A DNA stretch of 64,000 nucleotides from Limnochordaceae bacterium (GTDB lineage: Bacteria > Bacillota > Limnochordia > Limnochordales > Geochordaceae). Each line of letters opens with the position of its first letter. Positions within the stretch are counted from its first letter, which is position 1. Made by a program: the position numbers and the translations under genes. Below, piece by piece: positions 1-64,000 of the stretch. The notes beneath the pieces were generated by a model, which was not told the DNA's origin, searched no databases, and saw only the letters and a list, made by a program, of their open reading frames with translations. The stretch covers positions 248,001 through 312,000 of the forward strand of contig JADBKR010000002.1 in NCBI GenBank assembly GCA_014896295.1. The letters are read 5' to 3'.

Positions 1-2182
1 GGCAGGCCCGCTGCGCGGCCTGTACCATCGCATCTTCCACCGTCCGGTGCCAGCGAGCGGCAACGACGGCAGCGCCGGCGCCGCTCAGCCGGTCTCTGGC
101 CGCCGCCACCACGGCCGGCAACAGGTCGATTTCCGGCGGGCGCACGCGATACGGATAGGGGCCGCCGCCGCTGCCTCGATCCCGAGCCGCGTAGCCGTCG
201 CCGCCGGCTCCGCCGGGCTCTCGAGCCTCCAGCTCCTCCCGGGCCAGTTCGGACAACACCAGAGCAGGCTCGCCTTCGTAGGTCGCCTCCAGGCAAGTGC
301 CCGTCGCGGCCGCCACCGCGTCGAAAAGCCGCCCGGCTCCGCAGCTCCGGGGGGAGTTGAAGCCCGAGGTCAGCACCCGCACAGCGAGCTCCAGGTCCCG
401 CCGCATCTGGGGGAAAAGCGCTCGAGCCAGCGACAGTCCCTGTTCGACCCCCAGCTCCTCGCACAGGCAGGAAAGGGTGAGCAGCCAGGGCCGCCGGATG
501 GCCCGCTCACCACCCGGCAGGCGGATGTAGCGCAGGTGCATCAGCCTCCGGCAACTGGCCAGGCCGCCCAGGAGGATCTCCCCTCCCCAGAGCGTGCCGT
601 CTGTCCCGTAGCCCGTCCCGTCCAGGACGATCCCCACGGCAGGGCCGGTGCGGCCGTTTTCGGCCAGCGCCGCGACCAGGTGCGCGTGATGATGCTGGAT
701 GCCGTGCACCCGCCCGACCAGGGACGCCCCCAGCCGCCTCGACCGGTAGCCCGGGTGCAGGTCGACGCCCGCCACCTCCGGCCACACGTCGAGCAACCGG
801 CTCATCGACTCGACGTTGTGCCGCCAGAACGCTTCGGCCTCCACCGTCTCCAACTCGCCCGTGTGGGGGCCCATGAACGCCTGGCCCCCTTTGATGAGGC
901 AGCAGGCGTTTTTCATGTCGCCGCCGGCTCCCAGCACCACCGGATGGGCGGCAGGCTCTCCCTGCCAGCGACGTGGCACGGGCACGGGGATGGGCGCAGG
1001 CACGAACCCCCTCGACCTCCGCAAGAACTGCGCCGCCTCTCCCACCACCTGCACCACCGAATCGTCGGCGCGGTTTGCGATCTCCCGGTCGTGTAACACG
1101 AAGGCGTCGGCGATGTCGCCGAGTTCCGCCAGGGCCGACTCGTTGTCCTTGACGATGGGCAGCGACGACCGATTGCCGCTCGTCATGACCAGGACCTCGC
1201 GCTCGGGCACCGCCTGGAACAGCAGCACGTGAAGGGGGGTGTACGGCAACATCACACCCAGGGTGCGCAGCCCCGGTGCCAGCGCCTCGGGAAGAGGTGC
1301 GTCCGGACGGCGCCGCAGCAACACGATGGGCGCTGCCGAGCTGCACAGCAGCCGGGCCTCGACCTCGTTCACCTCGCAGAGCCGGCGCACCGTCGCCAGG
1401 TCTTTCGCCATGATCGCGAAGGGCTTACGCGGCCGGTGCTTGCGGCGTCGCAGCCGCTGCACCGCCTCGGCGTCGAGCGCGTCGCAGGCCAGGTGGAACC
1501 CCCCGAGTCCCTTGACCGCCACGGTCTGCCCCGCCAGGATGGCCTGGCGGAACGCGGCCATCCAGTCGTGCCCATGGCCGTCCGCTGCGCGCCCGGGCGG
1601 ACGGCCCTCCGCCGGCCCCACCCACCACACGTGCGGCCCGCACTCCGGGCAGGCCGTGGGCTGGGCGTGGAAGCGCCGGTCGGCCGGGTCGTGGTATTCC
1701 CGGCTGCAGGCGGCACACATGGCGAATGCCGCCATGGTCGTGCGCTCGCGGTCGTAGGGCAACCCCCTGACGATGGTGAAACGGGGGCCGCAGTTGGTGC
1801 AGTTGATGAACGGGTACGAAAACCGCCGGTCCGACGGGTCGAGGAGCTCCCGGCGGCAGTCCGGGCAGATGGCCACGTCGGGCGGCACCAGGGCCGCCCC
1901 GGCCCGGCCCCGGGCACTGGGGGCGATTTCGAAGCGGTCGTAACCCGCAGGGGGCAGCACGTGCGACCGGATGTCGCGAATACGGGCAAGAGGCGGAGGG
2001 TCTTGCCGCAGCTGCTGCTGGAAGGCTTCCACCGCCTCAGGCGGGCCTTCGACGTCAATCAACACGCCACCGGGAGTGTTGGAAACCTTCCCGGTCAGAC
2101 CCAGGCGCACGGCGGTGCGGTAGACGAACGGGCGAAAGCCCACGCCCTGGACCATGCCCTCCACCCGGAGGCGGACGCGCAC
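1..2182 (-). CDS. hypF: HypF carbamoyltransferase, C-terminus cut by window edge
   Basis: HypF makes the CN ligands of the [NiFe] site: it carbamoylates the C-terminal cysteine of HypE using carbamoyl phosphate and ATP. The N-terminus is an acylphosphatase domain (VQGVGFRPF near residue 12). It is followed by paired CxxC zinc fingers (CPDCRREL, CTNCGPRF, CAACSREY, CPECGPH), a YrdC-like ATP-binding region (AVKGLGGFHLACDA; KHRPRKPFAIM) and the start of the Kae1-like domain (HHAHLVAALAENG; VGIVLDGTGYGTDG). About 727 codons are visible; the family is usually 750-800 aa, so a few dozen residues lie beyond base 1. No ATG is in frame upstream. The GTG at 2182 puts the start a few residues before the conserved VEGMVQGVGF, which fits the family, but a start inside hypE cannot be excluded. 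It is the last visible gene of the hyp operon. Confidence 0.93.
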   Translation of the reverse strand, partial: MRVRLRVEGMVQGVGFRPFVYRTAVRLGLTGKVSNTPGGVLIDVEGPPEAVEAFQQQLRQDPPPLARIRDIRSHVLPPAGYDRFEIAPSARGRAGAALVPPDVAICPDCRRELLDPSDRRFSYPFINCTNCGPRFTIVRGLPYDRERTTMAAFAMCAACSREYHDPADRRFHAQPTACPECGPHVWWVGPAEGRPPGRAADGHGHDWMAAFRQAILAGQTVAVKGLGGFHLACDALDAEAVQRLRRRKHRPRKPFAIMAKDLATVRRLCEVNEVEARLLCSSAAPIVLLRRRPDAPLPEALAPGLRTLGVMLPYTPLHVLLFQAVPEREVLVMTSGNRSSLPIVKDNESALAELGDIADAFVLHDREIANRADDSVVQVVGEAAQFLRRSRGFVPAPIPVPVPRRWQGEPAAHPVVLGAGGDMKNACCLIKGGQAFMGPHTGELETVEAEAFWRHNVESMSRLLDVWPEVAGVDLHPGYRSRRLGASLVGRVHGIQHHHAHLVAALAENGRTGPAVGIVLDGTGYGTDGTLWGGEILLGGLASCRRLMHLRYIRLPGGERAIRRPWLLTLSCLCEELGVEQGLSLARALFPQMRRDLELAVRVLTSGFNSPRSCGAGRLFDAVAAATGTCLEATYEGEPALVLSELAREELEAREPGGAGGDGYAARDRGSGGGPYPYRVRPPEIDLLPAVVAAARDRLSGAGAAVVAARWHRTVEDAMVQAAQRAC

Positions 2183-2258
2183 CCACCCGGGCCGGCCGGG
2201 CGCGTGGTGGGCCGGCCCACCAAACCGGGCCTGCTCATCGAGCCCCGCCCGCGGCGTG

Positions 2259-3284
2259 TCAACAGATCCTGGGGAGCTGCTCGCCTTCGAGGAGCTCAAG
2301 GCGCCGGCTGCCTCCTGCGACGGTCCGCATCAACACCTCGCCGGGCGGGCCCTCGGCCACCGTACCGATGAGCATCGCCTGCTGCCCGTCGGGGTGGGTC
2401 CGCAGAAGCTCGACGGCCGCCTCGGCCACGTCCGCCGCCACGACGGCCACCATGCGGCCTTCACAGGCGGCATACAGGGGATCGATCCCGAGTACCTCAC
2501 ACAGCCCCCGCACGGGCTCCCGGACGGCAATGGCGGCCTCGTCCACCCGGAAGGCCTTGCCCGAGGCCGTCGCCAGCTCCACCAGCACGGTGGCAAGCCC
2601 ACCTCGGGTGGCGTCCCGCATGCACCGCACCGCTCCGGGAAACGCGGCCAGCAGCGCCTGCACCAGCCCTGCCAGCGGTGCCGTGTCGCTGACCAGCCCC
2701 TCCACCTCGAAGTCCAGGCCGGCGCGCCTCGCCATCACGGCCGCCCCGTGGTCGCCCACCGGCCCGCTCACCAGCAGCCGGTCGCCCGGGCGGATGCGGG
2801 TCGGGCCCAGCTCCACGCCCGGCGGTACCCAGCCGACCCCGGTGGTGTTGATGAACAGCCCGTCCCCCTTGCCCCGCTCGACCACCTTGGTGTCGCCGGC
2901 GATGATGCTCACGCCCGCCCGGGCGGCCGCCTCGGACATGGACTGCACCACCCGCCGCAAGTCCTCGGTCGACAGCCCCTCCTCGATGATGAATCCTGCG
3001 GTCAGGTACACAGGCACGGCGCCGCCCACGGCCAGGTCGTTGACCGTCCCGTACACCGCCAGCCTTCCGATGTCGCCGCCCGGGAAAAAGAGCGGCGACA
3101 CGACGAACGAGTCGGTGGTGACGGCCAGGCGCACTCCGTCCAACGGCACCACCGCCTGGTCGCCGGCCTGCTCCAGGTACGGGTTGCGGAACGCGGGCAA
3201 GAACAGGTCCCGGAACAGGTCCCCCGTCAGCTTCCCTCCGCTCCCGTGGGCCACCAAGATGTACCCGGGGTCACGACCGTGCAA
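2259..3284 (-). CDS. hypE: HypE hydrogenase maturation protein
   Basis: HypE dehydrates the thiocarboxamide made by HypF on its own C-terminal cysteine to a thiocyanate, which is passed to the HypCD-bound iron. The protein has the PurM/AIR-synthase fold: HGSGGK near residues 13-18, TTDSFVVSPLFFPGGDIG, and AGDTKVV. It ends exactly in PRIC, the essential C-terminal Arg-Ile-Cys. The frame stays open upstream, but that part is the antisense-like shadow of hypD. I chose TTG 3284 because GGAGGTG lies 8 nt upstream and it gives 341 aa, the usual family length. It overlaps the end of hypD by 14 nt, indicating translational coupling within the hyp operon. Confidence 0.93.
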   Translation of the reverse strand: MHGRDPGYILVAHGSGGKLTGDLFRDLFLPAFRNPYLEQAGDQAVVPLDGVRLAVTTDSFVVSPLFFPGGDIGRLAVYGTVNDLAVGGAVPVYLTAGFIIEEGLSTEDLRRVVQSMSEAAARAGVSIIAGDTKVVERGKGDGLFINTTGVGWVPPGVELGPTRIRPGDRLLVSGPVGDHGAAVMARRAGLDFEVEGLVSDTAPLAGLVQALLAAFPGAVRCMRDATRGGLATVLVELATASGKAFRVDEAAIAVREPVRGLCEVLGIDPLYAACEGRMVAVVAADVAEAAVELLRTHPDGQQAMLIGTVAEGPPGEVLMRTVAGGSRRLELLEGEQLPRIC

Positions 3285-4413
3285 TCTCGCCCACCTCCGC
3301 CGCCGGCTGTGCGGCCGTGCTGCGCCCGTAACGGTAGTAGGCCGCGCAGGCCCCTTCCGCCGACACCATGCAGGCCCCCATGGGGTACGACGGCGTGCAC
3401 GCCGTGCCGAACAGGGGGCAGTCCGGCGGAGTCGCCACCCCCCGCAGCACCTCACCGCAGCGGCAGCCCCTGGGGTCGGGCAGGGCCGGCGGCAGCAGCC
3501 CCGCAAACACTCGCAGGGCATCCATGTCGGCGTATGGGGGCCGCAGGGCAAGCCCGCTGGCCGGTATGACCCCCAGCCCCCGCCACTCCTGGTCTCGGGG
3601 TTCGAAGACCTCCTCCATGACCTCCAGCGCGAGCCGGTTGCCCTCGGGGCGTACCGCCCGCCGGTACTGCACCGCCACCTCGGGCCTGCCCGACCGGATC
3701 TGGCGGAGGATCTGGAAAACGGAGTGGAGGATGTCGAGGGGTTCAAACCCGGAGATGACCACCGGGCGGCGGTACTGCTCGGCCACGAAGCGGTACGGCT
3801 CCGTACCGATGATGACGCTCACGTGCCCGGGGCCGATGAAGGCATCCACCCTCACGTCGGGAGCCTCGAGGATGGCCCGCAGCGCCGGCGCGATGGTGAC
3901 CTGGTTGCACAGGAGCAGGAAGTTGCGCAAATGCTCGGCTCTGGCCCGCCGCACCGCCGAAGCCGTCCCCGGCACCGTCGTCTCGAAGCCGATGGCGAAC
4001 CACACCACCGTGCGGTCCGGGTGGCGCCGGGCGATTTCCAGCGCGTCGAGCGCCGAGTAGACCATCCGCACGTCGGCGCCCAGGGCTCGGGCCTGCGCCA
4101 GGGAACGGGTGCGTCCCGGCACCCGCATCATGTCGCCGAAGGTACACAGGATGATCCCCGGCTGCTCGGCCAGCCGCACCGCCATCTCCACGATCGCCCG
4201 GGGCGTCACGCAAACCGGGCAGCCGGGGCCATGGATCATGCGAACCGAGGGCGGCAGCAGGTCGTACAGCCCGAACTTGAAGATCGCGTGAGTGTGCCCG
4301 CCGCACACCTCCATGATCCGCACGGGCCGCCCGATGGCTTCGGCCTCACGGGCAAGAGCCCGGGATAGATCCCGGGCCAGGGAGCTTTCGCGGAATTCGT
4401 CGGCAAACTTCAC
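3271..4413 (-). CDS. hypD: HypD Fe-(CN)2CO assembly scaffold
   Basis: HypD is the iron-sulfur scaffold on which, with HypC, the Fe(CN)2CO unit of [NiFe] hydrogenase is built. The conserved cysteine motifs are present: CGGHTHA at residues 37-43, GPGCPVC at 62-68, and the cysteine-rich C-terminus with CRCGEVLRG, CPLFGTACTP and GACMVSAEGAC. GTG 4413 gives 380 aa, the family length. A longer reading frame upstream encodes only low-complexity sequence that shadows hypC. The start overlaps the hypC stop as GTGA, as expected for the HypC-HypD partner pair. Confidence 0.94.
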   Translation of the reverse strand: MKFADEFRESSLARDLSRALAREAEAIGRPVRIMEVCGGHTHAIFKFGLYDLLPPSVRMIHGPGCPVCVTPRAIVEMAVRLAEQPGIILCTFGDMMRVPGRTRSLAQARALGADVRMVYSALDALEIARRHPDRTVVWFAIGFETTVPGTASAVRRARAEHLRNFLLLCNQVTIAPALRAILEAPDVRVDAFIGPGHVSVIIGTEPYRFVAEQYRRPVVISGFEPLDILHSVFQILRQIRSGRPEVAVQYRRAVRPEGNRLALEVMEEVFEPRDQEWRGLGVIPASGLALRPPYADMDALRVFAGLLPPALPDPRGCRCGEVLRGVATPPDCPLFGTACTPSYPMGACMVSAEGACAAYYRYGRSTAAQPAAEVGEIARS

Positions 4414-4715
4414 GGCCCCGAAGCCCCCTTCGCCGCCGCCGGCCCTGCGGGCCGAGGAAGTCCGGGCGGGGGCTCTTCCTCGGCGGGCGGAAGGTCCGCA
4501 AGCTCGGCCACCTGCCGCAAGAGCTCCAGGGTTTCCCGCGCCTCCTGCTCGTCCAGGCGGGCAATGGCGAACCCCACGTGCACCGCCACCCACTCGCCTT
4601 CCTGGACCTCGTCGAGCAGTTCCACGGAAACCTGCCGGCGTACGCCGCTCAGGTCGACCGTCGCCATCTTGTTGGGATGAAGCCGCTCAATCCTCGCCGG
4701 CACGGCCAGGCACAC
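4410..4715 (-). CDS. hypC: HypC/HybG hydrogenase maturation chaperone
   Basis: HypC carries the Fe(CN)2CO group from HypD to the hydrogenase large-subunit precursor. The protein starts MCLAVPARI; Cys2, exposed after Met removal, is the catalytic and iron-binding residue. The central VDLSGVRRQVSVELL and the GEWVAVHVGFAIARLDEQEA segment are typical. At 101 aa it is slightly longer than the usual 75-90 aa, with a Pro/Ala-rich tail after residue 75. It overlaps hypB by 29 nt and hypD by 4 nt. Confidence 0.94.
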   Translation of the reverse strand: MCLAVPARIERLHPNKMATVDLSGVRRQVSVELLDEVQEGEWVAVHVGFAIARLDEQEARETLELLRQVAELADLPPAEEEPPPGLPRPAGPAAAKGASGP

Positions 4716-5400
4716 CAGCCGCCACCTCCTCGGTCGCTGCCCGCTTGGCTTCGACCTGTTGAAGGATCCAGTGCGTCCACTCGTCGATCCCCACGCCGGT
4801 TCGGCACGAGGTGAAAAAGACCCGCAGGCCGGGCTGAATGCCCCTGGCGTGGCCGACGGCGCGGTCGACGTCGAAGTCGCTCGCGCCCAGCAGGTCCATT
4901 TTGGTGACGACCATGACTCCCGAGCGCCGGAAGATGGTGGGGTACTTGAGGGGCTTGTCGTCCCCCTCGGTGGTACTGAGCAGCACGGCGCTGACGTCCT
5001 GCCCCAGGTCGTAGGAGGCCGGGCAGACCAGGTTGCCCACGTTTTCGAGGAAGAGGAGCTCCAGGTCCGGGCGGTCCACGGCCTCCAGGTGGGCCGTCAC
5101 CATGGCAGCGTCCAGGTGGCAGACGCCGCCCGTCACGATCTGGCGCACGGGGAATCCGAAGCGGCTCAGCCGCTCGGCGTCGCGTTCGGTGGCCAGGTCT
5201 CCCACGAGCACGCCGGCCTTCACCCGGCCCGACAGGCGCTCGAGGGTGCGCTCCAACAGAGTCGTCTTGCCGGCTCCGGGCGAACTCACCAGATTGAGGC
5301 AAAACACGCCCCGCCGCTGCCACCTACTCCGCAGGGCGGCCGCCAGTTCGTCGTTGCGCGACAGTACCCGGTTGCGCACCGGCTCCGTCGGCTGCGTCAT
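4687..5400 (-). CDS. hypB: HypB nickel-insertion GTPase
   Basis: HypB is a SIMIBI-class GTPase that works with HypA to deliver nickel to the large subunit. The Walker A loop SPGAGKTT is at about residues 40-47. Also visible are the metal/dimer-site region TGGVCHLDAAMV, the switch-like ENVGNLVCPA and the guanine-specificity motif TKMDL. The 237-aa form lacks both the N-terminal CCGG high-affinity nickel motif and a His-rich stretch, so storage of nickel by HypB itself is unlikely. The ATG overlaps the TGA of the upstream hypA frame (ATGA). Confidence 0.94.
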   Translation of the reverse strand: MTQPTEPVRNRVLSRNDELAAALRSRWQRRGVFCLNLVSSPGAGKTTLLERTLERLSGRVKAGVLVGDLATERDAERLSRFGFPVRQIVTGGVCHLDAAMVTAHLEAVDRPDLELLFLENVGNLVCPASYDLGQDVSAVLLSTTEGDDKPLKYPTIFRRSGVMVVTKMDLLGASDFDVDRAVGHARGIQPGLRVFFTSCRTGVGIDEWTHWILQQVEAKRAATEEVAAGVPGRAGED

Positions 5401-5747
5401 CGCGTTCCACCTCCAGGCTCACCACGTCCAGCTCTTCGCCGGCCACCACGCGCGTCCGCAGAGAGCCGCAGCGGCCGCATGCCACCGAATGGGGCCGGGG
5501 ATCCGTCTCGACCCCGCATTGCGGGCAAAAGACCCGCAGCTCGATCCAGCAGCAGCTCCAGCCGGGCATTCTGGCAGCGCGACCACCCGGCGCGGGCAGC
5601 TTCCCAGGCGAAGGCCAGCGCGTCGGGATCGACGCCGGAAAGCTCTCCCACCGATACCTGCACCCTGACCACCCGGGCGGCGCCGGCTCGCACCGCCGAT
5701 TCGTCGGCAATCCGGGCGATCTCCAGGGCGATGGAGAGCTCATGCAC
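5397..5747 (-). CDS. hypA: HypA nickel metallochaperone, apparent frameshift
   Basis: HypA binds nickel through its N-terminal MHE motif and structural zinc through two CxxC pairs. Codons 1-4 (GTG start) read M-H-E-L, and the N-terminal half (VQVSVGELSGVDPDALAFAWE) is normal. After RLELLL, at a CTGCTGCTGG run around 5545-5556, this frame degenerates. The expected zinc domain, FCPQCG ... ACGRCG ... VVSLEVE, continues in the neighbouring minus-strand frame, which stays open to 5324, overlapping hypB. The stop of the first frame overlaps the hypB ATG (ATGA). The rest of the pathway is intact, so I favour a one-triplet-run slip (sequence error or recent mutation) over an old pseudogene. A 9-nt gap separates it from the upstream protease gene. 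Confidence 0.82.
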   Translation of the reverse strand: MHELSIALEIARIADESAVRAGAARVVRVQVSVGELSGVDPDALAFAWEAARAGWSRCQNARLELLLDRAAGLLPAMRGRDGSPAPFGGMRPLRLSADARGGRRRAGRGEPGGGTR

Positions 5748-5756
5748 GGCCGGGCG

Positions 5757-6329
5757 TCACCGCCCCTCCTCCCGACCCGCACCGCCGCGCCGTTCGACGG
5801 GCACCCCCCAGCGCCTCAGCCAGGCTGCCGCGGCGTCCACCACGGCGGGCAGGGCCCGCCGGACGGGTTCGCTGAGCCCCACTCCTGGATCCAGCCGGCC
5901 GGCCACGACGCCCACCAGCCGCAGCCGCCGCGGCAGCCGCCGGCGCCAGGCCGCCAGGGCCAGCACCTCCCGGACGTCCACCTGGTGCTCGGAGAGCTTG
6001 AGGCCCGAGCCGCCGATGAGCTCTGCCGCTTCGAGCTCCGCAACCGTGCCCGGCTCCGCCTGGCCCACCATCGCATCCACGATGACCAGCGCCGGGGCGT
6101 CTTCGATGATCCCCAGCAGCGCGATGCCCTGGGTGCCCCCGTCGACCACGTCGAGGCCCGGCGGGCGGCGGTAGCGGGTTTCGAAGAGCCTGAGCGCCTC
6201 GATGCCGGCGCCGTCATCGCCGTACAGCGGGTTGCCCAGGCCCAGCAGGATGGCCCTGGAGCCGGGCCCGTCCTCGCATCCCTTTTCGTGGGACGGCGTC
6301 CTCACTGCCGGCCCCGCGCCTGCCCTCAC
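5757..6329 (-). CDS. hyaD: Hydrogenase maturation protease (HyaD/HybD family)
   Basis: This endopeptidase removes the C-terminal extension of the [NiFe] large subunit after nickel insertion. It shows the family pattern GLGNPLYGDDG near residues 30-40, DVVDGGTQGIALLG, VIVDAMVGQAEPG and the LSEHQVD histidine motif; the nickel-sensing acidic and His residues lie in these blocks. GTG 6329 overlaps the stop of the cytochrome gene (GTGA) and gives 190 aa, within the family range. The substrate, HyaB with its 15-residue tail, is encoded two genes upstream. Confidence 0.9.
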   Translation of the reverse strand: MRAGAGPAVRTPSHEKGCEDGPGSRAILLGLGNPLYGDDGAGIEALRLFETRYRRPPGLDVVDGGTQGIALLGIIEDAPALVIVDAMVGQAEPGTVAELEAAELIGGSGLKLSEHQVDVREVLALAAWRRRLPRRLRLVGVVAGRLDPGVGLSEPVRRALPAVVDAAAAWLRRWGVPVERRGGAGREEGR

Positions 6330-7093
6330 CGCCGCCCGCCTGCCATCGTGACGGTAGCGACCTCGTGGCGCCGGCTTCGCTGTTCGCTTTCGTTTGCCAG
6401 CCGGCACAGGTAGTAGCCGCTGAACATGGAGCTGATGAGCCCCTGCCGCGCCAGTGCGTCCACCCGGATCACCTGGTACAGGTGAGCGATGACGAAGAGG
6501 GGGAAGAACCAGGCCACCACGTGGTGCCACAGCCGCAGAGGCCGGGTCGCCCCCACCAGCCCCACCAGCCATCCCGAGAGGTGGCCCCACGTCCCGTCGG
6601 GGTGGGCCTCGGCGTACAGGGCGAAACCCGTCAGCAGCATGAACATGGAGGCCGTGAACAGAAGCCCGTGGGCCATGCGGGCGAGATGGTTGTCATTGGG
6701 TAACGGCTGAGACTCGTGGGGCGAGGCCAGCGCCAGCTCCCGGGCCTCCCTGAGCGCGGACTTCCACGCGCGGCGGCTCCAGAACGCGAAGATGTTACGC
6801 GCCTGGGCGTTGCCCACGAAAAACCAGTAGATGCGGAAAAGCCAGTTGGCCAAGAAGACGTACGCCGCCGTGAAGTGGACGTACCGCACCCATCCGAACG
6901 TGAAGGTCCGATAGGGTTCGCCGCCTCCCAGCGGCATCGCCCGCCCGATGAGAAGCCCGGTGACGAACAGCGTCGCGATGCAGGCCGCATTGATCCAGTG
7001 GAACAGCCGCACCGGCAGCTCCCACACGTAGGTGTTTCCCACCGCCGCCACCGACGCTTGCGTCGAGGCTCGTTGCGTCACTGCCCCAGCCAT
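6326..7093 (-). CDS. hyaC: Ni/Fe-hydrogenase b-type cytochrome subunit
   Basis: This is a diheme membrane cytochrome b that anchors the hydrogenase heterodimer and passes electrons from H2 to the quinone pool. Several hydrophobic helices carry the expected heme histidines: LFHWIN near residue 32, VHFTAAYVFLANW, ARMAHGLLFTASMFM and LWHHVVAWFFPLFVIAHLYQ. At 255 aa it matches HyaC/HupC. Its position directly after hyaB (15-nt gap) supports a respiratory group 1 enzyme. Confidence 0.93.
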   Translation of the reverse strand: MAGAVTQRASTQASVAAVGNTYVWELPVRLFHWINAACIATLFVTGLLIGRAMPLGGGEPYRTFTFGWVRYVHFTAAYVFLANWLFRIYWFFVGNAQARNIFAFWSRRAWKSALREARELALASPHESQPLPNDNHLARMAHGLLFTASMFMLLTGFALYAEAHPDGTWGHLSGWLVGLVGATRPLRLWHHVVAWFFPLFVIAHLYQVIRVDALARQGLISSMFSGYYLCRLANESEQRSRRHEVATVTMAGGRR

Positions 7094-7108
7094 GGCGCCG
7101 CCCCCCTC

Positions 7109-8833
7109 CTAAAAGGCCCGGACCCGTACGTGCGTGCTCCCCGCGGGGTCCACCACGTGCACGGAGCAGGCCAGGCACGGGTCGAACGAGTGGATGGTTC
7201 GCAGGATCTCCAGGGGCTGGTCCGTGACCCGCACGGGGTTGTCGAGCATGGCGGCCTCGAACGCGCCGCGCCGGCCGGCGGCGTCCCTGGGCGAACCGTT
7301 CCAGGTGGTGGGCACCACGGCCTGGTAGTGAGCGATCTTGCCGTTCTCGATGCGGATCCAGTGGCCGAGCGCGCCGCGCGGAGCTTCGGTCGTTCCCACT
7401 CCCTCCGCCCGGTCCGGCCAGCTCGACGGGTCCCAGCGCTCATGGTTGACGGTGGTGAGGTCGCCGGCCTTGATGTTGGCCACCAGTTGCCGGTAAAACC
7501 CGCCCAGCCACCCGGCGACCAGCTTCGTCTCCAGAGCCCTCGCCAGGGTGCGGCCCAGGGTGGAGAAGAGCGCCTCTGTCGGCAGCTTCAGCCGGGCCAG
7601 TGCGTCGTCCACCACCGCCCGCACGTCCTCTCGGCCGCTGGCGTAGGCTACCATCAGGCGCGCCAGCGGCCCCACCTCCATGGGGACGTCCCGCCAGCGC
7701 GGCGACTTGATCCAGCTGTACTTGCCGGAGGTATCGAGCTGGCGGTATGGGGGCCTCGGGCCGGTGTGGTGGAACTGCGTCTGCCCCTCGAAGGGGTGCA
7801 GCGACTTGTCGTCGCCGTCGTCATAGCGGTACCAGGAGTGGGTCACGTACTCCCGCACCTGCTCCGGGTCTTTGGGGTCGACTTCGTGCACCTCGTCGAG
7901 GTTGCGGTTGAGCACGGCACCGCGGGGCAAGAGATAGCTCTCCGGCTCCCGGATGTCGGTCCGGGGGAGGTCCCCATACGCCAGGTAGTTGCCGAGCCCA
8001 CCGCCCCATCGCTCGTCCTTGTAGAAGCCGGCGATGGCCAGCACGTCGGGTACGTAGAGCTGGTCGACCACCTGCTGTGCCTGCTGGATGAGCGAACCCA
8101 CCATCGCGAGCCGCTCGGCGTTGACGGCGGAGGGGTCGTTCGGGTCCAGCGACACCGGGACTCCACCCACCAGGTAATTGGGGTGCGGGTTCTTACCGCC
8201 GAATACGGCGTGGATCTTGACGATCTCCTTCTGCCACTCCAGAGCCTCCAGGTAGTGCGCGACCGCCATCAAATTCGCCTCGGGCGGCAGGCGGTACCCC
8301 GGATGGCCCCAGTAGCCGTTGGTGAACGGCCCGAGTTGCCCGCCCGCCGCAAAATCGGCCAGGCGCTTTTGAACGTCCCGGAAGTACCCCATCGACGAAC
8401 GAGGCCACGACGAAATGCTCTGGGCAAGCCGGCTGGCGGCGGCGGGGTCGGCTTTGAGCGCGCTCAGCACGTCCACCCAGTCCATGGCGTGCAGGTGGTA
8501 GAAGTGCACCACGTGGTCGTGGATCATCAGCGCCGCCGCCATGATGTTGCGGACGAGGTTGGCGTTGGGCGGCACCCGGATGTCGAGCGCGTCCTCCACC
8601 GCCCGTATCGACGTGAGCGCGTGGACCGTGGTGCAGACGCCGCAGATGCGCTGGGCCAGCGCCCAGGCGTCTCGCGGGTCCCGGCCGGGCAGGATCAGTT
8701 CCAGGCCCCGCACCATGGTGCCCGAGCTGTAAGCGTCCACCACCCGCCCGGTCTCCACCACGGCCTCGATGCGCAGGTGTCCTTCGATGCGCGTGACAGG
8801 GTCGACGACGATGCGCTCGGCCACAGGCTTCAC
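7109..8833 (-). CDS. hyaB: [NiFe] hydrogenase large subunit
   Basis: This catalytic subunit holds the Ni-Fe(CN)2CO site. The N-terminal L1 motif RICGVC is at residues 62-67 and the C-terminal L2 motif DPCLACSVH at 551-559. All four nickel-ligand cysteines are therefore present. A 15-residue tail follows the histidine and should be removed by the co-encoded protease. The 574-aa length and the cytochrome partner fit group 1 uptake hydrogenases. The GTG start overlaps the hyaA stop (GTGA). Confidence 0.96.
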   Translation of the reverse strand: MKPVAERIVVDPVTRIEGHLRIEAVVETGRVVDAYSSGTMVRGLELILPGRDPRDAWALAQRICGVCTTVHALTSIRAVEDALDIRVPPNANLVRNIMAAALMIHDHVVHFYHLHAMDWVDVLSALKADPAAASRLAQSISSWPRSSMGYFRDVQKRLADFAAGGQLGPFTNGYWGHPGYRLPPEANLMAVAHYLEALEWQKEIVKIHAVFGGKNPHPNYLVGGVPVSLDPNDPSAVNAERLAMVGSLIQQAQQVVDQLYVPDVLAIAGFYKDERWGGGLGNYLAYGDLPRTDIREPESYLLPRGAVLNRNLDEVHEVDPKDPEQVREYVTHSWYRYDDGDDKSLHPFEGQTQFHHTGPRPPYRQLDTSGKYSWIKSPRWRDVPMEVGPLARLMVAYASGREDVRAVVDDALARLKLPTEALFSTLGRTLARALETKLVAGWLGGFYRQLVANIKAGDLTTVNHERWDPSSWPDRAEGVGTTEAPRGALGHWIRIENGKIAHYQAVVPTTWNGSPRDAAGRRGAFEAAMLDNPVRVTDQPLEILRTIHSFDPCLACSVHVVDPAGSTHVRVRAF

Positions 8834-9942
8834 CCCTCCTTGCCCTCATCGCGGGCTCCGCCGGCCCCACCCGGCTGCGGCCTGCCGCCGCGAGCCTCGA
8901 CCAGGCTTCGGACCGCAGTGGCCCCGGCGTGGGCCACGGCCGCGGCCGCCGCCACGCCCACGGCCACGGTGCCCACCGTGTCCGGGTTGCGGCCGACGGC
9001 GCCTGCAGGCGCCCCGACCGTCTGCACGTAAAACGGCGCCTGGTCCCAGAACCCCCGCTCCGCGCAGCCGAGGCACGGGTGGCCCGACTGGATGGGGTAG
9101 CTGACCCCGCCGTTCCAGCGGACGAGCGCGCACGCGTTGTAGGTGGACGGACCCCGGCAGCCCAACTTGTACAGGCACCAGCCGTGCCGGTATCCGTAGT
9201 CGTCGAACGACTCGGCGAACAGCCCGGCGTCGAAGTAGGCACGCCGCACGCACGTGTCGTGCACGCGCTTGCCGTAGAAGGCCTTGGGACGCCCGAGGAC
9301 GTCGAGCTCGGGCGGCCTCTCGAAGGTGATGAGGTGCACCAGGAGGGCCGCCATCACCTCGCCGATAGGCGGGCAGCCCGGCACCTGGATGACCGTCTTG
9401 CCGGGAAGCAGCTTCGCGATCCCCGACGCACCGGTGGGGTTGGGGCGGGAGGACTGGACGCATCCCCAGGAGGCGCAGTTGCCGTACGCGATTACGGCCA
9501 TGGCCGTTTCGGCCTCTTCCCGCAGGATGTCCAGGGCCGATCGTCCTCCGATGGTGCAGTACGCCTCGTCACGGGTGGGGATGCTTCCCTCGACGGCAAG
9601 CACGTAACGGCCCGCATATTTCTCCAGGGTCTGGCGCGCCGCCCCTTCGGCCTGGTGCCCGGCCGCCGCCATCAAGACCTCGTGGTAGTCCAGCGAGATC
9701 ATGTCCAGGATGATGTCGGCGACCAGAGGATGGGAGGCGCGGATGAGCGATTCGCTGCAGCACGTGCATTCCTGAAAGCTTCTCCAGATGACGGGAACAC
9801 GCGGCTTGGCCTGGAGCGCCTGGGCCACCTGAGCACTGGCCTGAGCCGGCAGGCCCAGGGTTGCCGCCATGGCGGTGCAAAACTTGAAGAAGTCCCGCCG
9901 CGACATCCCTCTGGCTATCAGGGCGTCATAGACAGATTCCAC
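8830..9942 (-). CDS. hyaA: [NiFe] hydrogenase small subunit with Tat signal
   Basis: This electron-transfer subunit holds three Fe-S clusters. The twin-arginine motif SRRDFFKF is at residues 14-21, followed by a hydrophobic stretch ending near AQASAQ, so the folded heterodimer is exported by Tat. Cluster cysteines are visible in ECTCCSES, GNCASWGC, VPGCPP and GCRGP ... CLGC. The C-terminus has an Ala/Val-rich membrane anchor (about residues 317-345). GTG 9942 is preceded by GAGGAGGGAG and its frame has a stop just upstream, so this start is better supported than the internal ATG at residue 13. A leader of about 200 bp with two palindromes separates it from cbiO. Confidence 0.95.
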   Translation of the reverse strand: MESVYDALIARGMSRRDFFKFCTAMAATLGLPAQASAQVAQALQAKPRVPVIWRSFQECTCCSESLIRASHPLVADIILDMISLDYHEVLMAAAGHQAEGAARQTLEKYAGRYVLAVEGSIPTRDEAYCTIGGRSALDILREEAETAMAVIAYGNCASWGCVQSSRPNPTGASGIAKLLPGKTVIQVPGCPPIGEVMAALLVHLITFERPPELDVLGRPKAFYGKRVHDTCVRRAYFDAGLFAESFDDYGYRHGWCLYKLGCRGPSTYNACALVRWNGGVSYPIQSGHPCLGCAERGFWDQAPFYVQTVGAPAGAVGRNPDTVGTVAVGVAAAAAVAHAGATAVRSLVEARGGRPQPGGAGGARDEGKEG

Positions 9943-9979
9943 CCGCGCTCCCTCCTCGACAGATTTTCACGGTGTTCAC
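9926..9979 (-). promoter_or_regulatory. Possible leader peptide and hairpin in the hyaA 5' region
   Basis: A strong Shine-Dalgarno (AGAGGAGGTG, about 9990-9999 on the minus strand) precedes a GTG at 9979 that opens a 17-codon frame. This frame ends inside the first codons of hyaA. The start sits in a perfect hairpin, CACGGTG-TT-CACCGTG, at 9968-9983. Translation of the leader could open the hyaA ribosome site. The elements are visible; the regulatory role is inference. Confidence 0.35.
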
Positions 9980-10016
9980 CGTGGCTACACCTCCTCTGAA
10001 TCCCGACCGGTCACGC

Positions 10017-10037
10017 TAACGGATATGATATCGGTTA
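10017..10037. promoter_or_regulatory. Near-perfect palindrome upstream of the hydrogenase operon
   Basis: The arms are TAACGGATAT and ATATCGGTTA around one central base; 9 of 10 positions pair. It lies about 75 bp upstream of the hyaA start in an AT-rich island within GC-rich surroundings, the expected place for an operator or overlapping promoter. No regulator gene sits beside it. Confidence 0.4.
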
Positions 10038-10143
10038 CCTCGCTTCGACAGACCTTCCTCCACTCCTGCAGGCTCGGGCACGGGTCGGTGCAAAATGGCG
10101 ATCGGCGCAACGGGGACCGGGTTCGAGGCACCTCGTGGCCGCC

Positions 10144-10872
10144 TCAGCAGTGCGGAGGCAGACCGCAATCCGCGAGCGCCGAGGCGTTTTGCAGGACCTC
10201 CCGGGCGGGGCCATCGAGCCGGATGCGCCCGTCGAACAGCACGAGCGCCCGGTGGGCCACTTTGGATACCCACGCGAGGTCGTGCGTGGCCATCAGCAAG
10301 GCGTCCCATTCGATCATCGACAGCGCATCGGCTAGCCGGCATCGCCATCCCGGGTCGAGCCCCCCCGTGGGCTCGTCCAGCGCCAGGATGGAGGGCTCGA
10401 GGGCCAGCACCGTAGCCAGCGCGGCGAGGCGCTTTTCTCCCCCGGAAAGACGATGGCCCGAATGGGCCGCGTGCGATGTCAGGCGGAACCGTTCCAGAAG
10501 CGCCCGAGCCGCTTCCAGCGCCTCTTCTCGTGCAACCCCGTAGTTGCACGGGCCGAACGCCACGTCCTCCAGCAGGGTGGGCATGAAGAGTTGATCGTCC
10601 GGGTTTTGAAATACCAGCCCGACCCGGCGGCGGATGGCCTTCAAGTGGGGTTCGCGGACAGGCGTCTCGTAAACCAGCACCTCCCCCGACTCGGGCCGCT
10701 GCAGCCCGATGAGAAGGTGCAACAGGGTGGACTTGCCCACCCCATTGGCCCCGAGGATGGCGACGCGCTCGCCCCGCCGCACGGAGAAGGAGACGCCCTG
10801 CAGCACCGGTTCGCCACCCGGATAGCGGAACCAGAGGTCGCGCACCTCCAGCACCGGCTCCGTCAGGGCCAA
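10144..10872 (-). CDS. cbiO: ECF transporter ATPase (CbiO/NikO)
   Basis: This is the ATP-hydrolysing subunit of an energy-coupling-factor importer for cobalt or nickel. Walker A GANGVGKST is at about residues 41-49, followed by Q-loop FQNPDDQLF, signature RLSGGEKR, Walker B ILALDEPTGGLD and switch histidine MATHD. TTG 10872 overlaps the cbiQ stop and follows GGGAGG by 9 nt, giving 242 aa; longer readings only shadow cbiQ. The location directly upstream of the hydrogenase genes suggests nickel as the cargo (inference). Confidence 0.9.
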   Translation of the reverse strand: MALTEPVLEVRDLWFRYPGGEPVLQGVSFSVRRGERVAILGANGVGKSTLLHLLIGLQRPESGEVLVYETPVREPHLKAIRRRVGLVFQNPDDQLFMPTLLEDVAFGPCNYGVAREEALEAARALLERFRLTSHAAHSGHRLSGGEKRLAALATVLALEPSILALDEPTGGLDPGWRCRLADALSMIEWDALLMATHDLAWVSKVAHRALVLFDGRIRLDGPAREVLQNASALADCGLPPHC

Positions 10873-11537
10873 AGGTACGAGCCTCCCACCATGACCGCCG
10901 CCGCAGCGGCGATCCCCGCCATCAGGCGGCGTTCGCGGGAGCCGGCAGGGAGGGCGGAGGGCAGCGGCTGCGAGTAACCCCGGGCCAGCATGGCAGCGTG
11001 CACCCGATCGGCCCGATCCAGCGCCCGCACCAGGCTTGCCCCGATCATGGCCACGCCGGCCCGCCGGGCCCAGGGGCCCGCCGCCACCAGGCCTCGAGCG
11101 CCTGCCGCCTGCCTGGCCCGCACGAGTTCGCCGCCGAGCACCTGGCCGTAGCGGGCGGCCAGCACCACGACGTCCCTCAGCGGCCCCGGCGCAGGAAGAC
11201 GCACCAGGGCTGCAGTTGCCGCTTCGGTGCCCATTGCCAGCACCACCGCATCGACGGCCAGCAGGGACGTCCATGCCCGCCCCAACGCGAAGGTAGCCCG
11301 CTCCCATCCCATCGGCAGCACCATCAGCGCCAGGAGCGCAACCTCCGCTCCCAGCACCCGCGCCAGCCGCGTCATCGGCGGGCGGGCCGAGGCCGCGAGC
11401 ACGGCCACTCCGGCTCCGTACGCTGCAAGCCAGGGCCAGGCGCCGGGGCGGATCAGGGCAGCGCCGGCCGCCAGCACCAGGGCCGCCCGCAGCCGAAGGT
11501 CGTCACCGGCGCTTGCGCCGGTCCCCGGGCGGATCAA
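10863..11537 (-). CDS. cbiQ: ECF transporter transmembrane subunit (CbiQ/NikQ)
   Basis: This T-component couples ATP hydrolysis to the substrate-binding membrane subunit. It is a 224-aa hydrophobic protein with a motif of the Ala-Arg-Gly coupling type in LVRARQAAGARGL and a second in AAMLARGYSQPLP, typical of CbiQ coupling helices. The TTG start overlaps the cbiM stop (TTGA), and the protein overlaps cbiO by 10 nt. Confidence 0.88.
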   Translation of the reverse strand: MIRPGTGASAGDDLRLRAALVLAAGAALIRPGAWPWLAAYGAGVAVLAASARPPMTRLARVLGAEVALLALMVLPMGWERATFALGRAWTSLLAVDAVVLAMGTEAATAALVRLPAPGPLRDVVVLAARYGQVLGGELVRARQAAGARGLVAAGPWARRAGVAMIGASLVRALDRADRVHAAMLARGYSQPLPSALPAGSRERRLMAGIAAAAAVMVGGSYLWP

Positions 11538-12454
11538 GCCGTCTCACGCCCGCGCTCGCCGGCCCGGACCAGAAGGTAGGCGGCTCCGAAGGCCGCGACC
11601 GCACCCAGGATACCGGCCAGGCTGCGCCCGGGCAGTTGGGCCAGGCCGGGGACGGTGTAGTCCGGAAGAGGTGCAGGCACCACGCTGCCGGTTCGCTCCA
11701 CCAGACCCAGTTGTCCCGCTGCCCACTCCAGGCCGTCAGGAAGGGCCGACGCCAGCATGGAGAGCACCCCGGCCACCATCACGGTGGCGGCGACAGGCAC
11801 CCACCACCTCCCGCGCCGTTCTTCATCGTCCGGCAGCAGGTCGGGGCGGGCAGACGCCAGGTAGGCCACCAGTGCGGCCGTGATGAGCCCTTCGGCCAGG
11901 GCGATGAGGGCATGGATGCCTCCCATCACCGCGAACGCCAGGCGTGCGGGGGCCGCGGCCGAAAGGGCCAGCTCGGCCGCCGTGGCCAGTGCCGACGCCT
12001 CCACACTCACCGCCGCGCCCAGCCCGGCCGCCAGCGGCAGGTGTCGCGTCCTTCCGCCGAGCACGGCGCGTGCTGCCCGCGCCAGAGCGTGAGCCACGAG
12101 CACGCCTATCACGGCCATGTTGAGGACGTTGGCGCCGAGAGCCGTGATCCCCCCGTCGCCGAAGAGCACGGCCTGAACGAGGAGCACCGTGGCCATGGAG
12201 AGCATGCCCGCCCACGGGCCCAGCAGCACGGCAGCCAGGCCGCCCCCCATCAGGTGGCCGCTGGTACCGCCCGTCACAGGGAAATTGACCATCTGCGCGG
12301 CCAGGATGAACGCGCTGGTCAGCCCTACCAGCGGCGCGCGCCGCGACTGGAGTTCGCCGGCCGAGCGCCGGGCAGCCAGAGCCACGGCGCCCGCGCTCGC
12401 CACCGCCGTCGCCGCCGCCACGCCCGGCGCCAGGAAACCGTCGGGAATGTGCAC
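11534..12454 (-). CDS. cbiM: Cobalt/nickel ECF substrate-binding subunit with PDGLE domain (CbiM-CbiN fusion)
   Basis: This membrane S-component binds the metal. Starting at GTG 12454 the protein begins M-H-I-P-D-G, placing His at position 2 as in characterised CbiM/NikM, where the N-terminal Met-His region ligates the metal. An ATG two codons upstream (12460) and a GTG at 12463 are alternatives that would bury that histidine. MVNFPVTGGTSGHLMGG supplies the second conserved metal-site histidine region. A C-terminal LPDGLEWAAG segment is the PDGLE/CbiN-like domain, explaining why no separate cbiN is present. First gene of the importer operon. Confidence 0.9.
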   Translation of the reverse strand: MHIPDGFLAPGVAAATAVASAGAVALAARRSAGELQSRRAPLVGLTSAFILAAQMVNFPVTGGTSGHLMGGGLAAVLLGPWAGMLSMATVLLVQAVLFGDGGITALGANVLNMAVIGVLVAHALARAARAVLGGRTRHLPLAAGLGAAVSVEASALATAAELALSAAAPARLAFAVMGGIHALIALAEGLITAALVAYLASARPDLLPDDEERRGRWWVPVAATVMVAGVLSMLASALPDGLEWAAGQLGLVERTGSVVPAPLPDYTVPGLAQLPGRSLAGILGAVAAFGAAYLLVRAGERGRETA

Positions 12455-12570
12455 CGCCATCACCCCCGCGCCCCTCTTGGACGATCGACGACGACCAACC
12501 GAACACCGCCCCGATCGGCGAAAGCGTGCCCGGTGGTATCCCGTGTCAGCCGCGCCCCCACGCGGCGTCG

Positions 12571-12608
12571 GTCAGAAAACCGCAATAGGTAATGATTGGT
12601 GTTCTGAC
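12571..12608. promoter_or_regulatory. Inverted repeat over the putative cbiM promoter
   Basis: The arms are GTCAGAAAACC (12571-12581) and GGTGTTCTGAC (12598-12608). They pair at 10 of 11 positions with a 16-bp AT-rich spacer. On the minus strand a -35-like TTGCGT (12607-12612) and a weak -10-like CCTATT (12584-12589) are 17 bp apart and are spanned by the repeat. This suggests a metal-responsive operator such as a NikR- or Fur-family site (inference). Apart from this, the 360 bp between cbiM and the MFS remnant shows no gene and no recognisable cobalamin riboswitch. Confidence 0.45.
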
Positions 12609-12811
12609 GCAATCCTACTGCACCCGGCCGCCCTGCAGCAAGCGACGTTCGCTCTCTCTCGGAGAAGGCACGGCCCGGCGACGCGATGGCAGCCCGCGGG
12701 TTCGAGGCGCGTCATGAAGGTTCTCTCCAATTTGACCGTTCAAGTTGGGTACGGCATGATGGGGCTGGCGAAAGGCGGAGAGACCAGGGCCATGAGCACC
12801 GGAGAATGCCA

Positions 12812-13368
12812 ATGCATATGATTCATCAACCGCACAGCAGCAGATGGCGGATCCTCTCCGCGGTGCTTCTCGGCTCCATCATGGGGCCCATCGATGCGAG
12901 CGTGGTGTACATCGCCATACCCGTCATCGCCCGGGATTTCGGGGCAGACCCGGCCACCATCGGCTGGGTGTCCATGGCCTATCTGCTGGTGCTGGGCAGC
13001 CTGCTGCTCGCCTTTGGCCGGATGGGAGACATGCTCGGCTTCGATCGGGTGTTTTTGGCCGGGCTTGCTACCTTCGTCCTCACCTCCTCCCTGTGCGGCC
13101 TTGCTCCTAACCTGGGGGCACTGATCCTGATGCGGGCACTGCAGGCGGTGGGAGCAGGCATGATGATGGCCGTGGCTCCCGCGATCATCACCGCCGTCTT
13201 CCCGCCTCAGGAACGGGGCGTGTTGGCCGGCACCCGCTGCAACCCATGGGAGCTTTCCTGGCCGCCCTGAGAGAAGCCTACCTGGCAGCAGCGCTGGTTT
13301 CGGTGGTGGCCACCGTAGCCTCTCTCTGGACCAGATTGCCCGGGCCGTCCGGAGCCGGGGACGGATGA
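12812..13368 (+). pseudogene. MFS (DHA2-type) transporter remnant with internal deletion
   Basis: The N-terminal ~140 residues are a clear drug:H+ antiporter start: first helix with PIDASVVYIAIPVI, motif A-like LLLAFGRMGDMLGFDRVF, LMRALQAVGAGMMMAV and PPQERG. About 13230 the frame runs into a premature stop at 13270. The next frame continues with LAALREAYLAAALVSVVATVASLW, typical of the C-terminal helix of the same family, and ends at 13368. Roughly 250 residues between the halves are missing, so this is a deletion pseudogene. ATG 12812 follows GGAG by 7 nt. Confidence 0.75.
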
Positions 13369-13384
13369 CTTCCCCCGGCAAGAC

Positions 13385-13416
13385 GACGCCGGCCGTCATC
13401 CGTCCCGGCCGGCGTC
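13385..13416. terminator. Hairpin between convergent genes
   Basis: Perfect 10-bp arms GACGCCGGCC / GGCCGGCGTC enclose a 12-nt loop. It lies between the plus-strand MFS remnant and the minus-strand beta-barrel gene. There is no T tract, so termination is inferred from position and stability only. Confidence 0.5.
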
Positions 13417-13460
13417 CGCGGTCGACGCGAGGACTCGGTGTAGCCCTCGCATCAGGTGAC

Positions 13461-14819
13461 TCAGAATGCTGCTTCTACCCGCGCAGCAACGCCCCGGATT
13501 TGCGGGCGCATCCCCCCGAACTCGGTATCCGCGCCGCCGACCACGTCCACGTAGCGGACGGCGAGCTTGACGCCGGGCTCGAGTTCGTGCGTCAGGCCGG
13601 GGGCGACGACCGCTCCCCCGTCCCGCAGGTTGACGACGGAAACAACGTCCCAGGTAGTGGAAGACCGCTCGGGAGTGTACTGGAGCACCCCGACACCGTA
13701 CAGGCCGGCCTCCTTCTGGCCGGGGGGCGCATAGGGAAGCAGCAGCGAGCCCGCCTGGTCGTACACCAACTGGCCCGAGACGTATACGTCGCTGGCGAAG
13801 GTGTAATCCGACCCTGCTACTGCCTGCCAGGTACCTTCATTCGACGAGAGGGCGATGGACGCGGGAGCAGGGAGATCGAGCCTGTCCAGCTTTTCAGGCA
13901 GGGTATAGGCCGCTTCGAGCCACACGCCCCCGTCCCCCACCGTCCCGGCCGTTGCCAGACCGAACTGCTGCTGGCGCCGGTAGCGGCCGCTCACCTTGAA
14001 TGCTACTGGGGGACCGGAGATAGGTTCCATCCACAGAGCGGGCAGGTCCGTGTACCCGTTGAAGTAGCTCGCGTACACGTTGTATCCTGCCACCATGCTC
14101 TCGGCTCGCAGGGCAAACTCGTACTGGTTGCCCGGACCGACGCCTTCGATGTCCAGCCAGCTCTCGCCCGGTACCGTGCCACCGGGTGGCACATTGGCTG
14201 CGATGCTTTCGGCGAGCCTCCTGACGGGGTCCGCCGGGAAAGGAGCCGGGACGAAGTCGAGGATGCCCACAGCGGTGAGCCCCAGCGAACGGCCCAGGCC
14301 CCCCGATAGACGTACGGCCGGCACAGGGATGGCGGCCGCTTCTCGTTCGACCAGCGCATCCGTCGACAGCGTGTGGGGATTGATGACGTTGGTCGGGTTG
14401 ATCCCGTCGGCGGTCCCCCAGTTGATGATCTGGCGGCCGACCCGCAGATCGGCGGCAGGGAAGTAGACGTCGAAGTACGCCTCGTGCAACGTGGGGGCCA
14501 GCTGTGCCGGTGATGTCCCGGCTGTTTCGCTTCCGTCGAACCTTTTCTCTTCCAAGAAAGGAACGGTTCCCTTCCAGGAGAGGTACACCCGCCCGTCCGG
14601 ACCAGGCCGGGCTTCCACCGTCAGCTCGTATCGGGTCTCGTTCTGGGTCACGGTGGATGGGTCCGCTGTGTAAAACAGACGATGGTCCAGCTTGCCGCCG
14701 ACCTGCACCTCGGAAGCGAATGCCCCGCTTGCGAGCGCGAGCGGGAGCAGCAGGACCGCCACGCCCCACGCCGACAGGGCGAGGGCACGAGCCCGGATCG
14801 CCTTGAGTGCTTTTTTCAT
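13461..14819 (-). CDS. Putative outer-membrane beta-barrel protein (DUF1302-like)
   Basis: The protein has a Sec signal peptide (basic MKKALKAIRARAL, hydrophobic core, cleavage near AFA-S at residue 35). The mature part is rich in alternating polar/hydrophobic strands (for example LRVGRQIINWG, AGYNVYASYFNGY, VWLEAAYTLPE, VSGQLVYDQAG, LAVRYVDVVGG) and ends in phenylalanine, a hallmark of outer-membrane barrels. The GRQIINWG..DGINPTNVINP block resembles DUF1302/alginate-export-type proteins that are encoded with LolA-like and RND partners in Proteobacteria. I chose ATG 14819 (452 aa) for its GGAGG 6 nt upstream and signal peptide. It could be the outer-membrane exit of the adjoining exporter. 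Family assignment is from pattern, not a search. Confidence 0.7.
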   Translation of the reverse strand: MKKALKAIRARALALSAWGVAVLLLPLALASGAFASEVQVGGKLDHRLFYTADPSTVTQNETRYELTVEARPGPDGRVYLSWKGTVPFLEEKRFDGSETAGTSPAQLAPTLHEAYFDVYFPAADLRVGRQIINWGTADGINPTNVINPHTLSTDALVEREAAAIPVPAVRLSGGLGRSLGLTAVGILDFVPAPFPADPVRRLAESIAANVPPGGTVPGESWLDIEGVGPGNQYEFALRAESMVAGYNVYASYFNGYTDLPALWMEPISGPPVAFKVSGRYRRQQQFGLATAGTVGDGGVWLEAAYTLPEKLDRLDLPAPASIALSSNEGTWQAVAGSDYTFASDVYVSGQLVYDQAGSLLLPYAPPGQKEAGLYGVGVLQYTPERSSTTWDVVSVVNLRDGGAVVAPGLTHELEPGVKLAVRYVDVVGGADTEFGGMRPQIRGVAARVEAAF

Positions 14820-14919
14820 CCCTATCCTCCCCATCCCCGTAAACTCAGCGATGGCGTCGTGGCGAAATGGCGCGGACATCCCACGATACCCGCCGCCGAC
14901 CGACCGTCACCGGCGGAGC

Positions 14920-15765
14920 TCATCGCCGCAGGTAGCGCAGGGTGAAGTACTCTTCCGGCACCGCGCCCGAGCGCTGCGAAATCAACTGGACCAGCGTCTT
15001 GCTCTTGCTCTTGGCGTTGACCATGGTGATGCGGTAGGGCAACCATTTCCCCTGTTCGTCCTGCCGGAAGTCGGCGGTCAGCAGCTGCTTCTCCAACCGG
15101 CCGCTCCGGTCGAAGAAGTCGATGCGAAGCGGCAGGAACGTCTCCTTCCATACCCACATCTGGACGTAGCTGTACTTCTTGTCCGTGCTCTTGGGCGTCA
15201 GCTTCAGCACGTACGCGGCGCGGCCGTCGACCGCGGTGTCCGCCAGGCGTTGGGCCGTGTAATCCTCCTTGTACGTCGTGCCCCCGCCGATCTCGTCATA
15301 CGTGAAGTCGGTCCCCATGAACTGATCCTGCGTGGCGCTGCCGGCGATGCGCCGCTCCCGTCCCAGGGCCGGCAAGTACAGCCACATCTGGGCCGGCTTG
15401 TCGGGCTCGTCGATGCTGAGGAACTTGGTGCCCCGGACGTCGGGCGGGTCGAGGTACTCGAGCAGTTGCTGCGTTGCGCCGCTGCTCGCCTCCATCCGGA
15501 AGATCCGCAAGCGGTTGGCGCGCTGCTGGCCCCGGGCGTTTTCCGTGACGAGCTCGAGCTCGGCTTGCCCGCTGCCGCTCAGCACCGCCGTGCCCGTCAT
15601 CCGGTCCAGGATCTCCGAAGCCGACAATTCGGCCGCCAGGGCACCTGCGGCGATCATGACCACCGCCACCCATGCCGCCAGCACCCCCGACCAAACGACG
15701 CGAAGCGTCCCCCGCAAACGGTGCCCGACCCTTTCGCCCACGCTCCTCTTCACTTCAACCGCCAC
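14920..15765 (-). CDS. LolA-like outer-membrane lipoprotein-sorting protein
   Basis: This is a periplasmic lipid- or lipoprotein-carrier-like protein. A long basic N-terminus (to about residue 22) precedes one hydrophobic export segment ending near ALAA (residue 45). The mature domain has the LolA/DUF1329-type features ASEILDRMTG, the strand pair around QLLEYLDPPDVRGTKFL, MWLYLPALGRERRI and FMGTDFTYDEIGG. The 281-aa length is typical. In other bacteria this family sits between an RND exporter and a beta-barrel protein, exactly the order seen here. Whether it carries lipids or another hydrophobic ligand is unknown. It starts at GTG 18 nt after the RND gene. Confidence 0.82.
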   Translation of the reverse strand: MAVEVKRSVGERVGHRLRGTLRVVWSGVLAAWVAVVMIAAGALAAELSASEILDRMTGTAVLSGSGQAELELVTENARGQQRANRLRIFRMEASSGATQQLLEYLDPPDVRGTKFLSIDEPDKPAQMWLYLPALGRERRIAGSATQDQFMGTDFTYDEIGGGTTYKEDYTAQRLADTAVDGRAAYVLKLTPKSTDKKYSYVQMWVWKETFLPLRIDFFDRSGRLEKQLLTADFRQDEQGKWLPYRITMVNAKSKSKTLVQLISQRSGAVPEEYFTLRYLRR

Positions 15766-15783
15766 CCCCGTCCATCGTCTCGA

Positions 15784-18135
15784 TCAAGAGCTCTTGCCGG
15801 GTTGGGCCGATGCGGCCCGGGCCGTCACCCAGCCGCCGGCCACGGTTCGCTCCGGCATGCGTACCAGCAACGCCGCCAGAGGAAACAGCGTGGCGGCGGC
15901 GGACACCAGCATGGTCATCGCAAGGAGCGCTCCCAGCACGGCCACGGCCCGGAAGTCGGAGAAGACCAGCACGGCAAAGCCGGCGGCAAGGCTGAGCGCG
16001 TTGGTCAGGATCGCCCGGCCCGTGCTGGCCGCGGTCACCGCCAGGGCTTCCACCGGTGGCCGGCCGGCCGTGCGTTCCTGCCGGAACCGGCTCATCATCT
16101 GGATGCCGAAGTCCACTCCGACACCGATGGTGATGCTCGCGATCATGGTCGTCGCCACGTCCAGGGCGATGCCGCCGTACCCCATCAGCCCGAATTGGAG
16201 CACGACGGTCAGCACGAGCGGCACGAGCGAGAGAAGACCGACCAGCCATGACCGCATCAACAGGCCGACGATGATGCCCACGACGACGAAGGAGATGGCC
16301 AGGCTCTGGAGCAGACTCGGGATGAACCGGTCCAGCAGCCGGATGACGAGCTGCGGAATGCCGACCACCGACACCCTGGCCGGCGTCCCGGCAAAGGCCG
16401 ACTGGCTTTGCACTTCTACCTCGTGCACGATGCGCTTGATCTGCTGGGTGGGAACCGTGGCGATGCGGGTGAAAAGCAGCGCCTTCGAGTAGTCGTAGTT
16501 GACCAGTTGATCGAGCCCGCTGCCGCCCTGCAAAGCAAACAAGAGCAGTTCCTGAGCGACGGCTTGGCGGCTATCCGGAACGCGCAAGGCCGCCGGCTCG
16601 TCGCCGTTCAGCGCCCGGTTGACTTCTCGCACCACGTCCACGACGGACTGGCTGTGGCCCACGTCGGGCAGGGCGTCCAGGGTCTGTTGGAGCCTCTCCA
16701 GGCGCTTGAGCACGGCCGGGTCTTTCACGCCGTCCGGGGTACCCGTATCGACCACGATGGTGAGGGGATTGGTGCCCCCGAAGTGTTGCTCGACGGCCCG
16801 CGTCCCTCTCACGACGGGACTGTCCGGCCGGAAGTACTCGAGAAAGTTGGTCTCGATCCGGACGCGAGGGATCCCGAGGGCAGCGACCACGAGGAGCAGG
16901 CTGCTCAGCCCCACGATGCCCACGCCTGCGGGCCGGGCCATGGCGGAGGCCAGCTGCGCCATCCACCTGTCGAAGGTGCCCCAGGCCCCCGCCGGGTCGG
17001 CGGGCCGCGGCTGCGCTGCCGCCCGCAGTTCTCGCAGGCTCAGGATGGCCGGGATGGCCACCAAGGTGGCCAGGAGGGAGAACAAGATGCCCAATGCCGT
17101 GAACAACCCGAACTCCTTGACCGGCTGGACGAAGGAGGTCGCCAGCGAGGCGAAGCCCACCGCGTCCGTGAGCGAGACCATCACCAGAGGAGCGTTGAGC
17201 GCCATCATCGCGCGCTCGACCGCCTCCGGGTGTTGCAGCCCTTCCCGGCGCCCCTCCTGGTAGCGACCCAGGACATAGATGGTACTGGCGCTGCCTACCA
17301 CCACCAGCATCACGGGCAGCACCGACGAGACGATGGAGAGGTGGTAGCCCAGGGCTGCCATCAGGCCCAGTGTCCAGACGAGGCTCAGCAACACCGGTAC
17401 CATCGGCAGCACCAGGGCCGCCGCCGTCCGGAAGCTCACGTAGAAACTGCCCAACACCACCGCGACGGCCAGGGGAAAGAGCACCTCCAGGTCTCGGCGG
17501 ATGCTCCGCGTACCGACATAGGCCAGAAAGGGCTCCCCCACCACGTCGATGGACTCGGGGCCCTGCTGCCGTGCAACCAGGGCCTCGATTTGCGGGCCTG
17601 TCGTTCGGGAGAACTCGTCGTTGAAGGCGAAACCCGGCTCGAGCGTGACGACGATGGCCAGGGCTCGGCCATCTGGCGATATGAGCGAATCGGCCAGGGG
17701 GCTGGTCAGGAACCGGGCCTTGAACTGGGCGACTTCGTCCGGAGTGGACGGAGGGGCGGTGACCACGGGTTGGATCTCCATCCCGGCCTCGGTTGCGCGC
17801 ACCAGTTCCACGTCCAGCGGGGACGTCACCGTGTCCACACCCGGGATCTCCCGCAGCGCCTCGGCGAGCCGCCCCACCTTTTGCAGGGTCGACACGGTGT
17901 ACACGTCGGGAGCCCTGAGGACCACCATCACCAGGTCCTGCGAACCGAACTCGTCGGTGACGGCGTCGAGCGCCCGAAGGGCCGGGTCGTCTCTCGGCAC
18001 CATCGACCGCAGGTCACTCGAGATGTGGAGCCTGGGTAAGAATGCGGCGAAAACCAGGGTCACCGCGAGCAACGCCCCAAGGACGGGACGCGGATGCTTC
18101 AACACCAACCGCGTGACGACCGCCACGATCCCCAT
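15784..18135 (-). CDS. RND/MMPL-family exporter (HpnN-like)
   Basis: This 783-aa inner-membrane transporter has the two-fold RND/MMPL architecture: TM1 at about 13-33, a periplasmic domain, five helices, then a second copy beginning near residue 405 and a final helix bundle. The GVDFGIQMMSRFRQE block (about 685) is the conserved D-containing TM4/TM10-type motif of hydrophobe transporters such as HpnN. Such proteins export hopanoids, lipids or other hydrophobic molecules, driven by the proton gradient. ATG 18135 directly abuts its GGGAGG, so GTG 18126 (9 nt from it) may be the real start. It has its own promoter and TetR-type operator, and precedes the LolA-like and barrel genes. Confidence 0.88.
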   Translation of the reverse strand: MGIVAVVTRLVLKHPRPVLGALLAVTLVFAAFLPRLHISSDLRSMVPRDDPALRALDAVTDEFGSQDLVMVVLRAPDVYTVSTLQKVGRLAEALREIPGVDTVTSPLDVELVRATEAGMEIQPVVTAPPSTPDEVAQFKARFLTSPLADSLISPDGRALAIVVTLEPGFAFNDEFSRTTGPQIEALVARQQGPESIDVVGEPFLAYVGTRSIRRDLEVLFPLAVAVVLGSFYVSFRTAAALVLPMVPVLLSLVWTLGLMAALGYHLSIVSSVLPVMLVVVGSASTIYVLGRYQEGRREGLQHPEAVERAMMALNAPLVMVSLTDAVGFASLATSFVQPVKEFGLFTALGILFSLLATLVAIPAILSLRELRAAAQPRPADPAGAWGTFDRWMAQLASAMARPAGVGIVGLSSLLLVVAALGIPRVRIETNFLEYFRPDSPVVRGTRAVEQHFGGTNPLTIVVDTGTPDGVKDPAVLKRLERLQQTLDALPDVGHSQSVVDVVREVNRALNGDEPAALRVPDSRQAVAQELLLFALQGGSGLDQLVNYDYSKALLFTRIATVPTQQIKRIVHEVEVQSQSAFAGTPARVSVVGIPQLVIRLLDRFIPSLLQSLAISFVVVGIIVGLLMRSWLVGLLSLVPLVLTVVLQFGLMGYGGIALDVATTMIASITIGVGVDFGIQMMSRFRQERTAGRPPVEALAVTAASTGRAILTNALSLAAGFAVLVFSDFRAVAVLGALLAMTMLVSAAATLFPLAALLVRMPERTVAGGWVTARAASAQPGKSS

Positions 18136-18203
18136 CCTCCCGTGATCGGTGTCGTGCCGGCGCTCCGGTGGCCACCGGTCCGCCGCGCGCAGGTGAGCAC
18201 AAC

Positions 18204-18247
18204 GATTCGGACGACCGATTCATATGCGCGAAGGGAGCGTATGTCCC
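18204..18247 (-). promoter_or_regulatory. Promoter and TetR-type operator of the exporter genes
   Basis: On the minus strand, GGGACA (18242-18247) and TATGAA (18219-18224) are 17 bp apart. Immediately downstream lies an 18-bp palindrome with arms GATTCGG and CCGATTC around ACGA (18204-18221). Its 12-bp core TCGGACGACCGA is identical to the core beside the tetR promoter. The operator overlaps the end of the patatin gene. Confidence 0.6.
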
Positions 18248-19227
18248 CCCGCCATCCCTGAGGCCGATGCCTCCTCGAACAGTTCGCTGAGACGGGGCCA
18301 GGCGTCCTCGACGGCCATGCGCCCGGCCTGCACGCCCTCGGCCCAGCGCAGGAACTGGTGGCCGTGCATGCCCTCCACCGCCGGGCGGATGAGCACGTCC
18401 GGGTGTCCGTCGTCGCCGGCATCCGTAGTCCCCTGGAGCCGGACCGCCACCTCCAGGCTGCGCCCCACCACGTTCCAGAAGCTCATGCGGTCCGCCGGTG
18501 CTTGGTCGATGAAAAACCTTACAGGCACCTTGCGCCGCCATTCTCGAGCCTGGGGGGTAACCCGCCCGTAAGCATGCTTGAGGCGCCGTGCCAGCCTTCC
18601 CCACACGTCGTGCCGGGAACGGATGTCCACGCCGATGACCACTTCGGCCCCCCATGCCCTGGCAGCCCGCACGGGTAAGAGCTCGACCAGACCGCCGTCC
18701 ACCAGCCACCGGCTCCCGTACCGAACGGGTGCAAGCAGGCCGGGGACCGCGATGCTCGCCCGCACCGCGTCGACCAGCGGTCCGGAGGAAAGCACCACAG
18801 GTTCGCCGTCCGGCAGGGCCGTGGCCACCACCACGAGACGCTTGGGAAGATCTTCGAACCGCAGCTCGCCGAACAGCGCCTCGAGGAACGCCTCGATCCG
18901 CCGGCCCTGGACGACCCCTCCGTCCAGACCGGGGTCCGCCATGCGCAGGAGCCTGCGCCAGGTGAGAGAGGCGGCAAAGCCCTCGAGCCGGTCGAGACGG
19001 CCCGCGGCATAAGCGGCGCCGACCAGCGCACCGATGCTCGTCCCCGCCACGACGTCGATGGGGATCCCGCGGCGTTGGAGCTCCCTCAGCACGCCGATGT
19101 GGGCTGCTCCCCGGGCAGCCCCACCCCCCAAGGCGACGCCGACGACCGGCCCGGGGTGAAGGGCGAGCGCAGCGGGCGATCCGGGAGCCGAGCCCCGGAG
19201 CACACCTTTGCAGTGGTCGACCGGCAT
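18220..19227 (-). CDS. Patatin-like phospholipase
   Basis: This is a Ser-Asp dyad lipid acyl hydrolase. The oxyanion GGGAARG lies near residues 34-40, the nucleophile elbow GTSIG at 62-66 (Ser64) and the catalytic DGG at 177-179. It is 335 aa with no signal peptide, so it is probably cytoplasmic or membrane-associated, like the RssA/YlbK type. ATG 19227 shares a base with the tetR stop (TAATG), so it is co-transcribed with and translationally coupled to the repressor. Its place between tetR and the lipid-type exporter suggests a role in membrane lipid turnover linked to export. Confidence 0.9.
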   Translation of the reverse strand: MPVDHCKGVLRGSAPGSPAALALHPGPVVGVALGGGAARGAAHIGVLRELQRRGIPIDVVAGTSIGALVGAAYAAGRLDRLEGFAASLTWRRLLRMADPGLDGGVVQGRRIEAFLEALFGELRFEDLPKRLVVVATALPDGEPVVLSSGPLVDAVRASIAVPGLLAPVRYGSRWLVDGGLVELLPVRAARAWGAEVVIGVDIRSRHDVWGRLARRLKHAYGRVTPQAREWRRKVPVRFFIDQAPADRMSFWNVVGRSLEVAVRLQGTTDAGDDGHPDVLIRPAVEGMHGHQFLRWAEGVQAGRMAVEDAWPRLSELFEEASASGMAGGHTLPSRI

Positions 19228-19835
19228 TACGACGTGCCCACCGCCACCAGCAGCTCCTCGAACCACACCGGCTGCTCGGTCTTGCCCGTCTCGTCGGTCT
19301 CCATCAGCACCTGAAGCGCCAGGCCGTACAGGGTCGCCACGAAGATGCGCCCCAGGGTTTGGGGCGACAGGCCGGCCAGCCGGGAGCGTAGCGTCCCGGC
19401 CGACGGCGCTTGCCACAAGCCGGCGAACCGGCTGGCCGCCTCGTCGGCCACCTCCTCGAAGAGCCGGCGAAGCTGGCGACGCACCTCCGCGTCGTGGAAG
19501 GCGAGACTGCTGAAGTCGAACAAGAGCCGGAACCATCCGGGGTCTTCCCGGAGCTTTGCGCGAACCATCCGCACCAGCCCGTTGAGGCGCTGGTCGGCGC
19601 TGAGTTGGCCGAGCCAGCTCACCACCTCCTGCAGGTGCTGCTCGGTGGTACGCCGCATGACTTCGATGAACAGGCGCTCTTTGGACTGGAAGTAGTAGTG
19701 GAGCTGGCTCAGCGCCACCCCTGCTTCCCTGGCGATCTGCCGCATGGAGACCGCCGCATATCCCTCTCGGGCCAGGCACCGGTACGCCGCGTCGAGAATC
19801 GTAGCGCTGGTATCCTCACGGGAACTTGCCCGCAT
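19227..19835 (-). CDS. TetR/AcrR-family repressor
   Basis: The 202-aa protein has an N-terminal helix-turn-helix at about residues 27-50 (SMRQIAREAGVALSQLHYYFQSKERLF) and a helical ligand-binding C-terminal domain. It heads the patatin/exporter cluster. Its own promoter and the separate exporter promoter contain the same palindromic core, so autoregulation and control of the exporter are likely; the ligand is unknown. ATG 19835 is preceded by GGGAG at 7 nt. Confidence 0.92.
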   Translation of the reverse strand: MRASSREDTSATILDAAYRCLAREGYAAVSMRQIAREAGVALSQLHYYFQSKERLFIEVMRRTTEQHLQEVVSWLGQLSADQRLNGLVRMVRAKLREDPGWFRLLFDFSSLAFHDAEVRRQLRRLFEEVADEAASRFAGLWQAPSAGTLRSRLAGLSPQTLGRIFVATLYGLALQVLMETDETGKTEQPVWFEELLVAVGTS

Positions 19836-19855
19836 GGCCTTCTCCCACCCTTTTG

Positions 19856-19902
19856 GTCGGACGACCGACTTGCATTATAGTGGCGCCGCTCGCGGCGCGC
19901 AA
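19856..19902 (-). promoter_or_regulatory. tetR promoter with operator
   Basis: Minus strand: -35 TTGCGC (19897-19902), 17-bp spacer, perfect -10 TATAAT (19874-19879). Four bases downstream begins the palindrome with arms GTCGG and CCGAC (19856-19869), containing TCGGACGACCGA at 19857-19868. Operator placement just after the -10 is typical for repression of transcription start. Confidence 0.7.
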
Positions 19903-20052
19903 GGACAGGTCCCTGGAAAGCACGACCAGCTCGGGCATCGCCCGGCCGTCCGAGCCTGAGAGGAGCGCCGGAAAACCGGTGGTTGTCAAGGAGGAAACCG
20001 GGCCATCATCACTAATACGAGTCATCACTGTAACCGTATCCAAGGGCGCGGG

Positions 20053-20184
20053 GTGGCTCGGGTGGGCAAGGCAGCGGCAGAGGCGTTCGAGCGGGCTCGC
20101 GACCTGCTCGTGTCCCGCCGGGACGACGACGAGGCGGCGTACCGGGAGGAGGCCTTCCCCCGACCCGGGGGGCAGAGCGGCTGA
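20053..20184 (+). CDS. Small protein (43 aa) upstream of prpE
   Basis: GTG 20053 opens a short frame with strongly coding codon use (G/C at nearly all third positions). It encodes a charged helical peptide containing AAAEAFERARDLLVSRRDDDEAAYREEAF. GTG 20062 is an alternative start. It ends 36 nt before prpE. The sequence vaguely resembles the N-terminal helical part of some AMP-dependent synthetases, so it may be a detached N-terminus or an accessory peptide. I do not recognise a family. Confidence 0.45.
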   Translation: MARVGKAAAEAFERARDLLVSRRDDDEAAYREEAFPRPGGQSG

Positions 20185-20185
20185 G

Positions 20186-20209
20186 AAGTTACCGGGAAAG
20201 TTACCGGGA
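20186..20209 (+). repeat. Tandem 12-bp duplication before prpE
   Basis: AAGTTACCGGGA occurs twice head to tail, followed by GGTAGAG. The second copy and its flank form the GGGAGG ribosome site of prpE, so the duplication gives a spare, weaker site (ACCGGGAAAG) 12 bp upstream. Confidence 0.7.
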
Positions 20210-20220
20210 GGTAGAGCGCG

Positions 20221-22137
20221 GTGGAAGTGATCGCTCCGACCGTGAAGCGCTGGCTGAAGGACGCCGAGGAGGACCCCGAGGGTTTCTGGGCGAAGGCCGC
20301 GGAGCAGTTGCACTGGTTCCGCAAGTGGGACCGGACCTACGAGAGCACGCCCCCGACGTTTCGCTGGTTCGTGGGAGGCCTCACCAACCTGAGCTACAAC
20401 GCGGTGGACTACCACGTGCTGCGGGGTCGGGGTGGCCACGCGGCCCTCATTGCGGAAACCGAACGGGGCGAGCGCCGGGTCTACACGTACGCCCATCTCC
20501 AGCACGGCATCCGGCGCCTGGCTGCAGCGCTGCGGGGACTCGGGGTGAGGCGCGGCGATCGGGTGGCCATCTACATGCCCACCGGCGCGGAAGCCATCAT
20601 GGCCATGCTCGCTGCGGCGCGCATCGGGGCCGTCCACCTGGTGGTCTTCGCGGGTTTCGGCAGCCGGGCGCTCGCCGAACGCATGCGGCTCGGCGGCGCC
20701 AGGGTATTGCTCACCGCAGACGTTACCTGGCGCAAGGGCCGGGAGGTCCCTCTCTGGGACATCGTCCAGGAGGCCCTGGCCGTTCCCGACTCGCCCGTCG
20801 AGAAGGTCGTCGTGCTGCGCCGTAGCCAGAGGCCCATCGAGTTGAGGCCCGGGCGGGACCTGCTCTGGGAGGAGTTCGTCGAGCAGGGCAAGGGCCGGCC
20901 GGACGTCCACGAGCTCATGGAGTCCAACGAGCCGGCCTACATCCTGGCGACGTCCGGTACCACCGCGCAGCCGAAGCTGGCCGTCCACAGCCACGGCGGG
21001 TACCAGGTCTACATCCGCAGCATGGCGCAGTGGGCCTTCGGCCTTTCCCCGCAGGACGTGTGGTGGTCGACGTCCGACATCGGGTGGGTGGTCGGGCACA
21101 GCTATATCGTCTATGCTCCGCTGCTCGTGGGCTGTACGACCATCGCGTACGAAGGTGCCCTGGACCACCCGGGGCCCGAGACCTTCTACCGCATCATCGA
21201 GGAGAACCGGGTGACCGGGGTGTTCACCGCACCCACGGCCGTGCGCCTGTTGATGCGTTACGGCACCGGTCCGGCCCGCACGTTCGACCTGAGCACGGTG
21301 CAACGGGTCTTTTCGGCCGGCGAAGTCCTCAACCCGCCCGCCTGGGAGTGGCTCCAGAAGGACGTGTTCGGCGACCGCGTACCGGTCATCGACCACTGGT
21401 GGCAAACGGAGACAGGTGGGCCCGTCATCGGCAATCCCTACGGCCTCGGCATGCTGCCCATCAAGCCGGGCTCGGCGGGCCTGCCCCTGCCGGGCACCTC
21501 GGCCGAGGTGCGTACGATCGAGGGCAAGCGTTGCGAACCGGGCGAAAAGGGCATCGTGGTGATCCCACGCCCGTTCCCCGGCCTGACGCCCACCCTGTGG
21601 GGTGACCCCGAACGGTACGGGCGCGACTACTGGCAGGTCATCCCACACGTCTACTTCACCGGGGACGCCGCGTACGTGGATGAGGACGGCTACTTCTACT
21701 TCAGCGGCCGCGCCGACGAGATCATCAAGATCGCCGGGCACCGCATCGGTACCATCGAGGTGGAGACCGCGTTCTTGCGCCACCCTGCCGTGGCGGAAGC
21801 GGGAGTCACGGGCCGCCCGGACGAGCTGCGCGGCGAGGTCATCTCGGCGTTCGTGGTGCTCAAGGCCGGCCACGAGCCGTCCGACGGCCTCCGGCAGGAG
21901 CTGCTCCAGACGGTTCGCCAGGAGCTCGGCCCCATCGCCGTGATCGGAGAGATCCACTTCGTCAAGGCTCTGCCCAAGACCCGCAGCGGCAAGATCATGC
22001 GGCGGGTCTTCAAGGCCGTCATCCTGGGCCGGGACCCGGGCGACATCTCCACCATTGAAGATGTAGGATCGGTGGAGGAAGCCCGCGCCGCATGGCAGGC
22101 CATGCGGGCCGAACTCAAGGCGACCGGTAGCGACTGA
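20221..22137 (+). CDS. prpE: Propionyl-/acetyl-CoA synthetase (AMP-forming)
   Basis: This ANL-superfamily ligase activates propionate or acetate to the acyl-CoA through an acyl-adenylate. ATP-binding TSGTTAQPK is at about 244-252, the WWQTETGG motif near 395, the hinge region FYFSGRADEIIKIAGHRIG and the C-terminal catalytic lysine in KTRSGKIMRR. The 638-aa length fits Acs/PrpE. Because the next genes encode the methylcitrate enzymes, propionate is the more likely substrate. GTG 20221 has GGGAGG 10 nt upstream. Confidence 0.85.
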   Translation: MEVIAPTVKRWLKDAEEDPEGFWAKAAEQLHWFRKWDRTYESTPPTFRWFVGGLTNLSYNAVDYHVLRGRGGHAALIAETERGERRVYTYAHLQHGIRRLAAALRGLGVRRGDRVAIYMPTGAEAIMAMLAAARIGAVHLVVFAGFGSRALAERMRLGGARVLLTADVTWRKGREVPLWDIVQEALAVPDSPVEKVVVLRRSQRPIELRPGRDLLWEEFVEQGKGRPDVHELMESNEPAYILATSGTTAQPKLAVHSHGGYQVYIRSMAQWAFGLSPQDVWWSTSDIGWVVGHSYIVYAPLLVGCTTIAYEGALDHPGPETFYRIIEENRVTGVFTAPTAVRLLMRYGTGPARTFDLSTVQRVFSAGEVLNPPAWEWLQKDVFGDRVPVIDHWWQTETGGPVIGNPYGLGMLPIKPGSAGLPLPGTSAEVRTIEGKRCEPGEKGIVVIPRPFPGLTPTLWGDPERYGRDYWQVIPHVYFTGDAAYVDEDGYFYFSGRADEIIKIAGHRIGTIEVETAFLRHPAVAEAGVTGRPDELRGEVISAFVVLKAGHEPSDGLRQELLQTVRQELGPIAVIGEIHFVKALPKTRSGKIMRRVFKAVILGRDPGDISTIEDVGSVEEARAAWQAMRAELKATGSD

Positions 22138-22167
22138 CCCGGTGGCCGTCGCAGGGGGCACTCGAGC

Positions 22168-23547
22168 ATGAGCGACCGCTTCAGCCGGATGATGGGCGAG
22201 TATGCCGCTTCGGTGCGCTGGGAAGATCTCCCACCGGAGACCGTCCACGAAGTGAAGCGCAGGCTGCTGGACTCGGTTGGGGTGGCCATGGCGGCCTTCA
22301 CCGAAGACAGCCCGAAGGCTGCCCGCGCCTACGCCTACGAATGGCCGGTCACCTCGGGGGCGACCCTGTGGGGCACGGCGTTCATCGCCCCGGCCGACGT
22401 GGCCGCCTTTGCCAACGGGGTGATGGTGCGCTATCTCGACTTCAACGACACGTACCTCTCGAAGGAGCCGCTCCACCCGAGCGATGTGATCCCACCGCTT
22501 TTCGCCGTGGCGGAGTGGCGCGGCGTCGCACCGAGGGAGTTCGTCACCGCCGTGGCCGTGGCCTACGAGATCGGGGTCAACCTGTGCGATGCGGCGAGCC
22601 TCCGCCGGTACGGGTGGGATCACGTCAACTACGTCGGCATCGCGACCGCGGCAGCCGCCGGCCGCCTGCTGGGACTCTCCGTGGAACAGATCGAGCACGC
22701 CATCTCGCTGGTGGCCGTCCCCCATGCGGCGATGCGCCAGACCCGGGCGGGAGAGCTCTCCATGTGGAAGGGCGCAGCGGCCGCCAACTCCGCCCGCAAC
22801 GCCGTCTTCGCGGCCGTATTGGCGTCCAAGGGGATGACGGGGCCGTTCCAGCCCTTTGCCGGCGAGATGGGCTTCTTCCGGCAGCTGCTCGCCGGAGAGA
22901 CGTTCGACGAAGCGGCGCTGGCTTCGCTGGTCGAAAAACGCCCGCCGCGGCGCATTTGCGACACCTACGTCAAGTTCTGGCCGGTGGAGTACCACGCCCA
23001 AAGTGCCGTCGACGCGGCACTCCAGCTTCGCACCGAGATCGGCGACCCGAGCCGCATCGCCTCCATCCACATCGACACGTTCAAGGCGGCCTACGAGATC
23101 ATCGCCAAAGATCCCGAGAAGTGGGAGCCGAGGACCCGGGAGACGGCAGACCACTCGTTGCCGTACGCCGTCGTAGCGGCACTCTTGGACGGGCAGGTGA
23201 CCCGGAGATCCTTCTCCCGCGAACGCATTGCCGACCCCACGCTCCGGAAGATCTTGAAAGAGCACACCACTCTCCAGGAAGACCCGGAACTCACCCGGGG
23301 CTACCCCGAGGGGATCCCCAACCGCATCCGGGTCATGACCGTCGATCGCAAGGAGTTCGTGCGCGAGGTCCGCTTCCCGAGGGGCCATGCGCGCAACCCC
23401 ATGACGGACGAGGAAGTCGTCCAAAAGTTCCGTCTCAACGTCGAGGAGGCGTTCAGCCCGGCGCAAGCGGACCTCGTCATCGACTTCGTCTTCGGCCTCG
23501 AGCGGCAAACAGCCCTCGAGGACCTGGCGGGCCTGCTGCGACTGTGA
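22168..23547 (+). CDS. prpD: MmgE/PrpD-family dehydratase (2-methylcitrate dehydratase)
   Basis: The 459-aa protein has the MmgE/PrpD fold; recognisable segments are RLLDSVGVAMAAF, FANGVMVRYLDFNDTYL, HPSDVIPPLFAVAE, AVAYEIGVNLC and WKGAAAANSARNAVFAA. The family dehydrates 2-methylcitrate to 2-methyl-cis-aconitate without a cofactor. The order synthetase, dehydratase, citrate-synthase family gene supports a methylcitrate-cycle role. The methylisocitrate lyase (PrpB) and an aconitase are not in the window. Confidence 0.88.
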   Translation: MSDRFSRMMGEYAASVRWEDLPPETVHEVKRRLLDSVGVAMAAFTEDSPKAARAYAYEWPVTSGATLWGTAFIAPADVAAFANGVMVRYLDFNDTYLSKEPLHPSDVIPPLFAVAEWRGVAPREFVTAVAVAYEIGVNLCDAASLRRYGWDHVNYVGIATAAAAGRLLGLSVEQIEHAISLVAVPHAAMRQTRAGELSMWKGAAAANSARNAVFAAVLASKGMTGPFQPFAGEMGFFRQLLAGETFDEAALASLVEKRPPRRICDTYVKFWPVEYHAQSAVDAALQLRTEIGDPSRIASIHIDTFKAAYEIIAKDPEKWEPRTRETADHSLPYAVVAALLDGQVTRRSFSRERIADPTLRKILKEHTTLQEDPELTRGYPEGIPNRIRVMTVDRKEFVREVRFPRGHARNPMTDEEVVQKFRLNVEEAFSPAQADLVIDFVFGLERQTALEDLAGLLRL

Positions 23548-23574
23548 GAACGTAGCACAGGGGGGCTTTTACCG

Positions 23575-24735
23575 ATGGCTTTGCCGATCGGACCGGCAGA
23601 GGGATCTTACAGCCCGGGGCTCGAGGGAGTCATCGCTGCCGTCACGTCCATCTCTTACCTGGACGTAGAGCACGAGCAGATCGTGGTGCGCGGCTACGAC
23701 CTCATCGAGCTTGCCAGGCAGATGCACTACCCACAGGTGGCCTACCTCGTCATCTACGGTAGCTTGCCCTCGGCAGACGAGCTGGCCGATTTCAACCGGA
23801 CACTGCAGGAGCAGGCAGCGCTGCCCGAGGCCGCCTACCGGCTCTTTCAACTCATGCCGCGTACGACCGAGGTCATGGACGCCCAGCGCACCGTGATCTC
23901 GTTCCTGGCGGGATTCGAGGATCCTGCCGAGCTCCGGGACCCCTCCATGCAGGCCAACCTGAGCAAAGGCGTCAGGCTTTTGGCCCGTATGCCCGCCATC
24001 ACGGCCAACGCATACCGCACGGTGCATGGCCTGCCGCCGGTGGAGCCAGATGGGGAGCTGGGATTCTCGGAGAACTTCCTCTACATGATTACCGGCGCCC
24101 GGCCCGACGCGCAGGCGGCTCGCATCTTCGACATGTCGCTCACCTGCTACATCGAACACGAGATGCCCAATTCCACTTTCGCCGCCCGGGTCATCGCCTC
24201 CACCCTCTCTGACATCTACGGAGCCGTGGCCGGAGCCGCAGCATCGCTCAAAGGGCCGCTCCACGGGGGCGCCAACGAGGCCGTGGCGCACATGCTCCTG
24301 GAGATTCTGCAGCGGGGCGGCGCATCGGTGGCCGAGGCGTACGTCATGGAGAAGCTCGCCCGAAAGGAGCGCATCATGGGCTTCGGCCACCGGGTCTACA
24401 TGAAGCGGTACGACCCCCGGGCCCATCTGATGAAGGATTACATCCCCCAGCTTGCCGGCCGCCGGCCGGAAGGCCCGGAACTCTATCGCATCTACCAGAC
24501 CGTCGAGCAGGTGATGCTCCGAGAGAAGGGGCTGTTCCCCAACGCCGACTACCCGGTGGGGCTCATCTACCTCTTGCTGGGGATTCCCATCGATCTCTAC
24601 ACCCCCATCTTCCTGGCGGCGCGAACGGCCGGGCTGGTCGCTCACGTGGCGGAGCAGCACGCCAACAACCGGCTGTTCCGCCCGAGAGTGCTGTACCAGG
24701 GCCCGTGGGGCCGGCATCCGAACGGGCAGCCGTGA
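23575..24735 (+). CDS. prpC: Citrate / 2-methylcitrate synthase
   Basis: It condenses oxaloacetate with acetyl-CoA or propionyl-CoA. The catalytic histidine blocks are present: GPLHGGANE and GFGHRVY, and the fold landmarks SYLDVEHEQIVVRGYDLIELA near the start. The 386-aa length matches the short (type II-like/methylcitrate) synthases. Context with prpE and prpD favours 2-methylcitrate synthesis; substrate preference cannot be read from the sequence alone. It starts 27 nt after prpD and converges with the MFS gene. Confidence 0.9.
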   Translation: MALPIGPAEGSYSPGLEGVIAAVTSISYLDVEHEQIVVRGYDLIELARQMHYPQVAYLVIYGSLPSADELADFNRTLQEQAALPEAAYRLFQLMPRTTEVMDAQRTVISFLAGFEDPAELRDPSMQANLSKGVRLLARMPAITANAYRTVHGLPPVEPDGELGFSENFLYMITGARPDAQAARIFDMSLTCYIEHEMPNSTFAARVIASTLSDIYGAVAGAAASLKGPLHGGANEAVAHMLLEILQRGGASVAEAYVMEKLARKERIMGFGHRVYMKRYDPRAHLMKDYIPQLAGRRPEGPELYRIYQTVEQVMLREKGLFPNADYPVGLIYLLLGIPIDLYTPIFLAARTAGLVAHVAEQHANNRLFRPRVLYQGPWGRHPNGQP

Positions 24736-24761
24736 GCGGGCTGCGGGCCGAGCACTGCCAG

Positions 24762-26024
24762 CTACGGGTGCGGATCCCGGTCATCCGCGGGAGACCCTTC
24801 TCCTGCGGCCCGGCTCGCGCCGAAGAGGGGAGCTGCCAGCAGAGCGGCGGCGGCCGCCAGCCAGAAGATCCCCGCCAGGCCCCACCGGTCACCCAGCGCC
24901 CCGGCTGCCGCCGGCGCCACCAGCCGCCCCAGGGCCTGCGCCGAGCTCAGCACGCCGAGGGCGGTGCCCCGCAGGCCCAGGCCGACCCGCTGGCTCAAGA
25001 AGGCCACGCCGAGGATCTCGGTGCTGGAAAAGCTCCACGCGTTGAGCACCTGGAGAGGCAGCACGTGCAGTGCCTGGGTGGCAAAGGGCACGGCTCCCCA
25101 GCGCACCACGCCGACCGCCGCTCCCAGGGCCAGCAGCCGGTGGACTCCCCACCGGTCGGCCGCCCTCCCGAGCCACAACATGAACGGCACCTCGAACATG
25201 GCCGGCACGGCGGTCAGCACGCCGAACGCAGCGTCATTCAGTCCAAGGCCCACCTTGAGATAGATGGGAATGTAGATGGCACCCGCCGCCATGCTGAAGG
25301 TCATGAGCACCGTACCCGCGTAGAACAGGCGCAGCTCGGCCGACCGCAACAGCATCCTCCCCGAGCCGCCGAGCGCCCGGACGCTCGCGGGACGGGCACT
25401 CTTCCCAGACCCCTCATGCGGCTCCACCGGCGGCTCCGGCAGCCAAGCGCCGATCCCCAGGGTCACCGCGCCGTACACCCCGGCCGCGAGCGCGTAGGCG
25501 CCGCGGATCCCGAGCGGCCCGAGCACCCACGCGAGCGACAAAGAGGTGACGACCCACCCCACGGAGCCGCTGATCCGGTAAGCCGCGAAGGTCCTGCCCC
25601 CCTGGCCCGGCCGGCCGATGCTGCTCACCGAAGTGAAGAGCATCGTAATGTAGGCCGTCTGCAGCACCGTCATCGCGACCACCAGCGCGGCGAGTACGAC
25701 CGGATGGTGGAGCCAGACGAACAACACGTGGAGAGGGGCGCTCGCTCCCAGCGCCGCCAGGAGGAACGGGCGGCGCCTGGCGAACCGGTCCGAGAGGTGC
25801 CCCAGGTAGCTTTGCGCCATCAGGGATGCCAGGCCCGAGGCGGCCTGGATCAGCCCGATACCGCCCAGTCCGATGCCGGCCTCCAGCAAACGGAGGCCCT
25901 GCAAGGGCAGGGTCCAACCCCATCCGCCGTAGATGAGGAAACTGGCCACCCAGTACAGGACGAAGTCCCGTTGCCGGCCGGGTAAAGGCGCCGCCACGCG
26001 GTCGATCCAGGTCTGCAGCCGCAC
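24762..26024 (-). CDS. MFS transporter (sugar/drug type)
   Basis: This is a 12-helix major facilitator. After a short N-terminal segment it has helix 1 (FVLYWVASFLIYGGWGW), the loop 2-3 motif GHLSDRFARRRPFL, a central hydrophilic loop (PEPPVEPHEGSGKSARP), and helices 7-12 with LGRAADRWG. GTG 26024 is chosen as the closest start to helix 1; the frame is open to 26165 and a GTG near 26086 with GGCGGAGGG upstream is also possible. The substrate is not recognisable. Not clearly part of either flanking operon. Confidence 0.82.
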   Translation of the reverse strand: MRLQTWIDRVAAPLPGRQRDFVLYWVASFLIYGGWGWTLPLQGLRLLEAGIGLGGIGLIQAASGLASLMAQSYLGHLSDRFARRRPFLLAALGASAPLHVLFVWLHHPVVLAALVVAMTVLQTAYITMLFTSVSSIGRPGQGGRTFAAYRISGSVGWVVTSLSLAWVLGPLGIRGAYALAAGVYGAVTLGIGAWLPEPPVEPHEGSGKSARPASVRALGGSGRMLLRSAELRLFYAGTVLMTFSMAAGAIYIPIYLKVGLGLNDAAFGVLTAVPAMFEVPFMLWLGRAADRWGVHRLLALGAAVGVVRWGAVPFATQALHVLPLQVLNAWSFSSTEILGVAFLSQRVGLGLRGTALGVLSSAQALGRLVAPAAAGALGDRWGLAGIFWLAAAAALLAAPLFGASRAAGEGSPADDRDPHP

Positions 26025-26261
26025 GGGCCGCGCCGTCCCCTGGCCTACCCATGCCCCACCGGGCTGCGGGTATCCCTCCACACCCTCCGCCCCCCGCCGC
26101 GCCTGACGGTTTCCGTGGGGCCTCTTCCGTAGCGGCAGCGCCGCCTCCTGCACGAATCCCCACACTCGAGGCCCGCGAGGGAGAAGGGCGGGTCTCTTTC
26201 ACCTCACACGCAGTGGAGCATCGCTATGCGCCGGATGATCCGGCGGGCCGTTCAATCGCCT

Positions 26262-27032
26262 TCATCGCGCCGTCCATCCCAGATCCAGCGTGTAAGCCGC
26301 TCCGGTGATCCCGCCGGCCTGTTCGGAGGCCAGAAAAGATGCGAGGCTTGCCACCTCGTCTGGTTCGATCAGGCGCTTGATGGGAGCAGGCTCGAGCATC
26401 ACCCTTTCGACGACTTCTTGCTCGGGGATGCCGAGCGAGCGCGCCTGGGCCGCTATCTGCCCCTCCACGAGCGGCGTTCGCACGTAGGCCGGGCAAATGG
26501 CGTTGACGGTGACCCCGTATGGTGCCGCCTCTACCGCTGCCGCCCGGGTCAACCCGAGCAGGCCGTGCTTGGCGCTGATGTATCCCGCCTTGAACGGGCT
26601 CGCCACCAGGGCATGAATCGAGGCGATGTTGACGATCCGGCCCCACCGGCGCCCTTTCATGCCGGGGAGCAGGTACTTGATCAATTGGAACGGCGCCGTG
26701 AGCATAACCTGGAGCATGCGCTGCCAGGTCTCCTCGGGGAACTCTTCGACCGGCGCCACGTGCTGGAAGCCCGCGTTGTTGACGAGGATGTCCACCCTTC
26801 CTGCCTGCTCGATGGCCCGGCGCGCCAGTTCTCGCACCGCCTCCGGACGTGCAAGATCTGCCTGTAGGAAGCGGCCCCCTATTTGCGCGGCTACTTCCTC
26901 ACCGCTTTCTGCGACGTCATGGACCAGCACCTGCACCCCGTCGCGGGCCAATGCCCTGGCAATCGCCTGTCCGATGCCGCTGGCCGCTCCTGTGACGAGG
27001 GCGGTTCTTCCTTCAAGAGCCCCCATGTTCAA
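26262..27032 (-). CDS. bdhA: SDR oxidoreductase, 3-hydroxybutyrate dehydrogenase-like
   Basis: This NAD-dependent short-chain dehydrogenase has a cofactor site [12 protein letters not shown] near residues 15-26, NNAG, catalytic Ser in [13 protein letters not shown] and Tyr-x3-Lys in YISAK. The C-terminal block [10 protein letters not shown] ... [17 protein letters not shown] is characteristic of D-3-hydroxybutyrate dehydrogenases. 256 aa. It starts 15 nt after livF, so it is the last gene of the mmsA-adh-livKHMGF operon and probably oxidises an imported or catabolic hydroxy acid. Confidence 0.85.
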
Positions 27033-27047
27033 CCCCTTTGCTCCCCG

Positions 27048-27800
27048 CTATTCGCCCTGCTCCCGGCGCCCGACCCCGGTGAGGGCTTCCGTGCGTGACG
27101 CGTCCCGTCGAAGCTCCTCTGCGTTCCCCTCGTGGACCACCCGGCCGTCGTCCAGCACGTAGACGCGATCGGCCAGTTGCAAACCCCAGCGGGCGTTTTG
27201 TTCCGAGAAGAGGATGGAGACCCCGCTCCGCCGCAAGCTGTCCAGCGTCTCCATCACCAGACGCAGCACGAGCGGCGCCAGCCCCTGCGACGGCTCGTCG
27301 AGCACGATGAGCCGCGGATGGAGCGCCAGCGCTCGCCCGATCGCCAGCATCTCCTGCTCCCCGCCCGAGAGCTGGCGGCCCTTGTATTTGCGGCGTTCCT
27401 CGAGCCGGGGAAAGAGCCGGTAGATCCGCTCGACGCTCCAGGCCCTGCGGGCCTTTCCGGCGGCAACCATGAGGTTTTCCTCTACCGTCAGGTGGGGAAA
27501 GATGCGCCGGCCTTCCGGCACGTACCCGACGCCCAACGAAGCGATCGCATGCGGCGCCAGGCGGGTCACGTCACGCCCGAACAGGGTAATCCGGCCCATC
27601 CGCGGCGGGGTCAGGCCCAGGATGCTGCGGATGGTCGTCGTCTTGCCGGCGCCGTTTCGGCCCAGCAGGAGGACCACCTCTCCTTCCCGCACCTGCAGGC
27701 TCACGCCGTGTAGGATGTGGCTCTTGCCGTAGTATGTATGGATCTCCTCGACCTCGAGGACCGCGCTCGCTCCGCCTGCACTGTCCAGGGCCACCGTCAT
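27048..27800 (-). CDS. livF: Branched-chain amino acid-type ABC ATPase LivF
   Basis: This is one of two ATPases of a Liv-type importer. Walker A LGRNGAGKTTT, signature LSGGEQ, Walker B LIVLDEPSQGLAP and the LivF-specific VPEGRRIFPHLTV are present. ATG 27800 overlaps the livG stop (ATGA) and gives 250 aa. Confidence 0.94.
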   Translation of the reverse strand: MTVALDSAGGASAVLEVEEIHTYYGKSHILHGVSLQVREGEVVLLLGRNGAGKTTTIRSILGLTPPRMGRITLFGRDVTRLAPHAIASLGVGYVPEGRRIFPHLTVEENLMVAAGKARRAWSVERIYRLFPRLEERRKYKGRQLSGGEQEMLAIGRALALHPRLIVLDEPSQGLAPLVLRLVMETLDSLRRSGVSILFSEQNARWGLQLADRVYVLDDGRVVHEGNAEELRRDASRTEALTGVGRREQGE

Positions 27801-28558
27801 GCCCCCATCGCCTCCGACCCGAGGTAGGCCGCCTGCACGGCCGGGTGCGCGGCGATCTCCTGCGGCCCGCCCTCGGCCAACACCTCTCCCAGGTGAAGCA
27901 CGGTGATGCGGTGGGCCACCTCGAAGACCACCCGCATGTCGTGCTCGGTGAACAAGACGGCGACCCCTTCCTTCTCCCATAGCTCTCGGATCAACCGCAC
28001 GGTGGCCGCCGTCTCTTCATCGCTCATCCCTGCGGTCGGCTCGTCGAGCAACAAGAGGCGTGCCCCCAGCGACAGAGCCAGCCCTATCTCGACGACCCGC
28101 TGGTCCCCGTGGGCGAGTTCTCCCACCGGTCTCTCGGCCTTCTTGTCCAGGCGCAACCGGGCCAGAAGCTGCTCGACCCGTTCGTCGACCTGCTCCCGGC
28201 GGCCCCGGCCGATCCACGGGTAGCGGCTCAACCCTTCGGCCGCCTCCACGCCGAGCCGCAGGTTGTCCCGTACGCTCAGGCCCGCGAACACGTTGGGCAC
28301 TTGAAAGGTCCGGGAAAGCCCCAGTCGGACCCTGGCGTGCCCCGGCAGGGCCGTCACGTCTTGCCCTGCGAACCGCACCGTCCCCTTGTCGGGCCGTAGC
28401 GCCCCCGAGATCAGGTGGAAGAGCGTCGTCTTGCCCGCGCCGTTGGGGCCGATGACGGCGCGGATCTCCCGGGGCGCCACGGCGAACGACACGTCGTGCA
28501 CGGCCTGCAGTCGCCCGAAGGCTTTAGAAAGGCCTTCAACCGCCAGCAGCGCGTCCAT
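27797..28558 (-). CDS. livG: Branched-chain amino acid-type ABC ATPase LivG
   Basis: Second ATPase of the importer. Walker A IGPNGAGKTTLFH, the LivG-specific LSRTFQVPNVFAGLSV, a signature-like region ELAHGDQRVVEIG (LAHGDQ in place of LSGGQ, common in LivG), Walker B LLLLDEPTAGMS and FTEHDM are present. ATG 28558 gives 253 aa and overlaps livM by 23 nt. Confidence 0.94.
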   Translation of the reverse strand: MDALLAVEGLSKAFGRLQAVHDVSFAVAPREIRAVIGPNGAGKTTLFHLISGALRPDKGTVRFAGQDVTALPGHARVRLGLSRTFQVPNVFAGLSVRDNLRLGVEAAEGLSRYPWIGRGRREQVDERVEQLLARLRLDKKAERPVGELAHGDQRVVEIGLALSLGARLLLLDEPTAGMSDEETAATVRLIRELWEKEGVAVLFTEHDMRVVFEVAHRITVLHLGEVLAEGGPQEIAAHPAVQAAYLGSEAMGA

Positions 28559-29558
28559 GCGTCCGGCGCCTCCCCTCGAACAACCCCGCCAGCCCCCGGG
28601 GAAAGAACAGCACTGCAAGGATGAACAACAGCCCCAGGACGAACATCCAGCTTTCCGTGTAGCTGCTGAGCAGCTCTTCCAGGATGCGGAACAAAGCCGC
28701 GCCCAAGAGCGGCCCGTAGAAGCTCTGCCTGCCGCCCAGGAAAGCCATCATGACCAGCTCGCCCGACGTCGTCCAATGGAGCATGGACGGCTGGGCGAAG
28801 TTGATGAGCAAGGCGAGCAGCGCGCCGGCAACGCCCGTGAACGAAGCCGAAACGACCAGGGCCAGCCACAGGTGACGCTCCACCGGGAGCCCCAAGAAGC
28901 GCGCCCGCACCGGGTTTTCCCGCAACGCCACCCAGGAGTGGCCCAGCGGCGACTCGACGATCAGGCGCATGAGGGCCACGGACGCCACGAAAACGGCCAG
29001 GACGACGAAGTAGTACGTCGTCTCGTTCTTCGGCACGTCGAGCGTGACCGGGCCGAGGTGGATCGGCTGACGTGCAAAGCCCCTCAGGCCGTCGTCGCCG
29101 CCCGTCACCTCGTTCCACTGGAAGGCGATGAAATAGAGGAGCTGGCTGAAGACGATCGTGAACGTGCTGAAGTAGATACCCCGCAGCCGGGTCACCAACA
29201 GCCCGAGGACCATGGCCACCAGGGTGGCTCCCGCCCACCCGGCCACCACCGCCAGCAGGGTACTGGGTGCCAGCCACTTGATCGTGAGACCCGCCACGTA
29301 GGCCCCTGTGCCGAGGAAGGCCGCATGCCCGAAGGACACGTGCCCGGCGTATCCCAGCAGCAGGTTGAGTCCCATCGCCGCCAGACCCCACACCAGGATG
29401 TAGGTACCCAGCGCCGTGTAGCTGCCCGCCGCTCGCAGCACCCATGGAAGTACCACCAGGAGCCCGAGCAACGCCAGGTCGGTCGCGCCCCAGACCGCCC
29501 GCGGGCGTGGCGCCGCCCGGGCTGTCGTCCCGACTGCAGCGCCGTCCGCCACGTTCAT
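28536..29558 (-). CDS. livM: Branched-chain amino acid-type ABC permease LivM
   Basis: This 340-aa membrane permease has about ten hydrophobic helices. The signature GYAGHVSFGHAAFLGTGAYVAGL is typical of LivM. ATG 29558 overlaps the livH stop. It forms the channel with LivH. Confidence 0.93.
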   Translation of the reverse strand: MNVADGAAVGTTARAAPRPRAVWGATDLALLGLLVVLPWVLRAAGSYTALGTYILVWGLAAMGLNLLLGYAGHVSFGHAAFLGTGAYVAGLTIKWLAPSTLLAVVAGWAGATLVAMVLGLLVTRLRGIYFSTFTIVFSQLLYFIAFQWNEVTGGDDGLRGFARQPIHLGPVTLDVPKNETTYYFVVLAVFVASVALMRLIVESPLGHSWVALRENPVRARFLGLPVERHLWLALVVSASFTGVAGALLALLINFAQPSMLHWTTSGELVMMAFLGGRQSFYGPLLGAALFRILEELLSSYTESWMFVLGLLFILAVLFFPRGLAGLFEGRRRTHGRAAGG

Positions 29559-30427
29559 TCGAAGAACCCCTCCTGCCCGAACAGGCCCCGAGGCCGCAGC
29601 AGGAGCGTCAGCGCCAGCAGCACGTAGATGGATAGCTCGCTGGCGGTCGCGGCGAACTGCCCTGCGAGCCCCGAGGCCATGCCCACCAGGAGTCCCCCGA
29701 GGAAGCTCCCGCCCAGGCTCCCCACGCCCCCTATGATGAGGGCCACGAAGCTCGGCATTAGAAGCCCTGAGCCCATAGTGGGGCTCAAGCCCAGCTGACC
29801 GGCGGCGAGGACCCCTGCGAGCCCGGCCATGAAGACTCCGATGGCGAAGCTCAACGTGTAAAGCCGCCAGACGTTGGTGCCGAGCGCGCTCAAGGTCTCA
29901 CTGTCTTGCACCGCGGCCCGGATCGTCAGGCCGATGCGGGTGCGCCCGAGGAAAAGAAAGAGCGCGGCGGCCACGAGGATCGCCGTGCCGATAAGAAACG
30001 CCCGGAACCCCGTGACGAAGAAGAACGAGGTGCCGGGGAAGAGGGGGCGCCGCAGCCCCTCCGGGATCTGGAACGGCACCCCCACGGGTCCCCAGATCAT
30101 GCGTACGAGCTCCTCGACGACCATCGCCAGCCCGAAAGTCAAGAGCAGGCTCTCCAGCGGATCCCGGCGGTACAGCGGGCGGACGATGAGGCGTTCCACG
30201 ACTGTCCCCACCAGCGCCACGCCCAGCGGAGCGAGCAGGAGCGCCGGCCAGAAGCCGGTCGCTTGCTGGAGGGTGAAGCCGAGGTAGCCCCCCAGGACCA
30301 GGAAGCCGCCGTGCGCCAGGTTGATCACCCGGGTGAGGCTGAGGATGAGCGAGAGCCCCAGAGCCATGAGGCCGTAGAAGACCCCGCTGACGGCCCCGTT
30401 GAGCAACTGCAGCAGGAAGAGCTCCAT
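29555..30427 (-). CDS. livH: Branched-chain amino acid-type ABC permease LivH
   Basis: This 290-aa integral membrane permease shows the typical start FLLQLLNGAVSGVFYGLMALGLSLILS and RVINLAHGGFLVLGGYLG. ATG 30427 is preferred over the GTG four codons upstream because GAGGTGG is 8 nt before it. It partners with LivM. Confidence 0.93.
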   Translation of the reverse strand: MELFLLQLLNGAVSGVFYGLMALGLSLILSLTRVINLAHGGFLVLGGYLGFTLQQATGFWPALLLAPLGVALVGTVVERLIVRPLYRRDPLESLLLTFGLAMVVEELVRMIWGPVGVPFQIPEGLRRPLFPGTSFFFVTGFRAFLIGTAILVAAALFLFLGRTRIGLTIRAAVQDSETLSALGTNVWRLYTLSFAIGVFMAGLAGVLAAGQLGLSPTMGSGLLMPSFVALIIGGVGSLGGSFLGGLLVGMASGLAGQFAATASELSIYVLLALTLLLRPRGLFGQEGFFE

Positions 30428-30440
30428 GGTTCGGGCCACC

Positions 30441-31691
30441 TCACGCCGGGAAGACGATCCGGCAGCCGGTCTGGTCGATCGGCGGAGCCGCCTCTTCGCC
30501 GGGCACGACCTGTACCAATTCGAAGATGTCGTCTCGCTCCTTGCCCTGGCGCACGTGCCCGACGAAGACCCCGCTCGTCAGCTGGTGGTCTCCCGGCCGG
30601 TAGTAGACCTTGTGGGGCTGGAGCGCCACCTTACGCGGCAGCACCAGGCCCTCCAAAGCCCGTGCCACTTTGCGAGCATCCAGGTCGCCGGCCGCCTGGA
30701 TGGCCAGCGCCAGCCCGTGCACCGAGGCATAGCCGAACCAGCTGCGGGCCGTCGGTACCCGGTCGAAACGCTTACGGTACTCCTCGACGAAAGCCTTGAC
30801 CTCCGGGACGTCCGGCTGGATCCAGTACCATTCGAAGGTCCACCAGCCGATGCGCGCCTCCGGGGGTAGCGCCATGATGTTTTCCCATTCCTGCAACCCG
30901 CCGGCCACGGCCATCTGGGTGTGCAGGCCGAACTGGGCGATCTGCTTGAGGATGGCCACGGCGTCGTCTCCTGCCTGGAAGGTCACCAGCACGTCGGGCT
31001 TGGCCCGAGCGGCCTTGAGGAGCTGCGCGGAGTAGTCGCTCGTGCCGAGCGGCACGCGGTCGGCGCCGAGGATGCGGCCCCCCAGCGCCCGGTTGACCCG
31101 GCTGAACGACTCCTGCAGCGACCAGCCGTACGCGTAGTCCGGCGTGATGATGTACCAGGCCTTCCCAAATCGGTCGGCCAGCACCTTGCCGATGGCATTC
31201 GCCTCCATCGTGGCACTGGTGGGCACTCGGAAGACGTTCCACTTGCAATCTTTGCCCGTGATCTCGTCGGCGTGGCCGCCGGTCACGATGTGCACGATGC
31301 CGAACTCGTGAGAGGCCTGCGCCAGGGCCAGAGAAACCCCGGAAGAAACCTCGCCCATGGTAAACTGGACTTGATCCCGCTCCACGAGCTTGCGAAACTT
31401 CTGCACCCCGACGTCGGTACGGGCCGCGGAGTCTTCCGCGAGGAGCTCGAGCGGCCTGCCCAGGACGCCCCCGGCCGCGTTGATCTCCTCCACGGCTAAC
31501 CGGGCGCCGTCGCTCTCGCTGCGCCCGATGGCCGCGTAAACCCCCGAAAAGGGGTCGACCAGGCCGATGCGAATGGCATCGGCTGGCTTGCCCCTGGCCA
31601 GCCGCCCGCCCAGCAACACCGCCGCGGCCCCTGCGCCTGCCCGCAGCATCGCCCGGCGCGTCCAGCGTTCGTTCACTGCCCGTTCGCGCAT
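30441..31691 (-). CDS. livK: Liv-type substrate-binding protein, Tat-like signal
   Basis: This extracytoplasmic type 1 periplasmic-binding protein of 416 aa belongs to the ABC importer. The N-terminus has a twin-arginine-like TRRAML and a hydrophobic stretch to about residue 35. The mature domain starts AIRIGLVDPFSGVYAAIG, with the canonical AVEEINAAGGVLGRPLEL and IITPDYAYGWS segments. Related proteins bind branched-chain amino acids, amides or short-chain acids; the neighbours (mmsA, alcohol dehydrogenase, hydroxybutyrate dehydrogenase) suggest a C4-C5 acid or amino acid. Confidence 0.9.
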   Translation of the reverse strand: MRERAVNERWTRRAMLRAGAGAAAVLLGGRLARGKPADAIRIGLVDPFSGVYAAIGRSESDGARLAVEEINAAGGVLGRPLELLAEDSAARTDVGVQKFRKLVERDQVQFTMGEVSSGVSLALAQASHEFGIVHIVTGGHADEITGKDCKWNVFRVPTSATMEANAIGKVLADRFGKAWYIITPDYAYGWSLQESFSRVNRALGGRILGADRVPLGTSDYSAQLLKAARAKPDVLVTFQAGDDAVAILKQIAQFGLHTQMAVAGGLQEWENIMALPPEARIGWWTFEWYWIQPDVPEVKAFVEEYRKRFDRVPTARSWFGYASVHGLALAIQAAGDLDARKVARALEGLVLPRKVALQPHKVYYRPGDHQLTSGVFVGHVRQGKERDDIFELVQVVPGEEAAPPIDQTGCRIVFPA

Positions 31692-31735
31692 GTCGTTCGT
31701 TCGCCCCCCGTGCTCGAAGTCGTAGCGTCTCAGGT

Positions 31736-32860
31736 TCACCCGGCACCGTCTTGCATAGACACGATGGCACGCCCTACGATCTCGCCCCGGTCCAGCAGGC
31801 GGTACGCTTCGTCCGCCTGCTCCAGGGAGAATCGCCGGGTCACCATCCGTTCGGGCCGAAACAGGCCGCGCTCCGTCATGTCCAGGATCCGGGGCATGTC
31901 GGTCCGCGTGCGGGCCCCGTACGAGCCCACGATACGGATACCGCGCCGCACGACCCGGGTGATCTCCACGGGAGCGGACTCCCTGCCCGGCGCAATGCCG
32001 ACCGCGACCATGCGCCCGCCGTCTTTCACCATCTCCAGCGCCTGGACGAAGGTCCGCGCCCGTCCCAGCGCCTCGAACGCCACGTCTACCCCCCTCCCTC
32101 CGGTGATGGCCCGGACCCGGGCCACCGGGTCCTCTCTGGAGGCGTCGACCGTCTCGGTAGCCCCGAGAGCAGTCGCCGCCTCGAGCTTGTCCGGCCGCAC
32201 GTCCACGGCGATGATCTCGGCGGCCCCGAAGGCCCGGGCGATTTGCACGACGTTGCTGCCCACCCCACCGACGGCCACGACGGCCACCGTGTCGCCAGGG
32301 GCGACGTCGCCGGCGTGACGGACCGCCCCGTAGGCCGTGAAGATGGCGCACCCGATGACCGCCGACTCTGTCAAGGGAAGCGCGTCCGGTAACGAGAAGA
32401 CATCGGTGGCAGGCACCACCGTGTACTCAGCCAGCCCTCCCATCGAGTACATGGCGAGAGGCTTCCCGTCGCTCCGGTAGAGCCGGGTGGTCCCGTCGTA
32501 GAGCACACCCTTCAGACGGTTGAGGCTGAAGAAGGCGTCGCAGAGATCATCCCGCCCGGCCGCGCAGTGGTGACAGGTACCGCAGGGCATGATGAAGCTG
32601 GAGACGACCCGCGTGCCGACCGCAGGCCCTGCCACGCCTGGCCCCAAAGCGACGACCGTGCCGGAGATCTCGTGGCCCAGAACGGCAGGAGTAGGGAAGG
32701 CGACCTCTCCTTTGATCACGTGCAGGTCCGTGTGGCAGACCCCGCACGCTGCGACCTTCACCAGCACCTCGCCCGCCTTTGGCTCGGGAATAGGGATGGT
32801 CTCCACCTGCAGCGCCCGGCCAGGAGCCTCGAGCACGGCCGCCCGCATCATGCCCCCCAT
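31736..32860 (-). CDS. Zinc-dependent alcohol dehydrogenase (MDR family)
   Basis: This 374-aa medium-chain dehydrogenase has the catalytic zinc motif CGVCHTDLH ... GHEISGTV, four structural-zinc cysteines in CGTCHHCAAGRDDLC, and the NAD-binding VGGVGSNVVQIARAFG. It overlaps mmsA by 13 nt, so the alcohol it oxidises is probably an intermediate ahead of the MmsA aldehyde step. The exact substrate is not evident. Confidence 0.9.
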   Translation of the reverse strand: MGGMMRAAVLEAPGRALQVETIPIPEPKAGEVLVKVAACGVCHTDLHVIKGEVAFPTPAVLGHEISGTVVALGPGVAGPAVGTRVVSSFIMPCGTCHHCAAGRDDLCDAFFSLNRLKGVLYDGTTRLYRSDGKPLAMYSMGGLAEYTVVPATDVFSLPDALPLTESAVIGCAIFTAYGAVRHAGDVAPGDTVAVVAVGGVGSNVVQIARAFGAAEIIAVDVRPDKLEAATALGATETVDASREDPVARVRAITGGRGVDVAFEALGRARTFVQALEMVKDGGRMVAVGIAPGRESAPVEITRVVRRGIRIVGSYGARTRTDMPRILDMTERGLFRPERMVTRRFSLEQADEAYRLLDRGEIVGRAIVSMQDGAG

Positions 32861-34281
32861 CGGGTCACCACCACCTTCTTGCGGGTGTAGAAGTCGATCC
32901 CGTCCGTGCCGTGGACGTGGAGATCACCATAAAAGCTGCCCTTCCAGCCCGAGAAGGGATAAAACGCGAACGGCTGGGCCACCCCGACGTTGACCCCGAC
33001 CATCCCCGCCTCGACCCGCTCCCGAAACTCGCGCGCCGCCCGCCCGGACGTGGTGAAGACGGTGGCCATGTTACCGAACCGCACCCGGCCCGCCTGGTCG
33101 ATGGCATCGTCCAGGGTGGACACGTGGGAGACAGAGAGCACCGGCCCGAAAATCTCCTCCCTGCCGGCGGCCATGTCCGGCGAAACGCCGTCCAGGATGG
33201 TGGGGCCCAGGAAAAAGCCGGGCCGCTCCACTTCGGCCCGCCCGTCGACGACCACGCGAGCTCCCTCCTGTTCGCTCCGCCGGATGTAGCCCAGCACCCG
33301 CTCCCGGTGGTCGGCCCGGATGAGGGGGCCCACCTGGACTCCGGGGCTGTCACCCGGGCCGACCCGCAGGCGCCGCGTCTGCTCTTCGAGGCGTTCGAGG
33401 AGGCGCTCCCGGACGTCCCCGACCGCCACGGCGACGCTCCCGGCCAGGCACCGTTCCCCTGCATTGCCGAAGGCGGAGTTGAGGATGGCTTCCACGGCCA
33501 GGTCGAGATCGGCGTCGGGCAGGACAATCATGTGGTTCTTGGCGCCGCCCGCGGCCTGCACCCGCTTGCCGTGGCGGGCAGCCTGTTCGTAGACGTACCG
33601 GGCGACCGGCTCCGAGCCCACGAAGGAGATGGCCCGCACCGCGGGATGCTCGAGTAGGGCGTCAACCGCCTCCCGGGCGCCGTGCACGACATTGAGGACG
33701 CCCGGAGGAAAACCCGCTTCCAGGAACAATTCTGCCAGACGAACCGCGCCGAGGGGCGTACGCTCAGAAGGCTTGAGCACGAACGTGTTTCCGGCGACGA
33801 CCGCCAGGGGAAACATCCAGAGAGGAATCATCACCGGGAAGTTGAACGGCGTGATGCCGGCCACCACGCCCACGGGGTACCGGTAGTAGTCCTGGTCGAC
33901 CCCCCTGGAGACCTCGCGCAGGGTGCGGCCCTGCAGGAGGGTCGGGGCTCCGCAGGCGAAGTCGACGACCTCGATCCCCCGGCGCACCTCGCCCCTCGCC
34001 TCATCGAGGGTCTTGCCGTGGTGGCGGGTCACGATCCGGGCCAGGTCCTCGAAGTGCTCCTCGAGAAGCTGCTTGAAGCGAAACATGAGGCGCACCCGCT
34101 CCATGACCGGGGTACGGCTCCAATGGCCGAAGGCCTCGTCGGCCGCCCGGCAGGCGGCACCGACCTCTTCCGGGCCCGACAGCGGGACCTCGTCTATCAC
34201 CTCCCCCGTGGCCGGGTTAAAGACGGGAAGGACCGGGCGGCGAGGACGGGACCACGTCCCGCCGATGAGTTGGGCTACCAC
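32848..34281 (-). CDS. mmsA: CoA-acylating methylmalonate-semialdehyde dehydrogenase
   Basis: MmsA converts (methyl)malonate semialdehyde with CoA and NAD to propionyl-CoA or acetyl-CoA plus CO2. Recognisable blocks are GITPFNFPVMIPLWMFPLA, FVGSEPVA, the catalytic cysteine in GERCLAG (about residue 285) and the MmsA-type ending GWKGSFYGDLHVHGTDGIDFYT. The 477-aa length fits. GTG 34281 has GGAGG 10 nt upstream. It heads the operon, and its product propionyl-CoA is the substrate of the methylcitrate genes 8-14 kb away. Confidence 0.92.
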   Translation of the reverse strand: MVAQLIGGTWSRPRRPVLPVFNPATGEVIDEVPLSGPEEVGAACRAADEAFGHWSRTPVMERVRLMFRFKQLLEEHFEDLARIVTRHHGKTLDEARGEVRRGIEVVDFACGAPTLLQGRTLREVSRGVDQDYYRYPVGVVAGITPFNFPVMIPLWMFPLAVVAGNTFVLKPSERTPLGAVRLAELFLEAGFPPGVLNVVHGAREAVDALLEHPAVRAISFVGSEPVARYVYEQAARHGKRVQAAGGAKNHMIVLPDADLDLAVEAILNSAFGNAGERCLAGSVAVAVGDVRERLLERLEEQTRRLRVGPGDSPGVQVGPLIRADHRERVLGYIRRSEQEGARVVVDGRAEVERPGFFLGPTILDGVSPDMAAGREEIFGPVLSVSHVSTLDDAIDQAGRVRFGNMATVFTTSGRAAREFRERVEAGMVGVNVGVAQPFAFYPFSGWKGSFYGDLHVHGTDGIDFYTRKKVVVTRWGA

Positions 34282-34341
34282 GGCGACGACGCCTCCGTTT
34301 CGGCGCAGCGTCGCGCCGGGGGAGGGGCGTCTGGAGAAGGC

Positions 34342-34359
34342 TTGTTATCGCTTTCACAA
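34342..34359. promoter_or_regulatory. lac-operator-like palindrome upstream of mmsA
   Basis: On the minus strand the site reads TTGTGAAAGCGATAACAA, closely resembling LacI/GalR-family operators (TTGTGA half-site against its partner TAACAA). It is about 60 bp upstream of the mmsA GTG. No LacI-family gene is in the window. Confidence 0.4.
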
Positions 34360-35135
34360 CTGGTTCCCGAACCCGACCCCCTGAACCCCCGGTGCTAACG
34401 CTATTACGTATGAGCACTAACTACATCACGTGGACGCGTTTTCCTTCTCCCCTCTTGCGCCCTGAAAAAGAAGCCAAGGCGCCGGGGCGACGCCCGAGCC
34501 CTCAGGGTACTGAGCAGCGCGTCGGAGGCGATGAGCTGTCTGGCGATCGTCATCGCCAACCTGTTGGATTGGATCTGGACATCATCGCCGTCGGCAGCAC
34601 CACGCCCACCGTTTTGCCCTGGTTCCAGCGGGCACTGGAGCAGGTCCTGCGCGGCCAACCTGCAGGCTTGGCGACACCGGCGAAGGGGCGGGTATCCAGC
34701 ACCACGGCTCGAGCTGAGACGTCGCCGGTCGGGTCACGGCGGAGATGAAGACGGACGTCTTCCCTGCCGCGTGGGACATCGTCACGTTCAACGGAAGGCA
34801 GTGGGGGCTGCCCCGGCTGCTCGACCAGAAGTACTTCTTCTACTAATCAGGGAATCTTGAAGCGGGCAGGCATCGAGCATCCTCCGGCCACGTGAGAGGA
34901 ACTGATCCAACAGGCCCGGGTTATAAAAGCAGAAAGGCCTCGCCGAATACTCGCGCCCCGGGGATTGCGGCCACCGACATCCAAGCGGCTCGTGCTCGAG
35001 CGAACGGACATGATTCAAGTCCAGAGGCCCCGAGCGCCTCGAACAGGGGGCGGCGAAGCTCCGAGCCGAGGGCGTTACTGTCCTCTGCGCCCGCAACTCC
35101 GTGCGAGGATGGACGAACTCACCCGCCCCGTCAGT
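34360..35135. other. Stretch without an intact gene
   Basis: I see no intact gene in these 776 bases. Base composition is locally less GC-biased than the neighbours, frames are short, and the one recognisable item is the solute-binding-protein fragment at 34745-34846. It looks like eroded former coding sequence. Confidence 0.55.
34745..34846 (+). pseudogene. Relic of a sugar ABC solute-binding protein
   Basis: The 33-residue reading contains DVFPAAWDIVTFNGRQWGLPR and DQKYFFY, followed by a stop. This matches the region of family 1 extracellular solute-binding proteins around the ngk.yGlP ... yyN motif. Nothing of the rest of the gene is recognisable, so it is a fragment of a lost transporter gene. 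Confidence 0.5.
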
Positions 35136-35291
35136 TCAAGGTCTCAGCGAGACCACCAGCATGGCGAAGAAAGCCAGGAAGATGAGGATGGCCGTGAGCG
35201 CCCAGGCGACGTCCCGCCACGGGCTACGGGGGCGCAGACGGCTGTCACGGCGAGACCTCGGTGGTATGCTCCACAGCGGTTCGGGTGCCAT
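35136..35291 (-). CDS. Small single-helix membrane protein (51 aa)
   Basis: ATG 35291, preceded by GGGGGTG at 8 nt, opens a 51-codon frame. The product has a basic, proline-containing N-terminus (about residues 1-30) and one strong transmembrane helix (WALTAILIFLAFFAMLVVSL), ending SLRP. The charge distribution predicts an N-in orientation. I do not recognise a family. It stands alone between the eroded stretch and eda, in opposite orientation to eda. Confidence 0.55.
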   Translation of the reverse strand: MAPEPLWSIPPRSRRDSRLRPRSPWRDVAWALTAILIFLAFFAMLVVSLRP

Positions 35292-35476
35292 GGCCCAGAC
35301 ACCCCCATCAGGACATTCGGCGCCCGGTGTAGCAGGCCCTCTAGCTTACGCGGGATTGTCGTGAGCTCCGTCCCGCGACATATACCGGAGGTTCGCTCGC
35401 AGGGTTTGGAGCGCCCCAAAGGGAATGCTGCGGCCGACCCCAGAAACCATCGTTCGGCTCGGGAGAGGGGACAGCC

Positions 35477-36133
35477 ATGACAACAAGGGGTCCCAACCAA
35501 ATCCTGGGAGCGATCATCGACATCGGCATGATCCCCATCATCCGCGTGGGCCACCCGGAGACCGCGCTCCGGGTGGGGCAGGCCCTGCTCGAGGGGGGAC
35601 TCCGGACCCTCGAGGTGACCTTCACGGTGCCGGGCGCCGATCGAGTGATCGAGAGCCTGCGCCGCGAGCATCCCGATCTGCTGGTGGGAGCGGGCACCGT
35701 GCTCGACGAGGCGACCGCCCGAGCGGCCGTCGCCGCGGGCGCCCACTATCTGGTGAGCGCCGGCACGTTCGAGCCGGTCATCCGGACGGCCCACCGGTAC
35801 GGGCTGCCGGTCTTCCCCGGCGTCATGACGCCGACCGAAGCGGTGCAGGCGCTCGAGCTGGGGGCCGATGTGCTCAAGCTCTTCCCCGCCTCGGTGCTCG
35901 GGCCGGAGTACCTCAAGGCCCTCCGGGCGCCGCTACCGCAGGCGCTTTGGTGCCCCACGGGCGGCGTGTCGCTGGACAATCTGCAGGCATGGTTCGAGGC
36001 CGGAGCCACCGTCGTCGGCGTGGGCGGTCCCCTGCTTCGCGACGTCGAGCGGTCCGGCGACTACGCAGGCCTCAGGGAAAGGGCCAGGACGTTCGTCCAC
36101 AAGATCGAGGAGATCCGGGCAGGCGTCCGGTAG
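35477..36133 (+). CDS. eda: KDPG/KHG aldolase
   Basis: This class I aldolase of the Entner-Doudoroff or related sugar-acid pathway cleaves 2-keto-3-deoxy-6-phosphogluconate to pyruvate and glyceraldehyde 3-phosphate. The active-site Glu lies in LEVTFTVP (about 46), the Schiff-base Lys in DVLKLFPAS (about 135), and PTGGV binds the substrate. 218 aa. ATG 35477 has GGAGAGGGGA upstream. Genes for 6-phosphogluconate dehydratase or KDG kinase are not in the window. Confidence 0.92.
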   Translation: MTTRGPNQILGAIIDIGMIPIIRVGHPETALRVGQALLEGGLRTLEVTFTVPGADRVIESLRREHPDLLVGAGTVLDEATARAAVAAGAHYLVSAGTFEPVIRTAHRYGLPVFPGVMTPTEAVQALELGADVLKLFPASVLGPEYLKALRAPLPQALWCPTGGVSLDNLQAWFEAGATVVGVGGPLLRDVERSGDYAGLRERARTFVHKIEEIRAGVR

Positions 36134-36143
36134 CCCTGGCACC

Positions 36144-36159
36144 GGCCTCCCGACGGAGG
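36144..36159. terminator. Short hairpin between convergent eda and dehydrogenase genes
   Basis: Arms GGCCTCC / GGAGG around CGAC lie in the 30-bp convergent gap. It has no T tract; a weak bidirectional terminator is plausible. Confidence 0.3.
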
Positions 36160-36163
36160 GCCT

Positions 36164-37153
36164 TCAGCTCCCGCTCCGCAGGGCCTCCGGGTTGACCAGG
36201 CCCTCCGGCACGCGGCCTTCCACGAGCAGGGCCAGCAGGTTGCGGACAGCCATCCGGCTCATCTCTCCCACCGCCTCGACCGTGTGGGCGCCGATGTGCG
36301 GCGTCACGACCACGTTGGGAAGCCCCAGCAAAGGGCTCGAAGCGGGCGGCTCCTTCTCGAAGACGTCCAGGGCTGCCCCCGCTATCCACCCTTCCTGCAG
36401 GGCGCGGGCAAGCGCAGCCTCGTCCACGAGGCCGCCCCGAGCCGTGTTGACCAGATAGGCGGTGCGTTTCATGCGGCGCAGCCGCTCCTCGTTGACGAGG
36501 TGGCGGGTCTGGGCCGTTTCGGGGACGTGCAGGCTGATGAAGTCACACGTCTCGAAGATCTCGTCCAGGCTGCCCGCTCGCAGCACGCCCCACTGCCGGC
36601 AAAAGGGCTCGTCCCATACGACGTCGTAAGCGAGGACCTCCATGGCGAAGCCGCCCGCCGCGCGCCGGGCCACCCCTTTGCCGATGCGGCCCAGCCCGAC
36701 CAGGCCCAGGCGCTTGCGCCAGAGCTCACGCCCGGTGTAACGGTGCCACCGCCCGTCGCGTAACGTCCGGTCAGCCTCGGGAATCTGCCGGGCCACCGCG
36801 ATGAGCAGCCCGATGGTCAGGTCCGCTACCGCTTCGCTGTTGGCGCCGGGCGTGATGGTCACGGCCACCCCCAGCCGGGTCGCCGTCTCCACGTCCACCC
36901 GGTCATAGCCCACCCCGGTCCGGGAGACGATCCGCAGCCTCGGGACCCCTCGGGATAGCGTGCGCGGCCCTATCCAGTCGACACCCGCGATGATGCCGTC
37001 GACCTCTCCCACCAGGCCGGCCAGCTCTTCGTCGCTGAGCGGGCGTCCTGCCGGGTTACGGATGACCTCGCACCCCGCGTCCTCCAGCATCCGCACCGGA
37101 GTAGCATCCTCCCGGCCGAACGACAGCGACGTGACGAGGATCCGGTAGGTCAT
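36164..37153 (-). CDS. D-isomer 2-hydroxyacid dehydrogenase (SerA-like)
   Basis: This 329-aa NAD-dependent 2-hydroxyacid dehydrogenase has the Rossmann motif GLGRIGKGVARR, the substrate Arg in RTGVGYDRVDVE, and the catalytic His in PHIGAHTVEA; the catalytic Glu region follows LDVFEKEPP. It resembles phosphoglycerate dehydrogenase without the regulatory ACT domain, and similar enzymes reduce or oxidise sugar-derived hydroxy acids. ATG 37153 overlaps the end of the degenerate kinase gene (ATGA), a former operon partner. Confidence 0.9.
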   Translation of the reverse strand: MTYRILVTSLSFGREDATPVRMLEDAGCEVIRNPAGRPLSDEELAGLVGEVDGIIAGVDWIGPRTLSRGVPRLRIVSRTGVGYDRVDVETATRLGVAVTITPGANSEAVADLTIGLLIAVARQIPEADRTLRDGRWHRYTGRELWRKRLGLVGLGRIGKGVARRAAGGFAMEVLAYDVVWDEPFCRQWGVLRAGSLDEIFETCDFISLHVPETAQTRHLVNEERLRRMKRTAYLVNTARGGLVDEAALARALQEGWIAGAALDVFEKEPPASSPLLGLPNVVVTPHIGAHTVEAVGEMSRMAVRNLLALLVEGRVPEGLVNPEALRSGS

Positions 37154-37906
37154 GCCGCGCCCTCCTCCTCTGCCGCCATCCGGGGCACCAGCCGGTCGAC
37201 CATCGCCCGGGGTGCGAACCGGGTGCCTTCCAGCGTGGCGGAGGCGCTGGCAGCGGCCACCGCCCAGACGGACGCCTCTTTCCACGACCGCCCTCGCCAC
37301 CGCTCTGCCAGCAGCGCAGCCAGGAGCGCGTCCCCGCACCCCGCGGCGCTCTTCACGTCGACCCGTGGCGCCCGGACCCGCCAGGAGCCTTCCGGCGTGG
37401 CAAAAACGGCTCCTTGCTCGCCCAACGTGACGATCCCGATCTCGGCGCGGCACTCCGGGCGGCATGCTGCCGGACAGCACGGCGATGTCCCCCGCATGGC
37501 CCTCCTCCACCAGCGCGGCCCGCAGCTGCTCCAGCAGGCCCGCGGGCACGCGGGGCCCCGGCTCGTTGAGTTCGGTGAAACGCTCGAGGCGCGTCTCCCC
37601 GATCTTCGTATTGGTGCGGGTCGGTTCCTCACACCAAAACGCCCGGCAAGCGATCCCCCGTTCCTCCAGCGCACGGGCGATGGCCCGTCCGGGCTGCCCG
37701 CCCAGGATGCAAAAGGCTTCGACGTCGTCCCACCCGTATAGCTTCAGAGCCGTTGCCACGTTGATGCCCTTGCCGCTCACGTCATAGCGAATCGGCGGGA
37801 TCCGGTTGAGGGCGCCCAGGTGCACCTCCTCCACGATGATGGTGGCGTCCAGGGCCGGGTTGAGTGTGAGCGTGATGTGTTCACCGTCTCCCCGCCCAAC
37901 GGTCAA
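37150..37906 (-). pseudogene. 1-phosphofructokinase-like PfkB kinase with internal deletion
   Basis: The N-terminal half is a normal 1-phosphofructokinase/tagatose-6-P kinase start: TLTLNPALDATIIVEE, SGKGINVATALKLYG, ILGGQPGRAIARALEE, TRTNTKI and VLSGSMPPG. Immediately after this, at about 37460, the sequence jumps in the next frame to IGIVTLGEQGAVFATPEG and the catalytic-site block AAGCGDALLAALLAE. Some 75 residues that normally separate these blocks are missing and the frame changes. The gene is 252 codons against about 310. It overlaps the dehydrogenase ATG. Confidence 0.75.
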
Positions 37907-38386
37907 ACCCGCCGTGGCACCGAGTCCTCAGGCGACCGCTTTCCGGCGCCGGATACCCCGCTCGGGACCGGGAGGCGAGGAGACGAGGATGAACGGCAGG
38001 TTCTCGTCGCAGTCCGGTGCGCGGATGGGCGCCCCATGGCAATCCTGACCTCGTACCTTCCGGAGAGCCCGGCATTCCTTCGTGACGGTACCCTCCGAAC
38101 CTCCCGACGGCTCATCCGTCCTGGACGGCCCACAGGCGCCGGGTCGCCCGGGTCTCCGGGGCTCGTGCGGCCCACCCGGCGGTTTCCGGACCAGCTGCTT
38201 GAGGTGCAGCGAGGCGCCATCGACCTGGACGCGCCGGCGCAGCGCCCATGGCCAGGCAAGACGGGCATCGAGGCGCTGAAACGCGGTAGAGGAGCTCCTT
38301 CTGGCGGCATCGAAGCCCCTCGCGCCTGAGCGAGGCTCGTCGCGGAGGGGACAAGGGCATCAACGGTGAGGAGGCCAAGGAAAGCC
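37907..38386. other. Intergenic stretch, no recognisable gene
   Basis: These 480 bases lie between divergent genes. The only feature seen is a charged short reading near 38190-38329 (DQLLEVQRGAIDLDAPAQR) with coding-like composition and no identifiable family or start. The region presumably holds promoters for both flanking genes, but I see no convincing sites. Confidence 0.4.
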
Positions 38387-39250
38387 ATGTGGAAGTACGG
38401 AGTGCACCCGTTCCTGTGGACCGTGCGGTTGGATCAGGAGGTCGAGAAGGTGGCCGCCAGGGCCAAGCAACTCGGCTTCGACAGCATCGATTTCCCGCTC
38501 AACTTCCCCGAATGGATCGACATCCCCCGCGCCCGCCGGGCCTTCCAGCAAGAAGGCCTGGAATGCACGGTGGTGGCGGGCCTGAGCCGCCAGGAAAACC
38601 TGGTCGACCCCGATCCGGCCGTGCGGCGCCGGGGCGTGGAGCGGCTCAAGGAGATGATCGACATCGCCCACCAGCTCGGGGCGCCGGTGCTGAGCGGAGT
38701 GCTGTACTGTGCCTGGGGGTACATCCCGGGGCGCGGGCGGACGGCCGACGAGTGGCGGTGGTCGGTCGAGGGCCTGCAACAGGCGGCCGACCACGCCCGG
38801 CAGGCGGGGGTCACCCTGGGGCTGGAGCCCGTCAACCGCTTCGAGACCTACTTCCTCAACACCACCGAGGACGGCCTGAAGCTCCTCGCCGACGTCGGCA
38901 AACCCAACGTGAAGCTCTTGCTGGACACCTTCCACATCAACATCGAAGAGCGCAGCTACGTCGAACCTTTCCGCATGGCCGCCGGGAAGCTGGCGCACGT
39001 ACACGCTTGCGAGAACGACCGGGGCACCCCGGGCAGCGGGCACGTCGATTGGGCGGGGGTCATGCGGGTACTCAAAGCCACCGGCTACCAGGGGCACATC
39101 GTCATCGAGTCGTTCGTCCCCGAGACGCCGGCCATCGCCCGGGAGACGGCCATCTGGCGCAAGATCGCGCCGAGCGGCGACTTCATCGCGGGGGAGGGCT
39201 TGCGCTACCTGAAAGCCCTCGAACAGGTGGTGCTGGCCGAGCCCGCCTGA
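38387..39250 (+). CDS. Sugar phosphate isomerase/epimerase, D-tagatose 3-epimerase-like
   Basis: This 287-aa TIM-barrel protein of the AP-endonuclease-2 fold carries the metal-site residues expected in ketose 3-epimerases: Glu in GLEPVNRFETYFLNT, Asp/His in LLDTFHINIEE, His in HVHACENDRGTPG, and a late Glu in IVIESFVPE. Such enzymes interconvert ketoses at C3 with Mn or Co. ATG 38387 (after AAGGAAAG) is preferred to a GTG seven codons upstream. It is followed by a strong hairpin and by a truncated kinase that may once have acted on the epimerised sugar. Confidence 0.85.
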   Translation: MWKYGVHPFLWTVRLDQEVEKVAARAKQLGFDSIDFPLNFPEWIDIPRARRAFQQEGLECTVVAGLSRQENLVDPDPAVRRRGVERLKEMIDIAHQLGAPVLSGVLYCAWGYIPGRGRTADEWRWSVEGLQQAADHARQAGVTLGLEPVNRFETYFLNTTEDGLKLLADVGKPNVKLLLDTFHINIEERSYVEPFRMAAGKLAHVHACENDRGTPGSGHVDWAGVMRVLKATGYQGHIVIESFVPETPAIARETAIWRKIAPSGDFIAGEGLRYLKALEQVVLAEPA

Positions 39251-39262
39251 CTTGAGAGAGCG

Positions 39263-40162
39263 GTGTCGTTCAGCGGGCAAGTCATGGGATGCCTGCCCGT
39301 CACATCCGACGGGCAGGCGCTTTGCCAGCACCATCATCGAGGCCGCTCCGGCAGCTGGGTCCTCGACTTCGCCACCGCTCTCCTCACTGCTTCTCTCGCA
39401 GGCCACACCGGCCGGCCCATCATCGCCGAGCAACTCCGGGCGTACGGCGTAGGGCCTCTCGAGGCCCTGTGGGCGGAGGGCGAGAGCCGGGTGACCACCA
39501 TCGTACTCGAGGTGGGGCCGGCTGCAGCAGAAGGGCGCGCCCGTCGATCCGCCCGAAGGGACACCGTTTTTAACGAGGAGGGCGAGCTACGCATCGACGG
39601 GAGCCAGCTCGAGGCTTTCGTCGAGCTGGCCCGTGAGGCGCTCCACGACCATCGGGCCTTGTTGCTGGCCGGGAGCCTGCCAAGAGGCGTGGACGTGCAG
39701 GTGTACGAGCGCCTGAACCGGTATGCCAGGGAGCTGGGCCGCCCCGTCTTCGTGGACGTCCCCGGTGCCGTGCTCCGCGCGCTGCTGCCGCACCGGCCCG
39801 CCTTGGCCAAACCCAACCGCCGGGAGTTCCAGGAGGCGGCGGGGGTCGCTGTGGCCGGCATCCCGGCCCTGGTCGAGACGGCCCGGAGCCTCCTGGCGAA
39901 CGGCTTCGGGCCCGATCATCTGGTCATCTCCCTTGGCTCCGAAGGTGCCGTCCTGGTCAACGGCACCGGAGCGTGGCTCGCTCCCAATCCCCCCGTCGAG
40001 CCCGTCGACTCCGCGTCGGCCGGCGACGCGATGATGGCAGCCCTCGTCGACGGCCACCTGCGGGGGGAGCCGCCGCCCGCCATCCTGGCCTGGGGCGTTG
40101 CCTGCGGCGCCGCACCTGAGCCACCACCGGCCGCAGCCCTGGGGCCTTCGACAGCTCGCTGA
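39263..40162 (+). pseudogene. PfkB-family sugar kinase, N-terminus lost
   Basis: The body from about 39400 is a recognisable 1-phosphofructokinase-type kinase: AGHTGRPIIAEQLRAYGV, RVTTIVLE, LLLAGSLPRGVD, AKPNRREFQE, VISLGSEGAVLVN and the catalytic SASAGDAMMAALVDG. The first ~60 residues (the NPAxD and GGKGxN substrate blocks) are missing; instead the frame reads through the upstream hairpin. The C-terminus is also abnormal after ACGAA. I judge it non-functional, though a shortened kinase cannot be excluded. Confidence 0.6.
39291..39318. terminator. Strong hairpin after the epimerase gene
   Basis: Perfect 11-bp arms GCCTGCCCGTC / GACGGGCAGGC around ACATCC lie 41 bp after the epimerase stop. 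Being inside the apparent N-terminus of the next reading frame, it argues that this part of the kinase frame is not coding. Confidence 0.6.
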
Positions 40163-40335
40163 ACGGCAGCACCCTGCACACGAGGCCGTGTCGAGCCTGC
40201 CCGAAGCCGAGAGAGTCGCACATGATCGCACAACCTCGCCCGGCCACCCGCCACGTCAACCCTCTTCCTGAAAATGCATAGCCAATGGAGCCGGCACGAG
40301 CAGGAGCAAGACCGAACCAAATCGAACATGTCCCC

Positions 40336-41138
40336 ATGCTTCCGGCCGAACGGTATCGCCGGATCCTGCAACAACTCCAGGAAGCGGGCCGGGTCTCGGC
40401 GACCCAGCTGGCCCGCTCCATGGGCGTCTCGCTCATGACGGCGCGGCGGGACCTCAACGCTCTCGCCGAGCGGGGCCTGGTCGTCCGCGTGCACGGCGGT
40501 GCGCTGTTGCCCGACAGGAGCCTCTTCGACGAGCCCATCCGGACCAAGCGCTCGCTGCACCCGGAGGCCAAGCGCCGCATCGCCGAGGCAGCAGCCGGCC
40601 TGGTGCGCCCCGGGCAGACGGTCATCCTGGATGCCGGCACCACCACGCAGGCGGTGGCCCGCGCCCTCCTTCACCGGCGGCCGTCGGGGTTGACGGTGGT
40701 CACCAGCGACCTCGACATTGCCCGGGCCATGGGGGAGGAGCCCCGCTTCCGGGTGTTCTGCGTCGGGGGCCTCGTGCAGCCGAGGGTGCTCGCCCTCATG
40801 GGGGACCACGCCCTGGCGTTCCTGGAGGGAATCCATGCCCACCACGCCTTCATCGGCACCGACGCCTTCGATGTCCACGCCGGGGTGACGACGCGCACGA
40901 TGGAAAAGGTCCGGCTCAAGCGGGCGATGGTGAAAGCCGCGAAGGAGGCCACCCTGGTGGCCGACTCCAGCAAGTTGGGGCGGGTCCTGCTGGCCACGGT
41001 CAGCCCCCTTTCCGCCTTCCGGCGGATCATCACCAGCCGCCCGGCCGAGGCGAAGGGGCAAGAGCCGGGGATCCGGAGCCCATCGAGGCGCTCCGGCAGG
41101 CAGCCGCGGAGCAGGGATTCGAGCTGGTGCTCGTTTAG
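40336..41138 (+). CDS. DeoR-family regulator, apparent frameshift near the end
   Basis: The winged HTH is at the N-terminus (RYRRILQQLQEAGRVSATQLARSMGVSLMTARRDLNALAERG), followed by the DeoR sugar-phosphate-sensing domain: GGALLP, DAGTTTQAVARAL, VVTSDLDIA, GTDAFDVHAGVTT and VADSSKLGRV. After AFRRIITS the first frame degenerates and runs to 41217. In the next frame, beginning at a GGGG run near 41070, the expected ending EPIEALRQAAAEQGFELVLV appears and stops at 41138. One base appears to be missing. It precedes pdxA2 and is the likely regulator of that operon. Confidence 0.78.
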
Positions 41139-41203
41139 CCGCTCAGGGGCTCTTGCATGGGCACGGCCCGTACGCAGGGCACAGAAAGGTGGGGCCATGA
41201 CGT

Positions 41204-42316
41204 ATGCGCGCACATGAAGGGGTCACACGCCCGCTCATCGGGATCACGCTGGGCGATCCGGCCGGGATCGGGCCCGAGATCGTGCTCAAGGCGCTGGGCC
41301 ATCCCGAGGTGTTCACATGGTGCCGGCCGGTGGTCTACGGCCAGCGCCAGGCCCTGGAAAGGGCCGCTGCCTGGCTGCCCCGGTCTCCCCGGATCCACGC
41401 GGGAGCCGGCGCTCGGGAGGTCCTCGAGAGGGCAGATGCGGTGGGAGCAGACGCCGACGGGTTGGGGGTGGTCGCGCTCGTGGAGGTTGCCGGTGCGTTC
41501 CCGCCCGACGTGCCGGTGGGACAGGTCAGCGCAGCCGGGGGCAAGGCAGCGTTCGCCTACGTCGAGGCTGCCGTCCGGGACGCCATGGAGGGGACGCTCG
41601 ACGGCATCGTCACGGCTCCCATCCACAAAGAGGCGCTGCACGAGGCGGGAATCCCGTTCATCGGGCATACCGAGATGCTGGCCGGGCTCACGGGGAGTGC
41701 GGAGTCGTACACGATGTTCATGACCGGGCCCCTGCGCATCTTCTTCGTGACCCGGCACGTGTCGCTGCGCCAGGCGTGCGATCTCGTCACGACCGAGCGG
41801 GTGCTGGAGACGGCGCGAGCGGCGGACCGCTTCCTGCGCCGGTTGGGCATCGAGCGGCCCAGGCTCGCGGTGGCCGCGCTCAACCCCCACGCGAGCGACG
41901 GCGGCCTCATGGGTCACGAGGAGCAGCAGGCCATCATCCCGGCCGTGGAGGCGGCCCGACGGGAGGGGCTGCACGTGGAGGGGCCCGTGCCGGCCGACTC
42001 CGTTTTCCACCGGGCCATCCAGGGGCATTTCGATGCGGTGGTCTCGCTGTACCACGACCAGGGGCACATCGCCGCCAAGACCTACGACTTCGACCGAACG
42101 GTGAGCCTGACGCTCGGATTGCCGTTCTTGCGAACGTCGGTGGACCACGGCACGGCGCTGGACATCGCCGGCACGGGGAAAGCTCGAGAGATCAGCATGC
42201 TGGAGGCGATCCGCGTCGCCGCCCAATACGCCCGGCCGTGGAGGGCCGGCCAGGCACAGGGCCAGGCTGGTAGGGCTGCCCGGTCCTCCGGTGGGGTGTA
42301 CCGTCATGATCGATAA
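41204..42316 (+). CDS. pdxA2: PdxA2-type 4-phosphohydroxy-threonate dehydrogenase
   Basis: It has the PdxA fold, with GDPAGIGPEIVLKAL near residue 18, TAPIHKEALHEAGIPFIGHTEML and SLYHDQGHIAAK supplying the metal histidines, and TSVDHGTALDIAGTG. Beside a DUF1537 kinase, such proteins act as 4-phospho-D-threonate or -erythronate dehydrogenases giving dihydroxyacetone phosphate and CO2, rather than in vitamin B6 synthesis. 370 aa, with an extra Ala/Gly-rich tail after about residue 345. It overlaps the kinase gene by 11 nt. Confidence 0.88.
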   Translation: MRAHEGVTRPLIGITLGDPAGIGPEIVLKALGHPEVFTWCRPVVYGQRQALERAAAWLPRSPRIHAGAGAREVLERADAVGADADGLGVVALVEVAGAFPPDVPVGQVSAAGGKAAFAYVEAAVRDAMEGTLDGIVTAPIHKEALHEAGIPFIGHTEMLAGLTGSAESYTMFMTGPLRIFFVTRHVSLRQACDLVTTERVLETARAADRFLRRLGIERPRLAVAALNPHASDGGLMGHEEQQAIIPAVEAARREGLHVEGPVPADSVFHRAIQGHFDAVVSLYHDQGHIAAKTYDFDRTVSLTLGLPFLRTSVDHGTALDIAGTGKAREISMLEAIRVAAQYARPWRAGQAQGQAGRAARSSGGVYRHDR

Positions 42317-43733
42317 CGGTTCCCGTCCGCACCACCATCACCGGGACGCAAGCGGCGGCTTGCCTCCCTTCGGGGTCGTGGTCGCCGACGACCTGACGGG
42401 GGCCAACGCGACGGGCGTGCTCCTGGCGCGGCAGGGCCTGCGTGCGCTGTCGGTGATTGACCCGGGCCCCGAAGCCCTGCGGTGGGCCATGGACTGGATC
42501 GACCGGGGCCCGAGGCCGGGCGTGCTCCTCTTCAACACCGCGTCCCGCTCGATCGAGCCCGCGGTCGCCGCCGCTCGAGTGCGCCGGACCCTGGCGCCGG
42601 TCATCGAGCACCGCACCCCGGTCCCGATCGTCGCCAAACGCATCGACAGCACCGCCCGCGGCAACCTCGGCGCCGAAGTGGCCGCCGCCCTGGACGTGCT
42701 CGGGCCCGAGAGCTTCGCCGTGGTGACGGCCGCCTACCCGGCCTCGGGGCGCACGGTGGTGGGAGGGTACCTGCTGGTGGAGGGCACGCCGGTCACCCGC
42801 ACGGGCGCGGCCCACGACCCGCTGGCTCCCGTGCGCTGTTCCCACCTGCCCACGCTCCTGCAGCACCAGCAGCCCGGCGAGGTGGCGCACGTACCCCTGG
42901 GCAAGGTCATGGAGGGTGCCAGGGCCGTCGGCTCGGCCATCGTCGACGCTTTGTCGGCGGGGCAGCGTACCATCGTCGCGGATGCCGTCTCCGACGAAGA
43001 CATCGGCGTGCTGGCCGACGCCACGGTGCACGTGGTGACCCAGCTGCACCTCCGTGCCGTTTGCGCGGACCCCGGCCCATTGACCGCAGCGGCATTGGCG
43101 CGGCTTCTTCCGGTCACTGCTCCATCGGAGACACCCCGAGCCGTGGGCGAGGTCGCCGCCGCCCTCGAGCCACGCGCCCCCTCGAGCCCGGTCCTGGTGG
43201 TGGCTGGCAGCACGACGGAGCTCACCCGCCGCCAGCTCGCACGCCTGGAGCGAGAGTTGGGCGTATCGCTCGTGGTGGCGGATGCCGCGCTGCTCTCCTG
43301 TGACGTGACTAGCAAGCGTTCTCAAGAAATCCAGAGGCTGGCCCGGCATCTGGCGGAGGGCGGCCACCATCCCGTCCGAGGCATCCGCACCATCGGGGAC
43401 GATGCGCACGCACTCCTTCAACTACCCCCGCGCCAGCAGGCGAGGCTTCTAGAAGCGGTCGGAGAGGCGGTCCGGCAGGCGACAGAAGCGATCGTACGGC
43501 GAGAGGGACGGCCACCCGCGGGTCTTTACCTGAGCGGCGGGGACGTGACGGCGGCGGTCGTGCGTGCGCTGGGCGCCGTCGCCATCGAGCTCGTCGATCA
43601 GGTGTTGCCTCTGGCGGCCCTGGGGCGGCTCGCGGGTGGACCGTTTTCCGGAGTGCGGGTGGTGAGCAAAGGTGGTCTCGTAGGAGGTGAGGATGCGGCC
43701 GTTTCGTGCGTCCAAAGATTGATGTCACCATAG
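42306..43733 (+). CDS. Four-carbon acid sugar kinase (DUF1537 family)
   Basis: The N-terminal domain has VVADDLTGANATGVLL, FNTASRSI and the KRIDSTARGNLGAEV substrate block. The C-terminal nucleotide-binding domain has LYLSGGDVTAAVVRALG and VVSKGGLVGGEDA. Family members (DtnK, LtnK, DenK types) phosphorylate threonate, erythronate or 3-oxo-tetronate. The PdxA2 partner favours D-threonate or D-erythronate kinase. ATG 42306 has GGTGGGG 9 nt upstream. Confidence 0.88.
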   Translation: MIDNGSRPHHHHRDASGGLPPFGVVVADDLTGANATGVLLARQGLRALSVIDPGPEALRWAMDWIDRGPRPGVLLFNTASRSIEPAVAAARVRRTLAPVIEHRTPVPIVAKRIDSTARGNLGAEVAAALDVLGPESFAVVTAAYPASGRTVVGGYLLVEGTPVTRTGAAHDPLAPVRCSHLPTLLQHQQPGEVAHVPLGKVMEGARAVGSAIVDALSAGQRTIVADAVSDEDIGVLADATVHVVTQLHLRAVCADPGPLTAAALARLLPVTAPSETPRAVGEVAAALEPRAPSSPVLVVAGSTTELTRRQLARLERELGVSLVVADAALLSCDVTSKRSQEIQRLARHLAEGGHHPVRGIRTIGDDAHALLQLPPRQQARLLEAVGEAVRQATEAIVRREGRPPAGLYLSGGDVTAAVVRALGAVAIELVDQVLPLAALGRLAGGPFSGVRVVSKGGLVGGEDAAVSCVQRLMSP

Positions 43734-43770
43734 ATGCGCCTGTTGAGGGCAGGAAAGGACGGAGAGTCCT

Positions 43771-45165
43771 ATGCAGACTCCGCCGGTAGCAGGCTGGCAG
43801 CTGATCGCTGCGCTGATCGTGGGAGTCGCCGTTCTCGTCTATCTCATTTTGAAGACGCGGGTTCACGCGTTCCTCGCCCTGATCCTGGCCTCCGCCCTCA
43901 CCGGCCTGTTGGCGGGGATGGATCCCGTGGCGGTCGGCAAGTCCATCACGAACGGGTTTGGCAACACCCTCGGGAGCATCGGCATCGTCATCGGCTTCGG
44001 CGTCATGATGGGCCGCCTGCTCGAGGTATCCGGCGCCGCCCAGCGCATGGCGCAGACGTTCCTGCGCTGGTTCGGCAGAGGCCGTGAGGACGCGGCCATG
44101 GCGGCGACCGGGTACGTGGTTTCCATCCCCATCTTCTGCGACTCGGGCTTCGTCATCCTCTCCCCTCTGGCCAAGGCACTCTCCCGGCGCACCGGCCGGT
44201 CGGTGATTACCATCGGGGTGGCGCTGGCGGTCGGCCTGGTCGCCACGCACCACGCGGTGCCGCCGACGCCGGGCCCCCTGGCGGTGGCGGGGATCTTCAA
44301 CGTCGACGTGGGCCAGATGATTCTGGCAGGGCTGCTGTTCGCCATCCCGGTGACCGTGGCCGGCGTCTTCTACGCCCGGTGGTGGGGCCGGCGCCTCTAT
44401 CAGATCCCGGACGCGACGGGGCTCGGGTGGCAGCGGGTACCCGCAGAGGCCGCAGCCCAGGCAGCTGCTGCAACGGAAGCGGCCGTCGAGGCGGAGCAGG
44501 AGCAGCAGCTGCCCGGCACGGCGGTCTCGTTTGCCCCCATCGTGGTACCCGTCGTCTTGATCCTCCTCAATACCGTGTTGACGGCTATGAAGGCCACGGG
44601 TAGCTGGGCCACGGCGATCATCTTCCTCGGTAACCCGGTCATCGCCGTGGGCATCGGCTTGCTGATCGCTCTCTGGAGTCTCCTGCCCGGCGTGTCCCGC
44701 AAGGACGTGCTGCGCTACATGGAGGAGGGCGTGAGCTCAGCCGGCATCATCATCCTGGTGACGGGCGCGGGCGGGGCGCTGGGCCAGGTGCTGCGAGACA
44801 GCGGCGTCGGAAACTACCTTGCGAGCTCCATCGCGACGACGGGTATCCCGGCCGTGTTGCTGCCCTTCCTGGTGGCGACGCTCGTGCGGTTGGCCCAGGG
44901 CAGTGGCACCGTGGCCATGATCACGTCGGCCTCCATCACGGCGCCCATCCTCGCCAACCTCCACGTACCGCCGGTGCTCGCGGCCCAGGCCGCGGCGCTG
45001 GGCGCGATGGTCTTCTCGTACTTCAACGATAGCTATTTCTGGGTCGTCAACCGGCTGCTCGGCGTGGAGGATGTGAAAGAGCAGGTCATGACGTGGTCGG
45101 TGCCGACCACGATCGGGTGGGGAGTCTCCCTGATCACCCTGCTCATCGTGTCCGCCGTCTGGTAG
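43771..45165 (+). CDS. GntP-family gluconate/sugar-acid permease
   Basis: This 464-aa multi-helix symporter of the GntP family shows IPIFCDSGFVILSPLAKAL, THHAVPPTPGPLAVAGIF, GAGGALGQVLRDSGVG and QGSGTVAMITSASI; a hydrophilic Glu/Ala-rich loop lies near residues 225-250. It probably imports the C4 sugar acid processed by the kinase and PdxA2. It follows the kinase by 37 nt and ends the operon. Confidence 0.9.
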   Translation: MQTPPVAGWQLIAALIVGVAVLVYLILKTRVHAFLALILASALTGLLAGMDPVAVGKSITNGFGNTLGSIGIVIGFGVMMGRLLEVSGAAQRMAQTFLRWFGRGREDAAMAATGYVVSIPIFCDSGFVILSPLAKALSRRTGRSVITIGVALAVGLVATHHAVPPTPGPLAVAGIFNVDVGQMILAGLLFAIPVTVAGVFYARWWGRRLYQIPDATGLGWQRVPAEAAAQAAAATEAAVEAEQEQQLPGTAVSFAPIVVPVVLILLNTVLTAMKATGSWATAIIFLGNPVIAVGIGLLIALWSLLPGVSRKDVLRYMEEGVSSAGIIILVTGAGGALGQVLRDSGVGNYLASSIATTGIPAVLLPFLVATLVRLAQGSGTVAMITSASITAPILANLHVPPVLAAQAAALGAMVFSYFNDSYFWVVNRLLGVEDVKEQVMTWSVPTTIGWGVSLITLLIVSAVW

Positions 45166-45181
45166 CCACACCCATCAAGGC

Positions 45182-45220
45182 CCGGGGCCGGCGCGGGCAG
45201 CGCGCTCGCATCGGCCCCGG
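45182..45220. terminator. Hairpin between convergent operons
   Basis: 9-bp arms CCGGGGCCG / CGGCCCCGG flank a 21-nt loop that contains its own GCGC pairs. It is placed between the ends of the GntP gene and the minus-strand saccharide operon; likely bidirectional. Confidence 0.45.
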
Positions 45221-45262
45221 TACTATCGTGCGAACCCACCCCACCCCGTGCGTCGCGGCCCC

Positions 45263-46018
45263 CTACACTCCCATGAGGCTGGACATCTGGCGGCGGACCT
45301 GCTCCACCCCGGCCCGCTCATCGCCCTGCCCCTCGAACTCGATGGAGAGATACCCTTGGAAGCCTGCCCGCCGCAGCTCTTCGGCGACGGCCTGCCACGG
45401 GACCTCGTCGCCTCCCTTGACGTGGGCGTGCACCGCCAGGCCGGCGAGGAGCCGTACCGCCTGGAGCGGATCCTCGTGGGCGAGGACGAAGTTGGAGGGG
45501 TCGAGGTTGAGCCGTAGCGCCGGAGAGTTGACCGAACGCACGATGTCGAGCAGCTGTTCGCTGCGCCCGGCCAGCTTCCCGTGGTTCTCCAGGGCCAGCA
45601 CGACCCCCGCCTGCCGGGCGTAGCCGGCGCACTCCCTCAAGCCCTCGATCACCCAGCCCCGGGCATCCTCCCACCGCACGTCCGGCTTGAGATCGCCGGA
45701 AAAGACCCGGACCACCGGCGCCGCCAACCGTACCGCGGTATCCACGGCCCGCCGCACCCGCTGGACTTGCTCCGCCCGGCGCGCCGCATCTGGCCAGGCG
45801 AAGTCGTTGGTAGCATCGTAGGCGGCCACGACGAGCCCCGTCTGGTCGACGAGCGCCCGGATCTCCGGCACCTCCCGGGGCTCGTCCTTCCAGAACACGT
45901 CCAACAGCTCCACCGCACCAAACCCGGCGCCCTGGGCCCAGCGCACGAACCCGGCCACGTCGAGGCGACCAGCGTACGCCTCCCGGTGCAGCGACCACAT
46001 GCTCACCGCGCTCTTCAT
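45263..46018 (-). CDS. TIM-barrel sugar phosphate isomerase/epimerase
   Basis: This 251-aa AP-endonuclease-2-type barrel, like IolE/IolI or hydroxypyruvate isomerase relatives, has LLDVFWKDEP, VVRVFSGDLKP, LALENHGKL, RLNLDPSNF, VHAHVKGGD and LSIEFEG; the Glu, Asp, His and Glu metal residues lie in the last four blocks. ATG 46018 overlaps the Gfo/Idh stop (ATGA). As the last gene of the saccharide operon it probably handles a keto-sugar released by the upstream enzymes; the substrate is unknown. Confidence 0.85.
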   Translation of the reverse strand: MKSAVSMWSLHREAYAGRLDVAGFVRWAQGAGFGAVELLDVFWKDEPREVPEIRALVDQTGLVVAAYDATNDFAWPDAARRAEQVQRVRRAVDTAVRLAAPVVRVFSGDLKPDVRWEDARGWVIEGLRECAGYARQAGVVLALENHGKLAGRSEQLLDIVRSVNSPALRLNLDPSNFVLAHEDPLQAVRLLAGLAVHAHVKGGDEVPWQAVAEELRRAGFQGYLSIEFEGQGDERAGVEQVRRQMSSLMGV

Positions 46019-47037
46019 ACGGCCACCCTCTTTCCGGTGCGATCCGACGCGTAAGCGGCCAGTACGACCTTCAACGCCTCCCTGCCCGCGACCCCGTCGG
46101 GCTCCGGCGTCAGCCCTTCCCGGACGCAGCGGGCGAAGTACCGGTGCTCCTCGGCGAAAGGATCCCCTGCTTGCAGGCCCGGCTGGAGCCATCCCGTGAG
46201 GCCTTGCCATGCCGCGCCCGGCACGAACAGCCGCACGGGAGTGCGATAGTCCACCACGATGCTCCCGTCCGTGCCATACAACTCGTAACCCATCACGCCT
46301 TCATGCGTCGACCATCCCACCTCGATGGTGCCGATCGCCCCGTCTTGCAGGCGCAGGGCCAGATGCGCCACACGGTCGACTTCGCCTCCCGGCTCCACCG
46401 TCGCGAGCACGGCGCTCACGTCGCCGACCTCCGAGCCGCTCAGCCACCGTACCAGGTCCACTGCGTGGATGCCCATGTCGAGCAAGGCACCGCCGCCCGC
46501 CCGATCCGCCCGCAAGAACCAGTCGCTCTCGGCCGGCCACGCGACGTACGGCCCCCGGTGGGCGAACCGAACGCGAAAGCTCAGGATGCGCCCGATCGCC
46601 CCCTCCCGCACCAGCCGGTGCACTTCCTGGTTGAACGCATAGAACCGGTGGGTAAACCCGACCATGAGCACGCGCCGGCTCGAACGGGCGGCCGCCACCA
46701 TCGCGTCGGCATCTTCCGCCGTCAGGGCCATCGGCTTTTCGACCAGGACGTGCTTCCCCGCCTCGAGCGCCAGGAGCGCCTGCCGGGCATGAAGGTGGTT
46801 GGGCGTGCAGACCACCACCGCCTCGATCTCCGGGCGAGCCTCCAGCATCTCCTCCAGCGAGCCGTACGCCGCCGGCACTCCGAACTCCTGCGCGACCGCT
46901 TCTGCTCTCTGCCGCTCGACGTCCGCCACTGCGGCCACTTCGGCGGCACCCGAACGCTTCACGGCCGCCAGGTGCGCCCTGCGAGCGATCGCTCCCGTGC
47001 CTACCACACCGAGTCGCACCAGATCTGTCGTCGCCAT
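46015..47037 (-). CDS. Gfo/Idh/MocA-family oxidoreductase
   Basis: The 340-aa protein has an N-terminal NAD(P)-binding domain (LGVVGTGAIARRAHL; CTPNHLHARQALLALEAGKHVLVEKPMAL) and the C-terminal alpha/beta domain with GGGALLDMGIHAVDLVRWL. These enzymes oxidise or epimerise sugars and inositols via keto intermediates. Paired with the TIM-barrel isomerase it forms a common sugar-oxidation module. ATG 47037 has GGAGG nearby. Confidence 0.92.
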   Translation of the reverse strand: MATTDLVRLGVVGTGAIARRAHLAAVKRSGAAEVAAVADVERQRAEAVAQEFGVPAAYGSLEEMLEARPEIEAVVVCTPNHLHARQALLALEAGKHVLVEKPMALTAEDADAMVAAARSSRRVLMVGFTHRFYAFNQEVHRLVREGAIGRILSFRVRFAHRGPYVAWPAESDWFLRADRAGGGALLDMGIHAVDLVRWLSGSEVGDVSAVLATVEPGGEVDRVAHLALRLQDGAIGTIEVGWSTHEGVMGYELYGTDGSIVVDYRTPVRLFVPGAAWQGLTGWLQPGLQAGDPFAEEHRYFARCVREGLTPEPDGVAGREALKVVLAAYASDRTGKRVAV

Positions 47038-47057
47038 GTACCTCCGCGCACTCCCCT

Positions 47058-48096
47058 TCACCGTGACTGCAGCCACCGGGCGTATGCCCGGTACAGCGCC
47101 ACCGAGCTCGGGTGGCCCGCCGTGGCCGGGCTGTCCGGCGGGTTCATCAGGCCAAGGTACTGGTAAGCGAGGATCCGGTCGACATAGCGGGACGCCGCGG
47201 TGAGCTGGGCGAGGATGCGCTCCCACGGCGCGGGCACCAGAGGGCTGCGGTATACCGGCCCCTCGAACCGGAAGAGTTCGACGTCGGCCCAAAGCGGCAG
47301 CCGTGCCCGGTCATGCAGCCTGCGCAGGCGCGCCCAGATGGCATCCAGTTCGTCGACCCGTGTCTTCTCGACTCCCACCTCGTCCTGGTAAGCGATGTAA
47401 TCCACTTCGAGCGCTCGCAGCTGTTCGACGAAACGCCGGTCGTCCGCCACCGTACGGGTGCCGTAAGGGGCAATGAGGACCGGCTTGCCGGGAGCCGCCT
47501 GCCGGCAACCGTTCCGCCATGGCTCGCGCGTAGAGGACGTACGCCTCCGGGAAGTGGCCCTGGATGGGAGCCTCGACCGGCAGGTACCATCCGGAGAACC
47601 CCCGGTGATGCCCGTACCGGCGGGCAAGCTCCAGGGGGACGTGCTGGCGGCCCAACTGTTCGCGAGGATCCTGCGAGGCAAAGTCGCCGGTATGCTCGCT
47701 GAAAAAGCCAACCCCGAGGAATACCCCAGCGCCGCTTTCATCCGCCGCTCGCAACACGGCCTCGATGGGGTCGGCGCAGGCCAGGGGCGTCCAGCGCTTG
47801 CGCATGACCTCGGAGGGGTAGAAGGCCTCGCCCCGCAGGGCCACCGACGTTACCACGAGGATGCGCATGCCGACGGCCGCCATCTCGTTCACCTTGGCCT
47901 GCCACTGCTCGCAGCTGAACAGAGCGGTCTGGCCGTTCCAATAGTCGCCGTCGTGAGGATTGGGATGGTGGAAGTCCAGCCAGCTGCCTTCGATCGCCCT
48001 GATTTCGTTCATGGGTTTCGCCCCCGTGACCGCAGGGAGGATGGCCATGCCCGCCGCCAACTGCATGAGGCGGCGCCGGCTCAGCGCCAATGGCAT
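47058..48096 (-). CDS. DUF4434-like secreted protein, apparent frameshift
   Basis: This TIM-barrel glycosidase-like protein has a Tat-type signal (SRRRLMQLAAGMAILPAV, residues 6-23). The first frame gives EGSWLDFHHPNPHDGDYW, RILVVTSVALRGEAFYPS, GVFLGVGFFS and HRGFSGWYLPVEAP. At about 47500, at TTGCCGG after the RAMAERL codons, the frame breaks. The expected continuation KPVLIAPYGTR ... DYIAYQDEVGVEKTR ... PLWADVELF ... AYQYLGLMNPPDS is in the next frame, ending at 47058. A single surplus base explains it. The ATG shares bases with the stop of the 1482-aa gene (TGATG). Family naming is from pattern memory and moderate. Confidence 0.65.
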
Positions 48097-51000
48097 CAAG
48101 GTGCCTCCCCCGCCGGAGCCAAGGGACCGGGACCTGCCTCGAAGTACCCCGAGACGCAGTACGCCGACAACCTGCGGCGCCACTGCGGCAGCTGGTGCCC
48201 GGCAGCGACCAGGAACATGCAACCCGCCCGGACTTCGTCGACCTCCAACGGCTCGCCGGTCGCCGGCATCTTCTCCAGCTCGACCCACTGCCCGTCGCGG
48301 AAGGTGCCAACCACCACGGTATCACCCGCGCCCGGCCACCGCCATACCGTGCCCGTCGTGAAGGGCAAAGCGAGCACCGCCTCGCTGCGGCTCAGGTCCT
48401 GCCCGTCCAGCGCGACGAGGGCCAGGTGGGCGCTCGCTTCCACGAGCGGCCGTCCTCGCCACGTCACGGTACCCTGGGACTCCACGTGAGTCAGCTCTCC
48501 CCTGCTCGTGACGAAGACGAGCCCCGGCCGTCTTCGCTCGAGGTGCAGGCGGACGGCCTGCCCCTCCCCGGGGCGCACCTCGACCTCCCGGGAACCGGAC
48601 CGGTGGAAGAGCACCCACAGTCGGCCGCCCTCGGCTGCAGGCGTCATCACGTGCAGGTCGGGTTCCTGGGGACTCACGGGCGGCTCGCCATCGACGCAGG
48701 CCCCGACGACGGCCCTGTACAGCTCGAAGAGCACGGGGCTCGACCGCCAGCCCGGCCAGCGGGCCTCGGTCGGGTCCGCGTTGTAGATCACCGTGCCGTC
48801 CCCGGCGGGCCGGCGGGTCACCACGGGGAAGCCCCCCTCGCCTGCGACCAGCGCCCGCGCGCCGGCAAGCTCGAGGTGCACGCAGGGCCGCCACGTGTCC
48901 TCCACGGCAGTGCCGGGGATAAGGGCACGAACGGCCGGCCCCGCCTCCCACTGCATGGGCGGGTACAGCCGGCGCACCAGCCGGGCGCCGATCAGGTCCT
49001 CCCATACGCTCTCGCGCCGCGGCTTGCGGTCCTCGTCGTACGACGGGTCGCCCGAGAGATAGACCGTACCTCCCCGACGGGCAAAGTGCCGCAGCCATTC
49101 CAGCGCCGTCGCGGGTGCCCCGTAGGCCACCGGATAGAGCACGACCCGTGGCTCGAAGGGCAGCGTGGCCAGATCCTCTTCGTCGACGGCCTGGAAGTCA
49201 CAACCGAGGCTACTGAGCGCCATGCCCGCGGCGTACACCGCATTGACGGCTTTGATGCCGCCCGGCCCCATCCGGTTTTCCGAGGGCACCACCAGTACCA
49301 CTCGGGGCGCCCGGTATGCCAGCGGCAGCGTGGCGAACAGCAGCGCCACGTTGCGCACCTCGGCTGCGATAGGCTTGGGGACAGGATCGTGGCTGTGAAA
49401 GACTCCCCACGGGAAGACCCATCCCGTCGAGTCCTGCAGTCCCCAGTGCTGGAGTTTGGAGGCCCCCCGCCCAAGCCCGTAATGCTGAACAGCCAGGAAG
49501 TGCTCCAGCTGCTCCTCCCGGGTACGCCGCACGAGGTAGTTGGCGCCCCATGCCTGGCTCGGGTGGGTCTTGCACCCGTACTCACCGAGGCCGGTGCCCT
49601 GCCCGCGGATGCGCCGGTCGATGAACGTGAAAGCGCCCGGAAGCAGATCGACGTCCAGGTCCTGGTCGCCCAGGGCGTTACCGTTGGCATGGGTGAGGCC
49701 GTCGATCGCCTGGCGCAGGTCGTTGGCTCCGAAGGGCAGGTTGAAGAACTCGTCGGTGGTGATGCGCCCGGGCGTGACGGAGCTGACCGCGTCCACCATA
49801 CTGCGGTTCCATAGGCGCCCCAGCTCGACCACGAACCGCACGCGGTCCCGGAGGCGGACATCGTCCCATGGGGCCAGAGGGTTCCAGACCGGGTCGGGCC
49901 CGTCCGGCAGGGCCTGGGACCATCCGCGGGACGGGTCGTAGGCTGGGCCCCAGGCTTCCTGCAGCCGGTCCAGGAGACCGTAGCGGCGCCTCAGGTACTC
50001 CTCCCATAGGCCCTGGAAGGCGGTCAGGGGGTGAAGCTCACTTCCCAGGTCGCCGTTGAAATAGAAGATGAGACCCGGCACGTCCCTCCAGTGAGCGGCC
50101 ATCCTGCGGCAGAACTCCTGCTGTGCTTCCCGTTCGGCCCCCTGCGCCAGCACGTTGGTGAGCACCAACAGGCAGGGCATATAAATCATCCGGAGTTGCT
50201 GCAGTTCCTGCACCAGGGCGTCCAGGCTCCGCTGCTGGCGCTCGGGGAACTGAAAGCCGCCGGGGATGTACTGCAGGTTTTCGTAAACCCGGTATCCGTA
50301 GTCCCGGGCCCTCAACAGCAGCCGGCGGCGCCGGGCCGGGTGGTGGAACGCCCCGAAGAAGATCTCTTCGTTGCTGTCCGAGCCCATGAGCACGACCCGG
50401 CGGCCGTCCAGCTCGAAGTAGTTGTCGCGAAACTGAAGCCGGGGGCCACACTCGAGCGCCTGCTGCGACTCGACCAGGATGCTGCTCTCCATGACGTCCC
50501 ATGGCTCATCCGGGTCGCCCGCTCTCAGGTCCGCGGACATTCCTTCCGGGGAGTACCGCAGGCAGGACCGAATCGTGCGCAGGGTGCCCTTCCCCTCGGC
50601 CCACGGGATGGCAAACGTGACCTTGCGGGTGGCGCGAGCGGGCACGGCCACCTGCTGCTGCCCCTTCCACAAGATCGTCCCGGCTCCGTCGAGACACCAC
50701 ACGACGAGGCTTCCCGCCCGTGATTTGCCCGAGGTGTTGTGGACGATGACGTCCACCAGCGCATCTTCGCCCCGGCGGGCCAGGTAGTGGTGCGGCCGTA
50801 CCTCCTGCAAGAACAGCCCCTCGGCCAGGAAGGCGGCGACCCGGCACAGCCCCGGAAGCCGCCGTTCGTCCAGGAGATCGATGTTTTCGGTACCGAACGC
50901 GGCCCAGGCGGAGTGGGTGTACGGCCCTGCGCGATGGATCACCAAAGCCGCGGCGGGTCCCCGCTCCTGACCGTACCGGTCGGACGCCTCCAGCAGCGGC

Positions 51001-52544
51001 TCCCACCGCGCGTCGTCGACCCGGGTCAGCCCGGTGGCGGCCCACCCCCGTACGCCGTCGGGTGGAGCAATCGTCCAGCCGGCGGCGTCGAGCAGGTGCA
51101 GGCTCCCTGCGGGCCGCACCGTCACGGCATGCTCCAGCCGGAAGTCCGCGTCGAACAAGCCGAGCTGGGTCGGCTTCAGAAGGATGCCGTCGGAAGGTAG
51201 TCCCCACCGGCCGTTGAGGAGCCCAGGGTCGGGTATGGGCACGATCCCGTAGCGCCGGAGTACATAGGCCCCCTCCACCATCTTGAGTCCGAAACGCAGC
51301 CGGGTACGGGCCTGCCGGTAGTGGGTCTTGAACGGCATCCGGAAGACCTGGAGTCCGCCGGCGCGCTCGAGCAACCGGGCTTCGAACCGGAAGAGGACCT
51401 CCCCTGAGGCATCCAGCTGTTCGATGGTGACCACCGGCTGCCAGAAGTAGTCGAGGCCCTCTCCCCTGCCCTCCACCACCAGCACGTACCACGAGCCGGC
51501 CTCCAGTTCGTAGAGGGCTTCGGCTTGCGGAACCGCCTGCAGGAAGCTGCCGAACGGATGCGCCTTCAGGAGGTACCCCTGCGCCTCTCCGTCACGCCGG
51601 GTCGGCAGGCTCTCCACCGTCGACTCGAGGGGAGCAACCACCGGCGCGCCGTCGAGCTCGACCTGCGGGGGGTAAGGCTGTTCCACCCATCCTTCCGCCT
51701 CCCGGCGCCAGATGCGGTCGAAGGCGTAGCCACCCAGGGTCATGAGTTTCCCTCCAGCCGCCAGAAAGCGCAGGAGGGCCGCCCGCGCGTGGGCGGGGTA
51801 GTGCGGCCCGTGGGTCCAGATCAGGAGCGAGACCCCAGCACCGGTGAGCGCATCCGGTCTCTCCAGGGCCGCCGCATTCCACGAGGCGACCTGCCATCCC
51901 CACGCCTTCAGGCGCGCGAGCAAGGCAAAGACCCGGCTCTCCTGAGGAGCGCCCGGGAACGACGGGTCGTAGAAGATGGCCACCGCACGGTCATCCAGAA
52001 GTGGGGGCCAGGACGAGACGGCGTCGAGACCTGCACCCCGGGCCCGGAGCGAAAACGCCTTCACCCAAAACCGGCCGGTGCCGTTGTAAATCCCGATGCG
52101 GAGTTCGAAAAACCACGCCTTCGGGTTGCGGGGAAGTTGCTGCTCGACCTGCTGCCACCCGCCGGGTTCCCGGAGTACCAGGACGGTCGCCTCGTCGACC
52201 GGATCGCCGGAGAGGTCGAGCTGCGCCAGCCGGACATACAGGTGCCCCGGCGCCCGAGTGAGGTGGGCGACGTTGCCTCTTCCCGTGTACGGATGGAGAC
52301 TGTCCAGCCGCACATGGCCCCGGAGCTCCAGGCGCTCGCAGCCCTCAGGGATGAAGCCCCACTGGGTGGCGGCCCCGGCGTGCTCGCTCTCGCCGTTCAT
52401 TTGTTTCTGCGTGGGGTCGGCACCCAGGCTCATCAACCCGGGACCGCCTCCGGGCACCTCCGGCACGTACTCGCAGTTCTCCCCGAGCGACCAGCCGTGA
52501 TGCTCCGTGAAAGCCCCATTGCGCAACAGTTCCACGACGTTCAC
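48096..52544 (-). CDS. Very large (1482 aa) glycosidase-like multidomain protein
   Basis: I do not recognise a single named family. An N-terminal beta-rich, carbohydrate-binding-like part (about 1-170) is followed by a GATase/ThuA-like domain (about 184-275: VAIFYDPSFPG ... VSLLIWTHGPHYP ... GGKLMTLGGYAFD), more beta-rich sequence, and a TIM-barrel region (about 690-1020: ELDGRRVVLMGSDSNEE, YENLQYIPGGFQFPE, GLIFYFNGDLGSE, TTDEFFNLPFG). Then comes a beta-galactosidase-trimerisation-like GATase fold (RVVLVVPSENRM ... RRGGTVYLSGDPSYDED) and a beta-rich C-terminus. This resembles GH42/GHA-clan architecture. There is no signal peptide. The GTG start overlaps the 970-aa gene (GTGA), so the two are probably translated together. 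Confidence 0.7.
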   Translation of the reverse strand: MNVVELLRNGAFTEHHGWSLGENCEYVPEVPGGGPGLMSLGADPTQKQMNGESEHAGAATQWGFIPEGCERLELRGHVRLDSLHPYTGRGNVAHLTRAPGHLYVRLAQLDLSGDPVDEATVLVLREPGGWQQVEQQLPRNPKAWFFELRIGIYNGTGRFWVKAFSLRARGAGLDAVSSWPPLLDDRAVAIFYDPSFPGAPQESRVFALLARLKAWGWQVASWNAAALERPDALTGAGVSLLIWTHGPHYPAHARAALLRFLAAGGKLMTLGGYAFDRIWRREAEGWVEQPYPPQVELDGAPVVAPLESTVESLPTRRDGEAQGYLLKAHPFGSFLQAVPQAEALYELEAGSWYVLVVEGRGEGLDYFWQPVVTIEQLDASGEVLFRFEARLLERAGGLQVFRMPFKTHYRQARTRLRFGLKMVEGAYVLRRYGIVPIPDPGLLNGRWGLPSDGILLKPTQLGLFDADFRLEHAVTVRPAGSLHLLDAAGWTIAPPDGVRGWAATGLTRVDDARWEPLLEASDRYGQERGPAAALVIHRAGPYTHSAWAAFGTENIDLLDERRLPGLCRVAAFLAEGLFLQEVRPHHYLARRGEDALVDVIVHNTSGKSRAGSLVVWCLDGAGTILWKGQQQVAVPARATRKVTFAIPWAEGKGTLRTIRSCLRYSPEGMSADLRAGDPDEPWDVMESSILVESQQALECGPRLQFRDNYFELDGRRVVLMGSDSNEEIFFGAFHHPARRRRLLLRARDYGYRVYENLQYIPGGFQFPERQQRSLDALVQELQQLRMIYMPCLLVLTNVLAQGAEREAQQEFCRRMAAHWRDVPGLIFYFNGDLGSELHPLTAFQGLWEEYLRRRYGLLDRLQEAWGPAYDPSRGWSQALPDGPDPVWNPLAPWDDVRLRDRVRFVVELGRLWNRSMVDAVSSVTPGRITTDEFFNLPFGANDLRQAIDGLTHANGNALGDQDLDVDLLPGAFTFIDRRIRGQGTGLGEYGCKTHPSQAWGANYLVRRTREEQLEHFLAVQHYGLGRGASKLQHWGLQDSTGWVFPWGVFHSHDPVPKPIAAEVRNVALLFATLPLAYRAPRVVLVVPSENRMGPGGIKAVNAVYAAGMALSSLGCDFQAVDEEDLATLPFEPRVVLYPVAYGAPATALEWLRHFARRGGTVYLSGDPSYDEDRKPRRESVWEDLIGARLVRRLYPPMQWEAGPAVRALIPGTAVEDTWRPCVHLELAGARALVAGEGGFPVVTRRPAGDGTVIYNADPTEARWPGWRSSPVLFELYRAVVGACVDGEPPVSPQEPDLHVMTPAAEGGRLWVLFHRSGSREVEVRPGEGQAVRLHLERRRPGLVFVTSRGELTHVESQGTVTWRGRPLVEASAHLALVALDGQDLSRSEAVLALPFTTGTVWRWPGAGDTVVVGTFRDGQWVELEKMPATGEPLEVDEVRAGCMFLVAAGHQLPQWRRRLSAYCVSGYFEAGPGPLAPAGEAP

Positions 52545-55453
52545 CCCTCGATTGCCACGGGCTCGGCGGGCTCACCGGCATTGCCGTCGTCATCGACCGC
52601 CACGACCGAAAGGTGGCTCGGGACGAGACCGGTCCGGCGCTGTCTGAGCTGCTCCCACCACGACGTCAGGTCGCACGTGGTATCGTAAGTGGACGTCACG
52701 ACCTCGGCCCGAGGAGGGCGGACCTCCGGGCCCCATCCCGCCAGCACCAGGTAACGCACCCCGGTGAACGGCGCCCGTTCAGGGACACCACGGACCACGT
52801 GGTTCTCGACCGAATAGTGCAGCCCAAACGCTTCCGGGGGAGCATCCGGCCGGAGAGCCGGTGGCGGGGTACCCTCCGGAGGCTCCCACCGCAGGCGGAC
52901 ACCCTGGCCGTCACGTACGAGCTCCACGTGCCGGGGAGCAGGCACCGGGCCTCGCCGGGGGGAGCGATGGGCCACGCAGGCGGAGGGCGGGCCTTCGTCC
53001 CCACCGTCCCGGACGGCCGTCACCACGTAGAAGTACCACGTACCCGGTTGTGCGCTCCGATCGACGAAAGCCGGGCTCTCGGCTTCACCCAGCAGGTGAT
53101 CGGCTCGGGGCAACGCCGGGAACGTGCTGCTGCGGTACACCCGGTAGCCCGATGGCGGGGGCCCTTCCGGCGGCCTCCAGAAGAGCGCGATGCCATGGCC
53201 TTCCCCCTTCGCGGGGAGATCCTCCGTGAAGAGCACGGGCACGCGCCCTTCCGTGGCGGGGGTCGTGACCGTTTGCAGGGCGACCGCCCAGGGTGGCAGG
53301 GGACACGCACGCTCATCGAAGCGGGGCATCGCGTCGTCGCCCGCCAGGTACTGGGCAATCGCCCAGTCGATGACGGCATTGCACCAGCCCGACTCCATGA
53401 CGTACGGGCCCCACGCCGGGTCCTGCGGGCTTCCGTACCACTCCCAGTGGCGATAATCGAACGAGCGCTTCCACCCGCCGTCTACCAGGGGATCCTCCGG
53501 ATCCGCGATCTGGATGCGGACGAGGAAGTCCGCCATCTTCTCGAACAGTGCACGGGCCCGCCCGTCCCCCGTGGCCCTGTACAACTGCCACAGCCCGAAG
53601 AGGGCGAAACTCTGCACGTACATGATGTCGGCAATGGGCTCGCCGTTTTCGTGGAAGACCGCGGAGTCGGCCACGAAGAGGTCCTTGTCCTCGTTGTCCC
53701 ACTCCTGCAGCGCTCCTGTCTCGTCCGTGCGTCGCTCCAGGTATGCCATGCAATCCAGGGCCGCCTCGCGGGCCTTTACGGAAACCCCGCTCCACATGGC
53801 CAGGGGCAGGAGCGCCCGGGCATAGATCTCGGTACGGCTGACGTCGTAGCCGTAGCGGATGGGGTGGCTGGCGAGCATCAGCTCCAGCGCCCGCCACCCG
53901 TCTCGCAACAGCGAGCCGTCTCCCGTTGCCGCCCACGCATGGGGATAAAGGGCAACAGGCATGCCGTTGTAGTGGGGGACGACACTCGTCCCGGGAGACA
54001 GACGGCAGGGAACCGGCCCCACGGTGTTGAGCACGCTGCCGCGCAGGAAAAGGTAGTCGTGGCACCCAGCAGCGTTGAGCGTTTTCTGGAACGCGCGCAC
54101 GGTTTCGAGCGCCCGACCGAACGTCTCGTCGCCGGTTTCCCGCAGGAAGACCATGCCGACCAACGATGCCCACGTATTGTCGTCGGTGAAGATGTTTTCC
54201 GGATGCTGGCCCGGGGCGAGCTCCCCCATCCAGTTCCAGAAGCCGAACGTGCCGGCCCCTGCGTCCCGGTCCTGGTACCGCCCGTCGTAAAGGTGCTTCG
54301 CCAGGTTGCGGCCCACCCGCATCCAGGACTCGTCCCCAGAGGCCTTTCCGAAGGTCCAGCACGCGGCGGCGGTCTCGGCGATGCAGTCCGGGCGCAGATC
54401 CTTGCCAATGCTGCGGGTGTTGGATTCCACCCGTTCGTAAACGCCTCCCGTGCCGTCAGGTGTCACGAACAGGTTGCGGCGCAGCCACTCCAGGTTGCGA
54501 CCCACGCTCTGTCGGTAGCGCACCTGCCGGTCGGAAACGTCGAGGCGGTAGTGGATCTGCTCACCGTCGGCCCACGTGGCCCGGAGCTCGTAGACTCCCG
54601 GCTCCCGGAGCACCAGCGGCTCGCTTTCGAAAGCCCTGGCGCCGGCCGCCCGCAAGGGGATGAGCTCCCAGCTATTCCCCGCCGCTTCGGGGAGGATCCG
54701 GCGAAGCTGCACGCGATCCGGCGCGACGGCGGCCTCCACCCGCACCCGGGCCGGCTCACCGGGCGGCACCCACACCGGAGGGTCGGTCAGCAACCTGCGG
54801 TGTACCTCTTCGAAGCTGCGGCCGGATCCACCAAGAGCCTTGACCAGGTTGAAGGCGAGCCGCTCCCAACGTTCTCGCAATACGAAGCGGTCGTCACGGT
54901 ACCGGCTAAGCAGCAACGTCGCGTAGTAGACGCCGTCCCGCGGGCTGATCAGTGCCGGATGAGGATCCCCGACTCCCACGCGCCCGAAATGGACCCGATA
55001 GGTGCCCAGGACCTCTGCCAGCACCAGGAGTACCCCGGGGCGGCCGGCCAGCTCACCCTCGAGGAAAGGTGCACCGTACGGGTCGAGCAGGTCCATCGGC
55101 TCGAACCCGTCCGCCACCGGGCTCGACCCCTGCCAGACGACGAGGCGCCGCACCGACCGTTCGGCACGGGTGCCACGGGCGCGGAACCCTACCAGCTCGG
55201 CAAGGCGCTCGTGGGTCCACCCTTCGACGTACAGACGGCCCCCGGCCTCCACGTACCCCGCCACGGCGGCTGCCACGTCGTCCGGAAGGGTTGCTCCCAA
55301 CTGACTGGACAGCAGCAACAGGCCGTCGAAGCGCGCCAGAGCCCGGGCGGAGCGAAGCGTGTCCCTTTCTACCTCTTCCCACATGCCGCCCAGCCGGTCG
55401 ATCCACGTCCCGAAGGGAAAGGGCGCACCGTTGTGCCAGACGCCCAACCGCAC
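52541..55453 (-). CDS. Large (970 aa) six-hairpin glycosidase-like protein
   Basis: The N-terminus (about 1-230) is a GATase/ThuA-like domain (FDGLLLLSSQLGATLPDD ... YVEAGGRLYVEGWT). A central helical region (about 320-720) has the repeated helix pairs and aromatic motifs of (alpha/alpha)6 glycosidases or lyases: CIAETAAACWTFGKASGDE, FTDDNTWASLVGMVFLRETGD, SVVPHYNGMPVALYPHAWAATGD, QEWDNEDKDLFV and YVQSFALFGLWQLYRATGD. Two fibronectin-III-like segments follow (RPPEGPPPSGYRVYRS; LRWEPPEG). There is no signal peptide. GTG 55453 has GAGAGGGAGG 9 nt upstream. Substrate unknown; the operon context implies an imported oligosaccharide. Confidence 0.72.
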   Translation of the reverse strand: MRLGVWHNGAPFPFGTWIDRLGGMWEEVERDTLRSARALARFDGLLLLSSQLGATLPDDVAAAVAGYVEAGGRLYVEGWTHERLAELVGFRARGTRAERSVRRLVVWQGSSPVADGFEPMDLLDPYGAPFLEGELAGRPGVLLVLAEVLGTYRVHFGRVGVGDPHPALISPRDGVYYATLLLSRYRDDRFVLRERWERLAFNLVKALGGSGRSFEEVHRRLLTDPPVWVPPGEPARVRVEAAVAPDRVQLRRILPEAAGNSWELIPLRAAGARAFESEPLVLREPGVYELRATWADGEQIHYRLDVSDRQVRYRQSVGRNLEWLRRNLFVTPDGTGGVYERVESNTRSIGKDLRPDCIAETAAACWTFGKASGDESWMRVGRNLAKHLYDGRYQDRDAGAGTFGFWNWMGELAPGQHPENIFTDDNTWASLVGMVFLRETGDETFGRALETVRAFQKTLNAAGCHDYLFLRGSVLNTVGPVPCRLSPGTSVVPHYNGMPVALYPHAWAATGDGSLLRDGWRALELMLASHPIRYGYDVSRTEIYARALLPLAMWSGVSVKAREAALDCMAYLERRTDETGALQEWDNEDKDLFVADSAVFHENGEPIADIMYVQSFALFGLWQLYRATGDGRARALFEKMADFLVRIQIADPEDPLVDGGWKRSFDYRHWEWYGSPQDPAWGPYVMESGWCNAVIDWAIAQYLAGDDAMPRFDERACPLPPWAVALQTVTTPATEGRVPVLFTEDLPAKGEGHGIALFWRPPEGPPPSGYRVYRSSTFPALPRADHLLGEAESPAFVDRSAQPGTWYFYVVTAVRDGGDEGPPSACVAHRSPRRGPVPAPRHVELVRDGQGVRLRWEPPEGTPPPALRPDAPPEAFGLHYSVENHVVRGVPERAPFTGVRYLVLAGWGPEVRPPRAEVVTSTYDTTCDLTSWWEQLRQRRTGLVPSHLSVVAVDDDGNAGEPAEPVAIEG

Positions 55454-55487
55454 CGCTGACAGCCTCCCTCTCCTACCCCGCCCTGCC

Positions 55488-56363
55488 TTAGCCGCGCAGG
55501 CCGGTCAGCGCGATGCCTTCCACGAACGTGCGCTGGGTGAGGCCAAACACCACGATGAGGGGCAGCGAGATGAGCGCCGCAGTGGCCATGACCAGCGCCC
55601 ACTCGGAGTAATGCTGGCCGAAGAACATCTGGAGCCCCAGCTGCAGGGTGTACTGGCGCTCGTTCTGGAGGTAGATGAGGGGGCCCAGGAAGTCCGTCCA
55701 CGATGCAACGAACTGGAACAGGGCCACGGTCGCAAGCGCCGGACGGGTCAGAGGCACCACGATACTGCTGAAGATCCGGAGGTGATTGGCCCCGTCCACC
55801 ACAGCCGCTTCCGAGAGCTCGTTGGGAATGGTCATGTAAAACTGCCGGAGCAAGAAGACGTAAAAGGCCCCGGCAAAGAAGTGCGGCACGACCAGGGGCC
55901 GGAAGGTACCCACCCAGCCCAACGTCTTGAAGAGGACGAACAGGGGTACCATGGTGACCTGGTACGGCAGCATCATGGTGGCCAGCACGAGGACGAATAC
56001 GGCGTCACGCCCCGGCCACTGGATCTTCGAGAAACCGTAGGCCACCACGCTGCTGGAAAGGGTCACCGCCACTACGTTCATCACGGTGATGTACAGCGTG
56101 TTGCCCAGGTAGAGCATGAAGGGGAAGGCCTGGACCGCGTCCACGTAGTTGGCCCAGCGCGGGGTCTGGGGCAGGAGCGTCGGAGGCCACAGGAATATCT
56201 CCTTGTTGGTCTTCAGCGAGGTGGAGACAAGCCAGAAGAACGGGAACAAGAAGACAATGCCGAGCCCGCCGAGCAGCACGTAGTGACCCCACAATTGCAG
56301 TCGCCTGCGGTAATGCCATCCGGCCAGGCTCGCTACCGGCCGGGTCGTCGCCCTCACCGTCAT
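55488..56363 (-). CDS. Carbohydrate ABC permease, MalG/UgpE type
   Basis: This 291-aa inner-membrane permease has the EAA loop ELSEAAVVDGANHLRIFSSIVVPLTRPALATVALFQF expected of type I sugar importers, here with EAAVVDGA. It has six predicted helices. ATG 56363 overlaps the stop of the partner permease (ATGA). Confidence 0.93.
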   Translation of the reverse strand: MTVRATTRPVASLAGWHYRRRLQLWGHYVLLGGLGIVFLFPFFWLVSTSLKTNKEIFLWPPTLLPQTPRWANYVDAVQAFPFMLYLGNTLYITVMNVVAVTLSSSVVAYGFSKIQWPGRDAVFVLVLATMMLPYQVTMVPLFVLFKTLGWVGTFRPLVVPHFFAGAFYVFLLRQFYMTIPNELSEAAVVDGANHLRIFSSIVVPLTRPALATVALFQFVASWTDFLGPLIYLQNERQYTLQLGLQMFFGQHYSEWALVMATAALISLPLIVVFGLTQRTFVEGIALTGLRG

Positions 56364-57301
56364 ATGGGCCGCGCCCCCCCGTAGTGCACCCACCGGGACG
56401 AAGTCCGCAGGAGCACCAGCGTCGCCACCAGCAGGATGAGGAACAAGATCCAGGCCATCGCCGAGGCGAGCCCCATCTTGAAGAAACGGAAGGCGTTGAG
56501 GTAGAGGTAGAGCGCGTAGAACATCGTCGAGTTACGGGGTCCGCCCACCGCCAGCTGGCCACCGTAGCCCGTAGCGGAGAAAACGTACGCCTGGGTGAAG
56601 TACTGGAAGTACCCGATGATGTTGACCACGACGGTGAAGAAGAGTACCGGCGAGATCATCGGAAGGGTGATGGCCGTGGTCTTGCGCCACGAGGTCGCAC
56701 CGTCCAGCTCGGCCGCCTCGTACAGCTCCCTGGGTACCTCCTTGAGTGCCGCCAGGTAGATGACGACGGTGCCCCCGACTCCCCACATGCCCATGATGAT
56801 GAGGGCGGGCTTGGACCACGCCGGATCCACGAGCCATCCGGGTTCGGGAAGTCCCAGGAAGTTGAGGGCCGTGTTGAGGATACCGTAATTAGGATTGAAG
56901 ATCCACCGCCATAGCAACGTCGAGGCCACGATGGGGACGACCGTCGGCAGGTAGTAGAGCGCCCGGAAAAAGGCGATGCCCTTGAGGGGACGCGCCAGCA
57001 GGAATGCCAGGACGAGCGCCCACAGCAAGTGGACCGGCAGCCCGACCAGCACCATGTACACCGTGTTTTTCATGGACTCGTAAAACGTGGGGTCGGCGAA
57101 CAGGGTACTGAAGTTGGCCGCCCCCACCCATCGCGGCGGGTTCATGAGGTTGTAGTCCGTGAAGCTGTAATAGAGGGACGAAACCACCGGTACGAGGGTA
57201 AATGCGAGGAACCCGACCAGCCAGGGCGAGATGAAACCAAGGCCCCACCAAAGCTCTCCACGTCTCCGACGTTCCAAGCGACGCAACGCCATCGCCCCCA
57301 T
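56360..57301 (-). CDS. Carbohydrate ABC permease, MalF/UgpA type
   Basis: This 313-aa partner permease has the first helix GFISPWLVGFLAFTLVPVV, the EAA loop ELYEAAELDGATSWRKTTAITLPMISPVL, and YYLPTVVPIVASTLLWRWIF. The ATG at 57292 is an alternative start. It lies after a stable hairpin that separates it from the binding-protein gene. No ATPase gene is present in the operon. Confidence 0.93.
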   Translation of the reverse strand: MGAMALRRLERRRRGELWWGLGFISPWLVGFLAFTLVPVVSSLYYSFTDYNLMNPPRWVGAANFSTLFADPTFYESMKNTVYMVLVGLPVHLLWALVLAFLLARPLKGIAFFRALYYLPTVVPIVASTLLWRWIFNPNYGILNTALNFLGLPEPGWLVDPAWSKPALIIMGMWGVGGTVVIYLAALKEVPRELYEAAELDGATSWRKTTAITLPMISPVLFFTVVVNIIGYFQYFTQAYVFSATGYGGQLAVGGPRNSTMFYALYLYLNAFRFFKMGLASAMAWILFLILLVATLVLLRTSSRWVHYGGARPI

Positions 57302-57313
57302 GGAAGACTGCGG

Positions 57314-57339
57314 GGGCGGCTCCCGCGAGGGAGCCGCCC
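57314..57339 (-). terminator. Hairpin between binding-protein and permease genes
   Basis: Perfect 11-bp arms GGGCGGCTCCC / GGGAGCCGCCC with loop GCGA lie 12 bp after the binding-protein stop. Such intercistronic hairpins attenuate or stabilise mRNA so that the binding protein is made in excess over the permeases. No T tract follows. Confidence 0.65.
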
Positions 57340-57351
57340 GGCCCTGACTCC

Positions 57352-58611
57352 CTACTTTTGCTGTGCCGCGAACTCCTTGAGGGCTTGTTCTGCGTCCCTT
57401 TCACCGGCGAGGATGCTGTCGATGACCGGGGTGAGCTTCTGTATGTACTCGTCGTTGCCCGGAAAGATCGGCGAGGTGAGGAACCGGCCCTCGCGGAGCA
57501 AGGGCAGGGCGTCCTTCAGGACCGGCATCTTCTCCAGGAACTCCGGACTCTCGTTGAGCGCCATCCGGGCCGAAGCGTTAGAGATGCCCAGCGCCAGAAG
57601 CCGGTTGCCGTCGCCTGCCGACAGCCACTTGATGAACTCCCAGGCCTCCTGAGGATGCTTGGAGCCCTTCGGAATGCCCCAGACCGACCCGCCCCAGTTG
57701 CCGAATCCGGGAGATCCGTCGACCCTGGGATACGGGAAACGCCCGTAATGGAAATCGGGAGCGTACCACTTGGTGAAGTTGACGATCCACTCGCCCCAGT
57801 TGTCCTGGATGGAGATCTTCCCGGAGAAGAAGGGGTTTTCGGGGCTGGCGTAGCTGCCCAGGGATTCCTGGAAGGCCCGAAGCGCCGGATACCCGTACTT
57901 GGCATAGAAGCTGCGCATCCAGCGAGCAGCCTGGATGACCTCCGGGGCATCGGGCGTAGGCACGCGACGCTTCGCGTCGTAGACACTCCCGTTGAACATG
58001 TAGGTACTCAGCACGATGTCCGAGGGGAGGTACCCGATCCGCTGGATCCGGCCGCGGCTCACCTGGTACAGCTTATGAGCCCACTCCTCGAGCTCGGCCG
58101 TGGTCTTGGGCGCCCGGTCGGGGAGACCCGCCTCCTTGAAGTGATCCTTGTTGTACGCAATCATCGAATAGTTGGCCACCACAGGCATCGCATACAGCTC
58201 GCCCTGGTAGTGCACCGCTTCCCAGACCGGTGCCACGTACTCCTCGCCCTTGATCCCGTCCTTTTTCGCGTACGAGGAGAGCGGGACCAGCGCACCCCGG
58301 CTAGCAAGATCTGCTACCTGCGTCCACCAGATGGCCGACACGACGTCCGGCGGCGTCCCCGCGGCGATGGAGGTGAGCAACTTGTCGTAGGCGCCGAAAA
58401 TCGTGACCGGCTCGACCACGATGTTGGGGTGCGTCTTGTTGAACTGTGCCACGACGTCCTCGACGACCTTCTTCTCGTCGCCGCCCCACCCATGCCAGTA
58501 GACGAGCTTGGTCGGTGCAGCCATCACCGAAGAGGCAACCCCCAGCAGGACCAGCGCCGCCACCACACCCCATGCTACCGCTTGCCCAACACTGGCTCGC
58601 CTCGCTCTCAT
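57352..58611 (-). CDS. Extracellular sugar-binding protein (family 1)
   Basis: This 419-aa ABC substrate-binding protein has a signal peptide (MRARRASVGQAVAWGVVAAL, cleavage near VMAA, residue 32). The mature sequence TKLVYWHGWGGDEKKVVEDVVAQFNKTHPNI is classic for family 1 solute-binding proteins, as are GTPPDVVSAIWW, YAMPVVANYSMIAYNKDHF and GNWGGSVWGIPKGSKHPQEAWEF. There is no lipobox cysteine. ATG 58611 is preceded by AAAGGAGG at 10 nt, one of the best ribosome sites in the window. It is the first gene of the saccharide operon. Confidence 0.93.
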   Translation of the reverse strand: MRARRASVGQAVAWGVVAALVLLGVASSVMAAPTKLVYWHGWGGDEKKVVEDVVAQFNKTHPNIVVEPVTIFGAYDKLLTSIAAGTPPDVVSAIWWTQVADLASRGALVPLSSYAKKDGIKGEEYVAPVWEAVHYQGELYAMPVVANYSMIAYNKDHFKEAGLPDRAPKTTAELEEWAHKLYQVSRGRIQRIGYLPSDIVLSTYMFNGSVYDAKRRVPTPDAPEVIQAARWMRSFYAKYGYPALRAFQESLGSYASPENPFFSGKISIQDNWGEWIVNFTKWYAPDFHYGRFPYPRVDGSPGFGNWGGSVWGIPKGSKHPQEAWEFIKWLSAGDGNRLLALGISNASARMALNESPEFLEKMPVLKDALPLLREGRFLTSPIFPGNDEYIQKLTPVIDSILAGERDAEQALKEFAAQQK

Positions 58612-58785
58612 CTGTGCGAACCTCCTTTCAGCAGTACGCAACCGGTACCCATGCCGGCAACGGAACGGCCTTTTCGCCGCCCGGTAACCGTATTCTCGGA
58701 TCAGTGGAGAACTCCTTCCCATCCGTGCAAAAACCGGAGATGTTCTTCACCGCCCCATCCGCACCGGCCATGACTGGCTGGGGTG

Positions 58786-58814
58786 TTGCCGCAGTCGGCC
58801 GTGACCGGTATGAT
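58786..58814 (+). promoter_or_regulatory. Sigma-A-type promoter of the Crp/Fnr gene
   Basis: TTGCCG (58786-58791) and TATGAT (58809-58814) are separated by 17 bp. The predicted start near 58821 gives a leader of about 68 nt. The rest of the 277-bp divergent gap shows no clear promoter for the opposite operon. Confidence 0.6.
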
Positions 58815-58888
58815 GCCCGCGTGCATGGCGCTTCCCCGATCGGGCGTCCCATCCCGAGAAATGGTCGACTGCGAAGGGGGCGGTCTGT

Positions 58889-59644
58889 GTGGAAGATCAT
58901 GGTCGTACCACCGCCTGCGGTAGGCCGGTCGCATCCTCCTCGGACCCCTCCCCGGTGCCCGCGCACGCGGCTTGCTTCCGCCGCGTTCCCCTCTTCGCGG
59001 AGCTGACCGAGCCGGAGCTCGAGGAGCTGGCCGCCGGTTCCCACCCCCGGCACTTTCGTTCGGGCGAGGTGGTCTTCCGGGCGGGCGAGGCGCCCGGGCA
59101 CCTGTACGTGGTTTCGTCCGGTCTGGTAAAGGTGGTCCGGACGAGCGCGGACGGTCGCGAGCAGGTGGTACGCCTGCTGGGGCCGGGGGATTTCTACGGC
59201 GAGCTGGCACTGTTCGACCCGCAGCCCCTTCCGGCGACGGCGGTGGCGCTCGCCGAAGCCGAGATCTGTTTGCTGAGCCGCCCTCACGTGGAGGCGCTCC
59301 TCCGGTGCAACCCCGCGGCCAGCCTCAAGATGCTCCGGGCGCTATCGGCACGGGTCGGGGAGCTCGAGGCCCTGGTGGAGCAGCTCGCCGTACACCCGGT
59401 CGAGGAGCGGGTGGCGGCCCTGCTGGTCAAGCTGGCCACCGCCGGCGGCCCCATCGCGGACGGCGTGGTGGTGAAGCTGCCCCTCAAGCAGGAGGAACTG
59501 GCCCGCGTCGTGGGAACCACGCAGGAGACCCTCAGCCGCCGGCTCCACGTGTTGGAGGACGAAGGCATCATCCGCCTCGAGGGTCGCCGCCTGGTGCGGC
59601 TACTGGACGCCGCCCGGCTCATCGAGCGCGCCGGCCGGATCTGA
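58889..59644 (+). CDS. Crp/Fnr-family transcriptional regulator
   Basis: The 251-aa protein has an N-terminal cyclic-nucleotide-binding-type beta-roll (about 30-145: FAELTEPELEELAAGSHPRHFRSGEVVFRAGEAPGHLY, GPGDFYGELALFD) and a C-terminal winged HTH (LPLKQEELARVVGTTQETLSRRLHVLEDEGII). It lacks the N-terminal cysteine cluster of FNR, so it is not an Fe-S oxygen sensor of that type. GTG 58889 has AAGGGGG upstream. It is followed 96 nt later by the metal chaperone and ATPase, which it may regulate. Confidence 0.92.
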   Translation: MEDHGRTTACGRPVASSSDPSPVPAHAACFRRVPLFAELTEPELEELAAGSHPRHFRSGEVVFRAGEAPGHLYVVSSGLVKVVRTSADGREQVVRLLGPGDFYGELALFDPQPLPATAVALAEAEICLLSRPHVEALLRCNPAASLKMLRALSARVGELEALVEQLAVHPVEERVAALLVKLATAGGPIADGVVVKLPLKQEELARVVGTTQETLSRRLHVLEDEGIIRLEGRRLVRLLDAARLIERAGRI

Positions 59645-59740
59645 ACAGCTTCTCGGTGTTTATGACCCGCATCATCAACTTCGGGCTCCCGGGCATGCCA
59701 TCATCGGCCTGCAAGGGGACATACCTCGAAGGGGGAGACC

Positions 59741-59977
59741 ATGATGGTGCGGGAGACGTTCCAGCTGGACAACATCCACTGCCCGAGCTGCGTCGCCAAG
59801 ATTGAGAAGGCCGTCGGAGCCATGCGCGGCGTGAGCTCCGCCAGGATGGCCTTTGCGACCGGCCGGCTCGCGGTCGATTATGACCCCACGGTCATCGAGC
59901 CGGGGGCCATCGCCGCCACCGTGAGCCGCCTGGGCTACCCGGCCCGATCCATCCGCCGCCAGGAGTTGGGGAGCTGA
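59741..59977 (+). CDS. Heavy-metal-associated (HMA) domain protein, CopZ-like
   Basis: This 78-aa ferredoxin-like metallochaperone has the metal-binding CPSC (residues 14-17) and the pattern VAKIEKAVGAMRGV ... FATGRLAVDYDPT typical of copper or zinc HMA domains. ATG 59741 follows AAGGGGGAG. It ends just before the P-type ATPase, which lacks its own HMA domain, so it probably serves as its delivery domain in trans. Confidence 0.9.
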   Translation: MMVRETFQLDNIHCPSCVAKIEKAVGAMRGVSSARMAFATGRLAVDYDPTVIEPGAIAATVSRLGYPARSIRRQELGS

Positions 59978-60020
59978 TGGCCATGCTGCGGGCCTTTCGC
60001 ACCGAGGCCCCCTCCGCCGG

Positions 60021-61958
60021 GTGACGGCTGCGGCAGCCCTCATGGCCGCGGCCTGGCTCTACCAGGCGCTCGGGTACCAGGGCAGCCACCTCGTCTACGC
60101 GGGCCTCATGGCAGCTGCCGCCCTCGTCTCGGGCCAGGTGCTGGCCCGCCGGGCCGTTGAGGGCCTGCGGATGCGGGTCGCGACCATCGAACTCCTGGTG
60201 AGCGTGGCGGCCGCGGGAGCACTCGCCATCGGAGAGTACTGGGAAGCCGCGGCCGTCACGGTCCTCTTCGACCTCGGAGGCTACCTCGAGTGGAAGACGC
60301 TCGAGCGGGCGCGCGCCGCCATCCGGGAGCTGGCGGAGTGGGTGCCGCGCACGGCCAGGGTGCGCCGCCCCGACGGCAGCGAAGCCGCCGTCCGGGTCGA
60401 GGAGGTCCGGCCCGGCGACGTCATGGTGGTGCGGTCGGGTGAAAAGCTGGCAGCGGACGGGGTCGTGGTGCGCGGCGAGGCGGAGGTCGACGAGTCCGCG
60501 CTCACCGGTGAACCCATGCCCGTGTCCAAGGCCATCGGCGACCGGGTGATGGCAGGCAGCGTAACCGTAGTGGGTTTCATCGAGGTCCGCGCCACCCGGG
60601 TGGGGGAGGAGACCACCTTCGGGCGCATCCTGCAGCTGGTAGGCGAGGCCCAGGAGGCCAGGCCCAGGGTGCAGACGGCGGTGGAACGGTTCGCCCGCTA
60701 CTACACGCCGGGCATCCTGGGGCTCTCGGCCGCCACCCTCCTCATCACCCGAGACACCCGCCTCGCGCTCACCCTGCTCGTGGTAGGCTGCCCCGGCGCG
60801 CTCGTCCTGGCAGCGCCGGTTTCGATCGTGGCCGGCCTCGGGCACGCCGCCCGCAACGGCATCCTCATCAAGGGAGGCCGCCGTCTCGATACCCTGGCGG
60901 CGGTGGATGCACTGGCGTTCGACAAGACTGGTACCCTCACGGCGGGGCGCCCCGAAGTGGTGGCGGTTCACACGCTGGCAGGGCCCACCGGCACCGAATC
61001 GGATGAAACCGCAGAAGCGTCCCTGCTGCGCCTGGCGGCGGCGGTCGAAAAGGGCTCTGAGCATCCGCTCGCAGCTGCCCTACTGGAGCGGGCCGCCAGG
61101 GCCCGCGGCGTGGGCAGCATCCCCGATCCGCAACGGCTCCGGGTGTACCCGGGCCGCGGGGTAGCCGCCCACGTGGGCGGACAAAGGGTGCTCGTCGGCA
61201 ATCGGCGGCTGATGGAGGCGGAAGGGGTGCACCCCGAACCCCGTGCCGCGGAGCTCGCCGCCCTGGAAGAATCCCAGGGGCGTACCGCCGTCCTGGTGGC
61301 GGTCGACGGGCGCGTGGCCGGCGTGCTGGCCCTCGCCGACCGTGTTCGGGAAAGTGCGGCCCGCATGATCGAGGCGTTGCGGCAGGCCGGGGTGCGCCGC
61401 ACCGTGATCCTGACGGGCGACGGCGAGCTCACGGCCGGGATGGTCGGGCGCTCTGTCGGCATCGACGAGGTGCGAGCGCGGCTGCTTCCGGAGGAGAAGG
61501 TGCGGGAGATCGCCCGGCTCAAGGCACAAGGCTACACGGTCGCCATGGTCGGGGACGGGATCAACGACGCGCCGGCCCTGGCCGCGGCCGACGTGAGCAT
61601 CGCCATCGGGGCGGGCGGCACGGACGCCGCCATGGAGGCGGCCGACGTGGCTCTCATCGCGGACGACCTGGAGAAAATCCCGTACGCCGTCGGGCTGGCA
61701 AAGGCCATCGTCGCCAACATCCGCCAGAACCTGGCCTTCGCCGTGGTCGTGGTGCTGTCGTTGGTGGCAGGAGTCCTCGGCGGCGTGGTGCACCTCGCCT
61801 CCGGGATGCTGGTCCACGAGCTGAGCGTGCTCCTGGTCATCCTCAACGGCATGCGCCTGCTGCGGTGGCGGCCGGCATCGCAGCCGGCATCCCGCCGGCC
61901 CTTCCATCCGCGCTCGGGCCGTACGCTCTCCCCGGCTCCCGGCGGGAGCGTACCTTGA
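60021..61958 (+). CDS. P1B-type heavy-metal ATPase with CPG motif
   Basis: This metal-exporting P-type ATPase has all catalytic blocks: TGEPMPVSK, DKTGTLTAG phosphorylation site, SEHPLAAAL, and MVGDGINDAPALAAADVSIAIG. The transmembrane CPx motif reads VVGCPGALVLAAPVS, with CPG instead of the usual CPC, leaving one thiol ligand. 645 aa from GTG 60021. A 15-codon frame, MAMLRAFRTEAPSAG, begins at 59976 directly after the chaperone and stops at this GTG; one missing C at 60012-60020 would fuse it in frame, so the annotated N-terminus may be about 15 residues short. The C-terminus has a Pro/Ser/Arg-rich tail. Confidence 0.88.
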   Translation: MTAAAALMAAAWLYQALGYQGSHLVYAGLMAAAALVSGQVLARRAVEGLRMRVATIELLVSVAAAGALAIGEYWEAAAVTVLFDLGGYLEWKTLERARAAIRELAEWVPRTARVRRPDGSEAAVRVEEVRPGDVMVVRSGEKLAADGVVVRGEAEVDESALTGEPMPVSKAIGDRVMAGSVTVVGFIEVRATRVGEETTFGRILQLVGEAQEARPRVQTAVERFARYYTPGILGLSAATLLITRDTRLALTLLVVGCPGALVLAAPVSIVAGLGHAARNGILIKGGRRLDTLAAVDALAFDKTGTLTAGRPEVVAVHTLAGPTGTESDETAEASLLRLAAAVEKGSEHPLAAALLERAARARGVGSIPDPQRLRVYPGRGVAAHVGGQRVLVGNRRLMEAEGVHPEPRAAELAALEESQGRTAVLVAVDGRVAGVLALADRVRESAARMIEALRQAGVRRTVILTGDGELTAGMVGRSVGIDEVRARLLPEEKVREIARLKAQGYTVAMVGDGINDAPALAAADVSIAIGAGGTDAAMEAADVALIADDLEKIPYAVGLAKAIVANIRQNLAFAVVVVLSLVAGVLGGVVHLASGMLVHELSVLLVILNGMRLLRWRPASQPASRRPFHPRSGRTLSPAPGGSVP

Positions 61959-61990
61959 TGACCACGGGGACGCGGGCGCTGCGAAAACAG

Positions 61991-62020
61991 GGCCGGCCGG
62001 GAGCTCGCTCCCGGCCGGCC
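61991..62020. terminator. Strong bidirectional terminator
   Basis: A 30-bp perfect palindrome has 14-bp arms (GGCCGGCCGGGAGC and its complement) around TC. On the minus strand it is followed by CTGTTTTCGC, on the plus strand by AGTCGTTTCA. It ends the ATPase gene and the small minus-strand gene. Confidence 0.75.
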
Positions 62021-62051
62021 AGTCGTTTCAAGACCTATCCTGCTGCGTTGC

Positions 62052-62264
62052 TCAGCCCTCCGGATGGCTCCAGTGCATCTTGAAGCTTTCGATCGCGTCC
62101 CCGTCGATCACGTACTCCGCGTCGGGCCCCCGAAACGTGATGACCCGCCGTGCCGTGTCGAAGGTCGTGTCCCCCAGGTGAAACTCGAACACCTGGCCGC
62201 TGGTCGTCCGGACGATGACCTCACCCCACCGTTTCAACTGTTCCTGGATGATTTCCATCTTCAT
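62052..62264 (-). CDS. Small unknown protein (70 aa)
   Basis: This compact acidic protein has alternating strands (EVIVRTTSGQVFEFHLGDTTFD, RVITFRGPDAEYVIDGDAIESFKMHW), suggesting a small beta-barrel or SH3/PRC-barrel-like fold. ATG 62264 and the following MKMEI have GGAGGCG upstream. I do not recognise a named family. It has its own terminator and sits alone between the metal ATPase and azlCD. Confidence 0.7.
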   Translation of the reverse strand: MKMEIIQEQLKRWGEVIVRTTSGQVFEFHLGDTTFDTARRVITFRGPDAEYVIDGDAIESFKMHWSHPEG

Positions 62265-62315
62265 GGCATTCGCCTCCAGGCACAGTCTACCCGATTCCCG
62301 CTCCCGCGTCCCAGA

Positions 62316-62684
62316 TCACGCCACAAGAGCGACGGCCCAGTACGACACGACGCCCACCAGCACCGTCAGCCCGAGGTGGCGCCAGCGCAGCGCCGTCCAC
62401 GCGGTGGGAAGCAGCGCGACCAGCGCAATGCCCGTCTCCCGGGGCAATCCTGGCCCCGGCCTTGCCGGCAGCAGCGCACTCACCAGCAGAGCGCCGATGA
62501 CCGCCGGCGCCACCAGGGAGAGTGCGAGCATCACGCTGCCGGCGCGCCCCGGCGACTGCGACGCTCCCGCCGGGGTGCGGCCGAGGGCAGCGAGCAGAGG
62601 GATCAGCCGCATGAGATAAGTGCCGATGCCGGCAGCAAGGAAGAGGGCCAGCATCTCCGGCCTCACGCCGGCCAGTGGGCTCAT
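62316..62684 (-). CDS. azlD: AzlD branched-chain amino acid exporter small subunit
   Basis: This 122-aa membrane protein has three to four helices and the family start LALFLAAGIGTYLMRLIPLL. AzlD assists AzlC in exporting branched-chain amino acids or analogues. ATG 62684 overlaps the azlC stop (ATGA). Confidence 0.88.
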   Translation of the reverse strand: MSPLAGVRPEMLALFLAAGIGTYLMRLIPLLAALGRTPAGASQSPGRAGSVMLALSLVAPAVIGALLVSALLPARPGPGLPRETGIALVALLPTAWTALRWRHLGLTVLVGVVSYWAVALVA

Positions 62685-63439
62685 CGCGGTTTGACCGCCT
62701 CCATCGACGGCCCGGGCTCTGGCCGTTGCCGCTCGAGCCGCGCCACCGCAAGCCCGGCAAGCGGGCCCACCACTCCCGCGGTCAGCACGCCCCACCGGCC
62801 CCAACCGAGAAGCCATGCCGCCAGGGCGACCGCACCGCCCACGAACGCGCTGGCGGGTATCCCCAGCTCCTTGCGGGGAGCGACCAGGGAAACCAGCAAC
62901 GCGACGAAAAGGGCCGGTAGAGCGAAGTTCATGGCCGGTGCGACGGAAGGGAGGAGCGTGGCTACCGCCTGCCCTCCGGCCGCACCCATCCACGTGCCGA
63001 GTACCCACGAGCCATAGGCAGCCGCCTCGAGACCGAAAAGCCAGGCCCTCGATGCAGGCGTTCGCGGCAGGATCCCGGACGCCACCGCGAACACCTCGTC
63101 GGTGAGCCCGAAGGCGGCGAGCGCCGCCGCCGGGCGGCTGAGCCGGGAAAGCCACGGAGCGAGCGCCGGCCCGTACAGCACGTGGCGCAAGTTGAGGACG
63201 AGCGCCGTGACCGCGGCCGCCACTCCCGGTACTCCCGCCCCGATCATGCCCGCCAGGGCGAACTGGCTGGCGCCGGCGTACACGAGCAGCGACATCGCGA
63301 CGCTCTCCTGCACGCTCAAGCCCGCCTGGCGCGCTGCGGCGCCAAACGCCACGGCGGCCGGCACGTACCCCACGACGATGGGAAGAGCCGCCCTGGCACC
63401 CTCCAGCCCGCGGCGCCAGGGCTCGGTACCGGTGGACAT
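62681..63439 (-). CDS. azlC: AzlC branched-chain amino acid exporter
   Basis: This 252-aa membrane protein of the AzlC/YgaZ family has LPIVVGYVPAAVAFGAAARQAGLS, SLLVYAGASQFALAGMIGAG, LNLRHVLYGPALAPWL and FGLTDEVFAVA. It exports branched-chain amino acids together with AzlD. ATG 63439 was chosen because the frame upstream lacks family sequence. Confidence 0.9.
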   Translation of the reverse strand: MSTGTEPWRRGLEGARAALPIVVGYVPAAVAFGAAARQAGLSVQESVAMSLLVYAGASQFALAGMIGAGVPGVAAAVTALVLNLRHVLYGPALAPWLSRLSRPAAALAAFGLTDEVFAVASGILPRTPASRAWLFGLEAAAYGSWVLGTWMGAAGGQAVATLLPSVAPAMNFALPALFVALLVSLVAPRKELGIPASAFVGGAVALAAWLLGWGRWGVLTAGVVGPLAGLAVARLERQRPEPGPSMEAVKPR

Positions 63440-63507
63440 GGGGCGTTGGTTCGCCGGGCCGCGGGTACCTCCTGCGCCCCGGGCCGGCCGCTTGCCGCAA
63501 CGCGCCC

Positions 63508-64000
63508 TCACCCCGTCACCACCCGCCGTTCGAGTGTCACCCGCTCGAGCACGGTGCGGTTCAGCGTCACGCCCAGCCCGGGGCCGCCCGGCACGCGCTG
63601 CAGCCCGTCCGCCGCTTCGAGCGGTTGCTCGATGATGTCGGCCTCCCAGTAGCGGCTGGAGCTGGCCACGTCGCCGGGCATCGTGAAGTTGGCCAGGGTC
63701 GCGAGGTGGAGGTTGTGCGCCCGCCCGATGCCGGCCTCCAGCATCCCGCCGCACCAGACCGGCGCCCCGAACGCCGCCGCCACGTCGTGCACCCGGCGCG
63801 CCTCGAGGTGGCCACCCACACGCCCCACCTTGATGTTGATGACCCTGCAGGCGCCACCCGCCAGCGCCTTACGTGCGTCGGCGGCGCTGGTGATGGACTC
63901 GTCGAGGCAGATGGGGGTGCCGAGCCGCGCCTGCAGCAGCGCGTGGTCGTGCAGGTCGTCGTAGGCGAGGGGCTGTTCGATGTAGTCGAGGGCGAAGCGG
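63508..64000 (-). CDS. Enolase-superfamily o-succinylbenzoate synthase / N-acylamino acid racemase, N-terminus beyond window
   Basis: The visible C-terminal 163 residues hold the barrel end of a muconate-lactonising-type enzyme: [66 protein letters not shown] and [21 protein letters not shown]. The acid/base lysine (NIKVGR) and the metal-binding DES are visible. This is the MenC/NSAR branch; whether it makes o-succinylbenzoate or racemises N-acylamino acids cannot be decided here. It precedes azlC on the same strand, so an amino-acid role is attractive. Confidence 0.85.

Follow-up and report, generated by a model that had tools for sequence, protein, structure and literature searches.

P0001 and P0002, encoded by two overlapping genes in the 64,000-nucleotide stretch of DNA analysed here (the window), which comes from a Limnochordia-type bacterium, are best read as a pair of carbohydrate-cleaving enzymes that work in the cytoplasm and belong to a single operon for oligosaccharide catabolism; we give this reading a probability of about 0.6. 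Both are minus-strand open reading frames with a GTG start, P0001 at 52541..55453 (970 aa) and P0002 at 48096..52544 (1482 aa), and the stop of the first and the start of the second share the four nucleotides GTGA (52541..52544, read from the sequence), exactly as given in the initial annotation. The pair lies in a run of eight minus-strand genes, which extends beyond the two named there. As had been proposed, the pair sits behind a sugar importer, composed of an ABC solute-binding protein (57352..58722, SBP_bac_1) and two ABC sugar permeases (56360..57301 and 55488..56393), and a ribosome-binding stretch, GGAGAGGGAGG, is found upstream of P0001. P0002 is followed by genes for a DUF4434 protein with a twin-arginine-like N-terminus (47058..48096), a Gfo/Idh/MocA oxidoreductase (46015..47037, start read from the sequence) and an AP_endonuc_2 protein, a xylose-isomerase-like TIM barrel (45263..46018). 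The ATG of the DUF4434 gene and the stop of P0002 have one base in common (TGATG), and an ATGA overlap joins the Gfo/Idh and isomerase-like genes.

In this assembly, the DUF4434 gene is broken across two frames (window positions 47058-48288, minus strand). It is one base longer here than in the species' single-contig genome, and the frame break is therefore peculiar to this strain or a mistake of the assembly. That the pair itself arose by misassembly is excluded by a second genome of the species, in which both P0001 and P0002 are present at 99% identity. Our literature search on DUF4434 returned no paper, and the available text of the Geochorda and Carboxydochorda paper (PMC11456536) names no enzyme like P0001 or P0002. 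A separate cluster on the plus strand (35477-45165) encodes a KDPG-type aldolase, a PfkB kinase, a DeoR-like regulator, PdxA, a DUF1537-type acid sugar kinase and a GntP permease, and its probable use is that of threonate/erythronate-type acid sugars. Upstream of the two GTG codons, 17 (P0001) and 9 (P0002) in-frame codons precede a stop, giving open frames of 987 and 1491 aa, and a strongly hydrophobic stretch was sought at both N-termini and found in neither. With upstream frames this short and N-termini of this kind, no signal peptide lies hidden upstream, in agreement with the initial annotation, and both proteins should therefore be cytoplasmic.

The AlphaFold model of full-length P0001 (pLDDT 82) divides the protein into a ThuA/GATase-like domain (residues 1-210), a beta-sandwich (215-306), an (alpha/alpha)6 barrel (307-706) and an FN3-like domain (about 740-830), followed by a tail of low model confidence (836-955 and 961-970). 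Pfam and NCBIfam searches returned no family naming P0001, and the one FN3 match stays below the Pfam cut-off (18.9 vs 25 bits); of the FN3 modules announced in the plural, one FN3-like domain is retained, the residues beyond it being the low-confidence ones. Modelled alone, the N-terminal domain and the beta-sandwich reach a pLDDT of 91.7. VIA-align relates residues 1-210 to the ThuA-like proteins 4jqs and 1t0b (Z 14.8-16.4, 16.4 for 4jqs), to the trimerisation domains of GH42 enzymes (Z 13.4-15.6, 15.6 for 5xb7) and to Op5Man5 (Z 13.7). The Pfam ThuA model (PF06283) run on the own genome of P0001 gave zero matches, so the ThuA-like assignment rests on the fold. Cysteine is absent from this domain of P0001, and the GATase/ThuA-like domains of the pair, being devoid of Cys, are not amidotransferases; by analogy with their counterpart in GH42 enzymes, they probably serve oligomerisation.

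The six-hairpin region (residues 300-708; 53330..54556, minus strand) that had been recognized in P0001 corresponds to the modelled (alpha/alpha)6 barrel, with Z scores of about 30. Among the VIA-align matches listed, cellobiose 2-epimerase, GH88 and GH76 enzymes score between 29 and 31, with a Z of 30.9 for cellobiose 2-epimerase 7d5g (rmsd 3.5 over 343 residues), 30.0 for the GH88 unsaturated glucuronyl hydrolase 2fv0 (over 335 residues) and 29.4 for GH76 4v1s (321 residues, 2.9 A). Structure prediction and Foldseek, which the initial annotation had put forward as a check, thus yield for P0001 a carbohydrate-enzyme fold, while the structural ties of the model leave the choice among hydrolase, lyase and epimerase undecided. 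The Pfam GH88 model is matched weakly by 9 of 49 relatives, and not by P0001. In a tree of the barrels, the placement of P0001 has weak support (0.507), and we claim no origin from it.

The barrel belongs to a large, widespread family that neither Pfam nor NCBIfam names: there are at least 590 pattern matches and at least 487 confirmed loci, with representatives in Bacilli, Actinobacteria, Bacteroidota, Lentisphaerae, Armatimonadota and archaea. Across 49 diverse members, 14 columns are invariant, to all of which P0001 conforms, and the family-invariant residues include, in P0001 numbering, E340, R354, D609, Y612, W661, R663, D678 and W681. An adjacent Asp pair is also largely kept (D424 in 45 and D425 in 44 of the 49 members). 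The family motif F.DDN that contains it aligns with the FNDD of the GH76 enzyme 4boj, in a weak match (E 0.0025), and according to PDB titles the residues inactivated in another GH76 enzyme are an adjacent Asp pair, D136 and D137. This alignment provides a lead, namely that D424 and D425 are probably the catalytic acids of P0001, at the mouth of the barrel.

By E-value, the top Foldseek matches of P0001 are different, namely 5no8 and 5nok (E 3e-10 and 7e-10), two structures of the PL27 L-rhamnose-alpha-1,4-D-glucuronate lyase BACCELL_00875. P0001 could then be a PL27-type lyase opening a uronic-acid linkage by beta-elimination, after which P0002 would remove the flanking sugar. The lyase likewise has a beta-sandwich ahead of its (alpha/alpha)6 barrel (PMC8377490), and P0001 possesses, among its conserved residues, H494, Y612 and several Arg. 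We nevertheless consider this unlikely, since TM-scores of 0.18-0.30, relative to the query, are low and come with an rmsd of 12-14 A, the profile match to BACCELL_00875 is scattered (E 0.00087 over the whole chain, with no single stretch significant) and the best VIA-align matches listed are epimerases, GH88 and GH76 enzymes.

P0002, as judged by sequence and profile comparisons, consists of an N-terminal beta region, a GATase-like region (residues about 190-280), a beta-rich middle, a clan GH-A TIM barrel (about 700-1080), a GH42M-like domain (about 1110-1310) and a C-terminal beta region. The GATase/ThuA-like domain that had been attributed to both proteins is well modelled in P0001 (Z 16.4), whereas in the P0002 family its evidence consists of DUF4350 matches, weak ones, found in 2 of the 10 members. 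Searched alone against Pfam and NCBIfam, P0002 remains below every cut-off, including both Pfam GH42 ones (11.8 bits for the catalytic model, with a cut-off of 21), and thus neither protein receives a family name from these databases, as stated initially. The full-length relatives of P0002, obtained by searching genomes that hold long P0001 relatives, are more informative: family members match Pfam GH42, GH5 and GH42M, 6 of 10 relatives match Pfam GH42 at E<=0.01, and a ten-member family profile reaches the GH42 beta-galactosidases with an E of 4e-18 over both the TIM barrel and the trimerisation domain. The profile stretch 1120-1310, aligned to 5dfa, is the trimerisation (42M) domain that follows the barrel. 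These profile matches uphold the TIM barrel and trimerisation-like fold proposed for P0002, and make it a clan GH-A type between GH5 and GH42. The pair is outside the named families of Pfam and NCBIfam, yet inside known superfamilies, the (alpha/alpha)6 carbohydrate enzymes for P0001 and clan GH-A for P0002. Within these two libraries, then, the outcome that the initial annotation had named as a refutation, assignment of both proteins to characterised CAZy families, did not arise.

The P0002 family was found in 58 of 291 genomes of one Armatimonadota-type phylum, and a simple rule detects a signal-like N-terminus in 22 of 40 of its sequences. P0002 of the window, predicted to be cytoplasmic and located behind an importer, appears to differ from these exported Armatimonadota-type forms. 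In other genera of the window's class no P0002-like protein was found, one genome having a short local match only, and a search of plasmids and viral contigs returned nothing. As phrased, the initial proposal of two proteins without an obvious named family that may define a new degradation system is not sustained, the P0001 barrel family being very widespread and the P0002 family common in Armatimonadota-type genomes, often with export signals. What is borne out, as a prediction, is an intracellular, coupled and glycosidase-like pair, through the gene overlap, the N-termini and the fold and profile matches. In two genomes (at L203:9259-11500 and L190:5547-7772), genes for an MFS carrier and for a GHMP kinase resembling galactokinase come after a P0002 relative, neighbours from which galactose or a similar sugar might be guessed as product. 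A Lentisphaerae genome has two P0002-family paralogues close together (L128:8115-17612).

The most interesting part of P0002, absent from the initial annotation, is a fixed N-G-D motif. N830-G831-D832 (50049..50057, minus strand) replaces the NE of the clan GH-A acid/base site, a site that is, to our knowledge, close to universal in this clan. Among 39 sequences covering the motif, P0002 included, 31 have N-G-D, one has D-G-D and seven have N-E, and GE(F/Y)G is constant in all 39. In the profile alignment, D832 shares its column with the acid/base Glu of GH42 (SNEY). E988 (49581..49583, minus strand), the Glu that never varies in GE(F/Y)G, is the presumed nucleophile, as read from this GH5-like motif, with a putative position at the strand 7 end, and falls a few residues off the GH42 nucleophile, not exactly on it, in the HMMER alignment. 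In a tree, the seven N-E sequences are set apart from all others by a branch with a support of 1.0, and the NW..FPWG region is kept alongside the nucleophile motif in the NGD clade. The full-support split and the kept motifs speak for function and not for decay.

With Asp where the acid/base Glu is expected, the chemistry could be changed or lost, and a literature search for an acid/base role of Asp in clan GH-A, the largest glycosidase group (PMC8447715), found nothing useful. Tentatively, P0002 might represent a clan GH-A family, so far unclassified, in which the NGD Asp is the acid/base or a classical acid/base is dispensed with; such a family would fit a substrate whose C2 group or leaving group is unusual. 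P0002 might then act with P0001, as an unclassified (alpha/alpha)6 glycosidase, on one imported glycan. The NGD clade, with its nucleophile motif kept, is a directly testable example of altered glycosidase chemistry. The loss of the canonical Glu could also mean that the clade has lost glycosidase activity and consists of binding or structural proteins, which seems rather improbable to us, because the replacement is one fixed motif in 31 sequences with the nucleophile motif and NW..FPWG kept, and not a scattered loss.

Short relatives of P0001 are found amid glycan-catabolism genes. In Bacilli, their neighbours include NanE (19 loci), GH20C (13) and an amidohydrolase (12), and also GH3, GDSL and FAD_oxidored proteins (L016-L045 and L012); a 534-aa protein without a Pfam match (L043:11220-12821) is present in 16 loci. 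These neighbourhoods point to amino-sugar glycans in Bacilli. We did not extend the idea of an amino-sugar substrate to the window, the gene run of which has no NanE, GH20C, amidohydrolase or GH3 gene. A Bacteroides finegoldii locus (L013:4393-10260) encodes a DUF4434 protein, an AGE epimerase, a P0001-family protein, SusC/D-type proteins and an alpha-N-acetylglucosaminidase, and thus shows DUF4434 next to the P0001 family for a second time; being the only such locus among those fetched, it led us to reject DUF4434 as a general partner of this family. P0001 could itself be an epimerase of AGE type that converts the reducing-end sugar of the imported oligosaccharide ahead of cleavage by P0002. 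This is very unlikely despite cellobiose 2-epimerases and N-acylglucosamine 2-epimerases being among its closest folds, since in AGE-type epimerases the catalytic His pair lies near helices 8 and 12 whereas the sole strongly conserved His of the P0001 family, H494, lies before the sixth helix, and since the enzyme would be redundant in B. finegoldii, where a separate AGE gene adjoins the relative.

The pairing of the two families was examined in the Armatimonadota-type phylum to which a Zipacnadia genome belongs, with 291 genomes, in which P0001 relatives occur in 29 genomes, P0002 relatives in 58 and both in 18, where about 6 were expected (Fisher p 1.4e-7, a statistic that ignores the kinship of the genomes). 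In one of them, G587 (locus L190), the families are adjacent in the order and strand of the window, about 184 bases apart. This is the only genome outside the window's species with an adjacent pair among those examined, so that the gene-neighbourhood survey foreseen in the initial annotation recovered the arrangement once. P0002 was also sought beside 80 P0001-type loci of a genome-contig scan and nothing clear was found. The coupled pair itself is rare.

On the preferred reading, of two cytoplasmic enzymes in one catabolic operon, the exported DUF4434 protein would probably trim a sugar chain outside the cell, and the ABC importer would take the trimmed chain in. Inside, P0001 would cut as an (alpha/alpha)6 glycosidase type, with acids at the barrel mouth, probably D424/D425, and P0002 as a retaining glycosidase type of clan GH-A, with E988 as nucleophile and D832 at the acid/base place. 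The Gfo/Idh and isomerase-like proteins would then act on the released sugar by oxidation and isomerisation. The gene layout, the domains, the fold and profile relationships and the conservation of the named residues were observed, and it is from these that we infer the activity of both enzymes, the residue roles and the order of steps. As the P0001 barrel family is widespread and unnamed in Pfam and NCBIfam, a single assay on one of its members would annotate hundreds of genes.

Several known systems share part of this organization. The GH42 beta-galactosidases (Gan42B 5dfa/4oif; 4uni) have the TIM barrel and trimerisation domain that the P0002-family profile matches, but P0002 has NGD for NE at strand 4, a GH5-style GE(F/Y)G and large N-terminal additions. 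Precedents for its layout, in both of which a clan GH-A barrel of non-GH42 sequence is linked to a trimerisation domain of GH42 type, are Bs164 of GH164 (PMC7105311) and Op5Man5, a GH5 exo-beta-1,4-mannosidase with a GH42-type homotrimer and the Glu/Glu pair E156 and E281 (PMC8233224); unlike P0002, Op5Man5 thus uses Glu/Glu, is much smaller and is devoid of the further N-terminal regions. With the GH76 alpha-1,6-mannanases, P0001 has the (alpha/alpha)6 barrel in common, and F.DDN aligns with FNDD, but the sequence relationship is weak. The GH88 unsaturated glucuronyl hydrolase has the same type of barrel, whereas the Pfam match is lacking in P0001 itself. PL27 BACCELL_00875 combines beta-sandwich and (alpha/alpha)6 barrel as P0001 does, yet with a low TM-score, and P0001 adds the ThuA-like and FN3-like domains. 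Finally, residues 1-210 of P0001 resemble in fold the ThuA-like proteins 4jqs and 1t0b, but differ from ThuA proteins by their lack of Cys and by a genome free of Pfam ThuA matches.
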